NCBI RefSeq assembly: GCF_910592395.1
Contig: NC_088309.1
Span: 12,776,599-12,840,598 of the forward strand
Direction: 5' to 3'
Source: Lineus longissimus
Lineage: Eukaryota; Nemertea; Pilidiophora; Heteronemertea; Lineidae
DNA: 64,000 nucleotides
In this document: in pieces, positions 1 through 64,000 of the stretch
Numbering within the stretch: position 1 is the stretch's first letter
Layout: each line of letters starts with the position of its first letter
The notes under the pieces: generated by a model
What the model saw: the letters and a program-made list of their open reading frames with translations, nothing else
Database searches by the model: none
Told to the model about the DNA's origin: nothing
Translations under genes and position numbers: made by a program

Positions 1-1800
1 CAATACCAACTTGAAATGGGGGGGTTAGTGGATTTAGCAAAGTGTTTGGGATGCCCTGTATGTGAAGAAGTAAGATAAAGAGGTGCTTAAGAAAATTAAC
101 TTTATTGTTAAAAGATTGACCCGACCTGCAGGTGATTGGAATTTAACAAAGGCTGATTGCAATCATGGAGTAAATTATATAAGAATCACTGATTTGGCAA
201 AGATTATTACATTTACAAGACGTCAAGATGGAAAGTGATTGTACAGTGTTTGCCAAATCCGGACCTACTTTCCGTCAATGCTGAATACGTCGATGAGAGC
301 TCTCGAACTATCATTCCATGCAAAAAATGGCAATGACAACACCACTAATAACTTCAAATTATTTTCCGGTTATGATAACACAACACGCATCTTCATGATC
401 ATGATCTTTCTCAAACTAACTGAATGACCTAATCGCCTTGGACGCACAACCACATATCAATCCGCCCCGACGATCGACACATTCATTCGATTCGATAACA
501 CTCGATACAGTTTGATAAATAAACAAAGTTTTCGTGCTTTTAGCTGTCAACATCAATGGCTATAATATACTCCTGCAGAATAGTAGAACTAATAGAACTA
601 ATTTCCGAAGTTTCCAATAGTTTGAACACAACTCAGAACATCACCCATCAGCCAAGGAGGATACCGCGGTGACGTCACATCACGTGATCACGACCCATAT
701 TACTGATCGCTATGGCCAATCAGATTCAGTCTACTGACAGCACCAGCACTAAACACATCTACACGTTTCACTGTCTGGTGCGCTCCTGTACACAAATACA
801 CCAATAGACATGAAATATTGCAATACCTTGTATGGATTCTTCCTGTGTAAAATAAAATTTACAGAGCAGATTAACTTCCACGAATAAAAAAGACGTTTGG
901 CGTGGCCAAAGTGTGGAAATAATGTCTCCCCTAAAATACACTACGAAATACACTAGGCAATGCACTAAGCGATACACGGTAGAGATGCAGTTGAGTTTGT
1001 TATTGTTTTGACTTAGAAGCCCGCCCATATCATAATATATTCATGTATTCATGAAGTATGAACTCATTTCTGTCCCATACAACTCTAAGAACAGTCAATT
1101 TCTCCTTAAATCATCACCGAAACCGCGATATCCGCAGGAAGATTTGTCGTTCTAGTGTCCGAAAATGCATGATTTTACAGGGGCGCTAACTCGACAAATA
1201 GAGGGGATCTATGGGGATCTATGCGAGTTTTAGGTCCTACAGGTCTCGAACTTGTAAAATCTGTAAACATGCCTCCAAATCCCATTATGATAATGAAGAG
1301 ATTGCCCCATGTCTGGGAGACTGTTTTGAAACCATCGCTAATTTTGCCCATCAGCTGGACTCAGATCTGCATAAATTACGATAAATAATGAGGTCGTCGC
1401 TTCAATTTCGCAAAGGAAGTTGACTCCATTCGAAGGTTGTTTTGACCAAATTCCGTTGAACTCATCGTTATGAGGGCATTTGAACACATTCTCGTTGATC
1501 TTTTCTATAAACGTGTGAAGATTCGTACCAAAATACATTTCCGAAAAGGCTTAAATAAGAAAATTTGTCACTTACAAAATCATCGCTCCGGTAGAAATAA
1601 AAAGGTCACCGCCATTTTCTTGATGATGGTACTCCAGGTAACCTCGACCGCGCAGTGGAGGGTCGAGCCGCCTCGTCAATTTACCCCAGACGAGCCGTTC
1701 ATACAGTGAATGCACTGGCAATACCAGCAGTCCGGTATTCCCTGGTTCGAGGTTTTCATGTCAGTTCGCGGCGGGAAATTTAAAGCGGGGTCATCTGGGG
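1..1800. other. no gene recognised
   Basis: Only short unlinked ORFs on both strands, with no recognisable domain or convincing exon chain. A stretch near 660-695 has close-set CRE-like (GACGTCA) and E-box (CACGTG) words, but no gene follows it that I can support. Confidence 0.5.
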
Positions 1801-1899
1801 TCAAACAACAGTTTTGCTCACTACCGCCAACTGGTGATATAAATCCACTCTAATCTATTTTATATCAAAACTTCTGTATCATGAAGACCTTTTCAACTT

Positions 1900-2175
1900 T
1901 ATTTCAAGCTTTTATCTGCTCGAATAGAGCGTCAAAAAATTGTTTTTTCATTTACACCTTTTGCCCCCTGGGGAGCTGAATTTGAGTCGAATCGCCCAAA
2001 TTTTTTTCTGTAAGCAACATTTTCTGCGGTGTTTATATACAAAACCATATTTGAAGTGCCTCAGCTGTACGGTTACAAAATGCCCAACATGGCTAGATGG
2101 ATGGCAGGATGGAAGGACAAACACCAATCAATTAGCTATTTGACAAGCTCCGCTGACTTTGTCAGCTGAGCTAAT
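1900..2175 (+). mobile_element. family R3 repeat, 3' end with terminal hairpin
   Basis: The segment ends in a stem-loop at 2146-2172 (12-bp arms, one mismatch, TTT loop), followed at once by CTAAT. A second copy of this end is at 19110-19140, preceded by the same kind of text (a GGATGG-rich stretch). A hairpin followed by CTRR and then T is the 3' signature of Helitron-type elements. Seen here: the two copies and the hairpins. Inferred: Helitron-like mobility. The 5' boundary is a guess. Confidence 0.45.
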
Positions 2176-2558
2176 AATGGTATTCCTAAAACTATTTTTA
2201 GACCTCATTTAATATTCATTAGATTTTCCTGAGCGTACGCGAACTACTGCGGATATAGCTTCTTGCTAGAGCGAATAGGAAAATATTCGACGGTCTGACT
2301 TGTTCATTTTGTGATGTCATTAGGTCACGTGACTTAGTGCGGGTTTTTCAAAACGTCTTCGGCAGTTGGCCAGTCTGACGCAATTAAAACAGCGATTTTA
2401 TAATAAATCTAATCAAAAATGGAAAATTTGAGCTTTACATTTGTGATCAACAATTAAAAACGGACGTATTTCCGCAAAGTTGTAAATCACATCATAGTAT
2501 CACTTTAAGGCCATTCAGAACACAAAAAGAGCGAAGTACAGTTGTTTTTTGCCCAGAA

Positions 2559-2957
2559 ACATACTTTTTCCAGCACTAAACAACAATTTAATGATCTGAT
2601 AGATGTAAAATATGACAGTAAATTCAATTTTTCTGTCTGACGGGTTGCCCTAAAAGGTCCAAAATTTGAAAAAAAGGTAGGGGAGGAATTTTTTGAAATT
2701 TTTTATTTCACCCTTCATACCTCGGGTCACTTTCAGGGTGCCTGTAAACCAAGAATACACATACTTTTTCCAGCACTAAACAACAATTTAATGATCTGAT
2801 AGATGTAAAATATGACAGTAAATTCAATTTTTCTGTCTGACGGGTTGCCCTAAAAGGTCCAAAATTTGAAAAAAAGGTAGGGGAGGAATTTTTGCAATTT
2901 TTTATTTCACCCTTCATACCTCGGGTCACTTTCAGGGTGCCTGTAAACCAAGAATAC
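2559..2957. repeat. 200-bp direct tandem duplication
   Basis: Two head-to-tail copies, 2559-2758 and 2759-2957, are nearly identical apart from an indel and a few substitutions in one T-rich stretch. The second copy runs straight into the Tc1 element. The upstream flank (about 2511-2580) resembles a segment at 10290-10355, so the unit belongs to a dispersed repeat. Confidence 0.85.
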
Positions 2958-3211
2958 ACTCATCAAAGAAAGTTAAGGACCACTTTTTATTTTTAACATA
3001 TTTTTTTTACAGCACATATTAAGGACTAGAAAATGCCTAAATATGAATGTCCTGTATGACCTCCAAGACACAGTCATCAATTTCACATGCTGTTTGTTCC
3101 AGTTGTTGCATAACTTCTTTCTAAACTTGTTACAACCTGAAAATGGGTGTTTTGGTGTGTCAACTTTTTCACAATTTTAGCCTAAATGTCTTGTCATCAA
3201 TGTCAGCATGG

Positions 3212-3900
3212 TCAGTAGTGAGTATGGTCTCCCCCTGCTGCAATAACAGCCTGACACCGCTGTCTCATTGAGTTTATCAGACGATTAACATCCCTGACAT
3301 CAATTGCATCCCAGGCAGCCTCCAAGGCCACACCAAGCTACTGCAACCCATTTGGCTGCACCTCAAGCGCTCCAATACTCCTTCCCATCATGTCCCAGAC
3401 ATGTTCTATCGGATTCAAGTCCGGGGATTTCGCTGGCCAGTCCATACGCTCAATTCCATGATCCGCCAGGTACTGTGTCACCACCTTCGCTGTGAGGGGA
3501 CGGGCGTTGTCGTCCATGAAAATGAAATTTTCCCCAGCGTTTTCTGCAAACGGAACCACAAAAGGTTCAACGATTTCATCTCTGTACCTCACACCTGTAA
3601 TTGCTCCCCCTGGGACCACATAGAGGCGAGTGCGTTGACTGTAGCTGATTCCGCCCCACACCATGATGCTGCCTTCACCATAGCGGTCATGTTCAGCGAT
3701 GCAGGCATCTGCAAATCTCTCTCCCTGTTGTCTCCAGACTCTAACACGTCCATCATTGTGGTCCAGGCTGAATCTGCTCTCATCTGAGAACAGAACACGG
3801 CTCCATTGCTGGTGGGTCCATCCCACATGACCACGAGCCCAATTGAGATGGATTCTTCTGTGAGCAGGGGTTAATGGGATGCATTGCAGTGGCCTCCTGG
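3212..3900 (-). pseudogene. Tc1-type transposase, truncated and with a stop codon
   Basis: The reading runs on the minus strand from about 3900 to a stop at 3212-3214. All three catalytic positions of the DDE domain are visible: the first Asp in FSDESRF, the second in FMDDNARP, and the Glu in SPDLNPIEHVWD. The tryptophan-rich lead-in typical of Tc1 elements (around HVGWTHQQW) is present. The N-terminal paired-like DNA-binding region is absent, and the frame ends at the R1-type hairpin at 3911-3936. An in-frame TAG after the sequence PNGLQ cuts off the last 40 or so codons, which stay open downstream. It is therefore a dead copy; whether it could be mobilised in trans by an active relative is unknown. 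Confidence 0.9.
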
Positions 3901-3910
3901 CATGGATGTT

Positions 3911-3936
3911 AGCTCACCTCTGCTAAGAGGTGAGCT
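3911..3936. repeat. perfect 26-nt hairpin, identical to the 3' end of family R1
   Basis: Ten-base arms (AGCTCACCTC and GAGGTGAGCT) surround the loop TGCTAA. The identical hairpin ends the R1 copy at 16909-16934. Here it lies just inside the right terminal repeat of the Tc1 element, where the transposase N-terminus should be. Confidence 0.9.
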
Positions 3937-4004
3937 AAAAAGTGGTCCTTAACTTTCTTTGATGAGTATATAATAACCGAGGCCTAAATGTAAGCTTCAA
4001 CACT

Positions 4005-4690
4005 TTGGCTAGTTTCACCAGTTTTGATTCCATTGAATGACATTATTCTTCTCAGCTCAATGGCACAATAAAATTTACTGGTACCATCTACATGTAAGTT
4101 TATAGCATTTTGTTTAATTTTCAAGATGGCCCCCTGGCGGCCATATTGGTTATCGGATTTGACTGAAAATCCGGGATGTTGTAGGGAGTACTGGCGGCCA
4201 TATTTGATGTCTGAGCCGACCAAATTTTTGGGGTAGAATAGAGGGTCCCTAGATACTTGTCCACACAAGTTTAGAACCTTCTAGCTCAAATACAAACGAA
4301 ACGTGCCACCTATCGGTGATTTAAAGAACTTTGACCTCTGTGACCTTGAAAAGTAGGTCAAGTCACAAACCCGTATGATATTGGATGTATCCTTGCTAGG
4401 AGTACCTAACAAAAAAATTTCATGAAAATCCGACCAAAGTTACGCGATGATGGTCCTATTGCATGTTTTACGTTTTTGCATTACGCCCCCTGGTGGCCAA
4501 ACCAAGAATAATTTTGGAATGAAATTTGGTGTGAATTGCCCCAGGGCCCAAAGGGACATGTGTACCAAGTTTTAAGTCTAGACCTCAAGCGGTTACGAAA
4601 CTTGCCGCACTAACATACGCGATGATGGACGACGACGAAGCACGCCAGGTCATCGCGTAGGCTCACGAGATGAGCCAAAAATGGGCAGAG
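4005..4690 (+). mobile_element. family R1 copy
   Basis: Contains the family's hallmark block at 4329-4362 (TTTGACCTCTGTGACCTTG followed by AGTAGGTCAAG), the GCCCCCTGGTGGCC block at 4487-4500, and a GAC-rich tail ending near a GGCTCAC...GAGCC inverted pair at 4661-4675. The first part (4005-4260) matches the reverse strand of 50330-50900, including a GATGGCCnCCTGGCGGCCAT palindrome-like block. Confidence 0.7.
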
Positions 4691-5847
4691 GTTCTGGGAT
4701 CAATGATGCAGAGGTACAGGGTTTACATTGACTGCTGCATAATGTGCTGTACTAGTATTGGTTTGATATTGCTGTTATTCAGATTTTAAGATATTTTGTA
4801 TGTGACACTCACCTAATGTTATCAAACTGTTGATTCGATAAACTGTGCCACTTCTTGGAACAGCAAGGATGTGCATGATCTGCCGGATGTGTAGAAAAAT
4901 ACTGTTCCACTCCACAGTTAAAGCTACTACTGCATACCCAACATATTTTTGAAAGACTATAGCAACGCCAAAGCATATACAAACCTGAAATAAAAGAAGA
5001 AAAGTCAAAGCATCAGGTAACAAACATGGTTTCTGCCAGTTGGGGTTTCTGCTACTATCAGCATGGTTCACCTGCCAAGCAAGCCCGCAACATGGTGCTT
5101 GGATTGGAACAGCCATACTTTTTTTCTCAAATAGATATTAGCTTTAGACAAACAACGTTTTTTGAAAGCTAGACTTTCAGCAAGATTATAAATTATACTT
5201 ACTTGATTTACTTATTTTGTCTTGCTGATCAGCTAGACGATTATTGAGGGTTTTATTTTGTGAGGATGCTTAGATAAATGCCAGCTTACAAGTCTGATAG
5301 AACTGTTTGATTTAAATGAAGTGTCCTAAGGATATTGTTCTTACACAGGTCAACAAAGGATAAATAAATGGTCCTCATTAACTGTCAGTATTTCTAATAT
5401 ACTGATTTCAGGTAAAGATGGAGGACTGTCATTACAAATTTTGACTAAATTCTCCATGGAAAGTTGGTCAAGTTCAATGTTCTTACAATACAGGGCTAAT
5501 CCTGCTCCACTTAACAACCAATAATGACAAAACGTTACATTATCAGGGAAATTTCAAAGTTTCACCTCCCCAACCTTGGAAAGTAGGTCATATTGAACTT
5601 AGTCAACGTTTTAAGATGCCAACAAGTGAACCGCAAAGCGCTCCGCACTCCAAAACTAGTGTGGAGATTCGGACAGTGTTAGCAAGACACTGTCAACTAT
5701 GATTACCGTAGCGCTAGCTAACGACAGCAAAGAAAATTAAAGCACAGGCAGATTCAACTGCAAATATTTCCTGCTCTGTGGCACTTGACGTGGATTTGCA
5801 GGTTGGTATTTCCAGATGATAGCTTAAGCACATAGGTTTATACCAGC
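4691..5847. other. no gene recognised
   Basis: AT-rich sequence with only short isolated ORFs; no splice-linked coding chain or known domain seen. Confidence 0.5.
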
Positions 5848-6250
5848 TGCGCGTACACCACGAAATATTGGTGGAACAATTGCACGTACACCACCACATT
5901 GCCGCGACAAATTGGTTCGGCAATCCATTGCCGATACAAATTGCCGGGCGAATTTGTCCCAACAAGCTTGATTGGGCGAATTTGTCCCATCAAGCTTGAT
6001 GGTCCAAATTCGCCCGGCTTGTTAAAAGCTCGGCTTTGTCGTGGTGTACGCGCAAATGGATCAGCAAATAGCTAGTTAGATGGTTCGGCTCCAGGTGGCA
6101 CTTTCGAAATGGCGCTTTCTGCTTATTGTTTGCGCGCCATCTGTTGCCGGATTTTATAACTAGCTGCAGTGCTGGTGTACGCACTTGGTGGATTTTCAAT
6201 GGGGTGGCATTGGTTCGCGAACCAAGATTGGTGGTCCATTTTCAGGTGGT
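5848..6250. repeat. nested inverted repeats, MITE-like
   Basis: A perfect 16-bp inverted pair, TGCGCGTACACCACGA at 5848-5863 and its complement at 6039-6054, bounds a 207-bp segment. Inside it a 28-bp motif with GGGCGAATTTGTCCC occurs twice and then once inverted. A second perfect pair, GCACGTACACCACC near 5881 with its complement near 6241, is staggered over the first. The layout suggests a MITE inserted into, or grown from, a relative of itself. Confidence 0.65.
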
Positions 6251-6777
6251 GTACGTGCGGCTACTGATGTAGCCCTCCTGAATAAGTAGTGAAATCAGTG
6301 TTTAAGAAGTCCTATAACTAATTAAGGGCACACTTTGCCCTTATTTCTACCATATCTGCCTTACCATACCCATCTGCCCAACCATAACCATAACCATAGC
6401 GGACAGTCAACACAGTGTCCACATGTAACCATAGCAGACTGTCTGCCTCCTATTATTGCATTTTAAGTCACATGTTACACTTTAAGCCAAGTGCTTGTTA
6501 TCACATCTTCATATTTTGGTGAACACACTACACAACACAGCACGTGCAGTAATCATCACAATTCAGGCAGATATGGTAGATATAAGCGCAATTTGTACCC
6601 TTACTTAGGGGTAGGGACACAAAAATACTGGTTTCACTACTTATTCAGGACAGTTTCATCAATATAAACCTATTTACAGATGTGCTTGAGCTATCATCTT
6701 GAAATACCAACCAGCAAATCCATGTCGAGTGCCACTGAACAGGAAATACTTGCGGTCAAATCTGCCTGGACTTTCAA
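6251..6777. other. no gene recognised
   Basis: AT-rich; no coding or RNA signal seen. Confidence 0.45.
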
Positions 6778-6779
6778 AT

Positions 6780-6990
6780 TTTTTGCTGTTGTCTGCTAGC
6801 ATTTTGGTAACCATAGTGTGTCTTGCTGACGCTGTCCGAATCCTCACACTGGAAACTAACCAAAGTAATGGCAAATCGACAGGTAATTTGCTGTTGTCTG
6901 CTAGCATTTTGGTAACCATAGTGTGTCTTGCTGACGCTGTCCGAATCCTCACACTGGAAACTAACCAAAGTAATGGCAAATCGACAGGTA
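6780..6990. repeat. 105-bp direct tandem duplication
   Basis: Two copies, identical as far as I can read, with a period of 105 (for example the G at 6785 and at 6890). Since 105 is a multiple of 3, a 35-residue repeat stays open on both strands. Each copy ends in ACAGGTAATTT, which resembles a splice donor. No homology recognised, so I do not call it coding. Confidence 0.85.
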
Positions 6991-7099
6991 ATTTATGATT
7001 GCATGGTGTAGTTATACAGAATTTATATCACTTGAGAATGTGGCTTGTACTTTATACATTATGCTGCTGCATTGGATTTGATATGACTTGGAAGTATAT

Positions 7100-8350
7100 T
7101 TCTATAATAGAATGGAAGACCACAACAGGGTCAGCTAGGTGGCCATCTAGGATTTCAGATCAGACCCCAAATTACTAAGGTACCTCACCCACCCCACCAA
7201 ATCATGCCACAGAGAATTGAAAGCCATCGGTTGTCTGATTCAGCAGTTACAGTCCGTAATGTTTGAGCCAGGATGGCCACCTGGAATCCATATTAGATAT
7301 CGGTTCGGACCCAAAAGCGATCAGGCACCTCGCCAAGCCTTGCCCATCAATCATCATGCTACAGAAAATTTCAAGCCCATAAGGTAACTGTGAAATCCAA
7401 GATGGCTGCCTGGCAGCCATATTTTATATTGGCTACACACCACTAATAGATTTTAAGCCATTTTCCTTCATACATAAACTGCCATAACTTTTTCCCAATA
7501 TCTCACTCGAACCTAATATTTGCAGGGCCAGGGCATAAATGCATAGAATTTTTGACAGGTCATGACCATGATAATTTCAGGGTTGGGGGGGGGGTCTGAA
7601 GTTTTTGGGGTCATTTTTGTCTTAATTTCACATGTCCACCACGTTTCACGGCTCGGCGGGTTAATTGGATCCCCAAATCCACGCTGGTGAACATATGAGG
7701 CTCAAATTTCATCAGAATGTTTGCCAGAAACAACCTTAATTCATGATATCAGAGAAACTACATTCTGATTACACAGATAGCACCCCTACTGGACAGTGAG
7801 ACCATGCAATGATTTCTTAAAGTACTACTTTCCTACGCGATCTAAGCTGATTGGTCAATTAGTGATGCATAGCCTACTGGATCGGGCCCAAAATCAATAG
7901 GTCACCTCTCCCATCCCACCCCATCATGTCACTGAAAATTCAAGCCAATGGGGCAACTTGTTCTGCGGTTATAGTCGAGGATGTGAAATCCTAGATGGCT
8001 GCGTGGCAGCCATCTATGACATTGGATTGGGCTCAAAATCAATAGGTCACCTCTCCCATCCCACCCCATCATGTCACAGAAAATTCCAGCCAATGGGGCA
8101 ACTCGTTCTGCAGTTATAGTCGAGGATGTGAAATCCAAGATGGCCACGTGGCAGCCATCTATGACATTGGATTGGGCTCAAAATCAATAGGTCACCTCTC
8201 CCATCCCACCCCATCATGTCACAGAAAATTCCAGCCAATGGGGCAACTCGTTCTGCAGTTATAGTCGAGGATGTGAAATCCAAGATAGCCGCGTGGCAGC
8301 CATCTATGACATTGGATTGGGCCCAAAATCAATAAGTGACCTCCCCCACC
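7100..8350. repeat. 145-bp tandem repeat with palindromic GATGGC core
   Basis: Three near-identical units (starting about 7876, 8021 and 8166; period 145) are preceded by two older, more diverged units from about 7110. Each unit carries an inverted block such as ATGGCTGCC-T-GGCAGCCAT (7402-7420). ORFs through it are by-products of the repeat. Confidence 0.85.
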
Positions 8351-8379
8351 AAACCCCACCCCTCATCAGAAGTACCTGC

Positions 8380-9805
8380 CATAAGCATTTCAGCAAGCTG
8401 CGACCAATATTAAGCGAGGTATCATACTTTTTGTGTTTTTGCATAGCGCCCCAAGGTGGCCAAACCAGGAATGATATAAGGACGAAAGTTGGTCTATGAG
8501 TTACTGTCACCTACATATGTACAGAGATTGGGATCATTAGCTTCAGTGGATATGAAATGTGAACATTTCGTAATTTTAACTCTGTGAACTTGAAAATTAG
8601 GTCAAGGTCAAAACCCATATCATATATTATGTCCCCTCACAAGAGTCATCACCCATAAAAATTTCAGCAAGCTGCAACCAACATTAGCAGAGTTATTGCA
8701 TTTTTTGTGTTTTCGCATAACCCTAGTGGCCAAAGCCCAAGTCAGAACATGCTGGATATCAAACTCAACAGTCCCCTGTTCTTTCTACCAAATGAAAAGG
8801 CCAGGGGCCAATGTGCTCACCGTATAGATATTCGGTGGTTAGGAATTCATGCTGTTTTAGAAACATGCTACAGGTATAGTATATAGTATATAGTATATAG
8901 GTCAAATCAAAATCAGTACGACATGTGATGTATCCTTGCTTGGAGTACCTACCATAAAAACATTATCGAAAACAAGTCACTAATAGGCAAGATATAGCAC
9001 TTTTTATCTTTTCAGTTTTGGCCCCATGGTGGCCAAGTCGAGAATCAGATCAAACCGAATTTTGGCGTCAAGAGATTATCTGACATAGGGGAGCCTGTGC
9101 ACTAAATTTCAAGTTCCTAGCTCAGGTGGTAAAGAAACGTGCTATAGTTACACTCAAATGTCCAATTTATGCCAATTCACCTCTGTGACCTTGAAAAGTC
9201 AAATAAAAAAAACCATATGATGATGTGATGTATCCTTGCTCAGAGTATCTACCATAAAAATATCTTCGTAAACAAGTCACTTCTAATAAGCGAGATATTG
9301 AACTTTTTATCTTTATCAGTTTTGGCCCCCTAATGGCCAAGTCGAGATCAGATCGACCAAAATTCAGTGCCGAGGTTATATGATGTAGGAATTCATGTGC
9401 ATCAAATTTCAAGTTTGTAGCTTTAGCGGTTAAGAAACGTGCCATAGTTACACTCAAACAGACAATTTATGCCATTTGACCTCTGCGACCTTGAAAATCA
9501 GGTCAAATGAAAAAACTCATGATAATGTGATGCATCCTTCCGACGAGAACCAACCATAAAAATGTTATCGAAAATGAGACACTTATAAGAGAGATATCAC
9601 ACTTTCTACGTTTCTACTTTTGGCCCCTTGGTGGCGAAATCAAGAATCAGATTGGACCGAAATTCAGTGTCAGAGGTCACATCACTTGGGGAGGGTCCTG
9701 TCAAGTTCATAGTTCTATCGGTTTAGAAACGTGCCACTGTTTTTGAAACGAGATACGGATATTAGGACTGACACTGCAGCATTGTATAGACTCCGCTACG
9801 GCGAG
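8380..9805 (+). mobile_element. family R1 copy with tandem core units
   Basis: The 5' end signature at 8791-8828 is a GGCCAGGGGCC palindrome followed by GTGCTCACC. Three diverged core units of about 300 bp follow, each with GACCTTGAAAA, CATCCTTGCT, a GGCC...GGCC block and AAGAAACGTGCC. The tail near 9740-9805 ends GGCGAGCCAAAAA. A new R1 5' end begins at once at 9811 (GGTCCAGGGACC), so two copies abut. The part before 8790 is a related, older fragment. Confidence 0.75.
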
Positions 9806-9841
9806 CCAAAAATGAAATGGTCCAGGGACCATGTGCTCACC

Positions 9842-10890
9842 TCGCGTAATGTTAATGCATGTCATTTGCACTAGATATGGGGAGAACAGTTTTTGTCATT
9901 GGTGTCAATTTTGCGATCTTAGAGGAAGTGGTGTGGTAGTGCAGCTTTTATGGAGAATTTATATCAGCCTTGGCAAGGGAAGACAATGCACAACCAACAA
10001 AAGAACAAATTTAACAAGTAACAGCACAATTTGCAGGTTAGTGGAATGGTTAAATATAACAGCAGCAGAACAGAACAAAAGCTTGAAGCAGCAAAACAAG
10101 CAGGGGCTCGCCTTTCAAAGGAACAATGATGCGATTCAATGCAAAAAAGTACACTCAGCATTAATGCCACTTTTTTTTTCTTTTGTTAACGGGCCCGCCG
10201 ACATTGGAAAATGCCAAACCGAAAAAAGTAGTATTGGGAAAAAACATTTTTTCATTTGTACTGAAGCCTCGGATGTGCCATTTAGGCCATTCAGAAGAAA
10301 AAAAGAGCGAAGTACAGTCGTTTATACCCAGAATCATACTTTTTCCAGCACTAAGGCGAGTTTTTTAATACCTTGTTAAGAGAACCTTTTATTCCTAAAT
10401 TTTTGAGCGGCTGTCAGAAAAAAAATTCTGAGAAGGGGCAATGAAAATAAATTAAAAATTTCACAATATATCCCCCCCAATTTTTGAATAAAGAAATCAA
10501 TAAACGTTTGATAATGTGTTCCTCTTTTATTCACCCTGGAACTACGCACCAAATATTGGAATACCGAAAGCCACGCCGCCATTATTCCTAGCCCATTATA
10601 TAGCCTCGCTCTGCTATGTTCTGGTCTCACAAGCCAGTGGTGATCAAGTCCAGATTGTACCCCCCAAAAAATTAGTTCTTCAATCTCAGGTGCATGGATA
10701 CAGATGGGCCTACTCTATCCCTATTGCTACTTGTTCAAATGTAAATGTCCAAGGTGTTTTGTGAAGGGGTAACTCTGACGATTATTTGAGGAAAATACCA
10801 GTTTGTTCTGTGCACTTTCGCGGTGAGCAGGCCCTGCATGCTATTTATAGCTCAACAGGAAGTAGACATCGACTGGTTCCTGTGAGATTA
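9842..10890. other. no gene recognised; dispersed-repeat fragments
   Basis: The longest open frame (9831-10379, plus) has no recognisable domain and low-complexity asparagine-rich stretches. The segment 10290-10355 matches 2511-2580. Confidence 0.45.
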
Positions 10891-10891
10891 T

Positions 10892-11777
10892 ACATGGGGT
10901 GCACATGTTCTCAAGGTAAAATTTCGTGGGCAAAAACTCAAAACAAAAGCTGCAACGACACCCTATTTTTATATAAAAGATTGAAAAAGTTGTCATTTAG
11001 CTTTCTTGCGGTGATGAGTAGATGTGTATGAAAATTTTTTTTCATCATCCTTGTTAATCTTGAAGTGATAAGGCAGAAAGGTGACATTTTTTTAATTTGC
11101 GTTGACATACAGGGTGTCTCATGCATTGTGCTGCATCAGTCTATACATGACTGTATGTCGAGACGATATTGAAACTTGACCAGATGTATTCTACAAGTGA
11201 CAAGATATTCAGAAATGTATAGGTTTGTGTGAGAGTGAGATACTGTCAGGTGTACAGCCACTACAACAGGGGTATGCACGAAATGATGTTTTTTGGAGGT
11301 AGGTAGGCCTAGCCTAGCTCGGTAGTGGCTAGTGAGACCTGTACATCGACGAAGTATTGGTTGCTACCATATTCCTGACAGATGGCGTGGTACAACCTAG
11401 TTTCCAGAACCCTTATAACATACGGTGGTTCTGCAGGACGGCATGCATTGCAGATCTCTAGGAACGAGTGTGAATGCTAATATATTGTAAGCGGCGGTCG
11501 GAAAAACCCAAAAAATTAAAAACTGATCAGTTTTCATTTTCAGGCGGTGGGTGGGAAAGAAATAAAGAACAAAATTATTTTTTTTACATTTTCACGCATT
11601 TCTACGGCGGCGCGTTTGCTAAGATGCCAAAAAAAAATCAGGATGTCTCATGGGGTGCACATGTTCTCAAGGTAAAATTTCAAGGGCAAAAACCTCATAC
11701 AAAAGCTGTAACGACACCCTTTATTTATATAAAAGATTGAAAAAGTTGTCAACTGGCTTTCTTAAGGCGATGAGTAG
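10892..11777. repeat. pair of ~130-bp direct repeats
   Basis: 10892-11025 and 11651-11777 share the order GGGGTGCACATGTTCTCAAG, ACGACACCCT, TATATAAAAGATTGAAAAAG and GATGAGTAG, with scattered substitutions. The 625 bases between them hold no gene I can support. Confidence 0.8.
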
Positions 11778-12797
11778 GGTCAATGATTTTTGGGTCATTT
11801 TCGTAAGCAGCAGGTTCGCGAAACAAGGCATAGAAACACTCTCGCCTAATGGGTGCAACAAAATAGTAAAATGTTTGAGTTTGACCTCAGTCCCCATGAA
11901 AAGTACACCAAGGTCAAAATGTTATGAATATGATGTTCAGCTCGTTCAGATCAATCAACAACATATATTTGAAGCTTACACAATGAAGGATTTCTTGAAA
12001 CATTGGTAAAACTTTAGGGTTGAACTTCCGTGAGCTTGAAGAACAAGTCAAATCAAAAAAAACTATTTTATGTCTCGTAGCCTTATCAGAAGTATCCTTA
12101 TAAAAAATTTCATGATTCTGGCGATCATCGTTCATGGCCACCAAGAGCCCAAAGAGTGCAAGTCAAATTGTGACGACCTTTCGTACATCAAGTCTTGTCA
12201 TAAGACATCGATCACGAAGTTAAAAATTTATAGACTCAATAGTGAGCAAACATGCCACCATTGTTGACAGACGACTACAACGCAAAGCTGAATACGAATA
12301 ATATGTGAAGGATGACATTAGTTCACCCATGGGCACTAAAAAAGCACGGTCGGAAAATAGGACAATGCATGACCAAGAACAAGTAATTTAAAGGAAAAAT
12401 TGTCGAACTCTCTCAGTTATTTTTTAGGTTTGATTCCGCATGGGCTATCGGCCAACACGCGCATACTTTAAAGGGTAGAACCAAGAGAGAAGGTGAATAC
12501 TCACGACTATGTGATGGCCGATGAGTTCAAAGGATTGCCTTGACTTATTGTTTGAAAGCATGTGCACAACGTCATGGATGAAATAACCTGAAATTGGGAA
12601 AGCATCATTTAGGGAATTATCACAGCACTGGTAGGTCTCTTCATTTAAATGGAGACTGCTAAAACAGAGGCTCAAAAGTGAGGTATATTGCAGTCAAGGC
12701 AATAGTCACTTAGGTCAGGTAAAATATCTTGTTGTAAACTGATGTGTTATAATCCAAACTCTATTGACTATTCTACAATTCTATTCTACGGACTTTG
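11778..12797. other. no gene; weak R1/R3-like sequence
   Basis: Decayed repeat text with GTTTGACCTCAGT and GAGCTTGAAGAACAAGTCAAA words (11876-12055). No coding signal. Confidence 0.45.
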
Positions 12798-13391
12798 TGT
12801 TACGTGAACTTTAATTTGTGTTACGTGTCGGGTAATACATACAGCGCGCAGGGAGCATAGGGGCAGACTGATAAATAACACGGAGAAGGCCGCACGAGAC
12901 TTTGGAAAGTAGGCAGAATGAAGGCGGAGTCCTGAAGTCCGAATGTTGAGTCCGAGCAAGCTGAAGGCAGGGGTGACGCGACGTGAGAAAGCCGAACAAA
13001 AGCTCCATGAGGAGGCCGAACGGAAGCTGTGCTAACAGGGACGAAGCGCTGGGTCACAAGACGAGCACGAAGAGAAACGAACGTAAGATACAACTTGTAT
13101 GAATGATTCGAGGAATCACGAGGCGTCAAGTCTGTGTGTGTGCTGAGGTAATGTAATTCGAACTTAGTGAAACAATTGAAACCGTAAAGTCTGCTCCCAT
13201 CGCGAGAACTTATGTCGACACGCGCCGCTACTCAGTTAAAGTCATTTACAATACCCGTATATATGTTATTTTGTGAATTAAACTTGTATATATTATATTT
13301 CCTTTTAAAACCTCGTTCAATTCCTTTATACACTGCATCGATCTAGTGCACAACGCGACAACCCACGGAACTCGCCTTAGAGTTCGTAACA
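12798..13391 (+). repeat. probable solo LTR
   Basis: A segment of about 570-590 bp starts TGTTACG (12798, repeated at 12819) and ends CGTAACA (13385-13391), so its ends are short inverted repeats of the TG...CA type used by LTRs. An ATTAAA-type polyadenylation word and an AT-rich stretch lie at 13277-13305. No internal retroelement ORFs adjoin it and I find no convincing target duplication. Confidence 0.5.
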
Positions 13392-13659
13392 TTATGTAAG
13401 GCTCAGAACATTTCTCTCAACCTTTGTTAGGTTGTTGTAGCCTGTTACTTTACTTCTTGTGTCACTGACACACTGTAACTCATGAGAAATCATCACTTTA
13501 TTGGCTAATAAGAAGCCCTAGGGCCTGGCACTCAGCTGAAATAAATGTGTCAATGGACACAACATAGAAAGTACCTAGTAGGTCACTATCTACCTTGAGT
13601 TTGTTACATATGTAACCAGCTGAATGTTGCAACAGTAATTACATCTGACACTATTCATC

Positions 13660-14052
13660 ACAATGATTTTTTGGACCGAGACAACCCAATTGATGCATGA
13701 TCACAACCCAGTTGACAACCAATAACTGCAGTTTAGACCTTAAATACCGTAATCTGTCAGGTTGAGGCGAATCAGTCCAGTAGATGCATGGTCACAACCC
13801 TAGGGACAACCAGTAAATGTGGTCAATTTCCTTTGAAGTGTAGGTTGTGACAAACCAGTCGGTTGATGCATGGTCACACACAGCCTGGGGGCAACGAGTA
13901 TACAGTCGTTTGTCACAAACCTGCCCAGTAGATGCATGCTTACAAGCTAGGGGCGACCAGTAACTGCAGTTTTGATGTTTACATCAATTCCTCTGATATG
14001 CTGTGACAAAGCATTCCACATGGTCACAACATACAGCATAGGGACAACAAGT
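13660..14052. repeat. degenerate tandem repeat, ~80-95 bp unit, about five copies
   Basis: The words GATGCATGGTCACAACC and GGGACAACCAGTA recur at spaced intervals with much divergence. No coding frame persists. Confidence 0.7.
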
Positions 14053-14055
14053 ATA

Positions 14056-14181
14056 CAATGGGTGATATGAATAAAGGCTAGCAAATGCTTTTACTTCAAT
14101 TTTGTACAGAAAGGCCTAGTGTAAATGTACATGGAGTTTTAGATAAAAGCATTTACTACTCTTTATTCATATCACCCAATG
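14056..14181. mobile_element. small hairpin MITE
   Basis: Arms of about 38 bp (14056-14093 and 14144-14181) starting CAATGGGTGATATGAATAAA are inverted copies with a few mismatches around a short AT-rich loop. A clear target duplication is not seen. Confidence 0.7.
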
Positions 14182-14479
14182 TCAGGACTTAGTCCAAGGG
14201 GTATGATTGGTATTCAGCACCGATAGAGTAAAAACTTTACAGATCCAATGATATTTTTTCAATTCAATTTGCAACATGCTGTTTTCTTAATTCACTCTAT
14301 TTTGTGGTTAGTACTACAAATGTACTAATACTTAACACTGGATGGAATCGTCCCGCTATTCCGATCCGTACTCAAGACAATGGGCCCTGCCCCCGCTGGT
14401 GGTACCTGCTATCAAATCCTCCGTGATTCTGGCTGTCACTAAACTGGTTCTGAAGTTATGGGGTGGAGAAGAAAGATGG

Positions 14480-14840
14480 CAGCCTGGCAGCCAAACTGAA
14501 TTTCTTGTCGGGTCATAAATCGACAAGGAAGCTCCAATTTACACCATTTGACCTCTGTGCCCTTGAAAAGTAGATAAAATCAAAGCCCATGTGATATGTG
14601 ATGTATCCTTGCTAGGAGAACCTACCGTAAGTTCTTTTATCGAAAAAGAATTATTTATAAGCGACTTTGTTTGTTTTCACATATCGCTGGTGGCAAGAGA
14701 CAGAGTCGGATCAAAATTTCAAGGGTGTTGTAGAGTACCAAACATGAACCAAAGTTTCCAGTTGGTACATTGAACTGTCTAGGAGGAGATATATCACTTT
14801 CGGACAGACTGACATAAGGACTGACGGCGAACAGTAATAC
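14480..14840 (+). mobile_element. family R1 fragment
   Basis: Contains GACCTCTGTGCCCTTGAAAA, GATGTATCCTTGCTAGGAG and a GAAAGATGGCAGCCTGGCAG block, but neither the 5' nor the 3' hairpin. Confidence 0.65.
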
Positions 14841-15807
14841 AATATCTGCCCACTATTTTGGAAAATTGATGAGGGTGGTTGTCAAACTTAGTAGGTTTGT
14901 GTGTTTTGAAAAGGGTTTGTTAAAGGTGGACTATAGGCAGGAACTGAGGGGGAAAATTTGTGGTCTTATCTCTTTCAGCCCGCAAGCCGTACATACACGG
15001 TCCGCCATGTTTGATTTGACAGCCGCAAACCGTATACTCACGGTTTTTCAAATTCAAATTTCCTCCACTGTCACATGATGCCTTTACCTTAAATACACTT
15101 GTGGTGACTCAAGCAACATATGACAATGTGTTGAAGATCTTTTCAATTGAATGTATTTTGATTGGCAGTTAGCAGATGGCAGTGCAATCTGTGCGATCGT
15201 CTGCTGATTTTGAAAGTCGGATTTCCTGAAATTCGCCTCAGTTTTCAAATCAAACCGTACGAAACGAGTTACAGGCTGAAAGAGGCAATGTGACTGATAT
15301 GTACAGTCCTTCCAGAAAGTAAATGTCCGCCGTATCAGTTGTATTTGGATGCACCTAATTCCATCCCTTCATTATGTAACAAACATTTCAAAAAAGGTCC
15401 AAAAATCGCTGTTTTTATTTCACGTGCCTTTTCAAAAATTCAAATGAGTCCATGAACTGTGCTTTATGACCATCATTTTTTGGCACTTGCAATTCCATAG
15501 AGTGTGTTCGATAGTCATGACAAATGCACATTTTTGCACAGGATTTTTATGTTGTTTTTTTGTTAACTCTCCCATAACCTTTGATAAAGACCCCCAATCC
15601 TTGATGTATAAGCTGAGTAGGCCATAAAGACCCTGACTGACTGCATTGCTGACTATGAGGGGTTTTCTCAAAGGTCACCAGCTGTCTGAAAAAAAAATCA
15701 CCTGTAGCGAGCTTAAACTAATCTTCAAATGAAAGAATTTAGCAGGAATTTTCTAGTAATGAAAGCCAAAAAACCTTTGTTGCATCATAGTTCACCCATA
15801 CATTGTG
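14841..15807. other. no gene recognised
   Basis: Short ORFs on both strands without recognisable domains. The word CCGTACATACACGG and its near relatives recur around 14990 and 15030. Confidence 0.4.
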
Positions 15808-16936
15808 AATGAAATGGCCAGGGCCATTGTGCTCACCTCATGTGGAGGAAAGATGGATAAAGAGCATGGTATTGTGTCATGTAGTGTTAGGTTTGATGTA
15901 GGTCCAAGCAATTACAATTTCCCCAAAATGGCCAATTTACAGTACATTCGACCTCTGTGACCTTGAAAAGTAGGTCAAATCAAAGAAGACCTGGGTGACA
16001 CATTGAATGGTTGTTAGAATTAGATGTACCTATGATATAAAATTGGTGCCAATCGGGCAAGTCATTACTAGGAATAATGGCATTTTGAAGAATTTAGGAT
16101 TTGGCCCCCTCCCTGGAGGCCAAACGGCACATCAGATCGCACCAAACTTCGGTACCTGAGATCACCTGACCAAGGGGTACATGTGTACTTAATTTGTGAT
16201 CAATAGTCATTGCAGTTAAGAAACGTGCCATAGTTACAGCCTGACAGCGAATTTATGCCCTTTGACCTCTGTGACCTTGACAAGAAGGTCAAATTAAAAA
16301 CCTGTGTGACATATACTGTATGGTGGTTAGATGTACCCATGATATCAAATTGGTGGCAATCGGGCAAGAAGTTAAGGAATAATCACATTTTTAAGGTTTT
16401 TGGATTTTGCTCCCTGGTGGTCAAGTGGTGAATCATATTGGACCAAACTTCGGTCCCTGAGATCACCTGACTAAGGGGTAAATGTGTACCAAATTTGGTA
16501 TCAATAGTCATTGCAGTTTAGAAACGTGCCATGGTTACATCCTAAGGGCCAATTTACACCATTTGACCTCTGTGACCTTGAAAAGGAGGTCAAATCAAAA
16601 ACCCGGAGGATATATGATGCACCTTTGCTAGAAGTACCTACCATATTTTTTTCAAAATTTCCCGACTACTATTAAGGGAGATATTGCATATTTTCACTTT
16701 TAACGTTTGGCCCCCTGGTGGCCAAACCATGAAACGAATCGGATCGAAACTTGGTCTCCAAGGTGTCATTACATTAGGGTACATGTGTACCAAGTTTCAA
16801 CTCAATAGCTCTAACAGTTACGAAACGTGCCCTGCTAACGGACGACGGACGACGACGGACGACGACGACGACGACGACGACGGACGACAGACGCCACGGT
16901 ATGGGATAAGCTCACCTCTGCTAAGAGGTGAGCTAG
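15808..16936 (+). mobile_element. family R1, most complete copy
   Basis: The 5' end has a GGCCAGGGCC palindrome followed by GTGCTCACCTC. Three core units follow, each with GACCTCTGTGACCTTGA, a GATGTACC word, TTGG(C)CCCCTGG and AAGAAACGTGCC. Next comes a GAC microsatellite (about 16840-16885), then the hairpin at 16909-16934 whose last bases run into CTAG (16933-16936). GCTCACCTC near the 5' end and GAGGTGAGC at the 3' end form a subterminal inverted pair. Core tandem repeats, subterminal inverted repeats, a 3' hairpin and a CTAG end are the plan of DINE-1/HINE-type non-autonomous Helentrons. The assignment is by structure only. Confidence 0.75.
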
Positions 16937-17438
16937 AAAGAACAAAAATAAAATAAAAGTTACTTTTTGGACATTTTTAAAATTACCTGTTACATAATGA
17001 AGAGACAGGATTAGTTGGGTGCAAATACAACAGATACATGACCAACTGGATATACCATTCTCTGCTGAAAACCGCATTCAATTGTCTTATTCTATCTCTG
17101 TGATATCAAAAAAACACCTGAGGACATTTACTTTCTTGAAGGACTGTACAGTTCGAGGATGGGGACTGGGTTGACCATGTGTAGTTTAGATGTCATACGC
17201 ACGCAGCTGAGAGTGTGTGGGGCAAGAATTTCGGGGATAATTTTGCGTACAGTGTATGTTTTCCTGTAGATTTCTAAGATTTTTGGCAAATTTTTGGGGT
17301 GTTACAGTTCCCCATGACCTTCATCATCTTCATTGCCTATAGCCTTGCAGTCATTCTCCTCCATGATAAGACTTTTCCAACATGGTATATACCACCCCTC
17401 CCAAGGGGGACAGCTACTAGAGCCTTTTTAAAGACCAC
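16937..17438. other. no gene recognised
   Basis: AT-rich unique-looking sequence; nothing supported. Confidence 0.45.
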
Positions 17439-17604
17439 GGGCCGAATTTACAAAGGGTGTTTAGCTTAAAACAGCGTTTAATGTCTGAATAGACAGAGTC
17501 AGGGCCTTGCAGGGTTTCTTCATGAAAACCGCATTAGGCCCTGAAACTGATTATGTAGAATTTACACGCGTCTAACTATTAAACACCCTTCGTAAATTCG
17601 GCCC
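17439..17604. mobile_element. 166-bp MITE, copy 1, 3-bp target duplication CAC
   Basis: Inverted ends start GGGCCGAATTTAC and continue GAAGGGTGTTTA-like. CAC flanks both sides (17436-17438 and 17605-17607). A near-identical copy of the same length lies in the opposite orientation at 26918-27083. The 3-bp duplication and GGGCC ends point to a PIF/Harbinger-type MITE. Confidence 0.85.
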
Positions 17605-17804
17605 CACGTGTTTGAAGTAAGACTGAGAAGTGAGACGTCTTCAAATTCGTTTCAAACGTCAACATTTTGTGAAACGGCAACGAGAAAAAAATAATAATAA
17701 CCAATCACAAGAGTCTTATCTAGACATCTCACTTGGAGTATTGAGTGGATGGTGGACTTATACCAATGATTTTGAGGTCATTTTAACCCTTCTAACTTAT
17801 AGTA

Positions 17805-17992
17805 GTAATGATAATAATGTTGGGTTCTTATATAGCACATTTCCATGGTTTCTCAATGCGCTTTTGGGACCAAGCAGCTACTAAGTGCTCAATCGAAACT
17901 TGACCATTAGGAAGTTTCTAAGCGGCGCCTTAGCCGGGAATCGAACCCGAGACCTCCTTAAGACCGATGCTCTACCACCTATGCTTCCATAA
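17805..17992 (-). mobile_element. tRNA-derived SINE
   Basis: Reading on the minus strand from about 17992, an A-box-like TAGGTGGTAGAGC is followed by a B box GGTTCGATTCC within a tRNA-like head. A tRNA-unrelated body follows, then a TGTGCTATATAAGAACCC tail and a degenerate ATT repeat. The acceptor arms do not pair cleanly, so this is a retroposon and not a working tRNA. Confidence 0.75.
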
Positions 17993-18149
17993 CTAATGCT
18001 ATCATCACTCCACGCAGAACAAAATTAGCTGATGTGTGAGCAGTATATAACTGTGCAACTATGACATCAAAGCGCAGGCTTCTTCATAATTGCATACTCT
18101 ACACATACGGTGAATTTCAATATGGTATATGAAGTACAGAGCTAGTCTT

Positions 18150-19140
18150 TCAAGAATCAAATATCTCATTAAATTGGAGTACATGTTATGACATTTTATC
18201 ATATCATTATCTAGCAGTCCCACTTTTTAATGAGCCTTGCTGAATCTCTAACTTGAAATGCTCATAACTTTTTCAATTTTGAGATATTTTCATGAAGTAA
18301 CTTTGTGCTCATGAGGGAATCATTTAGTTGCAGATGAAATGACATATGGAGGTTAAATTGACTTTAAGATATGACAAAATATGGCACTGTCAATTACACT
18401 TTTAGAGTTTGACCTCTGTGAACTTGATAAACTAGGTCACAATTCACCTAAATTTGGTCAACTTGTACAGATGCCCAATAGGTGTCTCCATATACAATTT
18501 GAAGCATCTCAGACAAATAGTAGTGAAACGTATCAACTTCAGTGGAATTTTAGAGTTTGACCTTTCTGACCTTGGGAACTAGGTCATGGTCAAAATGTTA
18601 TACACTCTATGTCAATCTTGATCATATCGAATAATGATGCACCTTTGAGGATCACACAGTCACAAAGACTTTAAAATGGCAAAATATGATTTCCAAGGTG
18701 GTCACCTACTATATTTTTAAAAAAGAAAGAAAATGTAAGAAACAAGTGAAAAAGAAGTTACAAGAGCGGGAAATTCAAATCAAGTTAAAACAAGGTCAAT
18801 CCAAATTTTTGCTAACCAACTGGTAGTATCCATCAAAACTATTCCAATTTTATATTGAAACCTACTTGCATGCAGTCTTCCTCAACTTTACCATTGGAAT
18901 AAAGGGGCAAAAAAACTATTTGTAATTTATGCCTTTAGTCCCTGGTGGGCAGAATTTAAGTCAAACTAGCTAAATTTTCTGTCAGGGGCATTTCATTGGC
19001 TGCTCTTCCTCATGGCAAGTTTTGAAGTGCCTAGGTCTTACGATTACAAAACCTGCCCGCATGTTGACGGATGGGTGGGACGGACGCAATTCTGAATAGT
19101 TATTTTACCAGCTCAGCTGACAAAATTCAGCTGAGCTAAT
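18150..19140 (+). mobile_element. family R3 copy
   Basis: 18318-18665 matches 31868-32225 over about 350 bp, with blocks TTTGACCTCTGTGAACTTGA, GATGCCCAATAGGTGTCT and GTTATACACTCTATGTCAAT. The copy ends in the hairpin at 19110-19137 (11-bp arms AGCTCAGCTGA and TCAGCTGAGCT, loop of six), followed by CTAAT. It shares the TGACCT-rich word set with R1 but has a different end hairpin. Confidence 0.7.
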
Positions 19141-19794
19141 AATATATAATAAAATACATCTAGAGTGCACTAAATGCATGTTTATTGTAACTTTTTATGG
19201 GTATGTCCCAAATGATGTGACTGAGAGACCTATGTGCTGGCAACAGTCCAAGCAAAGCCATTTTATAACAGGTCTGCTGACACCATTTAAACACTCTTTA
19301 AACCCATGGACTGTGAGAATAGTGTTGATCACCTGTTTTCAGGCCACATGTATTATGACCTAATACCATGCTTACACAACAACACATGAGTTCATTATAT
19401 ACATCCCATAATGTGTGACTGGATGTCCTAGTTATATTGTTAAGTGCATAGGCCTTCATTCATGTTTTGATAGTAACAGAGCAAGCAATGTCCGCATAGA
19501 TTAGAGAATCTTGTCAGCCATAACATAGTCATCATTTATGTATGGCACTTTTCTTAAGGGGAAGAGATACAGGGTGACTTTTTACAATTCTGCAACCCAA
19601 ATCAAGAAATAAAATGAAAACTTTTGTTCCCTAACTTATATCAAGTATCAATTTGGGGTCAGTAAACAATGTGGAAGGTACGAGACTGTCTTTCAGGTTC
19701 ACAAATCTTCCTAACAATGAGAAACAAAGGAATTTTTTGGTGCAAGGAATAAGCAAACCTGTTGATTTTTCTCTGCCAAAAAAATTATCAATAT
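19141..19794. other. no gene recognised
   Basis: Short isolated ORFs only. Confidence 0.4.
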
Positions 19795-20320
19795 GTGAAT
19801 AAGGGTCATTGGACTAAATTTACATCATTGAAAACAAGTCACTAATAAGCGTGATATTGCACTTTGTACCTTTTTTAGTTTTGGTCCCTGGTGGCCAAGT
19901 CGAGAATCAGATTGGGCCGAAATTCAGTGTCAGAGGTTACCTGATTTAGGAAGTCATGTGTACTAAATTTCAAGTTCATAGCTTCAGCGGTTGAGAAATG
20001 ACCAATTCATGCCATTTGACCTCTGCGACCTTGAAAATTCGGTCAAATCAAAAACCTGTATGATATGTGATGTATCCTTGCTAGGAGTACCTGCCATAAA
20101 TCATTTAGAGAAGGTGACTCACTTATAAGTCTAGAATCAGATTGGACCGAAAGTCAGAGTCAGAGGTCACCTGACCTGGGGGGTTACTTTTACAAAGATT
20201 CAAGTACATAGCCCTAGCGGTTAAGAAACGTGCCACTGTTTTTGAAACAGGATACAGACAACGACGAAGACGGACAACGGACACTGCGGTGTTGTAAAGA
20301 CTAACCTAAGGTGAACCAAA
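19795..20320 (+). mobile_element. family R1 fragment
   Basis: Two partial core units with GACCTCTGCGACCTTGAAAA and GAAACGTGCCAC, and a GAC-rich tail that ends at AAGGTGAACCAAAAAA. The 5' hairpin is missing. Confidence 0.7.
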
Positions 20321-20889
20321 AAAAACCTATGGTTTATGAGTAATGGTGATTTTATTTAGTTTTTTTCAGTTTCTTCCATGGCTAAATGCCCATCTTTGCT
20401 GTGAGGTTTTGTCCCCACCTCACACTATCAAAAATGCTGGTAGGCCTAATTTAGCTACAAGTGGCATAAGCTTTGCAAACCACCTATGAATGGAAAAGTA
20501 AGTAAGCAAGCAACATTCTTTATTTCATTTCATGTTTTAGGTTTCAGACTTGTTAAAATTTAGAAAAATTCACCCAGTATCTCTGCCCCTTAACTGCACT
20601 GGCCATTGGTCTCACATGTATGGTATGTATGGTACCCATAGAGTAAGACAGGTGATCTCTGGGCCCGAAGTTTGGTTCTTCGATCTGATTCACTGCTTGG
20701 TCAGCAGGGGGCTAAATCTGAACACCTTAAAAATGTGATTATTTCTTTACTACTTGCCTGATTGCCACCAATCTGATATCTTGGGTACATCCAACTACAA
20801 TGCACAGTATTATGTTACATGAGTTTTTAATTGGACCTACTTTTCAAGGTCATAGAGGTTAAATGGCAAAAAATTTTCATTTCGCTATG
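20321..20889. other. no gene recognised
   Basis: Short ORFs and a small R1-like word near 20840. The inferred outer edge of the composite element lies at about 20890. Confidence 0.4.
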
Positions 20890-20940
20890 TACTACAGCAC
20901 ACAACCAACAACAGGAAGCAAGCTATTTCTCAGCTGACAC

Positions 20941-21612
20941 CATATTGAACAGTTCCCAGTGCCTGCCATGAGAAAAATCCACGGGCACCATCAGTCACTC
21001 CCGCAACCCTTTCCACGGGCACTATTTTTTCACTCCCGCCAGCTGTCCAGCGGGCGGGCCATGCCAGTAAACGGGCGCGATCACGCCCGCGCCCATGATC
21101 ACGCCTGCACCCGCAAACTACTGCCAGGAAATGGGCGCGATCACGCCTGCGGCCGCATGAGATGCCTGTAAACAATTCCAGAGTAAAAAAAATTCCGGGC
21201 ACGTCGCAGGAATAAGTCATGCTGCCCGTCGGGCATGGCAATTAATTACATTATGAACAAGGAATTTAGACAAAAAACTAGTTTTATCTGCTAAGCACTT
21301 TTTGCAGCCAACTCCCGGTGAAGAAACATTCTCAAAATGCCTACAATCCACTTTGTAATGCTTAGTTCCATCCTGATTCGATATGCCATTTCCGCACACT
21401 GCAGCAACCGCCAACTATAGCGAAGTGTACAGCCTGGCGTGTACCCAGGGAATCGGGCTGGGAATCGGCGGGCGTTATCGCGCCAGTGTTTTTTTATGAC
21501 GAGCGGCACACGCCCCTCAAGTGTCCGGCGGGCGTTATGGATAGCGCTCGTGCGGAGTAGTTTACGGGCGTTTGCGGGCGCGATCGCGCCCGTTTCCTGG
21601 CATGGACTGAGT
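20941..21612 (-). mobile_element. GC-rich dispersed repeat 'A', copy nested in the left arm
   Basis: Shares both ends with 55553-56093 in opposite orientation: one end reads GCCAGGAAAnGGGCG, the other GATTTTTCTCATGGYAGGCA. The interior has several copies of a palindrome-like GGGCGCGATCRCGCCCG word centred on GATC (21073, 21134, 21577). The middle differs between copies. Similar words AGTTCC(C)AGTG lie just outside each end and could be a target duplication. ORFs here are GC-driven by-products. Confidence 0.75.
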
Positions 21613-21808
21613 TCCAGTGATGAAACTTTCCAGAGATGCAATCTGAAATCAGTACAAAATGTTCAGACCGAAAAAAGTCTGAACACAGCTTAATCATTGG
21701 CCTCTTGACTGTATCACCAAGCATGGGTACACAACTATTGACCAAACTATTCGTAGCTTTACAAGATAAATTGACCAAAATAACCTTAAAGACATAATCT
21801 CCTGAAAA
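21613..21808. repeat. left inverted arm of the composite element
   Basis: Pairs with 25121-25468 on the opposite strand. Identity is high at its two ends and low in the middle, where the right arm carries extra sequence. Confidence 0.75.
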
Positions 21809-21965
21809 TTTCCCAGCCCCAGTTAAGCACACCTGTGCTTAGAACATTCATTCATGAATCATAATCCATCACGGTTTTCTTAATAAAACATCGGTATTAC
21901 TATAAAAACAGCACTTTAATCAGCCTTATTTCGACCCGCCGCAAAACACGAATGTCGCCGTCTTA

Positions 21966-22011
21966 ATTGGGTCACAGGATTATAAATAGCTGTGACGTAG
22001 GCTAAGGAACC
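21966..22011 (+). promoter_or_regulatory. core promoter of the first P2X7-type gene
   Basis: In order: an inverted CCAAT box (ATTGG, 21966-21970), a TATA box (TATAAATAG, 21981-21989) and a CRE-like TGACGTAGGCTAAGGAACC (21993-22011), 70-115 bases before the ATG. The last 19-mer recurs with one change in front of the THAP gene on the other strand (24929-24947). Confidence 0.65.
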
Positions 22012-22080
22012 TGCTAAGGCGACCTACTTATATGTAAACACAGAAAGCACACGTCAGTACACGCTAGTAAACACAACGCG

Positions 22081-23314
22081 ATGGATAGCAGCAGCGATTC
22101 TTCAGATTTCTTTGATTATTCATCGGATAGTGACGATGGAAACTTTTTTCAAGAAGAAAACGATGAAGGAGCTGGTCCTGGTGGCTTCAATCATTACGAA
22201 TTCGCCGGGGCAGAGCAGTACAGGTTCGAGCCTGATGCTCCTGTGCCAGCAGCCGCCGCAAATGATGCCGCCCCCGCTAACCCCGACGGGGAAATGGACA
22301 TTAACGACGTGGACACTTGGTGAGTTCAATGTTTACGCTCAGTTTTAGTATCCTAACGAGAAGAGGTGTCAATTGTCTGACTCATAGGTAAATTGACTCC
22401 AATTTCACGCCGTTTCTGCTACATTGTTGAACGTAAACATCACTACGATGAATCAGCTGATCGGTGGGGGGCGTGTCATCCCGTCATTTCTCTCCTGGCA
22501 TTTTGATTTTGCTTTCAGCCATTTCAGTTTAAAACTGGACCCTCGACGTCAATAACGGGATTAACAAGCAGCTAAAGTTAACTTCTTCCCTTATTTCAGC
22601 AGTGCGCAGTATATCCCAGACCTGGGATCTTTGAATTACCCTACAGGACCCCAAATGACCTGTACCCCTCTTTTGCTCCAGACACCAGTCAAGTGCCTGT
22701 GAAACAAAACACAGGGACCTGAGGGGTAATATCAGGGTCATTTTGGGGTCCTGGGGGGTAATTCAAAGATATCTGTGTTTTGTTTAGCCAGACTTAATCT
22801 TTAATTTAACATTAAATATTCATGGGAAAATGCAATTTCTCTTTGCAGGTGTACATGTGGGAACTGTCAGGTTTTGCCCAAGAGGATCGAATGCTCCTGC
22901 TGTCGGTCCATCGATCATTACTTGGCGAGGATGGAGAAGGCCAGAGGTCCGGTTCCAAGGTGCATAACAGACCACAAAGGATTCGAACGTGTGTGTCTTG
23001 ACGAGGACGTCCTGGAGACTGCCTGGTTCGGCTATAGGCAGCATTATGGGAAGAAGGGCAGAGAAGTTCGGCCACTGCACAAGCAGCAGAGACACTGTGC
23101 CTACCGACAGTTGGTCTGTTGGGTGTATTCATATCTAGGAAAGGAGATTCGAGTGCGACTCCCTTCTTGTGCCGTCTCAAAAATCAGGGCATTCTTTCCA
23201 CCCCCAGAACTTGAGGATGCAGCAGTTGATGAGTGGCAGAATGAAGGTGAATATACTCAAAATGTGTCAAGTAACATCTTGCTTTGCCACTCCGAGAAGT
23301 GCAAGTGCAACTGA
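22081..23314 (+). CDS. P2X7-type zinc-binding domain protein, two exons, 234 aa
   Basis: Exons 22081-22319 and 22849-23314; the intron has GTGAGT and TTTGCAG ends and splits a Trp codon. The first 80 residues are an acidic, Ser/Asp-rich disordered arm with a YRFEPD motif. The second exon is the cysteine-rich domain: WCTCGNC, then ECSCC, a CITDHKGF..VCLDEDVLETAW block, and CAYRQLVCWVYSYLGKEIRVRLPSC. This layout matches the C-terminal 'ballast' domain of vertebrate P2X7, which binds zinc. Stand-alone proteins of this kind are widespread in invertebrates, and vertebrate P2X7 is thought to have gained the domain by gene fusion. No transmembrane segment or ATP-binding ectodomain is present, so this is not a P2X channel. 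The function of the stand-alone proteins is not established. The gene faces the THAP gene tail to tail. Confidence 0.88.
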
Positions 23315-23467
23315 TTTTCTGGTGCATACCAGCATGAAACACAAACGTGAACACAACTCCTGCTTTCCAAGTTCATTTATGTATTCTGAAATTAACAGAA
23401 CACACTGTTTTATTATGAAACAAGATAATACCAGATACCAAATGAAAATTTGAGCACAACTCCTGCT

Positions 23468-23473
23468 TTTATT
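23468..23473 (-). terminator. polyadenylation signal of the THAP gene
   Basis: AATAAA on the minus strand, 35 bases past the THAP stop codon. It points toward the end of the P2X7-type gene, whose stop lies about 155 bases further on, so the two 3' ends probably meet or overlap. Confidence 0.6.
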
Positions 23474-23507
23474 GAAAATACAGGGATTACAATTCTATCT
23501 AATGAAT

Positions 23508-24847
23508 TCATTTTTCCATGACAAGGTCACGTGCTGACATGATTGGTGGTGAGCATGGTGGGTCCACAACAACGTCAGGGGGTCCAGCAGCTTGTTCCTC
23601 TTTCTGTTTCTTTCTTTCATAATCATCTATTGCTTCTTCAACAATCTGAAAGTAAATAAGCAAGGAACATATTTCAGTGTTCATTAGGCCTGAGTGGCTC
23701 TAAGCAAGTGAGTAAAACCAGTTATTCTTACACTACAAACAAGCACCAGTACCAAACCAGAATGAGAGAGGTAAACCACAACCCAACAACAGGCATACAA
23801 GCTAACAACCAAACTCATTGTTACAACAGGATGACAGATAAAGATAAGTCAGTTTTGGTAATGCAATTTCAATATAACATGGTCATCGTCATTTCATTGG
23901 TATAGAGAGTGAAGAATGAAACACAAATTACCCTCCGTCTCTCTTTGACCTCAAGGTGATGCGATGTGCGTGGTCGTTTTGTCTTTGATCCACCAGCTCC
24001 TCTATTAGTACCGACGTTGTCGTTGCCTTGGGTCTGTGTAGGATCAAGAATGGTGGGAACAGCCTCATCCTTCTTTTCCCAGAGCCTAGTGAGAAAGAGA
24101 GAATGATGAAAAACAAGAAATGACATTCATTCATCATCAGCTTAAGTTCACAAGTACTAAGTAGACGCCAGTAGGCTGCCTTGTCAGGTAGGGCCTACTA
24201 AACTACACTGTCACTTCATCAGCACAGGCTCTATTTGAGGTTTCCAAAGGAGTAGCCTATCCAAGCTATAGGCGACCTTATCACTGCATTGGCAGTAGCT
24301 AGCATACTTGTTGATGGACTAGTGGGCCTATAAAATGGCTCAACAGGGAGAAGAGGCAGCTTATTTGCATGAATTGCATGCCACATCAACATATATTTTA
24401 TGTCATGCAGCTCAGGAGGCCAAGCACAGGCCCCATGCATCAGATCATGCATCCTGTAACTGTCAGTGTCTGTATAGTGCATCGTGTGTGTAGACAGCTG
24501 GTAGATGCACACTGCTGTGCGAAACTACGAGATTCTGTACTGTTTGCGGCATCCCAGGACCGTCAGATATGCATTGAATAATAGTTACCTTTCAACTCGA
24601 TATCCTGACTCAGCAGTGGGGTCATACTTTCGAATGTTAGTAATAATATATTGGTCCGACGTTAAGTGGCAGAGCACAGTACAGTAGACGACTTCACATT
24701 TGCAGCGGAGAAGTCCTTCCTCTTAAAACTAACGAAACGAACCCATTTCGCACATAAGGCCTCATCGGAAGGGAACCGATGGACCTTTATATTGTCCTTC
24801 ACACTGGGTGTGTTACCGCAGCCGCCAGCAGCGCACCTATTTGGCAT
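23508..24847 (-). CDS. THAP-domain protein, three exons, one-base frameshift in exon 1
   Basis: Exons 24589-24847, 23932-24085 and 23508-23645 on the minus strand; introns have GT/AG ends, and phases agree if one base is missing in exon 1. The start MPNRCAAGGC gives the C-x4-C pair. HRFP, KWVRF, the C of the C-x2-H pair, and KKDEAVPTIL across the exon 1/2 junction complete the THAP zinc finger, a sequence-specific DNA-binding fold shared with P-element and Kolobok transposases. The rest is a basic KTKRPR stretch (possible nuclear localisation signal) and a charged coiled-coil-like tail rich in E and K; the full length would be about 183 aa. In exon 1 the frame reaches a stop at 24662-24664 just where the conserved HxF should be; a frame shifted by one base carries on cleanly to the donor site. 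This is either a real disabling deletion or a sequence error. No DDE domain follows. Confidence 0.8.
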
Positions 24848-24928
24848 AATTCCTTCGTAAATATGAAAAAAGCCACTACACGTAAACACGCTGAATGTAC
24901 ACACAGAGCGGGACTTCCCCAGAAGCTG

Positions 24929-24947
24929 GGTTCCTCAGCCTACGTCA
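24929..24947 (-). promoter_or_regulatory. shared 19-bp CRE-like motif before the THAP gene
   Basis: On the minus strand it reads TGACGTAGGCTGAGGAACC, about 80 bases before the THAP start. It differs by one base from the motif at 21993-22011 in front of the P2X7-type gene. Confidence 0.7.
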
Positions 24948-25120
24948 TCATCCGGGCACTTGCTGGAATCTCCTAATGGCGCGAACTCAAATAGTTTTTA
25001 GCAGATGATAGTTTCAGCTATTACACTTTCATCGATTACTCGGTAAATAATCGACCATTTTCTGAAATATTTCGCCCACGTGCTCTTAGACTCACTACCT
25101 TGACGGAGAAATCAGCTGAA

Positions 25121-25468
25121 TTTATCAGGAGATTATGTCTTTAAATACCTATAAACTTAATCAACGCAAACATATCACTCTGATTTCTTTGGTTTACTTT
25201 TAAGTCGTTCTCGAAAAACATTCTAAATATTTGGTTTGCTGATTTTATTGCTGTCACTTATTCATCCAAATAATGAGACTGAAAATGAAATCTCAAACTT
25301 GGATGGATATGTTACAGCATCAAAATCAACAAACAGAACGTTTTCAGGACCATCCTAATTAACTGATAAAATACAGTCAAGAGGCCAGTAATTGAGCTGT
25401 GTTCGGGTGACACTGTCTTGACATTTTTAACTGATTTCAGATTGCAACTCTGGAAGCTTTCATTCAAA
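25121..25468. repeat. right inverted arm of the composite element
   Basis: Opposite-strand partner of 21613-21808. The inner end matches over TTTAAAGACATAATCTCCTGA and the outer end over about 95 bases at roughly 80 percent identity by eye. Confidence 0.75.
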
Positions 25469-25545
25469 TCGTACCATATACAGTGCCTGGAGAGAAATGC
25501 CTCTCGTTCTGTTGTGCACTGTAGGTAAAGGGCAGTGAAAGATCC

Positions 25546-26917
25546 AAATGTATGTGCTCAGCTTTGGCCTCAGTTAGGAAAGTATATTTGACCTGTCCGT
25601 ATTACCAAGAATTCATAATGACTGAGAATTTGGAACCAATACTACAACATCTTAACTAGCAGTAGCACTAGGTTCCAAATTTTGACCATAGGGGGCTTTT
25701 GCAAGATAATTCGTCTTCTATTCAGCGGCTATCACTACTATTGTCTGGTTGTTGCTTAATTTTTGTCACAAAATACATGCCTCAAATAGTGTAACTGGTT
25801 TAGTAGCGTTTAGTAGGCTAATAAAGAAATGGTCCTTTCATGAGGTTCTAAAACCCCTCTTGGACAAAGAATGCCAACCATCACGCCATAGCACGGGAAA
25901 TTCAATCATGGATTTTGTCTCTTAGATGAAATGCTCTGTATCTCCTTTATCTCAGGAGTTCAGAGCTGAATAAGGCATAATTTTGTTTGTCTTGGCAATA
26001 TATTTACAATGAATCAATAACATTAAGTATCTTTGTCCAGGGACACAGGAAACTTTTACCCACCCTTTTGAAAAAAACACTCACTTACTTGTTAATCTGC
26101 AGTGGTTAGCCTGTTTTTATTGCAGTAAAGAAATGTTAATCGGGATTTTATATTATATTTTATATTTGCCCCGGGTATTATAGGGAGCTGTGCGCTACTT
26201 TGCGCCCAGTGCTTGGGTCGGGTCAGGCGGTTTTGTTATTATGTGACGCGTATCACGTGATGAATTCCCATACGGTACTTCGAAAATTAAGAGCGATTAA
26301 CAACGTAAGGTGAAAGAGTACGACCAAAATAAAGGGAGAAAATTGCGGAGATGGATGAATGCTTTAAACATATAGTGGCCCCAATACTTTCCCGGCTTAT
26401 TTTTGTACAATCCCACACTTTTGATATAATAGATGGCCCCATCTGCAAAATCAGACTTGCTGAAATGGCCCCTTAACTTAATGAGTATGCCCATATATAG
26501 AAAGAACAAAAAATGCTATTTCTTCGAGATCGCTGCAAAGTTTACCCATTTAACCCGGCAAGGACCATCTCCATATCACTTTCAGAAAAAGTTTCGAGGT
26601 CATCCGATCTGAACTGACGGAGGAGATGTGTGACAAACTATTTCAGCTCTACGTCCATTATAGTAGTGATTAACTCCCACTTGACAAGCTGATTGCAGCC
26701 TATACATGTTATAAAAAACAGAATGATCACTACAAGAAAAGATTACACAATATGATATCATCATACATTGTATACTGGATAGGTTATCCATTTATCACAG
26801 GTAATTCCAAGGTCTCATCTGGAACTTGTTGATAGCTACTATACTGTATAATAAAGTACTGCATGTTATGAACAATCTAAAACACCTGGATTTAGAATGA
26901 ATCACACTAAACACTGT
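25546..26917. other. no gene recognised
   Basis: AT-rich, only short isolated ORFs. Confidence 0.45.
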
Positions 26918-27083
26918 GGGCCGAATTTACGAAGGGTGTTTAAGAGTTAGACGCGTGTAAATTCTACATAATCAGTTTCAGGGCCTAATGCGGTTTTCAT
27001 GAAGAAACCCTGCAAGGCCCTAACTCTGTCTATTCAGACATTAAACGCTGTTTTAAGCTAAACACCCTTTGTAAATTCGGCCC
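26918..27083. mobile_element. 166-bp MITE, copy 2, 3-bp target duplication TGT
   Basis: Reverse orientation of the copy at 17439-17604, same length and near-identical. TGT flanks both sides (26915-26917 and 27084-27086). Confidence 0.85.
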
Positions 27084-27086
27084 TGT

Positions 27087-30000
27087 ATGATGATATTCTA
27101 TTCGCCAATGAAGCCTAGTTTTGAATTTAGCTGTTATGGTGAGGCAACCACAACCGCTTGGGTTGGTGCAAAATGTGGAAGCAGTCAAAAAGCATAATAA
27201 TTCGTTTCTGATTTGAGATGTTTTAGAATGGAAATTGATATCTGACCAGTCAGTATTGATTGTCTGGTGGAGCTAAAATTACTGTTTGTATTGATTGTCC
27301 TCCGGCTCGGTTTTGGTCTACCTTGGTAACAGTTTTGGTGACACAGCCAATACCTCCACTCAGTACTGAATCAATTCCTTAAACCACATTGATAAGGATC
27401 GTTTGCTTGAGGGGAATGACATACCCTTTGTCAGTAAAATTTGAACAGCCACCACAAGTAAGGCCCATGGTAGAAACCAAAGTGTTGGTCCAGAATACAA
27501 TAGCCTTGCAATCTCTCCATATGAATCTTTTTTTCATTGGGTTTTCCTCCCGCCACTGAAAGTAACCCAACTGATCTCAGATTCAAAAAGGATCTACTAT
27601 AAGAAAGAGAAGTATATATTTTGAAAGCGTGTTGGACTACAAAATGAAGTCATGTGGACGGTCCTCAAGCGACAGCTGTGTGCAAGGGGTGGGTAGTGAA
27701 ACTTCAGTATGGTGAAGTCAGTGCGTTGAAGTGGTGCCCTGAACAAAACAACTAGCGGACTGGCAAAATCAGGAATTGAACCGGACCAAAATTTAGTCTC
27801 CCAGGTGTCGTTACATAGGGGAACATATGTACCAAGTCGATCGCTCCAGCAGTTACAAAACATGCCTCGCTAACGGACGACCGACTGATGCTGCACCATA
27901 GGAAGGAGCCAAAACATGAAAAATATGTGTATGAAATTTTAGCCATTTTACACAAAATCTTACGATTATTGATTACAAAATGTCACGTATCATTTTCCTG
28001 CGTTCATAACAAACAACCTTTGCGGGTCTACTGGTGAAAGCTATGTTTTGCATTGCAACTGTTTGGTAGCATAATCAGATTCAGGGTACCACTGTTTTAC
28101 TATACAAGTATGTACATTGTATTTATAAGGAATCGCATTTTTTCAAACAAGGATTTTTCATGTTTCAGCGGCTTTTGCATTGGAACTCTTCATAAAGTAC
28201 TTACCAACAGAAAAGGATACTAGAGAATGAGAAAACTGTGTATAAACTGATATCAGGTCCTCGGCCATTTCGGGGCTTTCAACAAAACTGGAAAAGAAAT
28301 TGTGAAAATGAGAGTACTAAAAATAGTAAATGAACATACACAATCGTCTTAAAACCCTTTAGGCACTGTACCGCCCAGACCCACCCGCCTTGCATTGTGC
28401 CGTATCACCCTAACTGGCTCTCCTCTCCTGTGCCATCTAAAGGCTAGGTCACAAACTAAAACTGTCTTCGGTGTTACTACTGGTTATTTGGGAACACACC
28501 GCAAGTTGATTTTGTATATCTTCCTGTGTAATTATTTCAAATTAAAAATGTTTGCGATCAAGGTCGGCCATGGGTGGCCAGAACTAACAGGACTTCACAC
28601 TTTATAATTTCCGTTTAGATAGCTAAGAATCTGGTTTGTTATGTTTTATGAAAGAATTATGGATCCTGCCGAGTGTTTCAATTAGGTTTGGGGTCATGAG
28701 ATTGGCATGGCTCAGGGGGCAGGGGTATATCATGGGGGGGGGATTAGGCTTCAAAGGGTTTATTTCATTTCCCTCCCAATTTTTGGCTGCTTTTATCACT
28801 GTACCATAGACAATGATAGAGGACATCAAGAGCAATATTATAATAAACATTACTTATGATACATTTTTCTCCACTTTTTCTATTCCTTGGCTGGGAAATA
28901 TGAAATTCGAGGAAAGTGCTGAAGATGTCTCAGGAGCTGAATAAATATGTCTGGCGCCTAAAGAGTTAGTACTAAATGTAGAATGGGTGTATAATGTGTA
29001 TGGTGTTTTGGGACACTGGGATGGATTTGAAATCACTACTAGATTTCAGAATAAGCTAGCTTGCAGGTGGCAACTTTTGGTTATGTATGGCTTTTTTCAG
29101 TCCCCAGGTATGCTACCAGAGAACTACTATGCTTGAATGAATGATTGAATGTAAATGCAAGCTGGAATTGTATAATTTATCATTTTTCAATCCAGAAAAA
29201 GAAGCAGATCCAGCAGCCTTGGGAACTTCAAACAAGTTATAGCAGTTAACAAGATGTACGCCATCGTCCACCAAGTCCACTGCCAAGAATTACAGCATGA
29301 TAGGTACAAGAAGGTCCAACAGCATAAAACAGGCCTCTCCATTACATGCTCCTCGGGTCGTTTAACGGCCTAAAGAATTGGCACTGTGCCCAAAATAAAC
29401 CCTGAAAAAATATGCCCAAATTAGGATTCAATGCCCAAAATACGATCTGTAAATAAAAGAAAACATCTTTGAATACATGACTATTCGACGGTGAACAAAG
29501 GAAATCCACATGTCATCACACATTTCTCTCAAAATAAATTAGTTTTGACGATTTATTTGCTTTCGAAATTTCACATTTTTCCGACCACGTGTTGGTGTAC
29601 CCACTGCCAACTTTCCCGCGTTCCATTCAACAAAAGGGCATCGATAATTTAAACCACGATACAGGTGCCCAGTTTATACACATCCCTTGTACACACTGTA
29701 AGTGCATGGGACACGGCTTCTTCTCAGAAATATGTTAATGAGCAGCATGACGGCCAATCCGAACTGTCAGTGCCCGATATATGTCAACTCGATTCTGCTA
29801 TGCCTGGGGACCGTAGTTGGCCAAAAAAGACTGGAAAGCCGCATAACAGCAGCAGGCCATTTAAAAAATAACAACAATCGTGGCATGTTTTAGTGAGTAT
29901 TAAACCACAACTGATTGCATGACCCACACTGTCAGTCAATTTCAGCCTTGGTGGATCAGTTAGAACTCTTATTTTTCAAATGGCACATTTTTACATTCAA

Positions 30001-30615
30001 TTGAAGATTATTCATGCATAACAATAGGTAGGTCCTTGTCCTTTTCACCAATTATGCCTAATGTTGACCATGATGTCCTGCCATTTTCATTAATGTCGTG
30101 GATACTTAACAAATTGTGGCCCACCACGACAAAATGAGTCGCAAGTCGCGCTGAGCTTGACAGGTTGAGATTGACTGGTTGTTCATTTCACTGTTGACTG
30201 TTGTCTGCCTTTTGTGAAATCTGAGAACATCAATTTCTTATACTAGCATATACCCGTGGCGCGGGCTGTTCGAGGTATAAAAATCGGATTGTGTGGGTGC
30301 TGGTATGTTGTGGGTTTGGTGTAAATGGGGCGCTGGTTTGTGAGTAACACTTTTTTTAATGAGTGTAATACTTCTTGAAAACGGAACTATGTAACCATGT
30401 ACATGATGTACAGGTGTCCACAATGCTAAACCAATTCTCGGAAAACCAAGATGGTGCAGACTGGTGATGTACTCAATATCAGCCAGCGATTAGCGCCAGA
30501 ATGGTTTAAGTTACCGGTGTGTGCGTAAATCTTGTCACCCGTTGGGTACATTATGTCCCAAGATGAGCTATTAGTGAATAAATGGCTGTCTCGAGGTGAA
30601 AAAGCAGCATTTTCC
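27087..30615. other. gene-poor stretch with an R1 fragment
   Basis: An R1 tail fragment lies at about 27750-27895 (ACATATGTACCAAGT, AGTTACAAAACATGCC, ACGGACGACCGAC). A run of nine Gs lies at 28733-28741. Otherwise only short ORFs with no domain or splice chain. Confidence 0.5.
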
Positions 30616-31027
30616 TGAGACAAGACCACAATTGATTTTTAAGCCTTTTAGCAGTAAAATTGCCAATGTTTGACCGCGACGCATCAAATACTGCGTTCGG
30701 TTGTGAATCTGAAATTTAGATTATGTTATTCCGGACAGTCGGGCAAGTAAATGGTGAAAAAAAAACTGGTGATTGACCACGGAAATTTTTTGATAATCGA
30801 CAAATTAGACAGACTTTGATATTTCCACTCTTTTCAGCCAACTGGCAGAAAAAACTCAAAACACGCCCCCTATTACCCAATTAGCAAAATTCGAAATTAA
30901 TTTTTTCATCAAATAATTTCTTTATATCTGTAGACTTGCCACAACAAATATTTTTTCAATACCTCTCCAAATATGTACTTGAGAGTTAAAAACATGCACT
31001 CGTCTAATTGATAGGCCTCGACCCTCC
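30616..31027 (+). repeat. segmental duplication, copy 1 (without insertion)
   Basis: Matches 31596-31835 plus 32502-32660: GAGACAAGACCAC, GGACAGTCGGGCAAGTAAAT, ATTTCCACTCTTTTCAGCCA, then TTTTTTCATCAAATAATTTC and TCTAATTGATAGG. Here the two halves are joined directly, giving an empty-site version of copy 2. Confidence 0.85.
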
Positions 31028-31595
31028 AACCTATGAATATTCATTAGTGGTTTTGTCTCTCCTTCAGATATGACTATGAGCGCCGCCATCTTGCATGCTG
31101 GCGTCAGTGACATCGATTTTGATTGGTGGATGATGCGCGCATGGAAGGGACCATTTGAACAGGACATCTGATTGGTTAATAGCGGAGGTGGGAGGTGGCT
31201 CGGCAATTTTCGTGACGGTAATGCAGAGAGATTACTGATGGACTTCTCGGCGAAGAGATTACTTGGAGCTCTCCAGTTGACGTCATCTCCACAAAGTTGT
31301 TATTTATTCCAAAACCACCAGGATATTCGACGTATGACACCCTCAGTGACACTCTTACTTATGATCCACACCTACGAAGCCAAAAGTTGCAAGAATTCGA
31401 CGCATTTCCGAGGCCCAATTTTGAAACAAAAATCGCCTCCTATTTAGTGGCCATAACGCGCATATTATAGTATAGATTATTTCCTGGTGACATTTTAGGT
31501 TCATCTTCTGTGGGACATGCGACTTATTTTGTCGTGGTGGTTCACAATTATGACCAATTTTAAGGGGGGGGGGGGTGTTTATATTATTATCATTA
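31028..31595. other. no gene recognised
   Basis: Short ORFs only; a run of eleven Gs near 31565. Confidence 0.4.
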
Positions 31596-32665
31596 TGAGA
31601 CAAGACCACCATTGAATTTTAAGCCTTTTATATGAGTTAAATGGTCAATGTTTGCATCAAATACTGCGTGGGGTTGTGAATCTGAAATTTTGATATAATA
31701 ATTCCAGACAGTCGGGCAAGTAAATGGTGGAATATAAACTGGTAGTTGACCATGGAAATTCTTTGATTATTGGACAAATTGAAGTAGACGTTGATATTTC
31801 CACTCTTTTCAGCCAACTGGCTGAAAAATCTCAAATGAAATGAACCGGGGACATTGTGCTCACCTTGGGAAGTTGCAGATGAAATGACATATATATATAT
31901 ATGAGGGTTAGATTGACTTTTAGATATGACATGTATGACAAAATATGGCACTGTCAAGAGCACTTTTAGAGTTTGACCTCTGTGAACTTGATAAACTAGG
32001 TCACAATTGATCTGAATAAGGTCAACTTGTACAGATGCCCAATAGGTGTCTCCACATAAAATTTGAAGAATCTTAGACACATAGTAGTGAAATGAATCAA
32101 CTTCAGTGGAATTTTAAATTTTGACCTTTCTGACCTTGGAAACTAGGTCAAAGTCAAAATGTTATACACTCTATGTCAATCTTGATCATATCGATCAATG
32201 ATGCACCTTTGAGGATCACACAAAGAAGGTTTCTTGATAACTGACATTGAGTTTTATGACCTGAGTTTTTGTTAATATGTACAGATGCCCAATAGGTGTC
32301 TACATATCAAATTGGAGCCTGGAGCCAAGAAAGTAGGTCAAATGGCGATGATTTTTTGGTGTCAAGTCATGTTGTCATAAGACATCCTCACACCAAGTTT
32401 ACACTTTCTTGACTCAATAGTGAGCACACGTGCCCCTATTGTTGGAGGACGGCAAGACCCGTGGAAGGACGGATGACAGACAAGACGTGACGACATAAGC
32501 TCCCTATTGCCAAAATAGCAAAAATCACAATTAATTTTTTCATCAAATAATTTCTTCATATCTTTAGACTTGCTACACCAAATATTTTTCCGCTACATGT
32601 ACCTCTCCATTTATGCACTTGACAGTTACAAACGTACTCGCATCTAATTGATAGGTCTGATTCCT
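31596..32665 (+). repeat. segmental duplication, copy 2 (interrupted)
   Basis: Same text as 30616-31027, split after CTCAAA (31835) by an R1/R3-type element of about 670 bp and resuming at CCCTATT (32502). Confidence 0.85.
31836..32501 (+). mobile_element. R1/R3-type element with a paralogous empty site
   Basis: Starts TGAAATGAACCGGGGACATT and GTGCTCACC (the R1 5' signature), contains R3-like core text at 31868-32225, and ends in a GGACGGATGACAGACAAGAC tail and GACATAAGCT. Comparison with 30616-31027 fixes both boundaries. The 3' hairpin is missing compared with 15808-16936. Confidence 0.75.
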
Positions 32666-32672
32666 CGTGAAA

Positions 32673-32844
32673 TGTCCATACTCTATTCCAATCTCCCATC
32701 TTGTGACGTCACGCTGTGTGACGTGACGCTGTATGTGACGTTAAGTAATATGGCGGGCTATTACGTAATTTGGCCAGTCTTTCGTCTACCTTCTAAATCC
32801 GTTGTTATATATTGAACAAGAGTCTTTCAGTGATGATATTGACA
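32673..32844 (+). repeat. left LTR of the Gypsy element
   Basis: 172 bp, TG...CA ends. It contains the GACGTCACGCTGTGTGACG block shared with the right LTR and has lost the AATAAA that the right LTR keeps. Confidence 0.85.
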
Positions 32845-32999
32845 ATCTTACAATGGCGATGAGGATGGTGAGAATATAATTCGCATTCTCAACCAAGAAA
32901 TACTGTAAAAGAAAGCCCAAAACCACCAACCGAAAGTGCCTGCCCTGCCTAAAAAAAGATAAAAAATGGCCGATTCTATGCATTGCCTACATACGCTGC

Positions 33000-33334
33000 A
33001 TTTCACGAGCATGGCGAGCCCACTTCTGCAGGACAACGTTGGAAATAGTACGTTGAACGGCTAGAGAACTTATTTGTGGCCCTTAACATCGATACGGCAG
33101 AAAGAAAACGTGCCTCACTGAGCTGCACTATGCAGGTCCAGACATTTATGACATTTTTGAGGCGATACCTGCTTGCGGAAAGTATCATTCATTTTTGGTA
33201 AGGCTCTGACAGTCGTCACTGACCACAGGCCGTTATTGTACATGTTTGGTAGACGCAGGATTAAACTCTCCGCTAGAATGGAACGATGGCTACTTCGGAT
33301 GCAGCCATACAAATACACGGTTGTATATAGTCCA
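33000..33334 (+). pseudogene. Gypsy gag start and RNase H fragment
   Basis: A gag-like start with several stops and frame changes (about 33000-33175) is joined directly to an RNase H segment holding the TDHRPLLY motif (33220-33240). Protease and reverse transcriptase have been deleted between them. The frame is then cut by the Harbinger insertion after 33334. Confidence 0.75.
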
Positions 33335-33492
33335 CGGCCCGGTTTCACAAAGAATCTTAAGTCTGTTTTGGTGACTTAAGTATGAGAATTTAAGTTGATT
33401 CACAAAGAATCTTAACTCGCCTAGCCGACATAAGTACCCCAAAAACTTAAGCACGGTAGCTACCGTACTTAAGTCGGAATGAAGGACACAAA

Positions 33493-34783
33493 ATGGCAGA
33501 AATTTGCAGGCACAACCGGCCTGTCCTTCGATATTTGATGGCCCAAGGCCCAGAAAGACGCCTCGTAGACCATCAAAACCCCTTGGAGAAGTACTCCGCC
33601 AAGGGGGTGAAAGACAGATACCGTTTCCTGCCCGACACAATAATGGTCTTCGTTGAAGTATTCGGCCCAAAGTTGACGCGTCCGACCGACCGTGGCCATG
33701 CACTGCCTGTCATACTTCAAATTTGCGTGTGTCACTGTTTCCATGCTTGCGGGTCCTTCCAAATAATGGTCGGGGATGGAGATGGACTGTCGAAAAGTTC
33801 CGTGTGTCGTATCGTGAAGGCCACCATGAATGAAATCATCAAATATATGAGCGAAATCATGAAATTTCCGAGGGGCGACGAAGCCACAGAAACTAAGAAG
33901 CGCTTCTTCGCAGTTGCAGGTATTGTATCAGTTCCCATCTCATGTGCTCCTCGCCCACTACTATTTATAGTGCTCCAATCAGCAAAATGAATGACAAAAA
34001 TCGATAGGTGAACATGCATATTAAGCAGGTCAAACCTCTCCAATCAGCAAACGGTGAATGAAGAAATCGCTGTTGGTAACCCTGAATATTTTAACAGGTC
34101 AAGGATAGGTCAAACTTCATCAGCTGGTTTTTTCCATCACACACATGTGTCGTGTGTCATCATGGAAGCGAAACTGCGTGGTTCAATGCTGTTGTTTGTC
34201 TCTTGAAAACTGGCTGTTAGATTGCTGGAAACTTCATAATCATGTGAAGGTATCTATGCAGCCATCTATTCTAATGAATACTCGCATCCGCGCCACTGTA
34301 ACTGTGCAGTTGAGTTGATCGAGTGTAGACTGTAGTTAGTTGTCGACTGGCACTGTTGTTGTGTGCTTGTGTATATGTATGTCCACTAATGACCATCATC
34401 CATGGCATGTACAGCCTACACTACTGCTGTATGAATTGTTGGTCAGTCAGGTCTGGCCTATACTCGATCATGAGTATGCAGTATGTTCTATAGTTTTCTT
34501 GTACCAATATCATCCCTCCATGCATTGCATACTGGATCCATAAAAATGCCCTCAACTCACTGAGGTGGATGTCGACCAGGGGCCGGGCGGGGCGCGGTCG
34601 GGGAATGATATAGTTAGTTAATACAGGTCAGTTTGTGTGTTGCCTAATGGTTCTTCCACTTTGATTTTAGGTTTCCCTAACGTAATCGGTGCTTTGGACT
34701 GCACACAGATAAAGATTCAAACCCCATCTCAATTTGAGGATGTTTATGTCTGTTGCAAATTCATTCACAGCATCAATGTTCAG
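33493..34783 (+). pseudogene. Harbinger (HARBI1-like) nuclease, C-terminally truncated
   Basis: Exon 1 33493-33919 and exon 2 34671-34783 (donor GTATTG, acceptor TTTTAG; the next donor GTAAGC is intact). Exon 1 has the helix-turn-helix-like VGDGDGLSKSSVCRIVK stretch. Exon 2 has FPNVIGALDCT, with the first catalytic Asp, and VYVCCKFIHSINVQ. The second Asp and the Glu of the DDE triad should lie in a later exon, which I cannot find before the element ends. Nuclease activity is therefore not expected. The ATG has an A at -3 and a G at +4. Confidence 0.88.
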
Positions 34784-34869
34784 GTAAGCATGTGTGAATA
34801 GAACACTTTCAAAAGTCAGTTGGTAGCCCTGCCTAGTAACGAAATGCCAGGCATGAATAACTTATTGAT

Positions 34870-35145
34870 TTATTCGTCAACCAGCCGTGTGTCGACGAAA
34901 AGACTGAAGCAGACAACAGGGAACGATTGAAGAACACACCTCACATCCTCGGCAACGGCCTCCCAGGCGGCCCTCTTGGAAGCCTTTGACACGCAGCCCG
35001 TCCCAATGTCCCCTATCCCACTGAAACGTCCAATGCAGTGCCTCTCACGTAGGCGAACAGCCTCCATTAGCATGGCCTCCTCCTGGGATGACCAATTTGT
35101 TGCTCTAACCCGCTTGACTTCATGCACTTCCATGTTTACCTCCAT
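34870..35145 (-). CDS. Harbinger Myb/SANT-like DNA-binding protein, first exon
   Basis: Starts MEVNMEVHEVKRVRATNW on the minus strand. NWSSQEEAMLMEAVRLR begins a Myb/SANT-like trihelix domain, followed by KRAAWEAVAEDV. In Harbinger elements this second protein helps import the nuclease and binds the element ends. A possible donor (GTGTGT) follows VAEDVR, so the stop seen at 34870 may be intronic. The open frame extends upstream to 35448, but the methionine at 35145 has the better start context. Confidence 0.72.
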   Translation of the reverse strand: MEVNMEVHEVKRVRATNWSSQEEAMLMEAVRLRERHCIGRFSGIGDIGTGCVSKASKRAAWEAVAEDVRCVLQSFPVVCFSLFVDTRLVDE

Positions 35146-36001
35146 TTTTCTCGGGCGTAATTTTGCTTGGCCTAGCCTACATACACAACAGTAATGATAT
35201 GGTACCAATTCCATTCTAACCGTCGGTAGTCGCCGCCCGTATTTCCGTACATCCTTACTCCCCTCAGTCAGATCTTCATCTTCGTCCTTAATAATGTGAT
35301 GGGCTCCTTTCGGAACGTAATTGACATACTTGGGCCGCTTGGGCCCAGGGGATTTGGGCAGCAAAGGAGTAAATACTAATAGCGCTTGATTGTAAGAGGG
35401 GGTGTGGGTGTGGCGGAGGGAGGGACGGAATCGCCAAATCTGCTTCAAAATACACCTGTTTAACAGAGGCTTAGAAATTATTACCTACAAAATGAACCAT
35501 GAATTTTATTTGGCGCATTTATTGTTTTATCGGCTATATACATGTACATTCGGTGGTAAGTTTCAATAATAAGAGCACCATAGTTACAAAATACTAGTTA
35601 TTCCTTGGAAAATTTCATCATTATGGGTCATTATCATCCGCACCGCCAAGCATCAGAAACGAAGATCAATGTGTCTCTCCCGCCATGCCCATTTCCCACG
35701 TGGTCGCGATGTGGCATTCACAATCCGACCTCCTTCATTGCCGACCAGCTGAAGAGTTCCTTGGAAACGTACTCGGGAATATTCGTAATCTCACGGAAAC
35801 TCCCGAAGTCTTAGTGGAACTATCGGAGGCTGGCTGAAACGGCCGGCTCAGCACGTTTCACCTGACTTAAGTCATTTTGGGAAAACTTAACTAAGTTCGT
35901 CTTAAGATGCTTTGAGATTCGTACTTAAGTTTTTGACTTGGCTTAGTCAAAATATTATGACTTAAGACAAACACTTAAGATTCTTTGAGAAACCGGGCCC
36001 A

Positions 36002-37060
36002 GGTATTAACAATCCAGCTGACTACATGTCTCGTTACTAGTCGACACAGAAAGTTGCTGAGGAATACTTGGACTTTATTGTTCGTCATGCAGTCCCAAAA
36101 GCTGTAACCATACAGGAAATTTAGTCCGAGAGGGAAAAGGATCCGACTCTACAGGTAGTAATTCATGCGGTGAAAACAGGACAATGGCGCAAAACACCAG
36201 AAACTGTAAACCAATCAGACTTTCGAGCAATGGCAAGGTTACGTGATGACTTTGCCATCAGTCACAATCATCGTATACTTCTACGACTCAACAGAATTGT
36301 TGTGCCTAAGAGTCTCCAGAATCGCATAGTAGACATTGCACATGAAGGACACCAAGGGGTTGTAAAAACAAAAGCCCTGTTGTGTGAAAAAGTATATTTT
36401 TCAGGAAGAGACAAATGGTTGAAAGCAAACTCAAATCGTGCATCCCATATCAGGCGACAACTCCGATGAAAACGTGTGATCCGCTTCAAATGAGCAAATT
36501 GTCAGATGGACCGTGGGAAACGTCAGTATTGACTTCTGTGCACTGTTTCCTTCAGGCGATTTACAACTTGTTGCATATGACGAATATTTGCGTTATCCAG
36601 AAGTTGAAATCATCAAATCAACTTCAGCACGAACTGTCATTCCGAGACTTGATAAAATGTTTTCTGTATACGGTATTCCTGAATTTGCTAACTTTGCCAC
36701 TAACATAGGATTCAAACATCATTAGAATTACACTGTATTGGCCAGAAACGAATCGTGAATGTGGTATTCATAAAGTCACCTGAAATGCAAGTCATTTCAA
36801 ACCAATCACTGCCCCAACTCCTACCCATCCGGAGATGGAACAGATCCCAAGGGATCGACTCAAAATCGAAGGAGACGAGCAACATCTAGGAAATCCAATC
36901 ATTCCGGTTGAAAGGAATGAACTGCCACGACACCCAAAAATCGAGACAGGAAGAAGCCAAGCCGGCGTATATAAATGCTTTCGTGTAATAGATAATAAGT
37001 CACTTGTTCAAACTGAACGTATCGACACTCAAATGTTAGTTTTAAAACGTTTACTTTAAA
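36002..37060 (+). pseudogene. Gypsy integrase fragments
   Basis: After the Harbinger element the pol frame resumes (NPADYMSRY). An HHCC-type integrase zinc-finger region (around 36300-36400, IAHEGHQGVVKTKALL) and a core-domain piece (36515-36700, FPSGDLQLVAYDEYL) follow in shifted frames with stops between them. Several disablements; not functional. Confidence 0.8.
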
Positions 37061-37404
37061 ATTCGCGATTTATAGAACTTTCAAGCCAGATAGATAGGGT
37101 CAGAATAATGCCCTGTACTGAGCTTAGAGTTCAGGTTGTCTATCCTGCCTGTTTTGGTTTGGTGTGTGCAGACAGTCTCTGTGTTTTGAGATGTGTTTGT
37201 GGTTAGTTGTGTTTAAGTAACCTCCATATTTTGAGGTCTGGGTTTGAAGACTCGTTCTTTATTCCAGGTCATACTCTGGACACTTAATACATAATTTGTT
37301 GTGTTGTGAATCATCAGTAATTTGCCTACTGGTAGTTTAGTTTTAAAAGACTGTTGCGTATACTTGAGGACTTGCAAGTACTTTAAACTAAAGGAGGGAT
37401 GTAA

Positions 37405-37576
37405 TGTCCATACTCTTATATTCCAATCTCCCGCCTTATGATGTCACGCTGTGTGACGTGACGCGGTATGTGAGGTTAAGTAATATGGCGGGCTATTACG
37501 TAATTTGACCAGTCTTTCGTCTACCTAATAAATCCGTTGTTATACATTGAACAAGAGTCTTTCAGTGATATCGACA
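37405..37576 (+). repeat. right LTR of the Gypsy element
   Basis: 172 bp, matches the left LTR. AATAAA near 37530 would be the polyadenylation signal. Confidence 0.85.
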
Positions 37577-37693
37577 ATCACTACGTTTTGAAGGAGTTCT
37601 AATTGCTTTAGGATTTCAAGTTCTCGCCCAAATGGCAGTAAATATGGTCAACCCTTAATCAGGTTCAATCTGAAAATGTTGTTTCTTTTAATG

Positions 37694-39178
37694 AAACGGC
37701 CAGGGGCCATTGTGCTCACCATATAGATAGTTGGTGCTTTGGAATTCATCCTGGTTAAGAAACATTGCACATGTATAGTATACAGGTCAAACCAAAGTCG
37801 GTATGACATGTGATGTATTGTTGCTTGGAGTAAGTACCATAAGAATATCATCAAAAACAAGTCACTAATAAACAAGATAATGCACTTTTTACCTATTTTA
37901 GTTTTGGCCTCCTGGTGGCCAAGTTAAGTACCAGATCAGATCGAAATTCGGTGTCCGAGGTTACATGACGTAGGGAGTCATGTGTACCAAATTTCAAGTT
38001 CATAGCTTCAGTGCCAGTGGTTAAGAAACGTGCCATAGTTACACTCAAACGACCAATTTACACCATTTGACCTCTGTGACCTTGAAAAGCAGGTCAAATC
38101 AAAAACTCATATGATATGTGATGTATCCTTGCTAGGAGAACCTATCATAAAAATGTTATTGAAAACGAATCACTAATAAGCGAGATATCACACTTTCTAG
38201 CTTTTGGCCCCCTGGTGGCCAAGTCAAGAATCAGACGGGACTGAAATTCAGGGTCAGAGGTCAGCTGACCTAGGGGGTCCTTTGTACAAAGTCTCAAGTT
38301 CATAGCTATAGTGGTTAAGAAACGTGCCATAGTTGTGTACACACAAACGGCCAATTCACACCATTTGACCTCTGTGACCTTGAAAATAAGGTCAAATCAA
38401 AAACCCGTAGGATATGTGATGTATCCTTGCTCTGAGTACCTATCATAAAAATAAAATTGAAAACAAGTCACTAAGCAAGATATTGCACTTTTTTTTACCT
38501 TTTTTAGTTTTGGCCCCCTGGTGGCCAAGTCGAGAATCAGATCAGACCAAAATACGGTGTCAGGGGTTATAATGACGTAGGGGGTCATGTGTACCAAATT
38601 TCAAGTTCATAGCTTTATTGGTTAAGAAACGTGCCACAGTTACAGTCAAACGGCGAACTTACGCCATTTGACCTCCGTGACCTTGAAAAGTGGGTCAAAT
38701 CAAAATCACGTATGATATGTGATACAGTAGAACCTCTCTATTAAGGACACCCTTGGGACTGAAAAGTACTGTCCTTAATAAAGAGGCGTCCTGATTAGAG
38801 AGGTCAAATTAAATGGCAACAACCAATTTGGGACCAAAACTAGTGTCCTTGATAGAGAGGTTGTCCTTAATAGAGAGGTGTCCACTAAGGGAGGTTTCAC
38901 TGTATATCCTTGCTAGGAGTACCTAACATAAAAATTTCATCAAAAACAAATCACTAATAAGTGAGATATCACACTATTGATGTTTTCAGTTTTGGCCCCC
39001 TAGTGGCCAAGTCAAGAAGCAGACTGGACTGAAATTCAGTGTCAAAGGTCATCTGACCTAGGGGGTCATGCATACAAAGTTTTGAGTCCATAGCCCTATC
39101 AGTTAAGAAACATGCCACTGTTTTTGAAATAGGATACGACGGACACTGTGGTGTTGTATAGACTCAAAGTGAGCCAAA
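37694..39178 (+). mobile_element. family R1 copy with 4-5 core units
   Basis: The 5' signature GGCCAGGGGCC followed by GTGCTCACC is at 37700-37720. Core units repeat about every 300 bases, judged from AAGAAACGTGCC near 38020, 38318 and 38625 and the same block decayed near 39105. The tail reads GGACACTGTGGTGTTGTATA and AGTGAGCCAAAAAG. It is interrupted by a TA-flanked MITE at 38725-38902. Confidence 0.8.
38725..38902. mobile_element. 178-bp TA-flanked MITE nested in R1
   Basis: Ends CAGTAGAACCTCTCTATTAA and the inverted CAGTGAAACCTCCCTTAGTG, each preceded by TA (38723-38724 and 38903-38904). The R1 text GATATGTGAT...GTATCCTTGC continues across it. CAGT ends with TA duplications fit pogo/Tigger-type elements. 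Confidence 0.85.
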
Positions 39179-39342
39179 AAGGTGAAATACATGTGCTGGT
39201 AGAGACTTTTAAGGGGGTACACGGGTCGGAGCTTCTGATGAAAAATTACAAATTACAAGTGCGATATGGAAAATGAGGTTTTGGTAGATTTACGATGTTT
39301 GGTATACGTTTTATCAATTCCAACATGATTTTTACCTGTCAT

Positions 39343-40309
39343 CTATGGCAAGCCAAAGCGGAATTTATTCAAGACTTTAGAATTACCATTCAAGAAGTTA
39401 AATATAAGTTCAAGAAGGAATGTATATGTTCAAGACTAAAATATGTTCAACCTTGAATCAAATGTTTTCAACCTTGAATAAAATATGTTCAACCTTGAAT
39501 AAAATATGTTCAACCTTGAATAAAATATGTCCAACCTTGAACAAAATATATTCAACCTTGAACAAAATATATTCAAGACTCACGTGACCATATTCAAGAC
39601 GCACGTGACCACAAAATTGATGACGTAGTTGCTCATGTTTTGATGCTTTACGGACTTTCCCGAACCCGCGTCCGGACTTTCCCGAACCCATGGTACTTGT
39701 GTTGCGTTTCGGAGCTCGAATTGTTCGCACGAGGTTTTGACACATGGTTGTACACGTACCTAGCCGCCTACACCTGACATGTACTGTAATCCTACACATC
39801 ATGACATGGATGCCGAGTGAATGTCAGAGTCGATACATGTTTCACAGACATATCAGGCAAATTATAGGTTCAAAATGCGCAATGCCTCTCACCTTTCATT
39901 CTTAAGGCCGACACCACTGTATCGGATTCTCGTTGTCTTTTGACATGTTTGAGTGTTTAGGCTATACAGGCAATCAATCATGTCGTGAAACAGAACGCAT
40001 CAGAAGTACCACAGATTCTACGCTCTACGTCATCAATTTTGTGGTCACGTGCGTCTTGAATATGGTCACGTGAGTCTTGAATATATTTTGTTCAAGGTTG
40101 AATATATTTTGTTCAAGGTTGGACATATTTTATTCAAGGTTGAACATATTTTATTCAAGGTTGAACATATTTTATTCAAGGTTGAAAACATTTGATTCAA
40201 GGTTGAACATATTTTAGTCTTGAACATATATTTCCTTCTTGAACTTATATTTAACTTCTTGAATGGTAATTCTAAAGTCTTGAATAAATTCCGCTTTGGC
40301 TTGCCATAG
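39343..40309. mobile_element. foldback element, ~285-bp near-identical arms
   Basis: Left arm 39343-39628 and right arm 40025-40309 are inverted copies that I find to differ at only one short spot, around a 396-bp spacer. Each arm holds about six or seven 21-bp direct subrepeats (TTCAACCTTGAATAAAATAT) and two CACGTG words. TCAT lies outside both ends. The spacer has a tandem CGGACTTTCCCGAACCC pair. Arms built of subrepeats are typical of foldback-type elements. No ORF of interest; the lysine/isoleucine-rich frames are repeat translations. Confidence 0.9.
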
Positions 40310-40836
40310 TCATCATCCACTATCATGACCTAAAACGCGTTTTTAGAAGCCTTGTATATTCCTTTTCAAACTTTGAATGCGCTGTTTACTCCAAAACTGC
40401 TGTTGTTTACATTTTTTGCGAGCTAATTTTGGCCGGTCAAAAGTGCAAATAGATACAACTTCAACCAGTAACCGGAAAGCTCGCGGCCTCTACTTTCAGA
40501 ATCTGTGGCTAAAAATAGCATACATATGACGTCATGCGGCCCATTCCTCCAAAACCGAACCAACATTTTCATCAAAATTACATAAATTATGGAAATTATC
40601 TTTCGTCAATATTCCGAGTGATCTGATTGGCTCCAATTTCCTCCGAGCACACACGTGAACAGACAATGATTCAACAGCGCACGCTGATTCGCCGCTAATG
40701 TAAAGGGACCAGGTCACGCATGTGCAAACACACTTCCGTAAACGTGGTTTGAAGTTTGAGTTTTTGCAAAAATCTGACTTTATCTTGTCGATTTCTATGG
40801 ATTTCTGTCAGCAAATTTCGAAATCAATGATCAATA
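40310..40836. other. no gene recognised
   Basis: Upstream region of the ORF at 40837; no clear promoter elements. Confidence 0.4.
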
Positions 40837-41542
40837 ATGGGTAAAAGTTTACCCTCTAGGAAGTGGCGTTGCAAACATGCGTATGGTAAACGTAAAACAC
40901 CATGTAAAAGGGGATTTTCTAAAAACAAAACACAATGCAAAATAGCAGACGACGTATCTAAGGACGCTTTGCCTGACAAAAGAACTGGAACCGCTTGTAA
41001 TGCATATAATGATGATACTTCTGGTGTAGGAAGGTCCACTCATGTTGATAATGCTGGGTTTGATCCACCTGGTGTACGGGGCAATGAACTTTACTTGAAC
41101 ACTGTGAGTTCTGATGATGAGATTGAGGGTACTGTATCTGATTTCTATGGTGATTTATCGGATGAGAATAATGTTAGTCTACTTAGCAGTGATGATAATA
41201 CTATCATAACTGGCCCTACTGAACCCCATGATGATGATGATGTTGAGGAGGATGTGAACTTTGAAGAATTACAGACTCAGTCCGCTTGAACGCAAGATTG
41301 TTGGGTATTTTGGTACAAGACAGTCCAAAAAATCACACACTGGTGTCGATGGTGATAAAGCTTCCATCAATAATATAACTGCAGATGATATAAACTCGTA
41401 CAGATTAGTGGATCCAGCCTGCATTACCCGCCTAATCCAAAATAGCAATATGCTGTGTCCACTATGCAAACTGGATCCATCATGTGTAATAATTAGGGAA
41501 CACAGGCAACTTGGTCTTTCCAGTGAATGGACACATTTTTGA
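40837..41542 (+). pseudogene. unidentified ORF pair, possibly the N-terminus of a Mutator-like transposase
   Basis: Frame one (40837-41289) starts MGKSLPSRKWRCKHAYGKRK, with a basic head and a long Asp/Glu/Ser-rich arm. A second frame overlaps at 41261 and runs to 41542: LSPLERKI, then YRLVDPACITRLI, a CPLC pair and REHRQLGLSSEW, then a stop. The order 'hydrophobic helix, CPxC, glycine-leucine-serine turn' resembles the start of Mutator-like transposase domains in invertebrate genomes, but a second C-x2-C and the DDE core are not found downstream. The two frames probably belonged together before a frameshift near 41265-41290. Moderate to low confidence in identity. Confidence 0.4.
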
Positions 41543-41781
41543 CATTACTTTTTTTCGTTACCGGAATACATTTTCAAGGCAGAAAACATTGAACATGCAA
41601 GGAAAACTAGCCTACAGTGTGTTCTCTAGAATGTGCCTGATTTGAAAATACTATTGAATAGGATTTCAATCAGTTTTGGCTAGTATTATATGACTTGGAA
41701 GAGACAAGACTTGGAAAATATGATGATGAATCTTTGAAGACGATTTACTCAAAATGAGGTAAATAGTGTATTTTGTTTGAT

Positions 41782-42091
41782 GGTGCCGCATAACATTTTT
41801 TTATTTCTGAATAGAATCAGATGAAATTTACAGGACATGTTCTTGACAGTATGTAGTGTGCAATAACATATCAACAATCAGATTAATTTGCATACATTTG
41901 CATATATAAGGAATAAAAGGCGGCGCCACCTGTCCCAAAAAATTACCCTTCAGATTTGGGGCTGTAAATCTTATAAAAGTATGTTGATTGATTGTGAAAT
42001 ATACTTTATTGCACAAAACACTTGTTTAATCATCATTTGGAACAAATTTTGGGAAGTTTGAGGCATTTTTGAAAAAATGTTATGCGGCACC
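41782..42091. mobile_element. 310-bp MITE
   Basis: Perfect inverted ends GGTGCCGCATAACATTTTTT at 41782-41801 and its complement ending at 42091. No clear target duplication, no ORF. Confidence 0.8.
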
Positions 42092-43615
42092 AATTTTGGG
42101 TAAAAATCCAAGATGGCCGCTAGTTGCTTAGCAACCAAGGGGGATGGGCCAGATTTGATGTCATTTTTGGAATCAGTGTTGACCAATGATTGTACTCTGC
42201 AAGTTTCATTCAATTCCATCAATAAATTAAAAAAAAGTTTTTCCGACCCATGTACCCCCTTAACCAAAATCGGTTTGAGAGGGTTCACATGTGAGTACCT
42301 GTAAAACAATTAACAGTGTACCCGCAGACAATTGTGCCGTAATGTACTGTATTGTGTAATCATATCAAGGAAATGTAAATATTAATAAATAATAAAAATA
42401 CTGCTTTTGTAAACTATTATCACTGAAATGCGCAATAGGCAAAACATGCAGAGCCACCCTTGCACGAGCTCCAGTTTGCTGTGCAATTAAAGGATCCTAA
42501 AAACACACAGCCCAATCTTAAAGGGACAATATAGGCAGCAGCTAGGCAGACAAGATAAACTTACACAAAGTCACCATAGGGGTCTCTCCCATCCCACAGT
42601 ATGTCGAAATGATTGACACTTGTACGTAGGATGAATGTATCAAGTGCTTTAGCTCACATGACCCAGGGCCTTTATTGTGTATACAGTATGTCACCCGAGG
42701 ATGGCCAAATTAGCCCCTCTGCATGCTCTTGCTTCTAGTCCCCCAAGCGCTAATTGGCGCATTGGAACATATGCACTGAAAATATATGGCTTCACTCGAG
42801 GCTTCCTTGACCCTCGCTGTGCTGCGTGGGGATTGGGTCAAGGTTACCTGGACTAAACTTACGCTGCCTGTGAAAAGGCTATATCAGAATGGCCGAAAAT
42901 TGAGAATCACTCAGGAATACAGAAACCAACTTCAGGCTGGTGTATAGGTTTGAATAATATCTCATGAACTTGAGGCAAATTATAGATGATAAATACCTTG
43001 AAAATGCCCAGATACTTGAAATGCAGGAATGTACCAGAGATACCAAGATGTTTTTGAACTGCCATGTTTTGTGTGAAGAAGCACCTTTCGGAATGAAGAA
43101 GTTCAACAATTTTTCAATTGTAAAGAAAAAGATGAAAGAAAATATCACAATAAGGATCCCATTTTTAGTGTCATCGATATTTGGTATCCGTGGCTCAGAC
43201 GCCGGCATCAGAACTGGTTCATTCATTTTCCCAACCGTGTCAACAAGCGACTTTGTACTGCTGGTAACACCAGACCAGAGCCGAGATATACATGATTTAT
43301 ATTACATGTATATGTAACATGTGTAATAAGAATCGGTCCTGAGCAAAAAGGGTTATGGAAAGATCAGCGTCATATTTTTTACTTGTGCGCGAGACTACAA
43401 TTGTTTCGTAATCCTTTGACCAATCATATCAGCGCTTTCTTATTACATAAGGAGAAACAATATTTACTATCTCAGCTGTGATTGGCCAAGGTATGTTTTT
43501 ACCCACAATTCAGCGTAAAAATGTCTGCGCCCAAGAAATTAGAAAAGTTGTGCTTTTACATGTTTTAGATGATTTGGGTCGTTGTTCTCTGCATTTGTGA
43601 TTGAAGTCATCAAGC
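42092..43615. other. no gene recognised; upstream region of the INO80B-like gene
   Basis: A CAAGATGGCCGCTAG word at 42110 and short ORFs on both strands at 42880-43317 without recognisable domains. No confident promoter. Confidence 0.4.
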
Positions 43616-46600
43616 ATGGGGAAGAGGAAAGATGGCGAGCTGGGAGATCCTCTAAGTATAGGTAACCAGAAGTATTAAGGTAGCAGGAAGGGTTGGGCGT
43701 TTGTGGTTTCTGAGTCTGAGGGCGAGGGGGTTGGTGTCTGTTGACTCAATGACTGTGCTTTAAGAGAGACTAGGCATGGCGCCAGTCTCTCTTAAAGGCC
43801 ATATATCAAGGTTTGAAAACATGCTTGATACTCATGAAATATGTTGAGGGTTAAAAAAACAAGATCCCAGACATTTAAAAATTCTAATAATAAAGTCATT
43901 ATTTAGTTATTTCAATTTTTTTCAATTTTAAACTATTTGAATTTCCCACCACACATGACGTAGATCAGGTCAGTCAGAACAAAGCAAGATGGCTTCCGCA
44001 TACAGTTCAGAGAGTGAGAGCAGTGAATTTGAGGATGTTTTGGTCGATACAGAAGGATATTTAAACGTTGAGCCGTACATGTTCGAGCCATTAATATCAC
44101 TAGATCATAATGAGAGTGATCATTCGGACGAAAGTGATTAGAATTTGTGGTTAATCAATTTGCATGGCAGACCTGCCGATATAGCAAAGAAGACATTGAT
44201 AGACGGTTGCAGATGCATATCATGTATGATTTTTGAACAGACTAATGTTGCACAATATTGTTTCGCCTCGTCAGTGTTGTATCGCCAGTTATGTCATGAC
44301 GCTGAACTACTATTGAAAAGTGACGGTATTATGCACAATCATCTTGACGTGACGATATAATGCCGTGCAACGTTAGATAGGCCTAGATGTCAGATGACAA
44401 TAATCTGTCATTGACAGTGGCTGTCACTGACACTGACCTGTGTCGCTGTCACCTTGCTATGGCTGGAACACAAGAAGACACTATGCGGTATCACAGGCCC
44501 CAATAGGGCCTACACATTATGTATAACAACCGACCTCAGCAGCCTCGGGCATTAAATGCAATTGACATGGTTGGAACAGCTATTTTGAACAAGTGGCATT
44601 TAATATTCAGTTGGATGCAGATATCCGGCTTCATGTGATAATCCGTATCGATAAAGTGATCACTGCAAAGTTTGGCCGAAGGCCCAGGCTTCCAACACTC
44701 CAAACGTTTGCACTTCCGAATCCACAGCTTCCTCCTCTCTCGTTCAACTGGCTTTGGAAATTCATGAAAATGGGTCCCATCCGTCATTCAATTGTTCTTT
44801 GTGCTATCCTTGACACAATTCGGAGCCACACAATACACCATAGTGAATGAAACACATTACTTCCAGGTGTGCATAATTAATTAAGGCCCTCCTGCTTTTA
44901 TGATTGCATGACATGTACAGATAACCTGATCTACATCACAACTTTTGCTGAACCCGCCGCCTGGCTCTAACAAGCCAGTTGCTAGCCTGATTAGGTAATC
45001 AAGTTGTCAAACACATAATTGGCTATATCTTCAAAATGGATGGAGCTAATTGCATTTGGTTTTCTGTATTGTATAAAGTGTTAGGTACACTTTTGAAATT
45101 GTCTTACAGCAGAAAATGGCAAAAAACCTTGATATATGGCCTTTAAAGCACAGTCAACAGGCATTTGGTCTCAGTATTTGGGTAAGTACAGAATCAAGGC
45201 AGCCCAGAGAGCAATGATTGAACGATGCTGTGGACAAGTCCAAGGATACTGCATCAGTCACGACCAACTTCTCATCAGAAAGCGTCACCACCAGCATATT
45301 CAATGTTCAGTTCCAACCTGTACCAGTCCAATGCACGCCTGTCATGGTCAGCAGTGGTCAGCTTAGCGCGATATGGAACATTCTTCCGAAACTCAAGTGA
45401 GAGAAGTCTGCTCATTAGCATATCTCGCGCACTGCTCCTTCTTGTCAAACATCGTAGTGAAATCGGAATGGAAAACGTCTGGCTTTGCGCCAGACATTGA
45501 GACTAATAAGTGAAGAACTTCTACTTGAGCGAGACTGCTGTGATGAAATTATCATTGCAGAGGCTTCGGTGACGTACACATATATTTTTTACAATCAAAA
45601 ATGCCCTCAAAAGACGACATGGAATGATTATTTTATTGATATTTCCTACTACATACCTTCCAATTATCACTTTATACAAATAGATCGGCGTTAGGTCGCA
45701 TGCTTTTCTTTCCTGGTGACACTATAAAGCAAAATAGTTGCAACCCCGTAAATGCGCTATAAGTCCAATAATAAGTGACGGTGACCCGTTATAAATTTTT
45801 CGCCAGCTTTGCTTTTTTGCCGCCGCCGCTATGCGGCGCTTTGGGCCCTTGCGTCTAGGGGCCTATATGAGTAAAGAAAAGCCAAGGCCCAGAGGAATTT
45901 GTCAGACAGAGGCAAAATGTGATGAATACTCCAATCCAAGGCAAGGGTTTGTTTACAGACAGAGGTATGCAATGCTGTACAAAAAAGCACACTGATGTAC
46001 ACAAAACTGTATGGGTAAGTGGTATCATGGCAGTTGCCGGTTGGCCGAATAGAAGCAAGCAGTATAGAAAAATAGGTGGGAGAGAGAATGTGAGAAGACG
46101 GCTAGCTAAGCTAGGCCCAGTAGGGGAGGTGCTTGAGGATGGATGAGCATGCGTGGATGGCGAGGATGTCTGGCTGATAAGACGGTTGTTATATGGTGGT
46201 GAGGGGGGAGGGGGTATTTAGTTATGATGATTGATGGTAAGTCTTGCATGGGTTTAGTGGTGCGAGTGTGGTGGTCGGAAACAGTGTGTACATGCGTGTG
46301 GGTGTGGGTATGTGTGCGTGCGTGTGTGTGGGGGGGGGGGGGGTTACAGGGAGAGGGAGAAGGGCCTTTCAGTAATAGGGGATGGGAGGGCCCATAGGTG
46401 CTTCAGAAATCAAGGCTTGTAATTTGTATGGCCTGGGTAGTGTGACTTGAGTGAGGTATATGGGAAAGAGGGTATTATGGGCGGTCTGGGTGGACTGGCT
46501 ATTGTTCCTGGGTGATGGAAACATCACTTGGTTAAGCCCCTTTCAGAGACAGCCTCTGGTTGCCTCTCGGAGATTATGTTACGGACATGTTAAGGGCATG

Positions 46601-47660
46601 CCGCGGCCAATGTGGAATCAGTTCACAGAGGTTTATCAAAAAATCTTATAAAACGAATATCTTTGCGGAAGCGTCGATTTCAGTTTTCATGGTAGGATTG
46701 CGTCTTTGAAATGGGAAATTAACCAGTGAGACCAATGCATTTTCAAGGTAGTCCCTTCTGAGTGGGACCAGACCGTCAACACCTTCCCAGATGCAACGAC
46801 ATTGACAAAATTGTTGTCAAAAGAGGCAGCCCAGGCCGGTCGATTTGGTGCACATGCGTACTTAGGAAAACTTTATCAACTATCACTGAACACGCAGTAC
46901 TATCCGACTATGCCTGATGTTTAAACCATTCAGCATCATCTTATTATTAATTATTTGCAATTGTTAGTGTTAATTGTTAATTTATATTTTTAGTGTTATG
47001 TTCTATTTTCAGACTCCACAAGCTCTTCACACAAAAAACATAAAAAGCACAAAAAGAAACACAAGAAAAGGAAAGATCAGGGTGGCGAAGATGACTTTGT
47101 ATCTGTTGTGGATGAATCCCCAAGACCATCCATCAAACTTACTATCAAGATTGGAGGAGAGATGTTGGGAGAAAAAAGGTGAATTGCTTGATGTTTGCAT
47201 GCTTGTCAAAAAATTAGACTGTAGACAGGCTCTGCAAATGATGAATTGCAAGTTATGCAAGATTAACATGACTAAGGCATATATGGCTCCCAAAAAATTC
47301 TTTTAATGGTAAATTAAAATGTCGCATAAGATCACTTGGCAAAGTTTCATCATCTGTTCAGGAGTTTTTAATTTACATATGACAAGAACTGCAAGAATTA
47401 CAAAACTGGTCATGGAAACTTTATTTATTTTATCCAAATCAAGGATATATGAAGCAAATAGGCCAATTCGTGCGGATCCGGTCATTCCAGGTAATGGTGT
47501 ATAAATTTTGCATCTTAAATTCTTAAAAACTTGTTTGAAACTTTGTGATGTCATCATGCTTTCATTTATGGCTTCAGTGTGACGAAGACTGAGATTATTC
47601 CAGCACCAGCAACCGCCACAGATACCCATGCCAGTGATGATGAGTCGATTGACTGGGAAG
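43616..47660 (+). CDS. INO80B: INO80 complex subunit B-like gene, first three exons
   Basis: Exons 43616-43661, 47013-47178 and 47578-47660; splice sites GTAACC/TTTTCAG, GTGAAT/GCTTCAG and GTAAGA, with phases that agree (1, 2, 1). Exon 1 begins MGKRKDGELGDPLSI, with A at -3 and G at +4. Exon 2 gives an alternating His/Lys tract (HKKHKKHKKKHKKRK), then IKLTIKIGGEMLGEK. Exon 3 continues SVTKTEIIPAPATATDT and SDDESIDWE. The His/Lys tract followed by a 'lysine-rich KIKLGG..LGTKSV' segment is the N-terminal signature of INO80B (also known as PAPA-1), a subunit of the INO80 chromatin remodelling complex. The PAPA-1 core and the zinc-finger HIT end were not found; the later exons may lie beyond what I could trace. 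Intron 1 hosts the TTAA-flanked element. Confidence 0.75.
43764..43791. repeat. 28-bp palindromic insert between TTAA repeats
   Basis: GAGAGACT and AGTCTCTC surround a 12-base centre. TTAA stands on both sides (43760-43763 and 43792-43795). It separates the outer CTGTGCTTTAA flank from the element start, unlike the right side where the two are adjacent. Confidence 0.7.
43989..44360 (+). pseudogene. P2X7-type gene remnant
   Basis: The frame starts MASAYSSESESSEFEDVLVD and contains VEPYMFEP, matching the acidic arm and the Y-x-FEP motif of the genes at 22081 and 59470. It hits TAG at 44139-44141. The same frame then continues with a CRCISC pattern and a later Cys (44203-44260), which resembles a worn zinc-binding head, but the rest of the domain is absent. 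A TGACGTAG motif lies at 43956-43963. The acidic arm alone would be weak evidence; the motif, the promoter word and the THAP partner together support the call. Confidence 0.5.
44566..44841 (-). pseudogene. THAP-domain exon with an in-frame stop
   Basis: On the minus strand a start at 44841 gives MVYCVAPNC (C-x4-C). A TGA at 44788-44790 interrupts, and the same frame then continues HFHEFPKP, KLWIRKCKR, LCSDHF (the C-x2-H pair) and IAVPTM. All THAP hallmarks are present; one nonsense codon breaks the domain after the first cysteine pair. It faces the P2X7-type remnant tail to tail. Confidence 0.8.
45147..47012. other. rest of INO80B intron 1; one coding-like stretch
   Basis: 46736-46923 can be read as a coherent frame (KVVPSEWDQTVNTFPDATTL, then AHAYLGKLYQLSLN) ending in a stop, with a TGA just upstream. 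It looks like the end of an old unidentified coding sequence. Elsewhere nothing is supported. Confidence 0.35.
46285..46345 (+). repeat. GT/G-rich simple sequence
   Basis: Alternating GT and GTGCG words lead into a run of about fifteen Gs, so both Z-DNA-prone and quadruplex-prone sequence. Confidence 0.8.
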
Positions 47661-47740
47661 GTAAGATAATACGAGCGGAGACTTCTTATTTGAGGCTCCC
47701 TAATGAAAAAACTGGTACCTCGAATGCAATATTATCACTA

Positions 47741-47957
47741 CTGTAACCCAGGAAAATTTTGCGGACGTTTTAATTTTGCGGTCTTTGCGGTCTGACCTGA
47801 TCTGTAAAATTAACAAGCGCAAAATGTAACTTCATCCATTTATCATGCATTACAGATTCTGTAGTTCCGGAAAGTTAAAACGTGCAAAGTCGTTATTTTG
47901 CGGGGAAAACAGCTTTTCCACAAAAAAAAGCTGCCGCCAAATATTTCTGGGTTACAG
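47741..47957. mobile_element. 217-bp TA-flanked MITE
   Basis: Ends CTGTAACCCAGGAAAATTTT and inverted CTGTAACCCAGAAATATTTG, with TA on both sides (47739-47740 and 47958-47959). It sits just after INO80B exon 3. Consistent with a Tc1/mariner/pogo MITE. Confidence 0.85.
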
Positions 47958-47959
47958 TA

Positions 47960-48739
47960 TGTAAAGCGTACTGCGCTATGCACCAGAGAGAAGTGTCTGT
48001 TGATCATATCAGAGTCTTTCAATAAAGAGTCGGGCAACTACATAGCTGCCAACCACTACTATACGGATTGTCCGTAGTTTGTACGGATTTGACCCCCTAT
48101 ATACAATCCTACGGTTGTGCTAGCCAAAACTACGACGAATAAAAAAAGTGCGTTCCGTCTTGTTTTTTCTCTTGGTCCATGTTTTATATCTACTCGCTAC
48201 TCAGTACTGAACTCCACATCCCCCAGTGGAGAATCATGGAACTAAGGGCCAGTTGTACTTCCGCCGTTGTTGATACTGTATGTTTTGCATTGTTAGTTGC
48301 GTACTTGTGGTACGGAGTGGGTGGAAGTCAGCTTTTGGATCGGCAAAGAAAATGATGGCACCGCTAATCTTACTGATTGGGGCCTCAAAACTACCGACAA
48401 TTTGTGAAAAAAATTGGTGATTCTACTGATGACCCTTTCTAAAGGTTGGCAGCTATGCAACTAGCGAACATATGATTTCAATATCAAATATCACTGCCCA
48501 TTTCGAAAGACGCGCGTTGTGACAGAGCTCTCTCAGGTCATATCTAAATAGTATGCTAATGTGACATATCGTCAGAATTTTTTTAGTGTTTACACCTCGC
48601 TACCAGAAAATCACAACTTCAAGGCAGTATCTTCATGAAACTCTGAGATATCACTGAAAACACTGGACTGCGAAGGCAAAAATTAGCTGGGAGTCGACAC
48701 ATTTTCTATTTGAAATAGGTAGTAGTAGGTGGGTGCTTT
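47960..48739. other. no gene recognised
   Basis: No INO80B continuation or other coding signal found. Confidence 0.4.
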
Positions 48740-49690
48740 ATAGTGCTACCACCATTTTTCGTTCACCGTAGGGGAGTCTATACAACACCGCTGTGTCCGT
48801 CGTCTTCATTGTCTGTATTCCGTTTCAGAAACAGTGGCACGTTTCTTAACTGCTATAGCTCTGAACTTGAAACTTTGTACACAGGACCCTCAGGTCAGGT
48901 GACCTCTGACAATGAATTTAGGTCCGATCTGATTCTTGATTTGGCCACCAGGGGGCCGGAAATGGAAACCTAAAAAGTGTGATACCTCTCTTAGGTTATA
49001 AGTGACGCGTTTTTCGATAAAAATGTTGTTGTAGGTTCTCCAAGCAAGGATGCATCACTTATCGTACAGGTTTTTGATTTGACCTGATTTTCAAGGGAAA
49101 ATGGCCTAAATTGGCTGTTTGAATGTAAATATGGCCCGTTTCTTTAAACCGCTCAAGCTATGAACTTGAAATGTGGTACACATGACCCCCTACGTCATAT
49201 AACCTCTAAGACCGAAATTCGGTCTGACCAGATTCTCGACTTGGCCACCAGGGGGCCAAAACTAAAAATGGTAAAAAAGGTAATTTTCAAGGTCACAGAG
49301 GCCAAATTGGTAAATTGGCTGTTGAATGTAATGTAACTCTGACAAGTTTCTTAACTGCTAAAGCTATGAACTTGAAATTTGGTACACAAGAATCCCTACG
49401 TCATGTAACCTCGGACAACGAATATCAGTCTGATCTGATTCTCGACTTGGCCACCAGGAAGCAAAAACTAAAAAAGGTAAAAAGTACAAACCTCACTTAT
49501 TAGTGACTTGTTTTCGATGATATTTTTATGGTACAATTGGTGGTACTCCAAGCAAGCATACATCACATGTCATACCGACTTTGGTTTGACCTAAAAACTA
49601 TACATGTAGCATGTTTCTTAACCAGGATGAATTCCTAACCACCAAATATATATACGGTGAACACAATGGCCCCTGGCCGTTTCATATAAA
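48740..49690 (-). mobile_element. family R1 copy, reverse orientation
   Basis: Reads on the minus strand from the 5' signature (GGCCAGGGGCC complement at 49670-49681, with GTGTTCACC) through three core units to a GAC-rich tail near 48790-48825. Confidence 0.8.
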
Positions 49691-50330
49691 ATGTGCGTAT
49701 AAAAAATTCCAGCGAAGCTACCAGGCTGTCAGGCCTCTAGTTGGCGATACACCGGCTGCATTAAAATGTGCTTTTGTTCACTCTAAATAACAAAAGAGGT
49801 AATTATTTGACTGACTGTCTGTTGGAGATGCTTGTGACACACTTGTCCATATTGATTATGATTAAAAAGATTGTACGCTTGAAGTACTAGTTTGGTATCT
49901 ACTGAGAGATAAAACATTCCCAAATGGAAACACCATTGCAAATCACGTTAGTTTGGTGATGTGAGAAATGAGACACCTTCAACGATGTTTTGAGGGCAAT
50001 ATCTTTGAGTTATGATGTAATTTGGTTTGACTGGGGATCGGCGACCCCTCCTGGGTGTAACAAAAAGTAGCCCCCAATCAAAATGGAATGCCAAGCCAAT
50101 GAATGTATTAATGCTTCTTAGGGTAAATCACCTTCTAATCACGATGAAACTGGTTTGGATTGTGTTACGTGTCCCTGACATTATCCCGGGGTTATCCTGA
50201 ACCCCCCTCGGGTGAGGGACAATTTTTTACATGTAATATCAGCAATATCCACACCAAACTTGTTCTATTTGCAGGGTAATTCAATAAAAAGGTAATCCAA
50301 AAGTAAAGGGTTTATTATAAGTCCAGCATA
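49691..50330. other. no gene recognised
   Basis: AT-rich; nothing supported. Confidence 0.4.
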
Positions 50331-50955
50331 TTCATTTTTAGCTCACCTCTGGGGAGCTTATACAACACCGTGGCGTCCGTCTTCGTTGTCCGCAGTAGCT
50401 GTTTGTGGAGCACGTTTCATCACCGCTAGGGCTAGATGGCTAAAACTTGGTGTGAAGGTAGCTTTATGCAGTGTGCCCGGAAATATTTTTCTTTTTCGCG
50501 ATATGACGTACTTTCTGGCCTCCAGGTGGCTATCTTGGAAATTAAACAAAGACGGATTGCAACCAAATTTCATGTGATTGTATATCTATGTGCTCTCTAC
50601 AACATCCCTGATTTTCAGTCAAATCCCATGACAAATATGGCCGCCAGGCCGCCATCTTGAAAATCCAACGAAGTCTTATTACTCCTAAACTGTTCAACGG
50701 ATGTGAACCAATTTCCATGTCACATGTACACTCTTCAATAACCCTGAAATTCAGTCAACTTATAACCAAAATGATATACTTAGATGGTACCAGTAATTTT
50801 CTTTTGTGCCATTGAGCCGAGAAGAATAATATTATTCAATGGAATCAAAACTGGTGAAACTCTCCAGAAACTGTTTTCCCCATAACCACTGCAAATGACA
50901 TGCATTACATTACCCGAGGTGAGCACATGGTCCCTGGACCATTTCATTTGGGTAT
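50331..50955 (-). mobile_element. family R1 copy, reverse orientation
   Basis: Minus-strand 5' end at 50919-50955 (GGTCCAGGGACC palindrome, GTGCTCACCTC). The 3' end near 50338-50360 holds AGCTCACCTC and GGGGAGCT. The body matches 4005-4260 in the opposite orientation, including a palindrome-like GGCCGCCAGGCCGCC block. Confidence 0.75.
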
Positions 50956-51744
50956 AATTATAGTTATACCATAAAGAAAAAGCTATGACTAATCGACTGA
51001 CACCTTAGTTTTAATCCTCCGATCATGCAACACTGAGCACCATTGTTTTGAAAACTATGATGAATCAAAAAGCTGGGCTTTCAAATGATATCATCTCCGA
51101 AATTGTGCAGTCTAAAACCGACAAGAACCATCGCTTCTTAAATGGCTGGTAACCACTGTTTTTGACATCCTGACATAACCAGTGATTTTCAATCTCCTCT
51201 CGATATTTCGAACCCTGTATTCAAAGCAGATTTCGTACGAGCAATGTATGCACAATGCCCTTCCCGTACCTAAATCATTATCAAAGCGATCTTGGAATAA
51301 CCGTTATCATGTCAAACGTGACTTTCTGAGTGGAAGCCAATTTTCAATATGTTCATCCTTATTTATAAAATAGAGTAACTGATCTGCGCCAGACTTTTGA
51401 ACAGAATTACGTTGGTACATCGCATCAAAATCCAAGATGGCTGCCACCTTAGGTGTTGCAATCTCGTGAGTGCACTTGGACAAACACCCTTTAGCGACAA
51501 GGGACCTGGGCGTAACTCCTCTTGATTATACCATACCAAGATGAATGACACTGAGGCCTTTGTGAGATTAACCCCTTACATCCAAAGTGTGAGCCAAGGT
51601 ATTTGTGATATCTCTTTTTCAAAACAATGGTGCTCCGTGATGCATTATCAGTGGATTATAATCAATGTGTCAGTGCCACAGTGGATCAGTCATATCCCCT
51701 ACTTCATGGTTCAAAGACAATATCTACCAAAAAAACCCCTTTTT
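50956..51744. other. no gene recognised
   Basis: Short ORFs only; an isolated CCAAGATGGCTGCC word at 51430. Confidence 0.4.
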
Positions 51745-53823
51745 ATGCCTCCGCTTTAGCGAAAGCGGAGGCATTATGTTTTCGGGTTTTCCGTACGTCC
51801 GTCCGTACATCCGTCCCGACCAAACTTTTGGTCAGATTGATTAGATTTTTGGATGGTACATTTGTACATACTGGGGGAACGTTGCTTTCGAAACTCGGCG
51901 TCATCGGATGACCAGTATGGCCGCCATGGCAGCAATCTTGATTTTGGTGTCCGTTAATTTAACGGAGAACAATTGAGCAGATTGATTACATTTTTGGATG
52001 GTACATTTGTACATACTGGGGGAACGTTGCTTTCGAAACTCGGCGTCATCGGATGACCGGTATGGCCGTCATGGCAGCCATCTTGATTTTGGTGTCCGTC
52101 AATTAAACGGAGAACGATTGAGCAGATTGATTACATTTTTGGATGGTACATTTGTACATACTGGGGGAACGTTGCTTTCGGAACTCGGCGTCATCGGATG
52201 ACCAGTATGGCTGCCATTGCCGCCATCTTGATTTTGGTGTCCGTCAATTAAACGGAGAACGATTGAGCAGATTGATTACATTTTTGGCTGGTACATTTGT
52301 ACATACTGGGGGAACGTTGCTTTCGAAACTCGGCGTCATCGGATGACCAGTTTGGCCGCCATGGCAGCCATCTTGATTTTGGTGTCCGTCAATTTAACGG
52401 AGAACGATTGAGCAGATTGATTACATTTTTGGATGGTACATTTGTACATACTGGGGGAACGTTGCTTTCGAAACTCAGCGTCATCGATGACTAGTATGGC
52501 AGCCATCTTGATTTTGGTGTCCGTTAATTTAACGGAGAACGATTGAGCAGATTGATTACATTTTTGGATGGTACATTTGTACATACTGGGGGAACGTTGC
52601 TTTTGAAACTCGGCGTCATCGATGACCAGTATGGCCGCCATGGCAGCCATCTTGATTTTGGTGTCCGTTAATTTAACGGAGAACGATTGAGCAGATTGAT
52701 TACATTTTTGGATGGTACATTTGTACATACTGGGGGAACGTTGCTTCCGAAACTTGGCGTCAACAGATGACCAGTATGGCCGCCATGGCAGCCATCTTGA
52801 TTTTGGTGTCCGTCAATTAAACGGAGAACGATTGAGCAGATTGATTACATTTTTGGATGGTACATTTGTACATACTGGGGGAACGTTGCTTTCGAAACTC
52901 GGCGTCATCAGATGATCAGTTTGGCCGCCATGGCAGCCATCTTGATTTTGGTGTCCGTCAATTTAACGGAGAACGATTGAGCAGATTGATTACATTTTTA
53001 GATGGTACATTTGTACATACTGGGGGAAAGTTGCTTTCGAAACTCGGCGTCATCGGATGACCAGTATGGCCGCCATGGCAGCCATCTTGATTTTGGTGTC
53101 CGTTAATTTAACGGAGAACGATTGAGCAGGTTGATTACATTTTTGGATGGTACATTTGTACATACTGGGGGAACGTTGCTTTCGAAACTCGGCGTCATCG
53201 ATGACCAGTATGGCCGCCATGGCAGCCATCTTGATTTTGGTGTCCGTTAATTTAACGGAGAACAATTGAGCAGGTTGATTACATTTTTGGATGGTACATT
53301 TGTACATACTGGGGGAACGTTGCTTCCGAAACTCGGCGTCATTGGATGACCAGTATGGCCGCCATGGCAGCCATCTTGATTTTGGTGTCCGTCAATTAAA
53401 CGGAGAACGATTGAGCAGATTGATTACATTTTTGGATGGTGCATTTGTACATACTGGGGGAACGTTGCTTTCGAAACTCGGCGTCATCGGATGACCAGTA
53501 TGGCCGCAATGGTTTTAGTTACATCATAGTGAGAACATTTTATCCATTAAAAAACGTGTGTGCTGGCAAAAAGGTTTCATCATGGTCATGGCCTAATTCT
53601 TTTGTTAAGCCATTTATCACTTATACGTCTATTCTAACTGAACCCTAAAACAATATTACAACAACTGCAGTAATATCGTTCACCATCAGATTCACCATCA
53701 TGCTTTTATGTCAAGAACAGTTACATTGCCATACTATTTCCCACGTTTGATAGACACCATGGCTCAGCTGCAATGTTTAGCGGAGGCATCAACAGTGATT
53801 GCGAGCAATCACTAACTCTCTAG
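51745..53823 (+). mobile_element. DINE/HINE-like non-autonomous Helitron relative (family R2)
   Basis: The 5' end is a perfect hairpin at 51745-51774 (13-bp arms starting ATGCCTCCGCTTT, loop AGCG). A 12-copy tandem array follows. Near the 3' end AGCGGAGGCAT (53779-53789) is the inverted copy of the 5' arm, so there is a subterminal inverted pair. Then comes a second hairpin, AGTGATTGC-GA-GCAATCACT (53794-53813), and the sequence ends CTAG (53820-53823) followed by T. Subterminal inverted repeats, a central minisatellite, a 3' stem-loop and a CTAG end are the published plan of DINE-1/HINE elements. No Rep/helicase is encoded. Confidence 0.8.
51830..53517 (+). repeat. tandem array, ~145-bp unit, 12 copies
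   Basis: The block GGTACATTTGTACATACTGG occurs twelve times (first near 51856, last near 53437, one copy with a changed base) at 144-145-bp steps, with one- or few-base indels. Each unit has three short palindromes: GTACATTTGTAC, GCCATGGC and CCGTTAATTTAACGG (often changed to CCGTCAATTAAACGG). Frames open on both strands shift by one each unit and are not genes. Confidence 0.95.
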
Positions 53824-55552
53824 TTTCGTCTGGATTACCTTTTTATTGATTAAACCTGTAAAGTTAATTCATAAAAGAACATTCGAAAGGTGGCGTTCAG
53901 ATCGATCGTATGCTACCAAATACATGCATGCTTCCTACAGCAAATTTTGGCGCAAATCGCTTGTGAACACGCTTGTGAAAGACTGACGAAGACACTACCT
54001 TCAAATTAATGTTTTTTTTCTGCATAAATACAGGTTTCTTTGGCCAATTTTGACATTGTGTTTGTTTAGGGCCACAAGATATAGAAATATAAAAGAAAGA
54101 AAGAAAAAAATGATTAAATTTTACTTTTTCTTTTTTCCCCAGAAATCGCAAAAAAGTGCGTTTTGGACACATTTTGGTGGATTTTACCCAAAAACGAACC
54201 AGAGTATACACACCAAACTAGAATCACCTGAAAGAACTGAAAATATCCAAGAAACCTTTTCTTTACACCAACATGATAGGAACAGTTGTTTCTTCATGAC
54301 AAGCCTTCAAAAACTAGGTATTGAAAACTGCAAATTTCCCCAAACAAAATTGAATCCCTAAGGGTAAAATTGACTCCCTAAGAGTTAATCTGCCAAGAAC
54401 GATTATTTGCAAAGGATAGTTTTAGCAGATGAAGTAAAATGAAATCTGCCAAGCCAGTGTTACAAGTATGAAGTGGGATTATATATGTTAGGCTCCAAGT
54501 CTTTCATCCTTACTCTCATGCATTTGCATCACCACTATCCACAAACCCATGACCGATTCCATCGACGTTCTTGTTTTCTTGCCACGCTCTCAGCGCGAGG
54601 TCCAATAACTGTGCTGATTAAAAAACTTAAAGAGGGCAAAGGTCAACGCCAATCGCAATGGTGCCCAGCCTCGTCACCTGTATCGGTCCAACTAATGCAA
54701 TTGTTAGTGTATTTTTAGAACCTCGTTTAATGGGCACATGGTTGTAAGCAGAAATTAGTAAAGATGGCTGCCAGTGAAGAAAATTTGGGAATTTAGAAAG
54801 AGACTTTTCATCTGCCTGTTTCCCCTGCGCCATGGCAAAACATGAATTATCACCATTTTAAGTCGTATTTTACTAATTATTGCAAAAATTATTGGAAATG
54901 TCAAAACGTTCAGAACCGGATATGACTGCAGAGACCGTTCCATAAGAGATGTTCTGATTGGTCCAAATTTGAAGCTACTAATACGCAACCGCGGGGCTGA
55001 GTTGACATCTTCCTCATTGACTAGCGCGGAAGACTTCTTTCTGGTACAACGTTTATTCAACAGGCAGAATGGCAGCACTTCTGACCTTGGTGAAGGTTCT
55101 GACTCAGGCAGTCGGCACTAAACGGGACCGAAGTCGTGGATAGGCTAGGCAACCTTGAGTGAGCCAGAACTGAGTGATTTGTAGTGAAAACTCACTGATA
55201 TATATACAGAAATTGGGCCCAGCCTAAGGTTCCCTGAGTCGAGCCTGCACCAAAGCCATACATGATGTTGTAAATCATACATAAACTACATATTCCATAT
55301 TCTAGTAATATGTGTAATGTTACCCTTTGGTATCACTCCTCCCCCCTACGACAAATTTCAACTCCGTTGAAAATAAACAATTATATTATAGAATTATCAC
55401 TATCAAGTACCGATCATTTAATCAAATTAACCAACAAGTGGTACTTCCAAAACCCTTTTCAAATACACATATATAATAATTGGCTCGAGATCAACCGAGG
55501 TTTAATCAATAGGCTTCTAATAAAGATGCTGAAATTGGTTCTTATAATTCAG
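53824..55552. other. no gene recognised
   Basis: A possible short first exon at 55069 (MAALLTLVKVLTQ) has no supporting downstream exon. Nothing else is supported. Confidence 0.35.
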
Positions 55553-56093
55553 TCAATGCCAGGAAATGGGCGTGATCACGCCCGCGCCCACAAACGCCGG
55601 TAAACTACTCTGCACGAGCGCTATCCATAACGCCCGCCAGACACTTGAGGGGCGCGTGCCGCTCATCATAAAAAACACTGGCACGATAACGCTCGCCGAT
55701 TCCCAGCACGATCGTGATTCATTTCCCGGTATCCAGATTTCAATTTCCCGGAAATCTAGAGTCTCACTCAACGTGGTAATTATGCCGTTTAGCGCTGAGT
55801 ACACGCCCGGCTGTACACTTTGCTATAGTTGGCGGTTGCTGCAGTGCGCGGTACTAAGCACATGTTTTGACACACGCCTGGCAACGGCAGCATTTCATTT
55901 TGATTTCGTTCATTGTCCTGTTGTCATTGCCTGATAATCATTCAAGATGAAGCTGAAGACAATGTTAGGATGATCGATTGACCACGAAACCATTGGACAA
56001 CTGGAGGGAGTGAAAAAAATAGTGCCCGTGGAAAAGGTTGCGGGAGTGACTGATGGTTACCGTGGATTTTTCTCATGGTAGGCACTGATAATT
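55553..56093 (+). mobile_element. GC-rich dispersed repeat 'A', second copy
   Basis: Opposite orientation to 20941-21612. Shared start GCCAGGAAATGGGCG, shared AACGCCCGCCRGACACTTGA and GTTGGCGGTTGCTGCAGTG blocks, and shared end GATTTTTCTCATGG. The middles differ by replacement of whole blocks. Confidence 0.8.
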
Positions 56094-57447
56094 GTTACGC
56101 TTGCTAAATTTTGTCAGATCAACTGGGTCTGACCCGAAAAATTTTGTCAAATCCTGACATCGAAAGAATCAGTCCTGAGACTCATTTTTGTTGAAATAAG
56201 CAGCGGTATCAGAACAAGAACCTAAATTGCCTCGCTATAAGTTGAGAAAAATACTGTTCTTTCCAAAACTCAGTTCAAATCATTATCTCTACCAATATAC
56301 TGGTATCAAACACACTCCTTCCCTCCTGTAAAAGTGACAACACCTAAGGTGTTGGCATAGAGGAGTGTCATATAGTAATACTTATTCAAACGTGAAAGAG
56401 AATTTCAAGTTCTGCTACTGGAAATGTTCATAATGTCAAAGGGAAAAGTTCATATCCTGATGAAGAAGACTGTTCAAGTAGAATCAGTTTCATTTTTTCT
56501 GCAAAAGTCTATGATAATGTTCAATATGTAAAGAAATTGAACTGCAAGGAACGAAGACATGTCCTGGATGACATGACATATACTGGATGTGTGTTTTGGA
56601 CAATATAACGTAGATACTGGTTTCATGTCTTGGGAGACATAACGTAGATATAATAACTGTACAATTGGATGACGATCAGCAGCAATTTCCTCTTGTACGT
56701 TTACAAGCGTTCGTTGAAGGCTCCATTCCCTGGTGATACAGCGTATCCAAGGCGGAGTAACGTAACGAGATGGAGATCGAATGTTGACGTAATGTTCCTG
56801 CTAACTTGGTGGGAGAGGCAAAATATAAATAATGTTCATTTACACCGGAGTACCAGCTTATGACCAAGTATGGTTGATATAAAGGTTGATGAGAGCTTAT
56901 GAATGAGTATTTCAACCAAAGTTTCAGCACTGCAACAGCCACTGCACTTGTTATCGAATCCTTAAGTAGCGAAAAGAGTAGAATGTTCTTGGCACAATCA
57001 CGTTCTAGTGTCCATTGAGCTTGCTTGATCCTTGTCCTTGCAGATGACACACACTGATTATTAACTAGATGAGAAACCCAATACAAAACAAACCATTGCC
57101 TTAGATTATAATTTTGATTTTCCCCGAGCCAGTGTGCAAAAAACTGACACAATAAAACTCACGCAAAAAACATTCCGAAACTTGACTATGTTACCTGAGT
57201 TTCATTAATAATACTAATAATACTTATATCTATACCAAATCAATTACCTAATTACAACTTGACAAGAGTTACATTTGAACTCCTTCTTTTAATACACTCT
57301 ATACCGTCCTATATCCTAATCCAAGATTTGCCTCTGACTTGACACAGTTACATTAACTCTAATATTGATAATATTTAGACCTATACTTATTCCTACAATC
57401 TTAGATCCTCATAATCATAATTCTACAACTGGAGTACACTATGCAAA
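56094..57447. other. no gene recognised
   Basis: Possibly part of the 3' region of the broken retroelement that follows on the minus strand; no LTR pair could be identified. A perfect palindrome AACACCTAAGGTGTT is at 56339-56353. Confidence 0.35.
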
Positions 57448-59330
57448 TCAATAAAATTCATAATATCTGCTTCCCTGTTCTTCCACGACTGGGAAGGGAA
57501 TCAGGAGATCCTCATGCCCTAAATACAACAAAGCCGTATATGGAGTATTCAACAACACTCCCAAGCGCTTCATCTTCAATAATGGTGCCCGAACAGAGGT
57601 TGGCAAGTCTATCAGAAGAATCCTTATGTCTGGCCAGTCAATGCCGACTGTTGGCCACGGAAAACGTCGCAACTGATACATTCTCAATATCTGAGGTGAA
57701 GCAGTCAATTGGAAATTGCTCGGACAACCGAGTAATGTCTTCAATTGAATATCCATACTGTCAACCCCATTGGATAACCGCAAAACTATATTTGTGGTTG
57801 CTGTCGTAAAAGGAGTACGAACCAGCTGAACCAACAACTGTAAGTCCTTCCACAAGTAGTGTGATGTGATAAAACAAGCCATCAGCAGAACGCATATCAG
57901 CAAGATGAAATCAGTAGACTAGGTAGAATTGATTATTCCTTGAGTTGGGAACACTGGGCCTTGAAAAGATCCTGGCAGTGGAACATGAATTGACCCATTT
58001 TTGACAATGACAAATCCTCTTGCCACAGGTAAGCTACCTGCTGCAGGAAGAAGAGAAACCATACAACAGTGAGTCCTAATAAATACATAACCGCTTAGAA
58101 GTATAGCTAAAACACTCAATAAGCCTGTCAGAGAAAATACATTACTTGGCGCAAAATCAAAGGTTGACTCGTCCACTGGAGTCAATTCTGAACTGACAGC
58201 AGCCATTTTGGAGGCATATAATTTATGCTTTGCTTGGGCCCGAGTTACTAACTTTTTAAAATCTATGGAAAAATCCTTTTCCTGAGTACTGACCGATTCC
58301 CATTTGTCCTTAATCAGAGTTAGGTTAGGTAGCATCAATTGAGGTGGTTTTTGATACATTTTCTTTCCCGGAATATACACATGATTATTGGGATGCAGTG
58401 TATGATAAACAGCTCGATTTAAAGGATGCAGAAATGTTGGTGTGACCGTTTTAGAAATACAACCTGTCAGTAACAGTTTGGGCGCAACCTTGAAACTATC
58501 ACTAGACTATGAACAACGACATGGAATTTCAAGAAGGCAATAATTGCAATGAGGAATGGTTTGAGAGGGCCGATCCATACAAGACAATTTCCACATACCT
58601 TGTTTACCAGATGCCAAATACGAATCATCGACATCAGCGAGAGCGATGGCTCCCTCAAACAACCCATTTTCTTGATAATGAATAGCACAATGCTTAATTA
58701 TCTCATTTGGTACATCGAAGTATAAGGCGCTAGCACAAGTAAATGTAGTACTGGCCTTCATAGACTAAGTACCCATACAAATTTTTAACTCCTTCCCTTG
58801 ACAAGCCGAGAGGAAATCGTGATTGAACTCTATGAAATAATTCTCATCCTGAGTAACTCCTATATACTCAGTTTTTGGATCGATTAGGGTTGTATGGTCA
58901 CTAGAACCATTGAGTTGAACAGGTGTAGTGATAATGTTGAATATTTCAAAATATGTCAACAAACATTGACCGCAAAAGAATTTTAATTGAGATATACAGG
59001 AATTTGTCAGACTGGGAGTACAGAATGTCTCGTACCTGATAATGGTATGAGGGATCCAAATAAGCTAGTCGGAACTGAGGGTATTGTACTGGAAGCATCT
59101 CCCGTACTTCCTTCAATACAGCCCTTACCTGTTCCGGCGCAACCAAAGAGATTGGGAGATACCCACTGAGAAGAGTCTGAGAAGCCGCTATATAAGTATA
59201 AGCATGTGACTCCTGTTCCATAGCAATAAGATTACTTAAAGGCAAAGCACAATCTGAGGGTACAACTTCGAATATATCGCTCCATGATCGTCATATGAAA
59301 TCATTCAAAAACACAATTAGCAATATAAAC
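57448..59330 (-). pseudogene. envelope-like retroelement remnant, broken in several frames
   Basis: A series of minus-strand frames (58946-59245, 58765-58962, 58507-58761, 57919-58380, 57448-57903) continues from one to the next across stops and frameshifts. They give a cysteine-bearing ectodomain-like stretch, then a heptad-like segment, then one clear hydrophobic span of about 20-25 residues near 58090-58155 with a basic/cysteine tail. The order fits the envelope gene of an LTR retroelement. No gag, pol or LTRs are attached, and the upstream side ends just before the P2X7-type gene. Family assignment is uncertain and the copy is clearly dead. Confidence 0.35.
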
Positions 59331-59430
59331 CACGAGATAAATTTTTTTGGAGCTTTTTGTTACTTGTACCGGGCTCCATTTGTAAACATCGTCTGCTACA
59401 AAAACGACCACTAGCGCCGTCTTCCGTTGA

Positions 59431-59437
59431 TGACGTA
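59431..59437 (+). promoter_or_regulatory. TGACGTA motif before the third P2X7-type gene
   Basis: CRE-like word 33 bases before the ATG. The same core lies upstream of the P2X7-type frames at 22081 and 43989. Confidence 0.5.
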
Positions 59438-59469
59438 TTACCGTGTATCAATTATCATCAGCAATAACA

Positions 59470-61158
59470 ATGGCGGACAATATCAGCAGTTCTTCGATTT
59501 CGAGTGATAGTGACGACGATTTAGCAAGTTCTGGACATGCTGGAGCGAGTGAATCAATATCATCGGTTGATTTAACGGGAGATGAACTCGAGGATCGCGT
59601 TATGGTGGCAGGAGAGGTTCAGGGGTACCAATTCGAGCCGAGTTTCAACTCCGAAGGCAGTGGCAATGGGTCTGGCTCGGAAACTTCGGCTTCTGAATCA
59701 GATTCTCATTCTGACGATCCGGACGGGGTGAAGGCCAAATGGCATGAATGGGCATCAAGAATGAACATAACGGATTGGTACGTGTGTCAAACATTGTCTG
59801 AAAATGTCAGTTAGCCTAATGTTAACCTTCGAACTTTGGTCCGTGCTATGTATTTCCGAGAAAAGCCAAAACGATGCAGATAATCTATCCTGCCTATTAG
59901 GCCATAGGAATGATTAATCCTGTTTACCGTCCGAGTGATTTAAAAAGATGATGAGGCTTTTTTTCATTTTTCATTATTCATTATCGGTTTACAGTCTGAT
60001 TTACTGGTCAAAACACGCGATTCAGCAAGTTCCAGTAAATGGAAATCAGGTCGGTCATCAACATGAGGCATTGAAAAAATGTCATTATTATGATGAAGAG
60101 CCTACCCTGCCAAGTTTTTATTGTGTTTTTCAAGCATTTAAGGTAAAGATGAACCACTGGAAAGATTATTTAAATAAAAAAATGATGGCAACAATAAAAT
60201 AAATAGATTTTTAAAAAAATAATAAAAATATTTCATGTTCGCTCAGAATCCATGCGGGAGGTGGACGGTAAACAGGATTAATAATTCCCATGGCCTAATT
60301 GTATTGTACAGTGGAACAGTCCATCCATGCATGTGTACATGCCAAGTCCAAGATGCAGGCTTGGCTTGACTTACACTGTGAAGTGAATGCACCTGTAAAA
60401 TAGCTGTAGTGCTTCCAAATAAAACTTGACTTCCATACATTTACAAGTATTTTTCTTCTAATTACTAGGTGCGACTGTGGAAAGTTGTGTGTGAATTCAC
60501 CTTTCCCTGAAGAAAATGCGTGCTGCTCTGAAAAGGTCCCCATTTTGAACAAGATGGAAGAATTCAATGCCGACCACGGTGGCGACATCGTATGCATTAC
60601 TAAGCATCCAGGGTTCAGCTCCAACTACCTGGATGTATGGGTTCTACAAGCGGCCTACAGGTTGTACCAGAAGAAACACCGAGTGGGCATAGACGGGGAG
60701 ATCAATATGAATATGTAAGTTCAACATAGAAATAATTATACTTTTGTAATTAGGTTTAGCCAACCAGAGTCATATATCATTACAAGTCAATAGTCAGCCC
60801 TAAATACAAAACAATAATCTAGAGTAAAGTTGGTTTAGTTATGTTATGCAAATCAATATATTTATTTACAAGAAGAAGAAGATGGTTCAACCATTCAAAT
60901 TGATGTTATAGTTAAGCATTTAAATTTTTCCGGAATTTGCACATACCGGTACATCACCAGAAGCTAAAATGAATGCCATTATCTTTCAGGAAATACAGAT
61001 ACATCGCATATCGTCAGCTAGTTGCCTGGTGCTGGGGGTTCCTAGGGAAAGAAAATCGAGTGCCGCTGCCAGCCTGTGCTTTGGATGTGATTCGAAAGAC
61101 ATTTCCAGCTGAAGGAGAACTTGTAGGTTTTAAATACCCCACTCTCAAGAAAAAGTAA
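59470..61158 (+). CDS. P2X7-type zinc-binding domain protein, three exons, 240 aa
   Basis: Exons 59470-59777, 60469-60714 and 60990-61158. Splice ends are GTACGT/TTACTAG and GTAAGT/CTTTCAG; both introns are phase 2, the first splitting the Trp before the cysteine cluster exactly as in the gene at 22081. The N-terminal 100 residues are Ser/Asp/Glu-rich with YQFEPSF. The domain has WCDCGKLC, ACCSEKV, CITKHPGF, LDVWVLQAAYRLY, then YIAYRQLVAWCWGFLGKENR and VPLPAC. The start at 59470 was chosen because CAATGG gives a good context and the acidic arm begins there. No transmembrane part, so a soluble protein; zinc binding is expected from the cysteines. It has one more intron than the gene at 22081, so the two are diverged paralogues. 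The stop lies 27 bp from the stop of the opposite-strand transposase-like gene. Confidence 0.88.
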
Positions 61159-61185
61159 GACACAAGTTAGTGAAAGACTGAAAGT

Positions 61186-64000
61186 TCATTTGTTGTTAAA
61201 ACGACGGAACGTTGTCTGGTACTTTTCAACAGCAGTGGCTTTGTCTGGATGATCGTAGCTTGCGCACAGTGCTTCGTACGTGTTCTTCTTCTCAGGTTGG
61301 ATATTGTTGATGCATCTTCGTTGGACTTCAGGAAGTAATCTCTGGATGTAATCTGTGAATAGAACATTCTGAGTAAGATTTGTACTGGTGTTAACTGTGA
61401 TAGATTATTATTATAGACCCCACATACAACAAATGTGGGGTCTATATTGAGATTACTAGGAGAAGGTACTAGGCTTCTGCATTCTTCCCAGGTTAGGTAG
61501 TCCAGCAAAACTGCTATTTCAACTGAAAAACTGTCACCCCTGTCCCATCAAACTAAACTCGATCTAGTGCACCTGGCAAAGATTTTTTCGAAATTCGGAT
61601 AATTTTGATGACTTTGAAGCGTTTTTATGCGCCGATTTTCGGATTTGTTTTCAAATCTCCGGCACGATTCTGTCACTCACACGTATATTACATGTATTAG
61701 CATAAGCTCCGCCCCGTAATGGTGACGTCATATCCTCATGCATCATGGGTGAGGCTAAAGATACTCGGCCCCCTTTGTTGACATCGGCTATTTTAAGAAA
61801 AGCATATGGTAACTCCTTACCCACAATACATTGCGGACAAACATTACCACGTGTTTTTTTGCATCATGGCTGCGGTATCTGAGCTCTTTGCCGAAGTGGC
61901 GAGCTGTCGAGTATTTTGAGCAAAGAACGACGGTTGAATGTAGGAATAAAATAAAGGAATAGCTTATCGATGATCCATCCTGCCCATCTGAAAAGGTTAG
62001 GGTGCTGTTTAAATGTTATTGAGCGTGTGATTTTGAGAAAGCGCGAGCGTGTTTGTCCGGAAATAGATCATCCGCGAAACGGAATAGACTTCACTCCTCC
62101 ATACGTGTACTGTGTGGGCCCGTGGGGGATATCGAATTTGCTGCCAAGCAACTTCAAATTTCTAATATATTTCTTTATATCTTCCTGTTCTCTCCCTTCT
62201 TCCCAATACTGGCGGTAGAAGATTCCAGCAATACCCCCAAGTACAAGTGGGAGCTATCAAATTTGCTGACAAGCAAATTTCAAATTTCTAGTTAATTTTA
62301 ATATTTGAAAGCATTTAAATAAATTTATTAATAAAATGGTCATAATTTTGTAATTACTAATTTCTTTTGGCCTTACCGTGTGTGCTAGCTTTCTTGATGG
62401 GACGAACAGAGTAAGCCCCCTTCTTGACTTTTGGAAATATGATTGACCATCTTTCATCACCTGTGCTTGTTACTGCCTGGTCTTTGTTTCCATTCTCATT
62501 GTTGTGTAGTCCTGCTAGGTACAACCTGAAAGTAATTGTTAGAGAAGTAAGTACAGGATGCACCATTAAAAAAAGCGACATGTTGTGTATGTCTTCATAT
62601 TACAGTATTCATTGGTGTATTATGTAATGAAATATTTCATCACCTAAATGTTAGAGAATGGATGTTTTACCTGCTTTTCATTCCTTCATGATCGAAATGC
62701 AGCTGCTTTGGGGCGAAGTGGTTTATGACACTATGGAAAGCCTCAAGTCCGGACGTCTGCTTCCCACATGAGAGCTTTCCAATATCATTCACGAATCGGG
62801 TTGCCGTTATCACCTTGGTCACTTTGGTGGACACTTTGGTTCCTGGAATTTAAAGGGGAAATGGTCAATCATGTCCACATTACTATGATGCAATTCTGCC
62901 ATGGAGATAACTTAGGCAGCTAATAAATTTAGATGTACAGTTTGGTATAAAATCATTTTTGCATCCATCTGTATACTAACATTAGAACATCGACAATTTC
63001 TCAGAGTTGCTGACAGAACCAACTTGGGGTGTCTCTATCTCTTGGGGCAAAGGGAGATTAGAAAGTGACACAAGGTCTTACCTGCTTCAAACCACTTCTT
63101 GTTTCTCATTGCATTTTTCCTTATTCTTTTTGTGAGCACATTTGGGGAATAATTCTCCATGGCCTGTATGGACATTGTGCATGTGGTCATCCAGAGACAA
63201 CCACTTTGCCTTGAGTAGTGCGCTGTCCCCTTCCGGTGTTTTTGATGCAATGAAATACACATGATTCATCATGGACTTGCACCAGTCTGCTGCTAGTTGG
63301 CAGTCCTTTTCCTTTGAAATCTTGAGGATTTTCTTCTTCAGATCTGGAAATATAAAAAAAGGAAAACACACCTTATGATAAAAAATATTTTTGCATCAAT
63401 GAATGGGTTATTGGATTAGTAGGCCTGGTGGCCATAGAAAACATGCCATGATGAAAAGCATGCAGTCATGCAGGGGTTCGTTGGGGGTATGCCTGTATGC
63501 CTATAATCGACTCACTCTTGGCAAGGTGCCACACATCAAAGAAGTGTTTCGTTTCAGGAAGGTTCTCGCGCAGCCATTTCGCAATCATAACGTGGCGATC
63601 TGTAATGATGCTGTACATAACAATCCCTTCCTCTTGCAGAACTTTGGTGCATCGAATTAGACCCTCTTTTTCCATGTGAACTGATGATTTCACCTCAGTA
63701 GACTAGAATGAGATATACATGTAATGAGGTGTATTAATGATACATGTAGATGATAGCCAGCATTTGCCAGGTGCTCAAATACAAAACAATTGAATATTCA
63801 TGTATTGCAATACTGACCTGAACAAGTTCGATGTCCAGGATTTTCTTCATCTCCAGATCCATGAGTGTATAGCAGCCATACTTTGCTGAATGCCCAGGTG
63901 TATCAGAACGCCCATCACCTCCAACCACCAAGGGATAATCTGCTTCCTTCACAGCATCCAAGATTTCTCTCTGCTCTTGTCTCCATGCATCCTGAACAGC
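61186..64000 (-). CDS. DDE transposase-like gene, six exons in window, continues past the edge
   Basis: Minus-strand exons: 63818 to beyond 64000, 63516-63702, 63082-63343, 62671-62842, 62377-62525 and 61186-61352. All introns have GT/AG ends and matching phases if one extra base in exon 3 is allowed for. Motifs in order: LVVGGDGRSDTPGHSAKYG (first Asp), a VKSSVHMEKEG block, IITDRHVMIAKWL (second Asp), HFFDVWHLAK (the D-x-W-H insertion typical of Kolobok and related families), HMHNVHTGH and KCAH metal-binding-like residues, SGLEAFHSVINHFAPK (the Glu), HFDHEGMKSR, and a C-terminal YLAGLHNNENG region. All acidic catalytic positions are kept. In exon 3 a run of A bases (about 63133-63137) puts the frame one base out; the open frame resumes in phase with KKWFEAG. 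Could be a domesticated gene, a live transposase with an assembly error, or a recent pseudogene. The N-terminus, where a THAP domain may lie, is outside the window. Confidence 0.8.
61413..61445. repeat. perfect 13-bp inverted repeat in the last intron
   Basis: ATAGACCCCACAT and ATGTGGGGTCTAT around a 7-base loop. Looks like the 5' hairpin of another DINE-like family, with no 3' part visible. Confidence 0.7.

Follow-up and report, generated by a model that had tools for sequence, protein, structure and literature searches.

Kolobok DNA transposons use TTAA targets and have ends that begin with 5'-RR, and their transposases are marked by C/DxxH and, with few exceptions among the lineages, by a zinc motif that precedes the last E (PMC9587614). 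In the account given by Kojima and Bao (2022, PMC9587614), members of the Kol0 lineage carry a second protein, KolX, which has the fold of the P2X7 ballast domain, and P2X7 itself originated when a P2X4-like gene became fused to KolX. Kolobok transposases usually combine THAP, H2CH and DDE parts (PMC6004289). The ballast domain has also been followed across animals by Rump et al. (2020, PMC7016195), who describe nanor genes without conserved synteny, a zebrafish nanor-b that groups with arthropods, and an Ixodes protein with a domain printed as 'TAHP', which we read as THAP. The main text of that paper contains no word beginning with 'transpos'. In a search of the PMC literature, KolX was joined with Kolobok, or the cytoplasmic ballast with a transposon, only in PMC9587614. 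Kolobok and P2X occur together in one other paper, but at places that have nothing to do with each other.

The stretch of DNA analysed here, referred to as the window, is 64 kb long and contains three gene pairs, at 22.1-24.8, 44.0-44.8 and 59.5-64 kb. Exon models and Pfam matches placed them about where they had been put in a first-pass annotation of this DNA, and the common orientation described there was also found: in all three pairs, a P2X7-type gene on the forward strand and a THAP or DDE gene on the reverse strand are arranged tail-to-tail. A common spacing, claimed in the same annotation, was not found, as the two stop codons are 193 nt apart in the first pair versus 27 nt in the third, and the second pair has lost the 3' ends of both genes and so has no stop-to-stop distance. 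These pairs very probably belong to three different KolX-carrying (Kol0-type) Kolobok DNA transposons, hereafter A, B and C, with A and B being internal-deletion derivatives. A single window provides a worked anatomy of KolX-bearing Kolobok elements, including their ends, exons and convergent layout.

Element A (21786..25144, including both TTAA copies; 3351 nt without TTAA) is flanked on both sides by TTAA, and its inverted ends (AGACATAATCTCCTGA) begin with AG. The KolX (P2X7-type) gene of A is modelled as two exons on the forward strand, exon 1 with a GT donor (22081..22319) and exon 2 with the ballast domain and the stop codon (22849..23314), which are separated by a GT/AG intron. Its 234-aa frame is open, and the protein matches the Pfam model P2RX7_C at E 1e-13. 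The THAP gene spans 24847-23508 on the reverse strand and consists of three exons with GT/AG introns: exon 1 (24589..24847), which has one internal frame break as sequenced, exon 2 (23932..24085), which encodes the end of the THAP domain and an AVPTIL box, and exon 3 (23508..23645), which ends in a stop codon and is without a DDE part. When the frame break is read as X, the protein contains the whole THAP domain (Pfam, E 1.9e-12). An outer inverted repeat at 21620-21714 and 25371-25463 (95 nt, 80%) was also considered as the arms of A. It encloses the TTAA-AG ends, however, and no TTAA-RR was seen at its own termini, for which reasons it was rejected. Element A seems to be nested in another palindromic repeat.

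Element B (43792..45146, including the TTAA copies) is likewise flanked by TTAA and starts with AG; its inverted ends, beginning AGGCCATATATCAAGG, are identical over 23 nt including TTAA. On the forward strand, it retains a KolX-like first-exon remnant (43989..44141) of 50 residues plus a stop codon (coding part, 43989-44138) with a YMFEP motif. No Pfam model matches this short, low-complexity exon, and its sole tie to KolX consists of a serine/acid-rich composition and the YxFEP motif that is common to A and C. On the reverse strand, it has a THAP remnant with an internal stop (44539..44841), the portion of which past that stop matches the Pfam THAP model at E 1.1e-9.

In element C, the KolX gene (59470-61158, forward strand) is modelled as three exons (59470..59777, 60469..60714 and, with the stop codon, 60990..61158), and both introns are GT/AG. 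The 240-aa frame is open and matches P2RX7_C at E 1.7e-11. This match, like that of A to P2RX7_C and those of A and B to THAP, exceeds the Pfam cut-off. The opposing transposase gene extends on the reverse strand from 61186 to the window edge and comprises six exons, with GT/AG at all five visible junctions and one frame break. By eye, its motifs follow the order D..D..DxxH..zinc..E. The exon at the window edge, where it is still open (63818..64000), contains the likely first D (GGDGRSD); the next one (63516..63702) contains the likely second D (TDRH) and DxxH (DVWH). The exon after it (63082..63343) probably encodes the zinc motif (HNVH..C.H) and, as sequenced, has the frame break towards its 3' end. 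GLEAFH, in the exon at 62671..62842, probably supplies the catalytic E, and two more exons (62377..62525 and, with the stop codon, 61186..61352) follow. No Pfam transposase model scored above its cut-off with this protein, the best being PF20700 (Mutator) at 19.6 bits versus a cut-off of 26.5.

The candidate left end of C (59236..59253, forward strand) is the sole TTAA-RR among the two TTAA sites in 58801-59475, and no inverted partner for it was found within the 64-kb window. This TTAA lies inside an open frame on the opposite strand (58946-59290), so the left end of C may be elsewhere or lost. By eye, that open frame resembles a retroelement env. None of three ORF pieces there had a Pfam match. 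Element C may have inserted into this env-like sequence, or its end may have been lost.

At the DNA level, A, B and C have no likeness to one another beyond chance (the best cross-match, between A and B, has an E of 0.11), and the KolX proteins of A and C are 39.8% identical in their best ballast alignment. The three therefore represent different families or old lineages rather than copies of one recent element. When the six exons of the C transposase were compared singly with A and B at E up to 10, the best matches were at chance level (E 1.1 in A and 4.8 in B). The absence of a DDE part from A and B is expected of deletion derivatives, and the proposal in the first-pass annotation that the first two pairs are such derivatives keeping the THAP part is supported by this comparison. 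Judging from their sequences, A and B are best read as internal-deletion derivatives that have kept their ends and outer exons. No relatives were confirmed among the 27 and 32 pattern-matching stretches of a prokaryote contig collection or the 0 and 14 of a virus contig collection, as expected of collections of that kind.

The KP repressor of the P element is a shortened form in which the part that binds the ends has been retained. Elements A and B are similar to it in being short derivatives with a putative end-binding part, but KP belongs to another superfamily, and the THAP frames of A and B are broken as sequenced. Element A might be composed of KolX and THAP only and its short THAP protein might be a separate product, perhaps a KP-like repressor, in which case A and B would not be mere deletion derivatives. 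The three-exon structure of the A THAP gene, with its GT/AG introns, own stop codon and whole THAP domain, speaks for such a product, as does the lack of a DDE part in both elements. We nevertheless regard it as unlikely, because the THAP frame is broken once in A and interrupted by a stop in B, and a second copy, which would point to a spread of this form, was not observed.

The assignment of A and B to transposons draws further on their termini. Flanking arms, which the first-pass annotation had called for, were found for both elements, with TTAA and AG termini. We searched the whole 64-kb window for inverted TTAA-RR pairs at a spacing of 100-15000 bp with at least 14 identical end bases and found three, two of which bound A and B. 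The third pair (17466/27056), which encloses A, was rejected as a pair of ends, as it apparently consists of two opposite copies of another repeat. The same criterion returned no pairs in any of 200 random sequences generated from the window under an order-2 Markov model. With the requirement relaxed to 10 identical bases, the window contained seven pairs, several of them from other repeats, versus a random mean of 0.02. A Markov null is low for a window this rich in repeats, and the weight is therefore placed on the fit of the ends to the gene pairs.

These ends also bear on the possibility that the three loci hold ordinary host genes of the P2X7 and THAP types, kept together by old linkage and not parts of transposons. 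Ballast-domain genes are reported to be linked with two markers across invertebrates (Rump et al., PMC7016195), and the open KolX frames of A and C would be consistent with host genes. Inverted TTAA-RR ends around both A and B would be unexpected by chance, however, the partner gene in C is transposase-like, and the mutual unlikeness of the three stretches of DNA also argues against a host locus, making this explanation highly improbable.

In their overall organization, the three elements resemble the published Kol0 Koloboks, which likewise combine two genes, for a DDE transposase and for KolX with the ballast fold, with TTAA targets and 5'-RR ends (PMC9587614). A TTAA target duplication is present at A and B, both of which have AG as the 5'-RR, and C has a candidate left site only. 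The second gene is recognizable by its P2RX7_C match in A and C; B has only the KolX-like first-exon remnant. The locus differs from the Kol0 elements as published in that three unlike elements lie within 64 kb, and A and B are short and lack DDE. Membership of Kol0 is likely for all three. That the KolX-like gene is carried here by piggyBac, another superfamily that targets TTAA and includes a few families with a related protein (Kojima and Bao, PMC9587614), is extremely improbable, given that the ends begin with AG, RR being the feature by which Kojima and Bao discriminate Kolobok from piggyBac, that THAP is present, and that KolX of A and C keeps cysteine clusters mostly absent from the piggyBac relatives (PMC9587614).

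The XKol Kolobok of Xenopus, whose transposase has THAP, H2CH and DDE, shares AG termini and TTAA with A and B (PMC6004289). In contrast to XKol, the part of the C transposase inside the window shows no THAP; this domain, together with the right end of C, would be located beyond the window edge. P2X is not mentioned in the main text of the XKol paper (PMC6004289).

In the full form of such an element, which we predict to be capable of transposition, KolX and a THAP-DDE transposase gene would each start near one of the two ends and point inward, so that they meet tail-to-tail. Binding of the inverted ends would fall to the THAP domain, and cleavage and joining at TTAA to the DDE core. KolX, as a putative zinc-binding protein with the ballast fold, would act as a helper of the transposase, most likely in the assembly of the complex on the ends.

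The relationship of KolX to P2X7 was examined by searching PDB sequences with the KolX proteins, and P2X7 chains were the sole matches at E up to 0.01 (three distinct sequences for A and four for C). KolX of both A and C has the zinc cysteine clusters of the ballast domain, sharing with the P2X7 ballast and zebrafish Nanor (PMC7016195) the WCxCx2-3C, CC, CIT and LPxC clusters and an IRxxFP stretch. In contrast to P2X7, the domain occurs here in short proteins that lack the P2X channel and are encoded inside transposons. A single-sequence structure model of A KolX had a mean pLDDT of 35.3 and was unusable, so the assignment of the ballast fold relies on sequence likeness. At the level of sequence likeness, derivation of the ballast domain from a transposon is supported, in agreement with the published account. 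The suggestion in the first-pass annotation that P2X7 could owe its ballast to a transposon-borne gene thus holds in kind, in line with both the likeness and PMC9587614, but it is not original, having been in print since 2022 (PMC9587614). It amounts to an independent reading of the DNA that concurs with the published transposon origin of this domain.

A more specific role for KolX can be imagined from the P element, whose THAP-DDE transposase requires GTP through a built-in domain (PMC7776569). KolX might be a guanine-nucleotide factor that acts in trans on a THAP-DDE transposase, like the GTP domain of the P element; the guanine nucleotide site in P2X7 would, on that view, be left over from transposition chemistry, and non-autonomous elements such as A would keep KolX open since it aids their own mobilisation. 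We consider this idea quite improbable. In the rat P2X7 ballast, the bound guanine nucleotide is contacted by R546, H547, R574, R578 and K583 (PMC7016195). Neither KolX protein has the full set of contacts: in the PDB alignments, three of the five are kept in A (R546, H547 and R578) and two in C (R546 and R578). This retention offers weak support for KolX as a nucleotide factor and is partly against it. If transposition does involve guanine nucleotide binding by KolX, this would account for where the nucleotide site of P2X7 came from. The two residues kept in both A and C are also the only ones kept in invertebrates according to Rump et al. (PMC7016195).

Two sets of inverted repeats surround element A, the Kolobok-type element (21786–25144) that carries a P2X7-type KolX gene and a THAP gene tail-to-tail. 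The inner one (21620–21714 and 25371–25463; 95 nt, 80%) lies beyond the TTAA ends, and A seems to be nested inside another palindromic repeat. Farther out, A is enclosed by arms of 175 nt (17439–17613 and 26909–27083) that are 97% complementary and separated by 9.3 kb; these are probably a single repeat present in two opposite copies.

On the left side of element B (43792–45146), which retains only remnants of the KolX-like first exon and the THAP gene, a palindrome within 43750–43795 with 12-nt arms (TTAAGAGAGACT and AGTCTCTCTTAA) reaches as far as the element's own TTAA. The 14 nt outside this palindrome (43750–43763) are the inverse of the right flank of B (45143–45156). The arrangement may be the scar left by an excision, or another very small insertion at TTAA.

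Beside C, the KolX–transposase pair at the window edge, ORF pieces on the minus strand (57448–59290) end where C starts; by eye they resemble the env of a retroelement, and none of three such pieces had a Pfam match. An ORF on the plus strand (33460–35484) had no match in the Pfam search but resembles, by eye, a HARBI1-type nuclease. Adjoining it on the minus strand is a weak, below-cut-off Myb/SANT match (PF13873, E = 0.0018), and the two are perhaps a Harbinger-type pair, with two genes on opposite strands as in the KolX pairs. The minus-strand ORF at 3338–3913, judged by eye to be a Tc1/mariner transposase, matches DDE_3 (E = 1.1e-14).

Other repeats in the window include a long inverted repeat (39343–40309; arms of 206 and 78 nt, both 100%, inner arms 396 nt apart), built in part from 21-nt tandem units, and a minisatellite of family D1 (51762–53644) whose repeat unit is in most cases 145 bp long.
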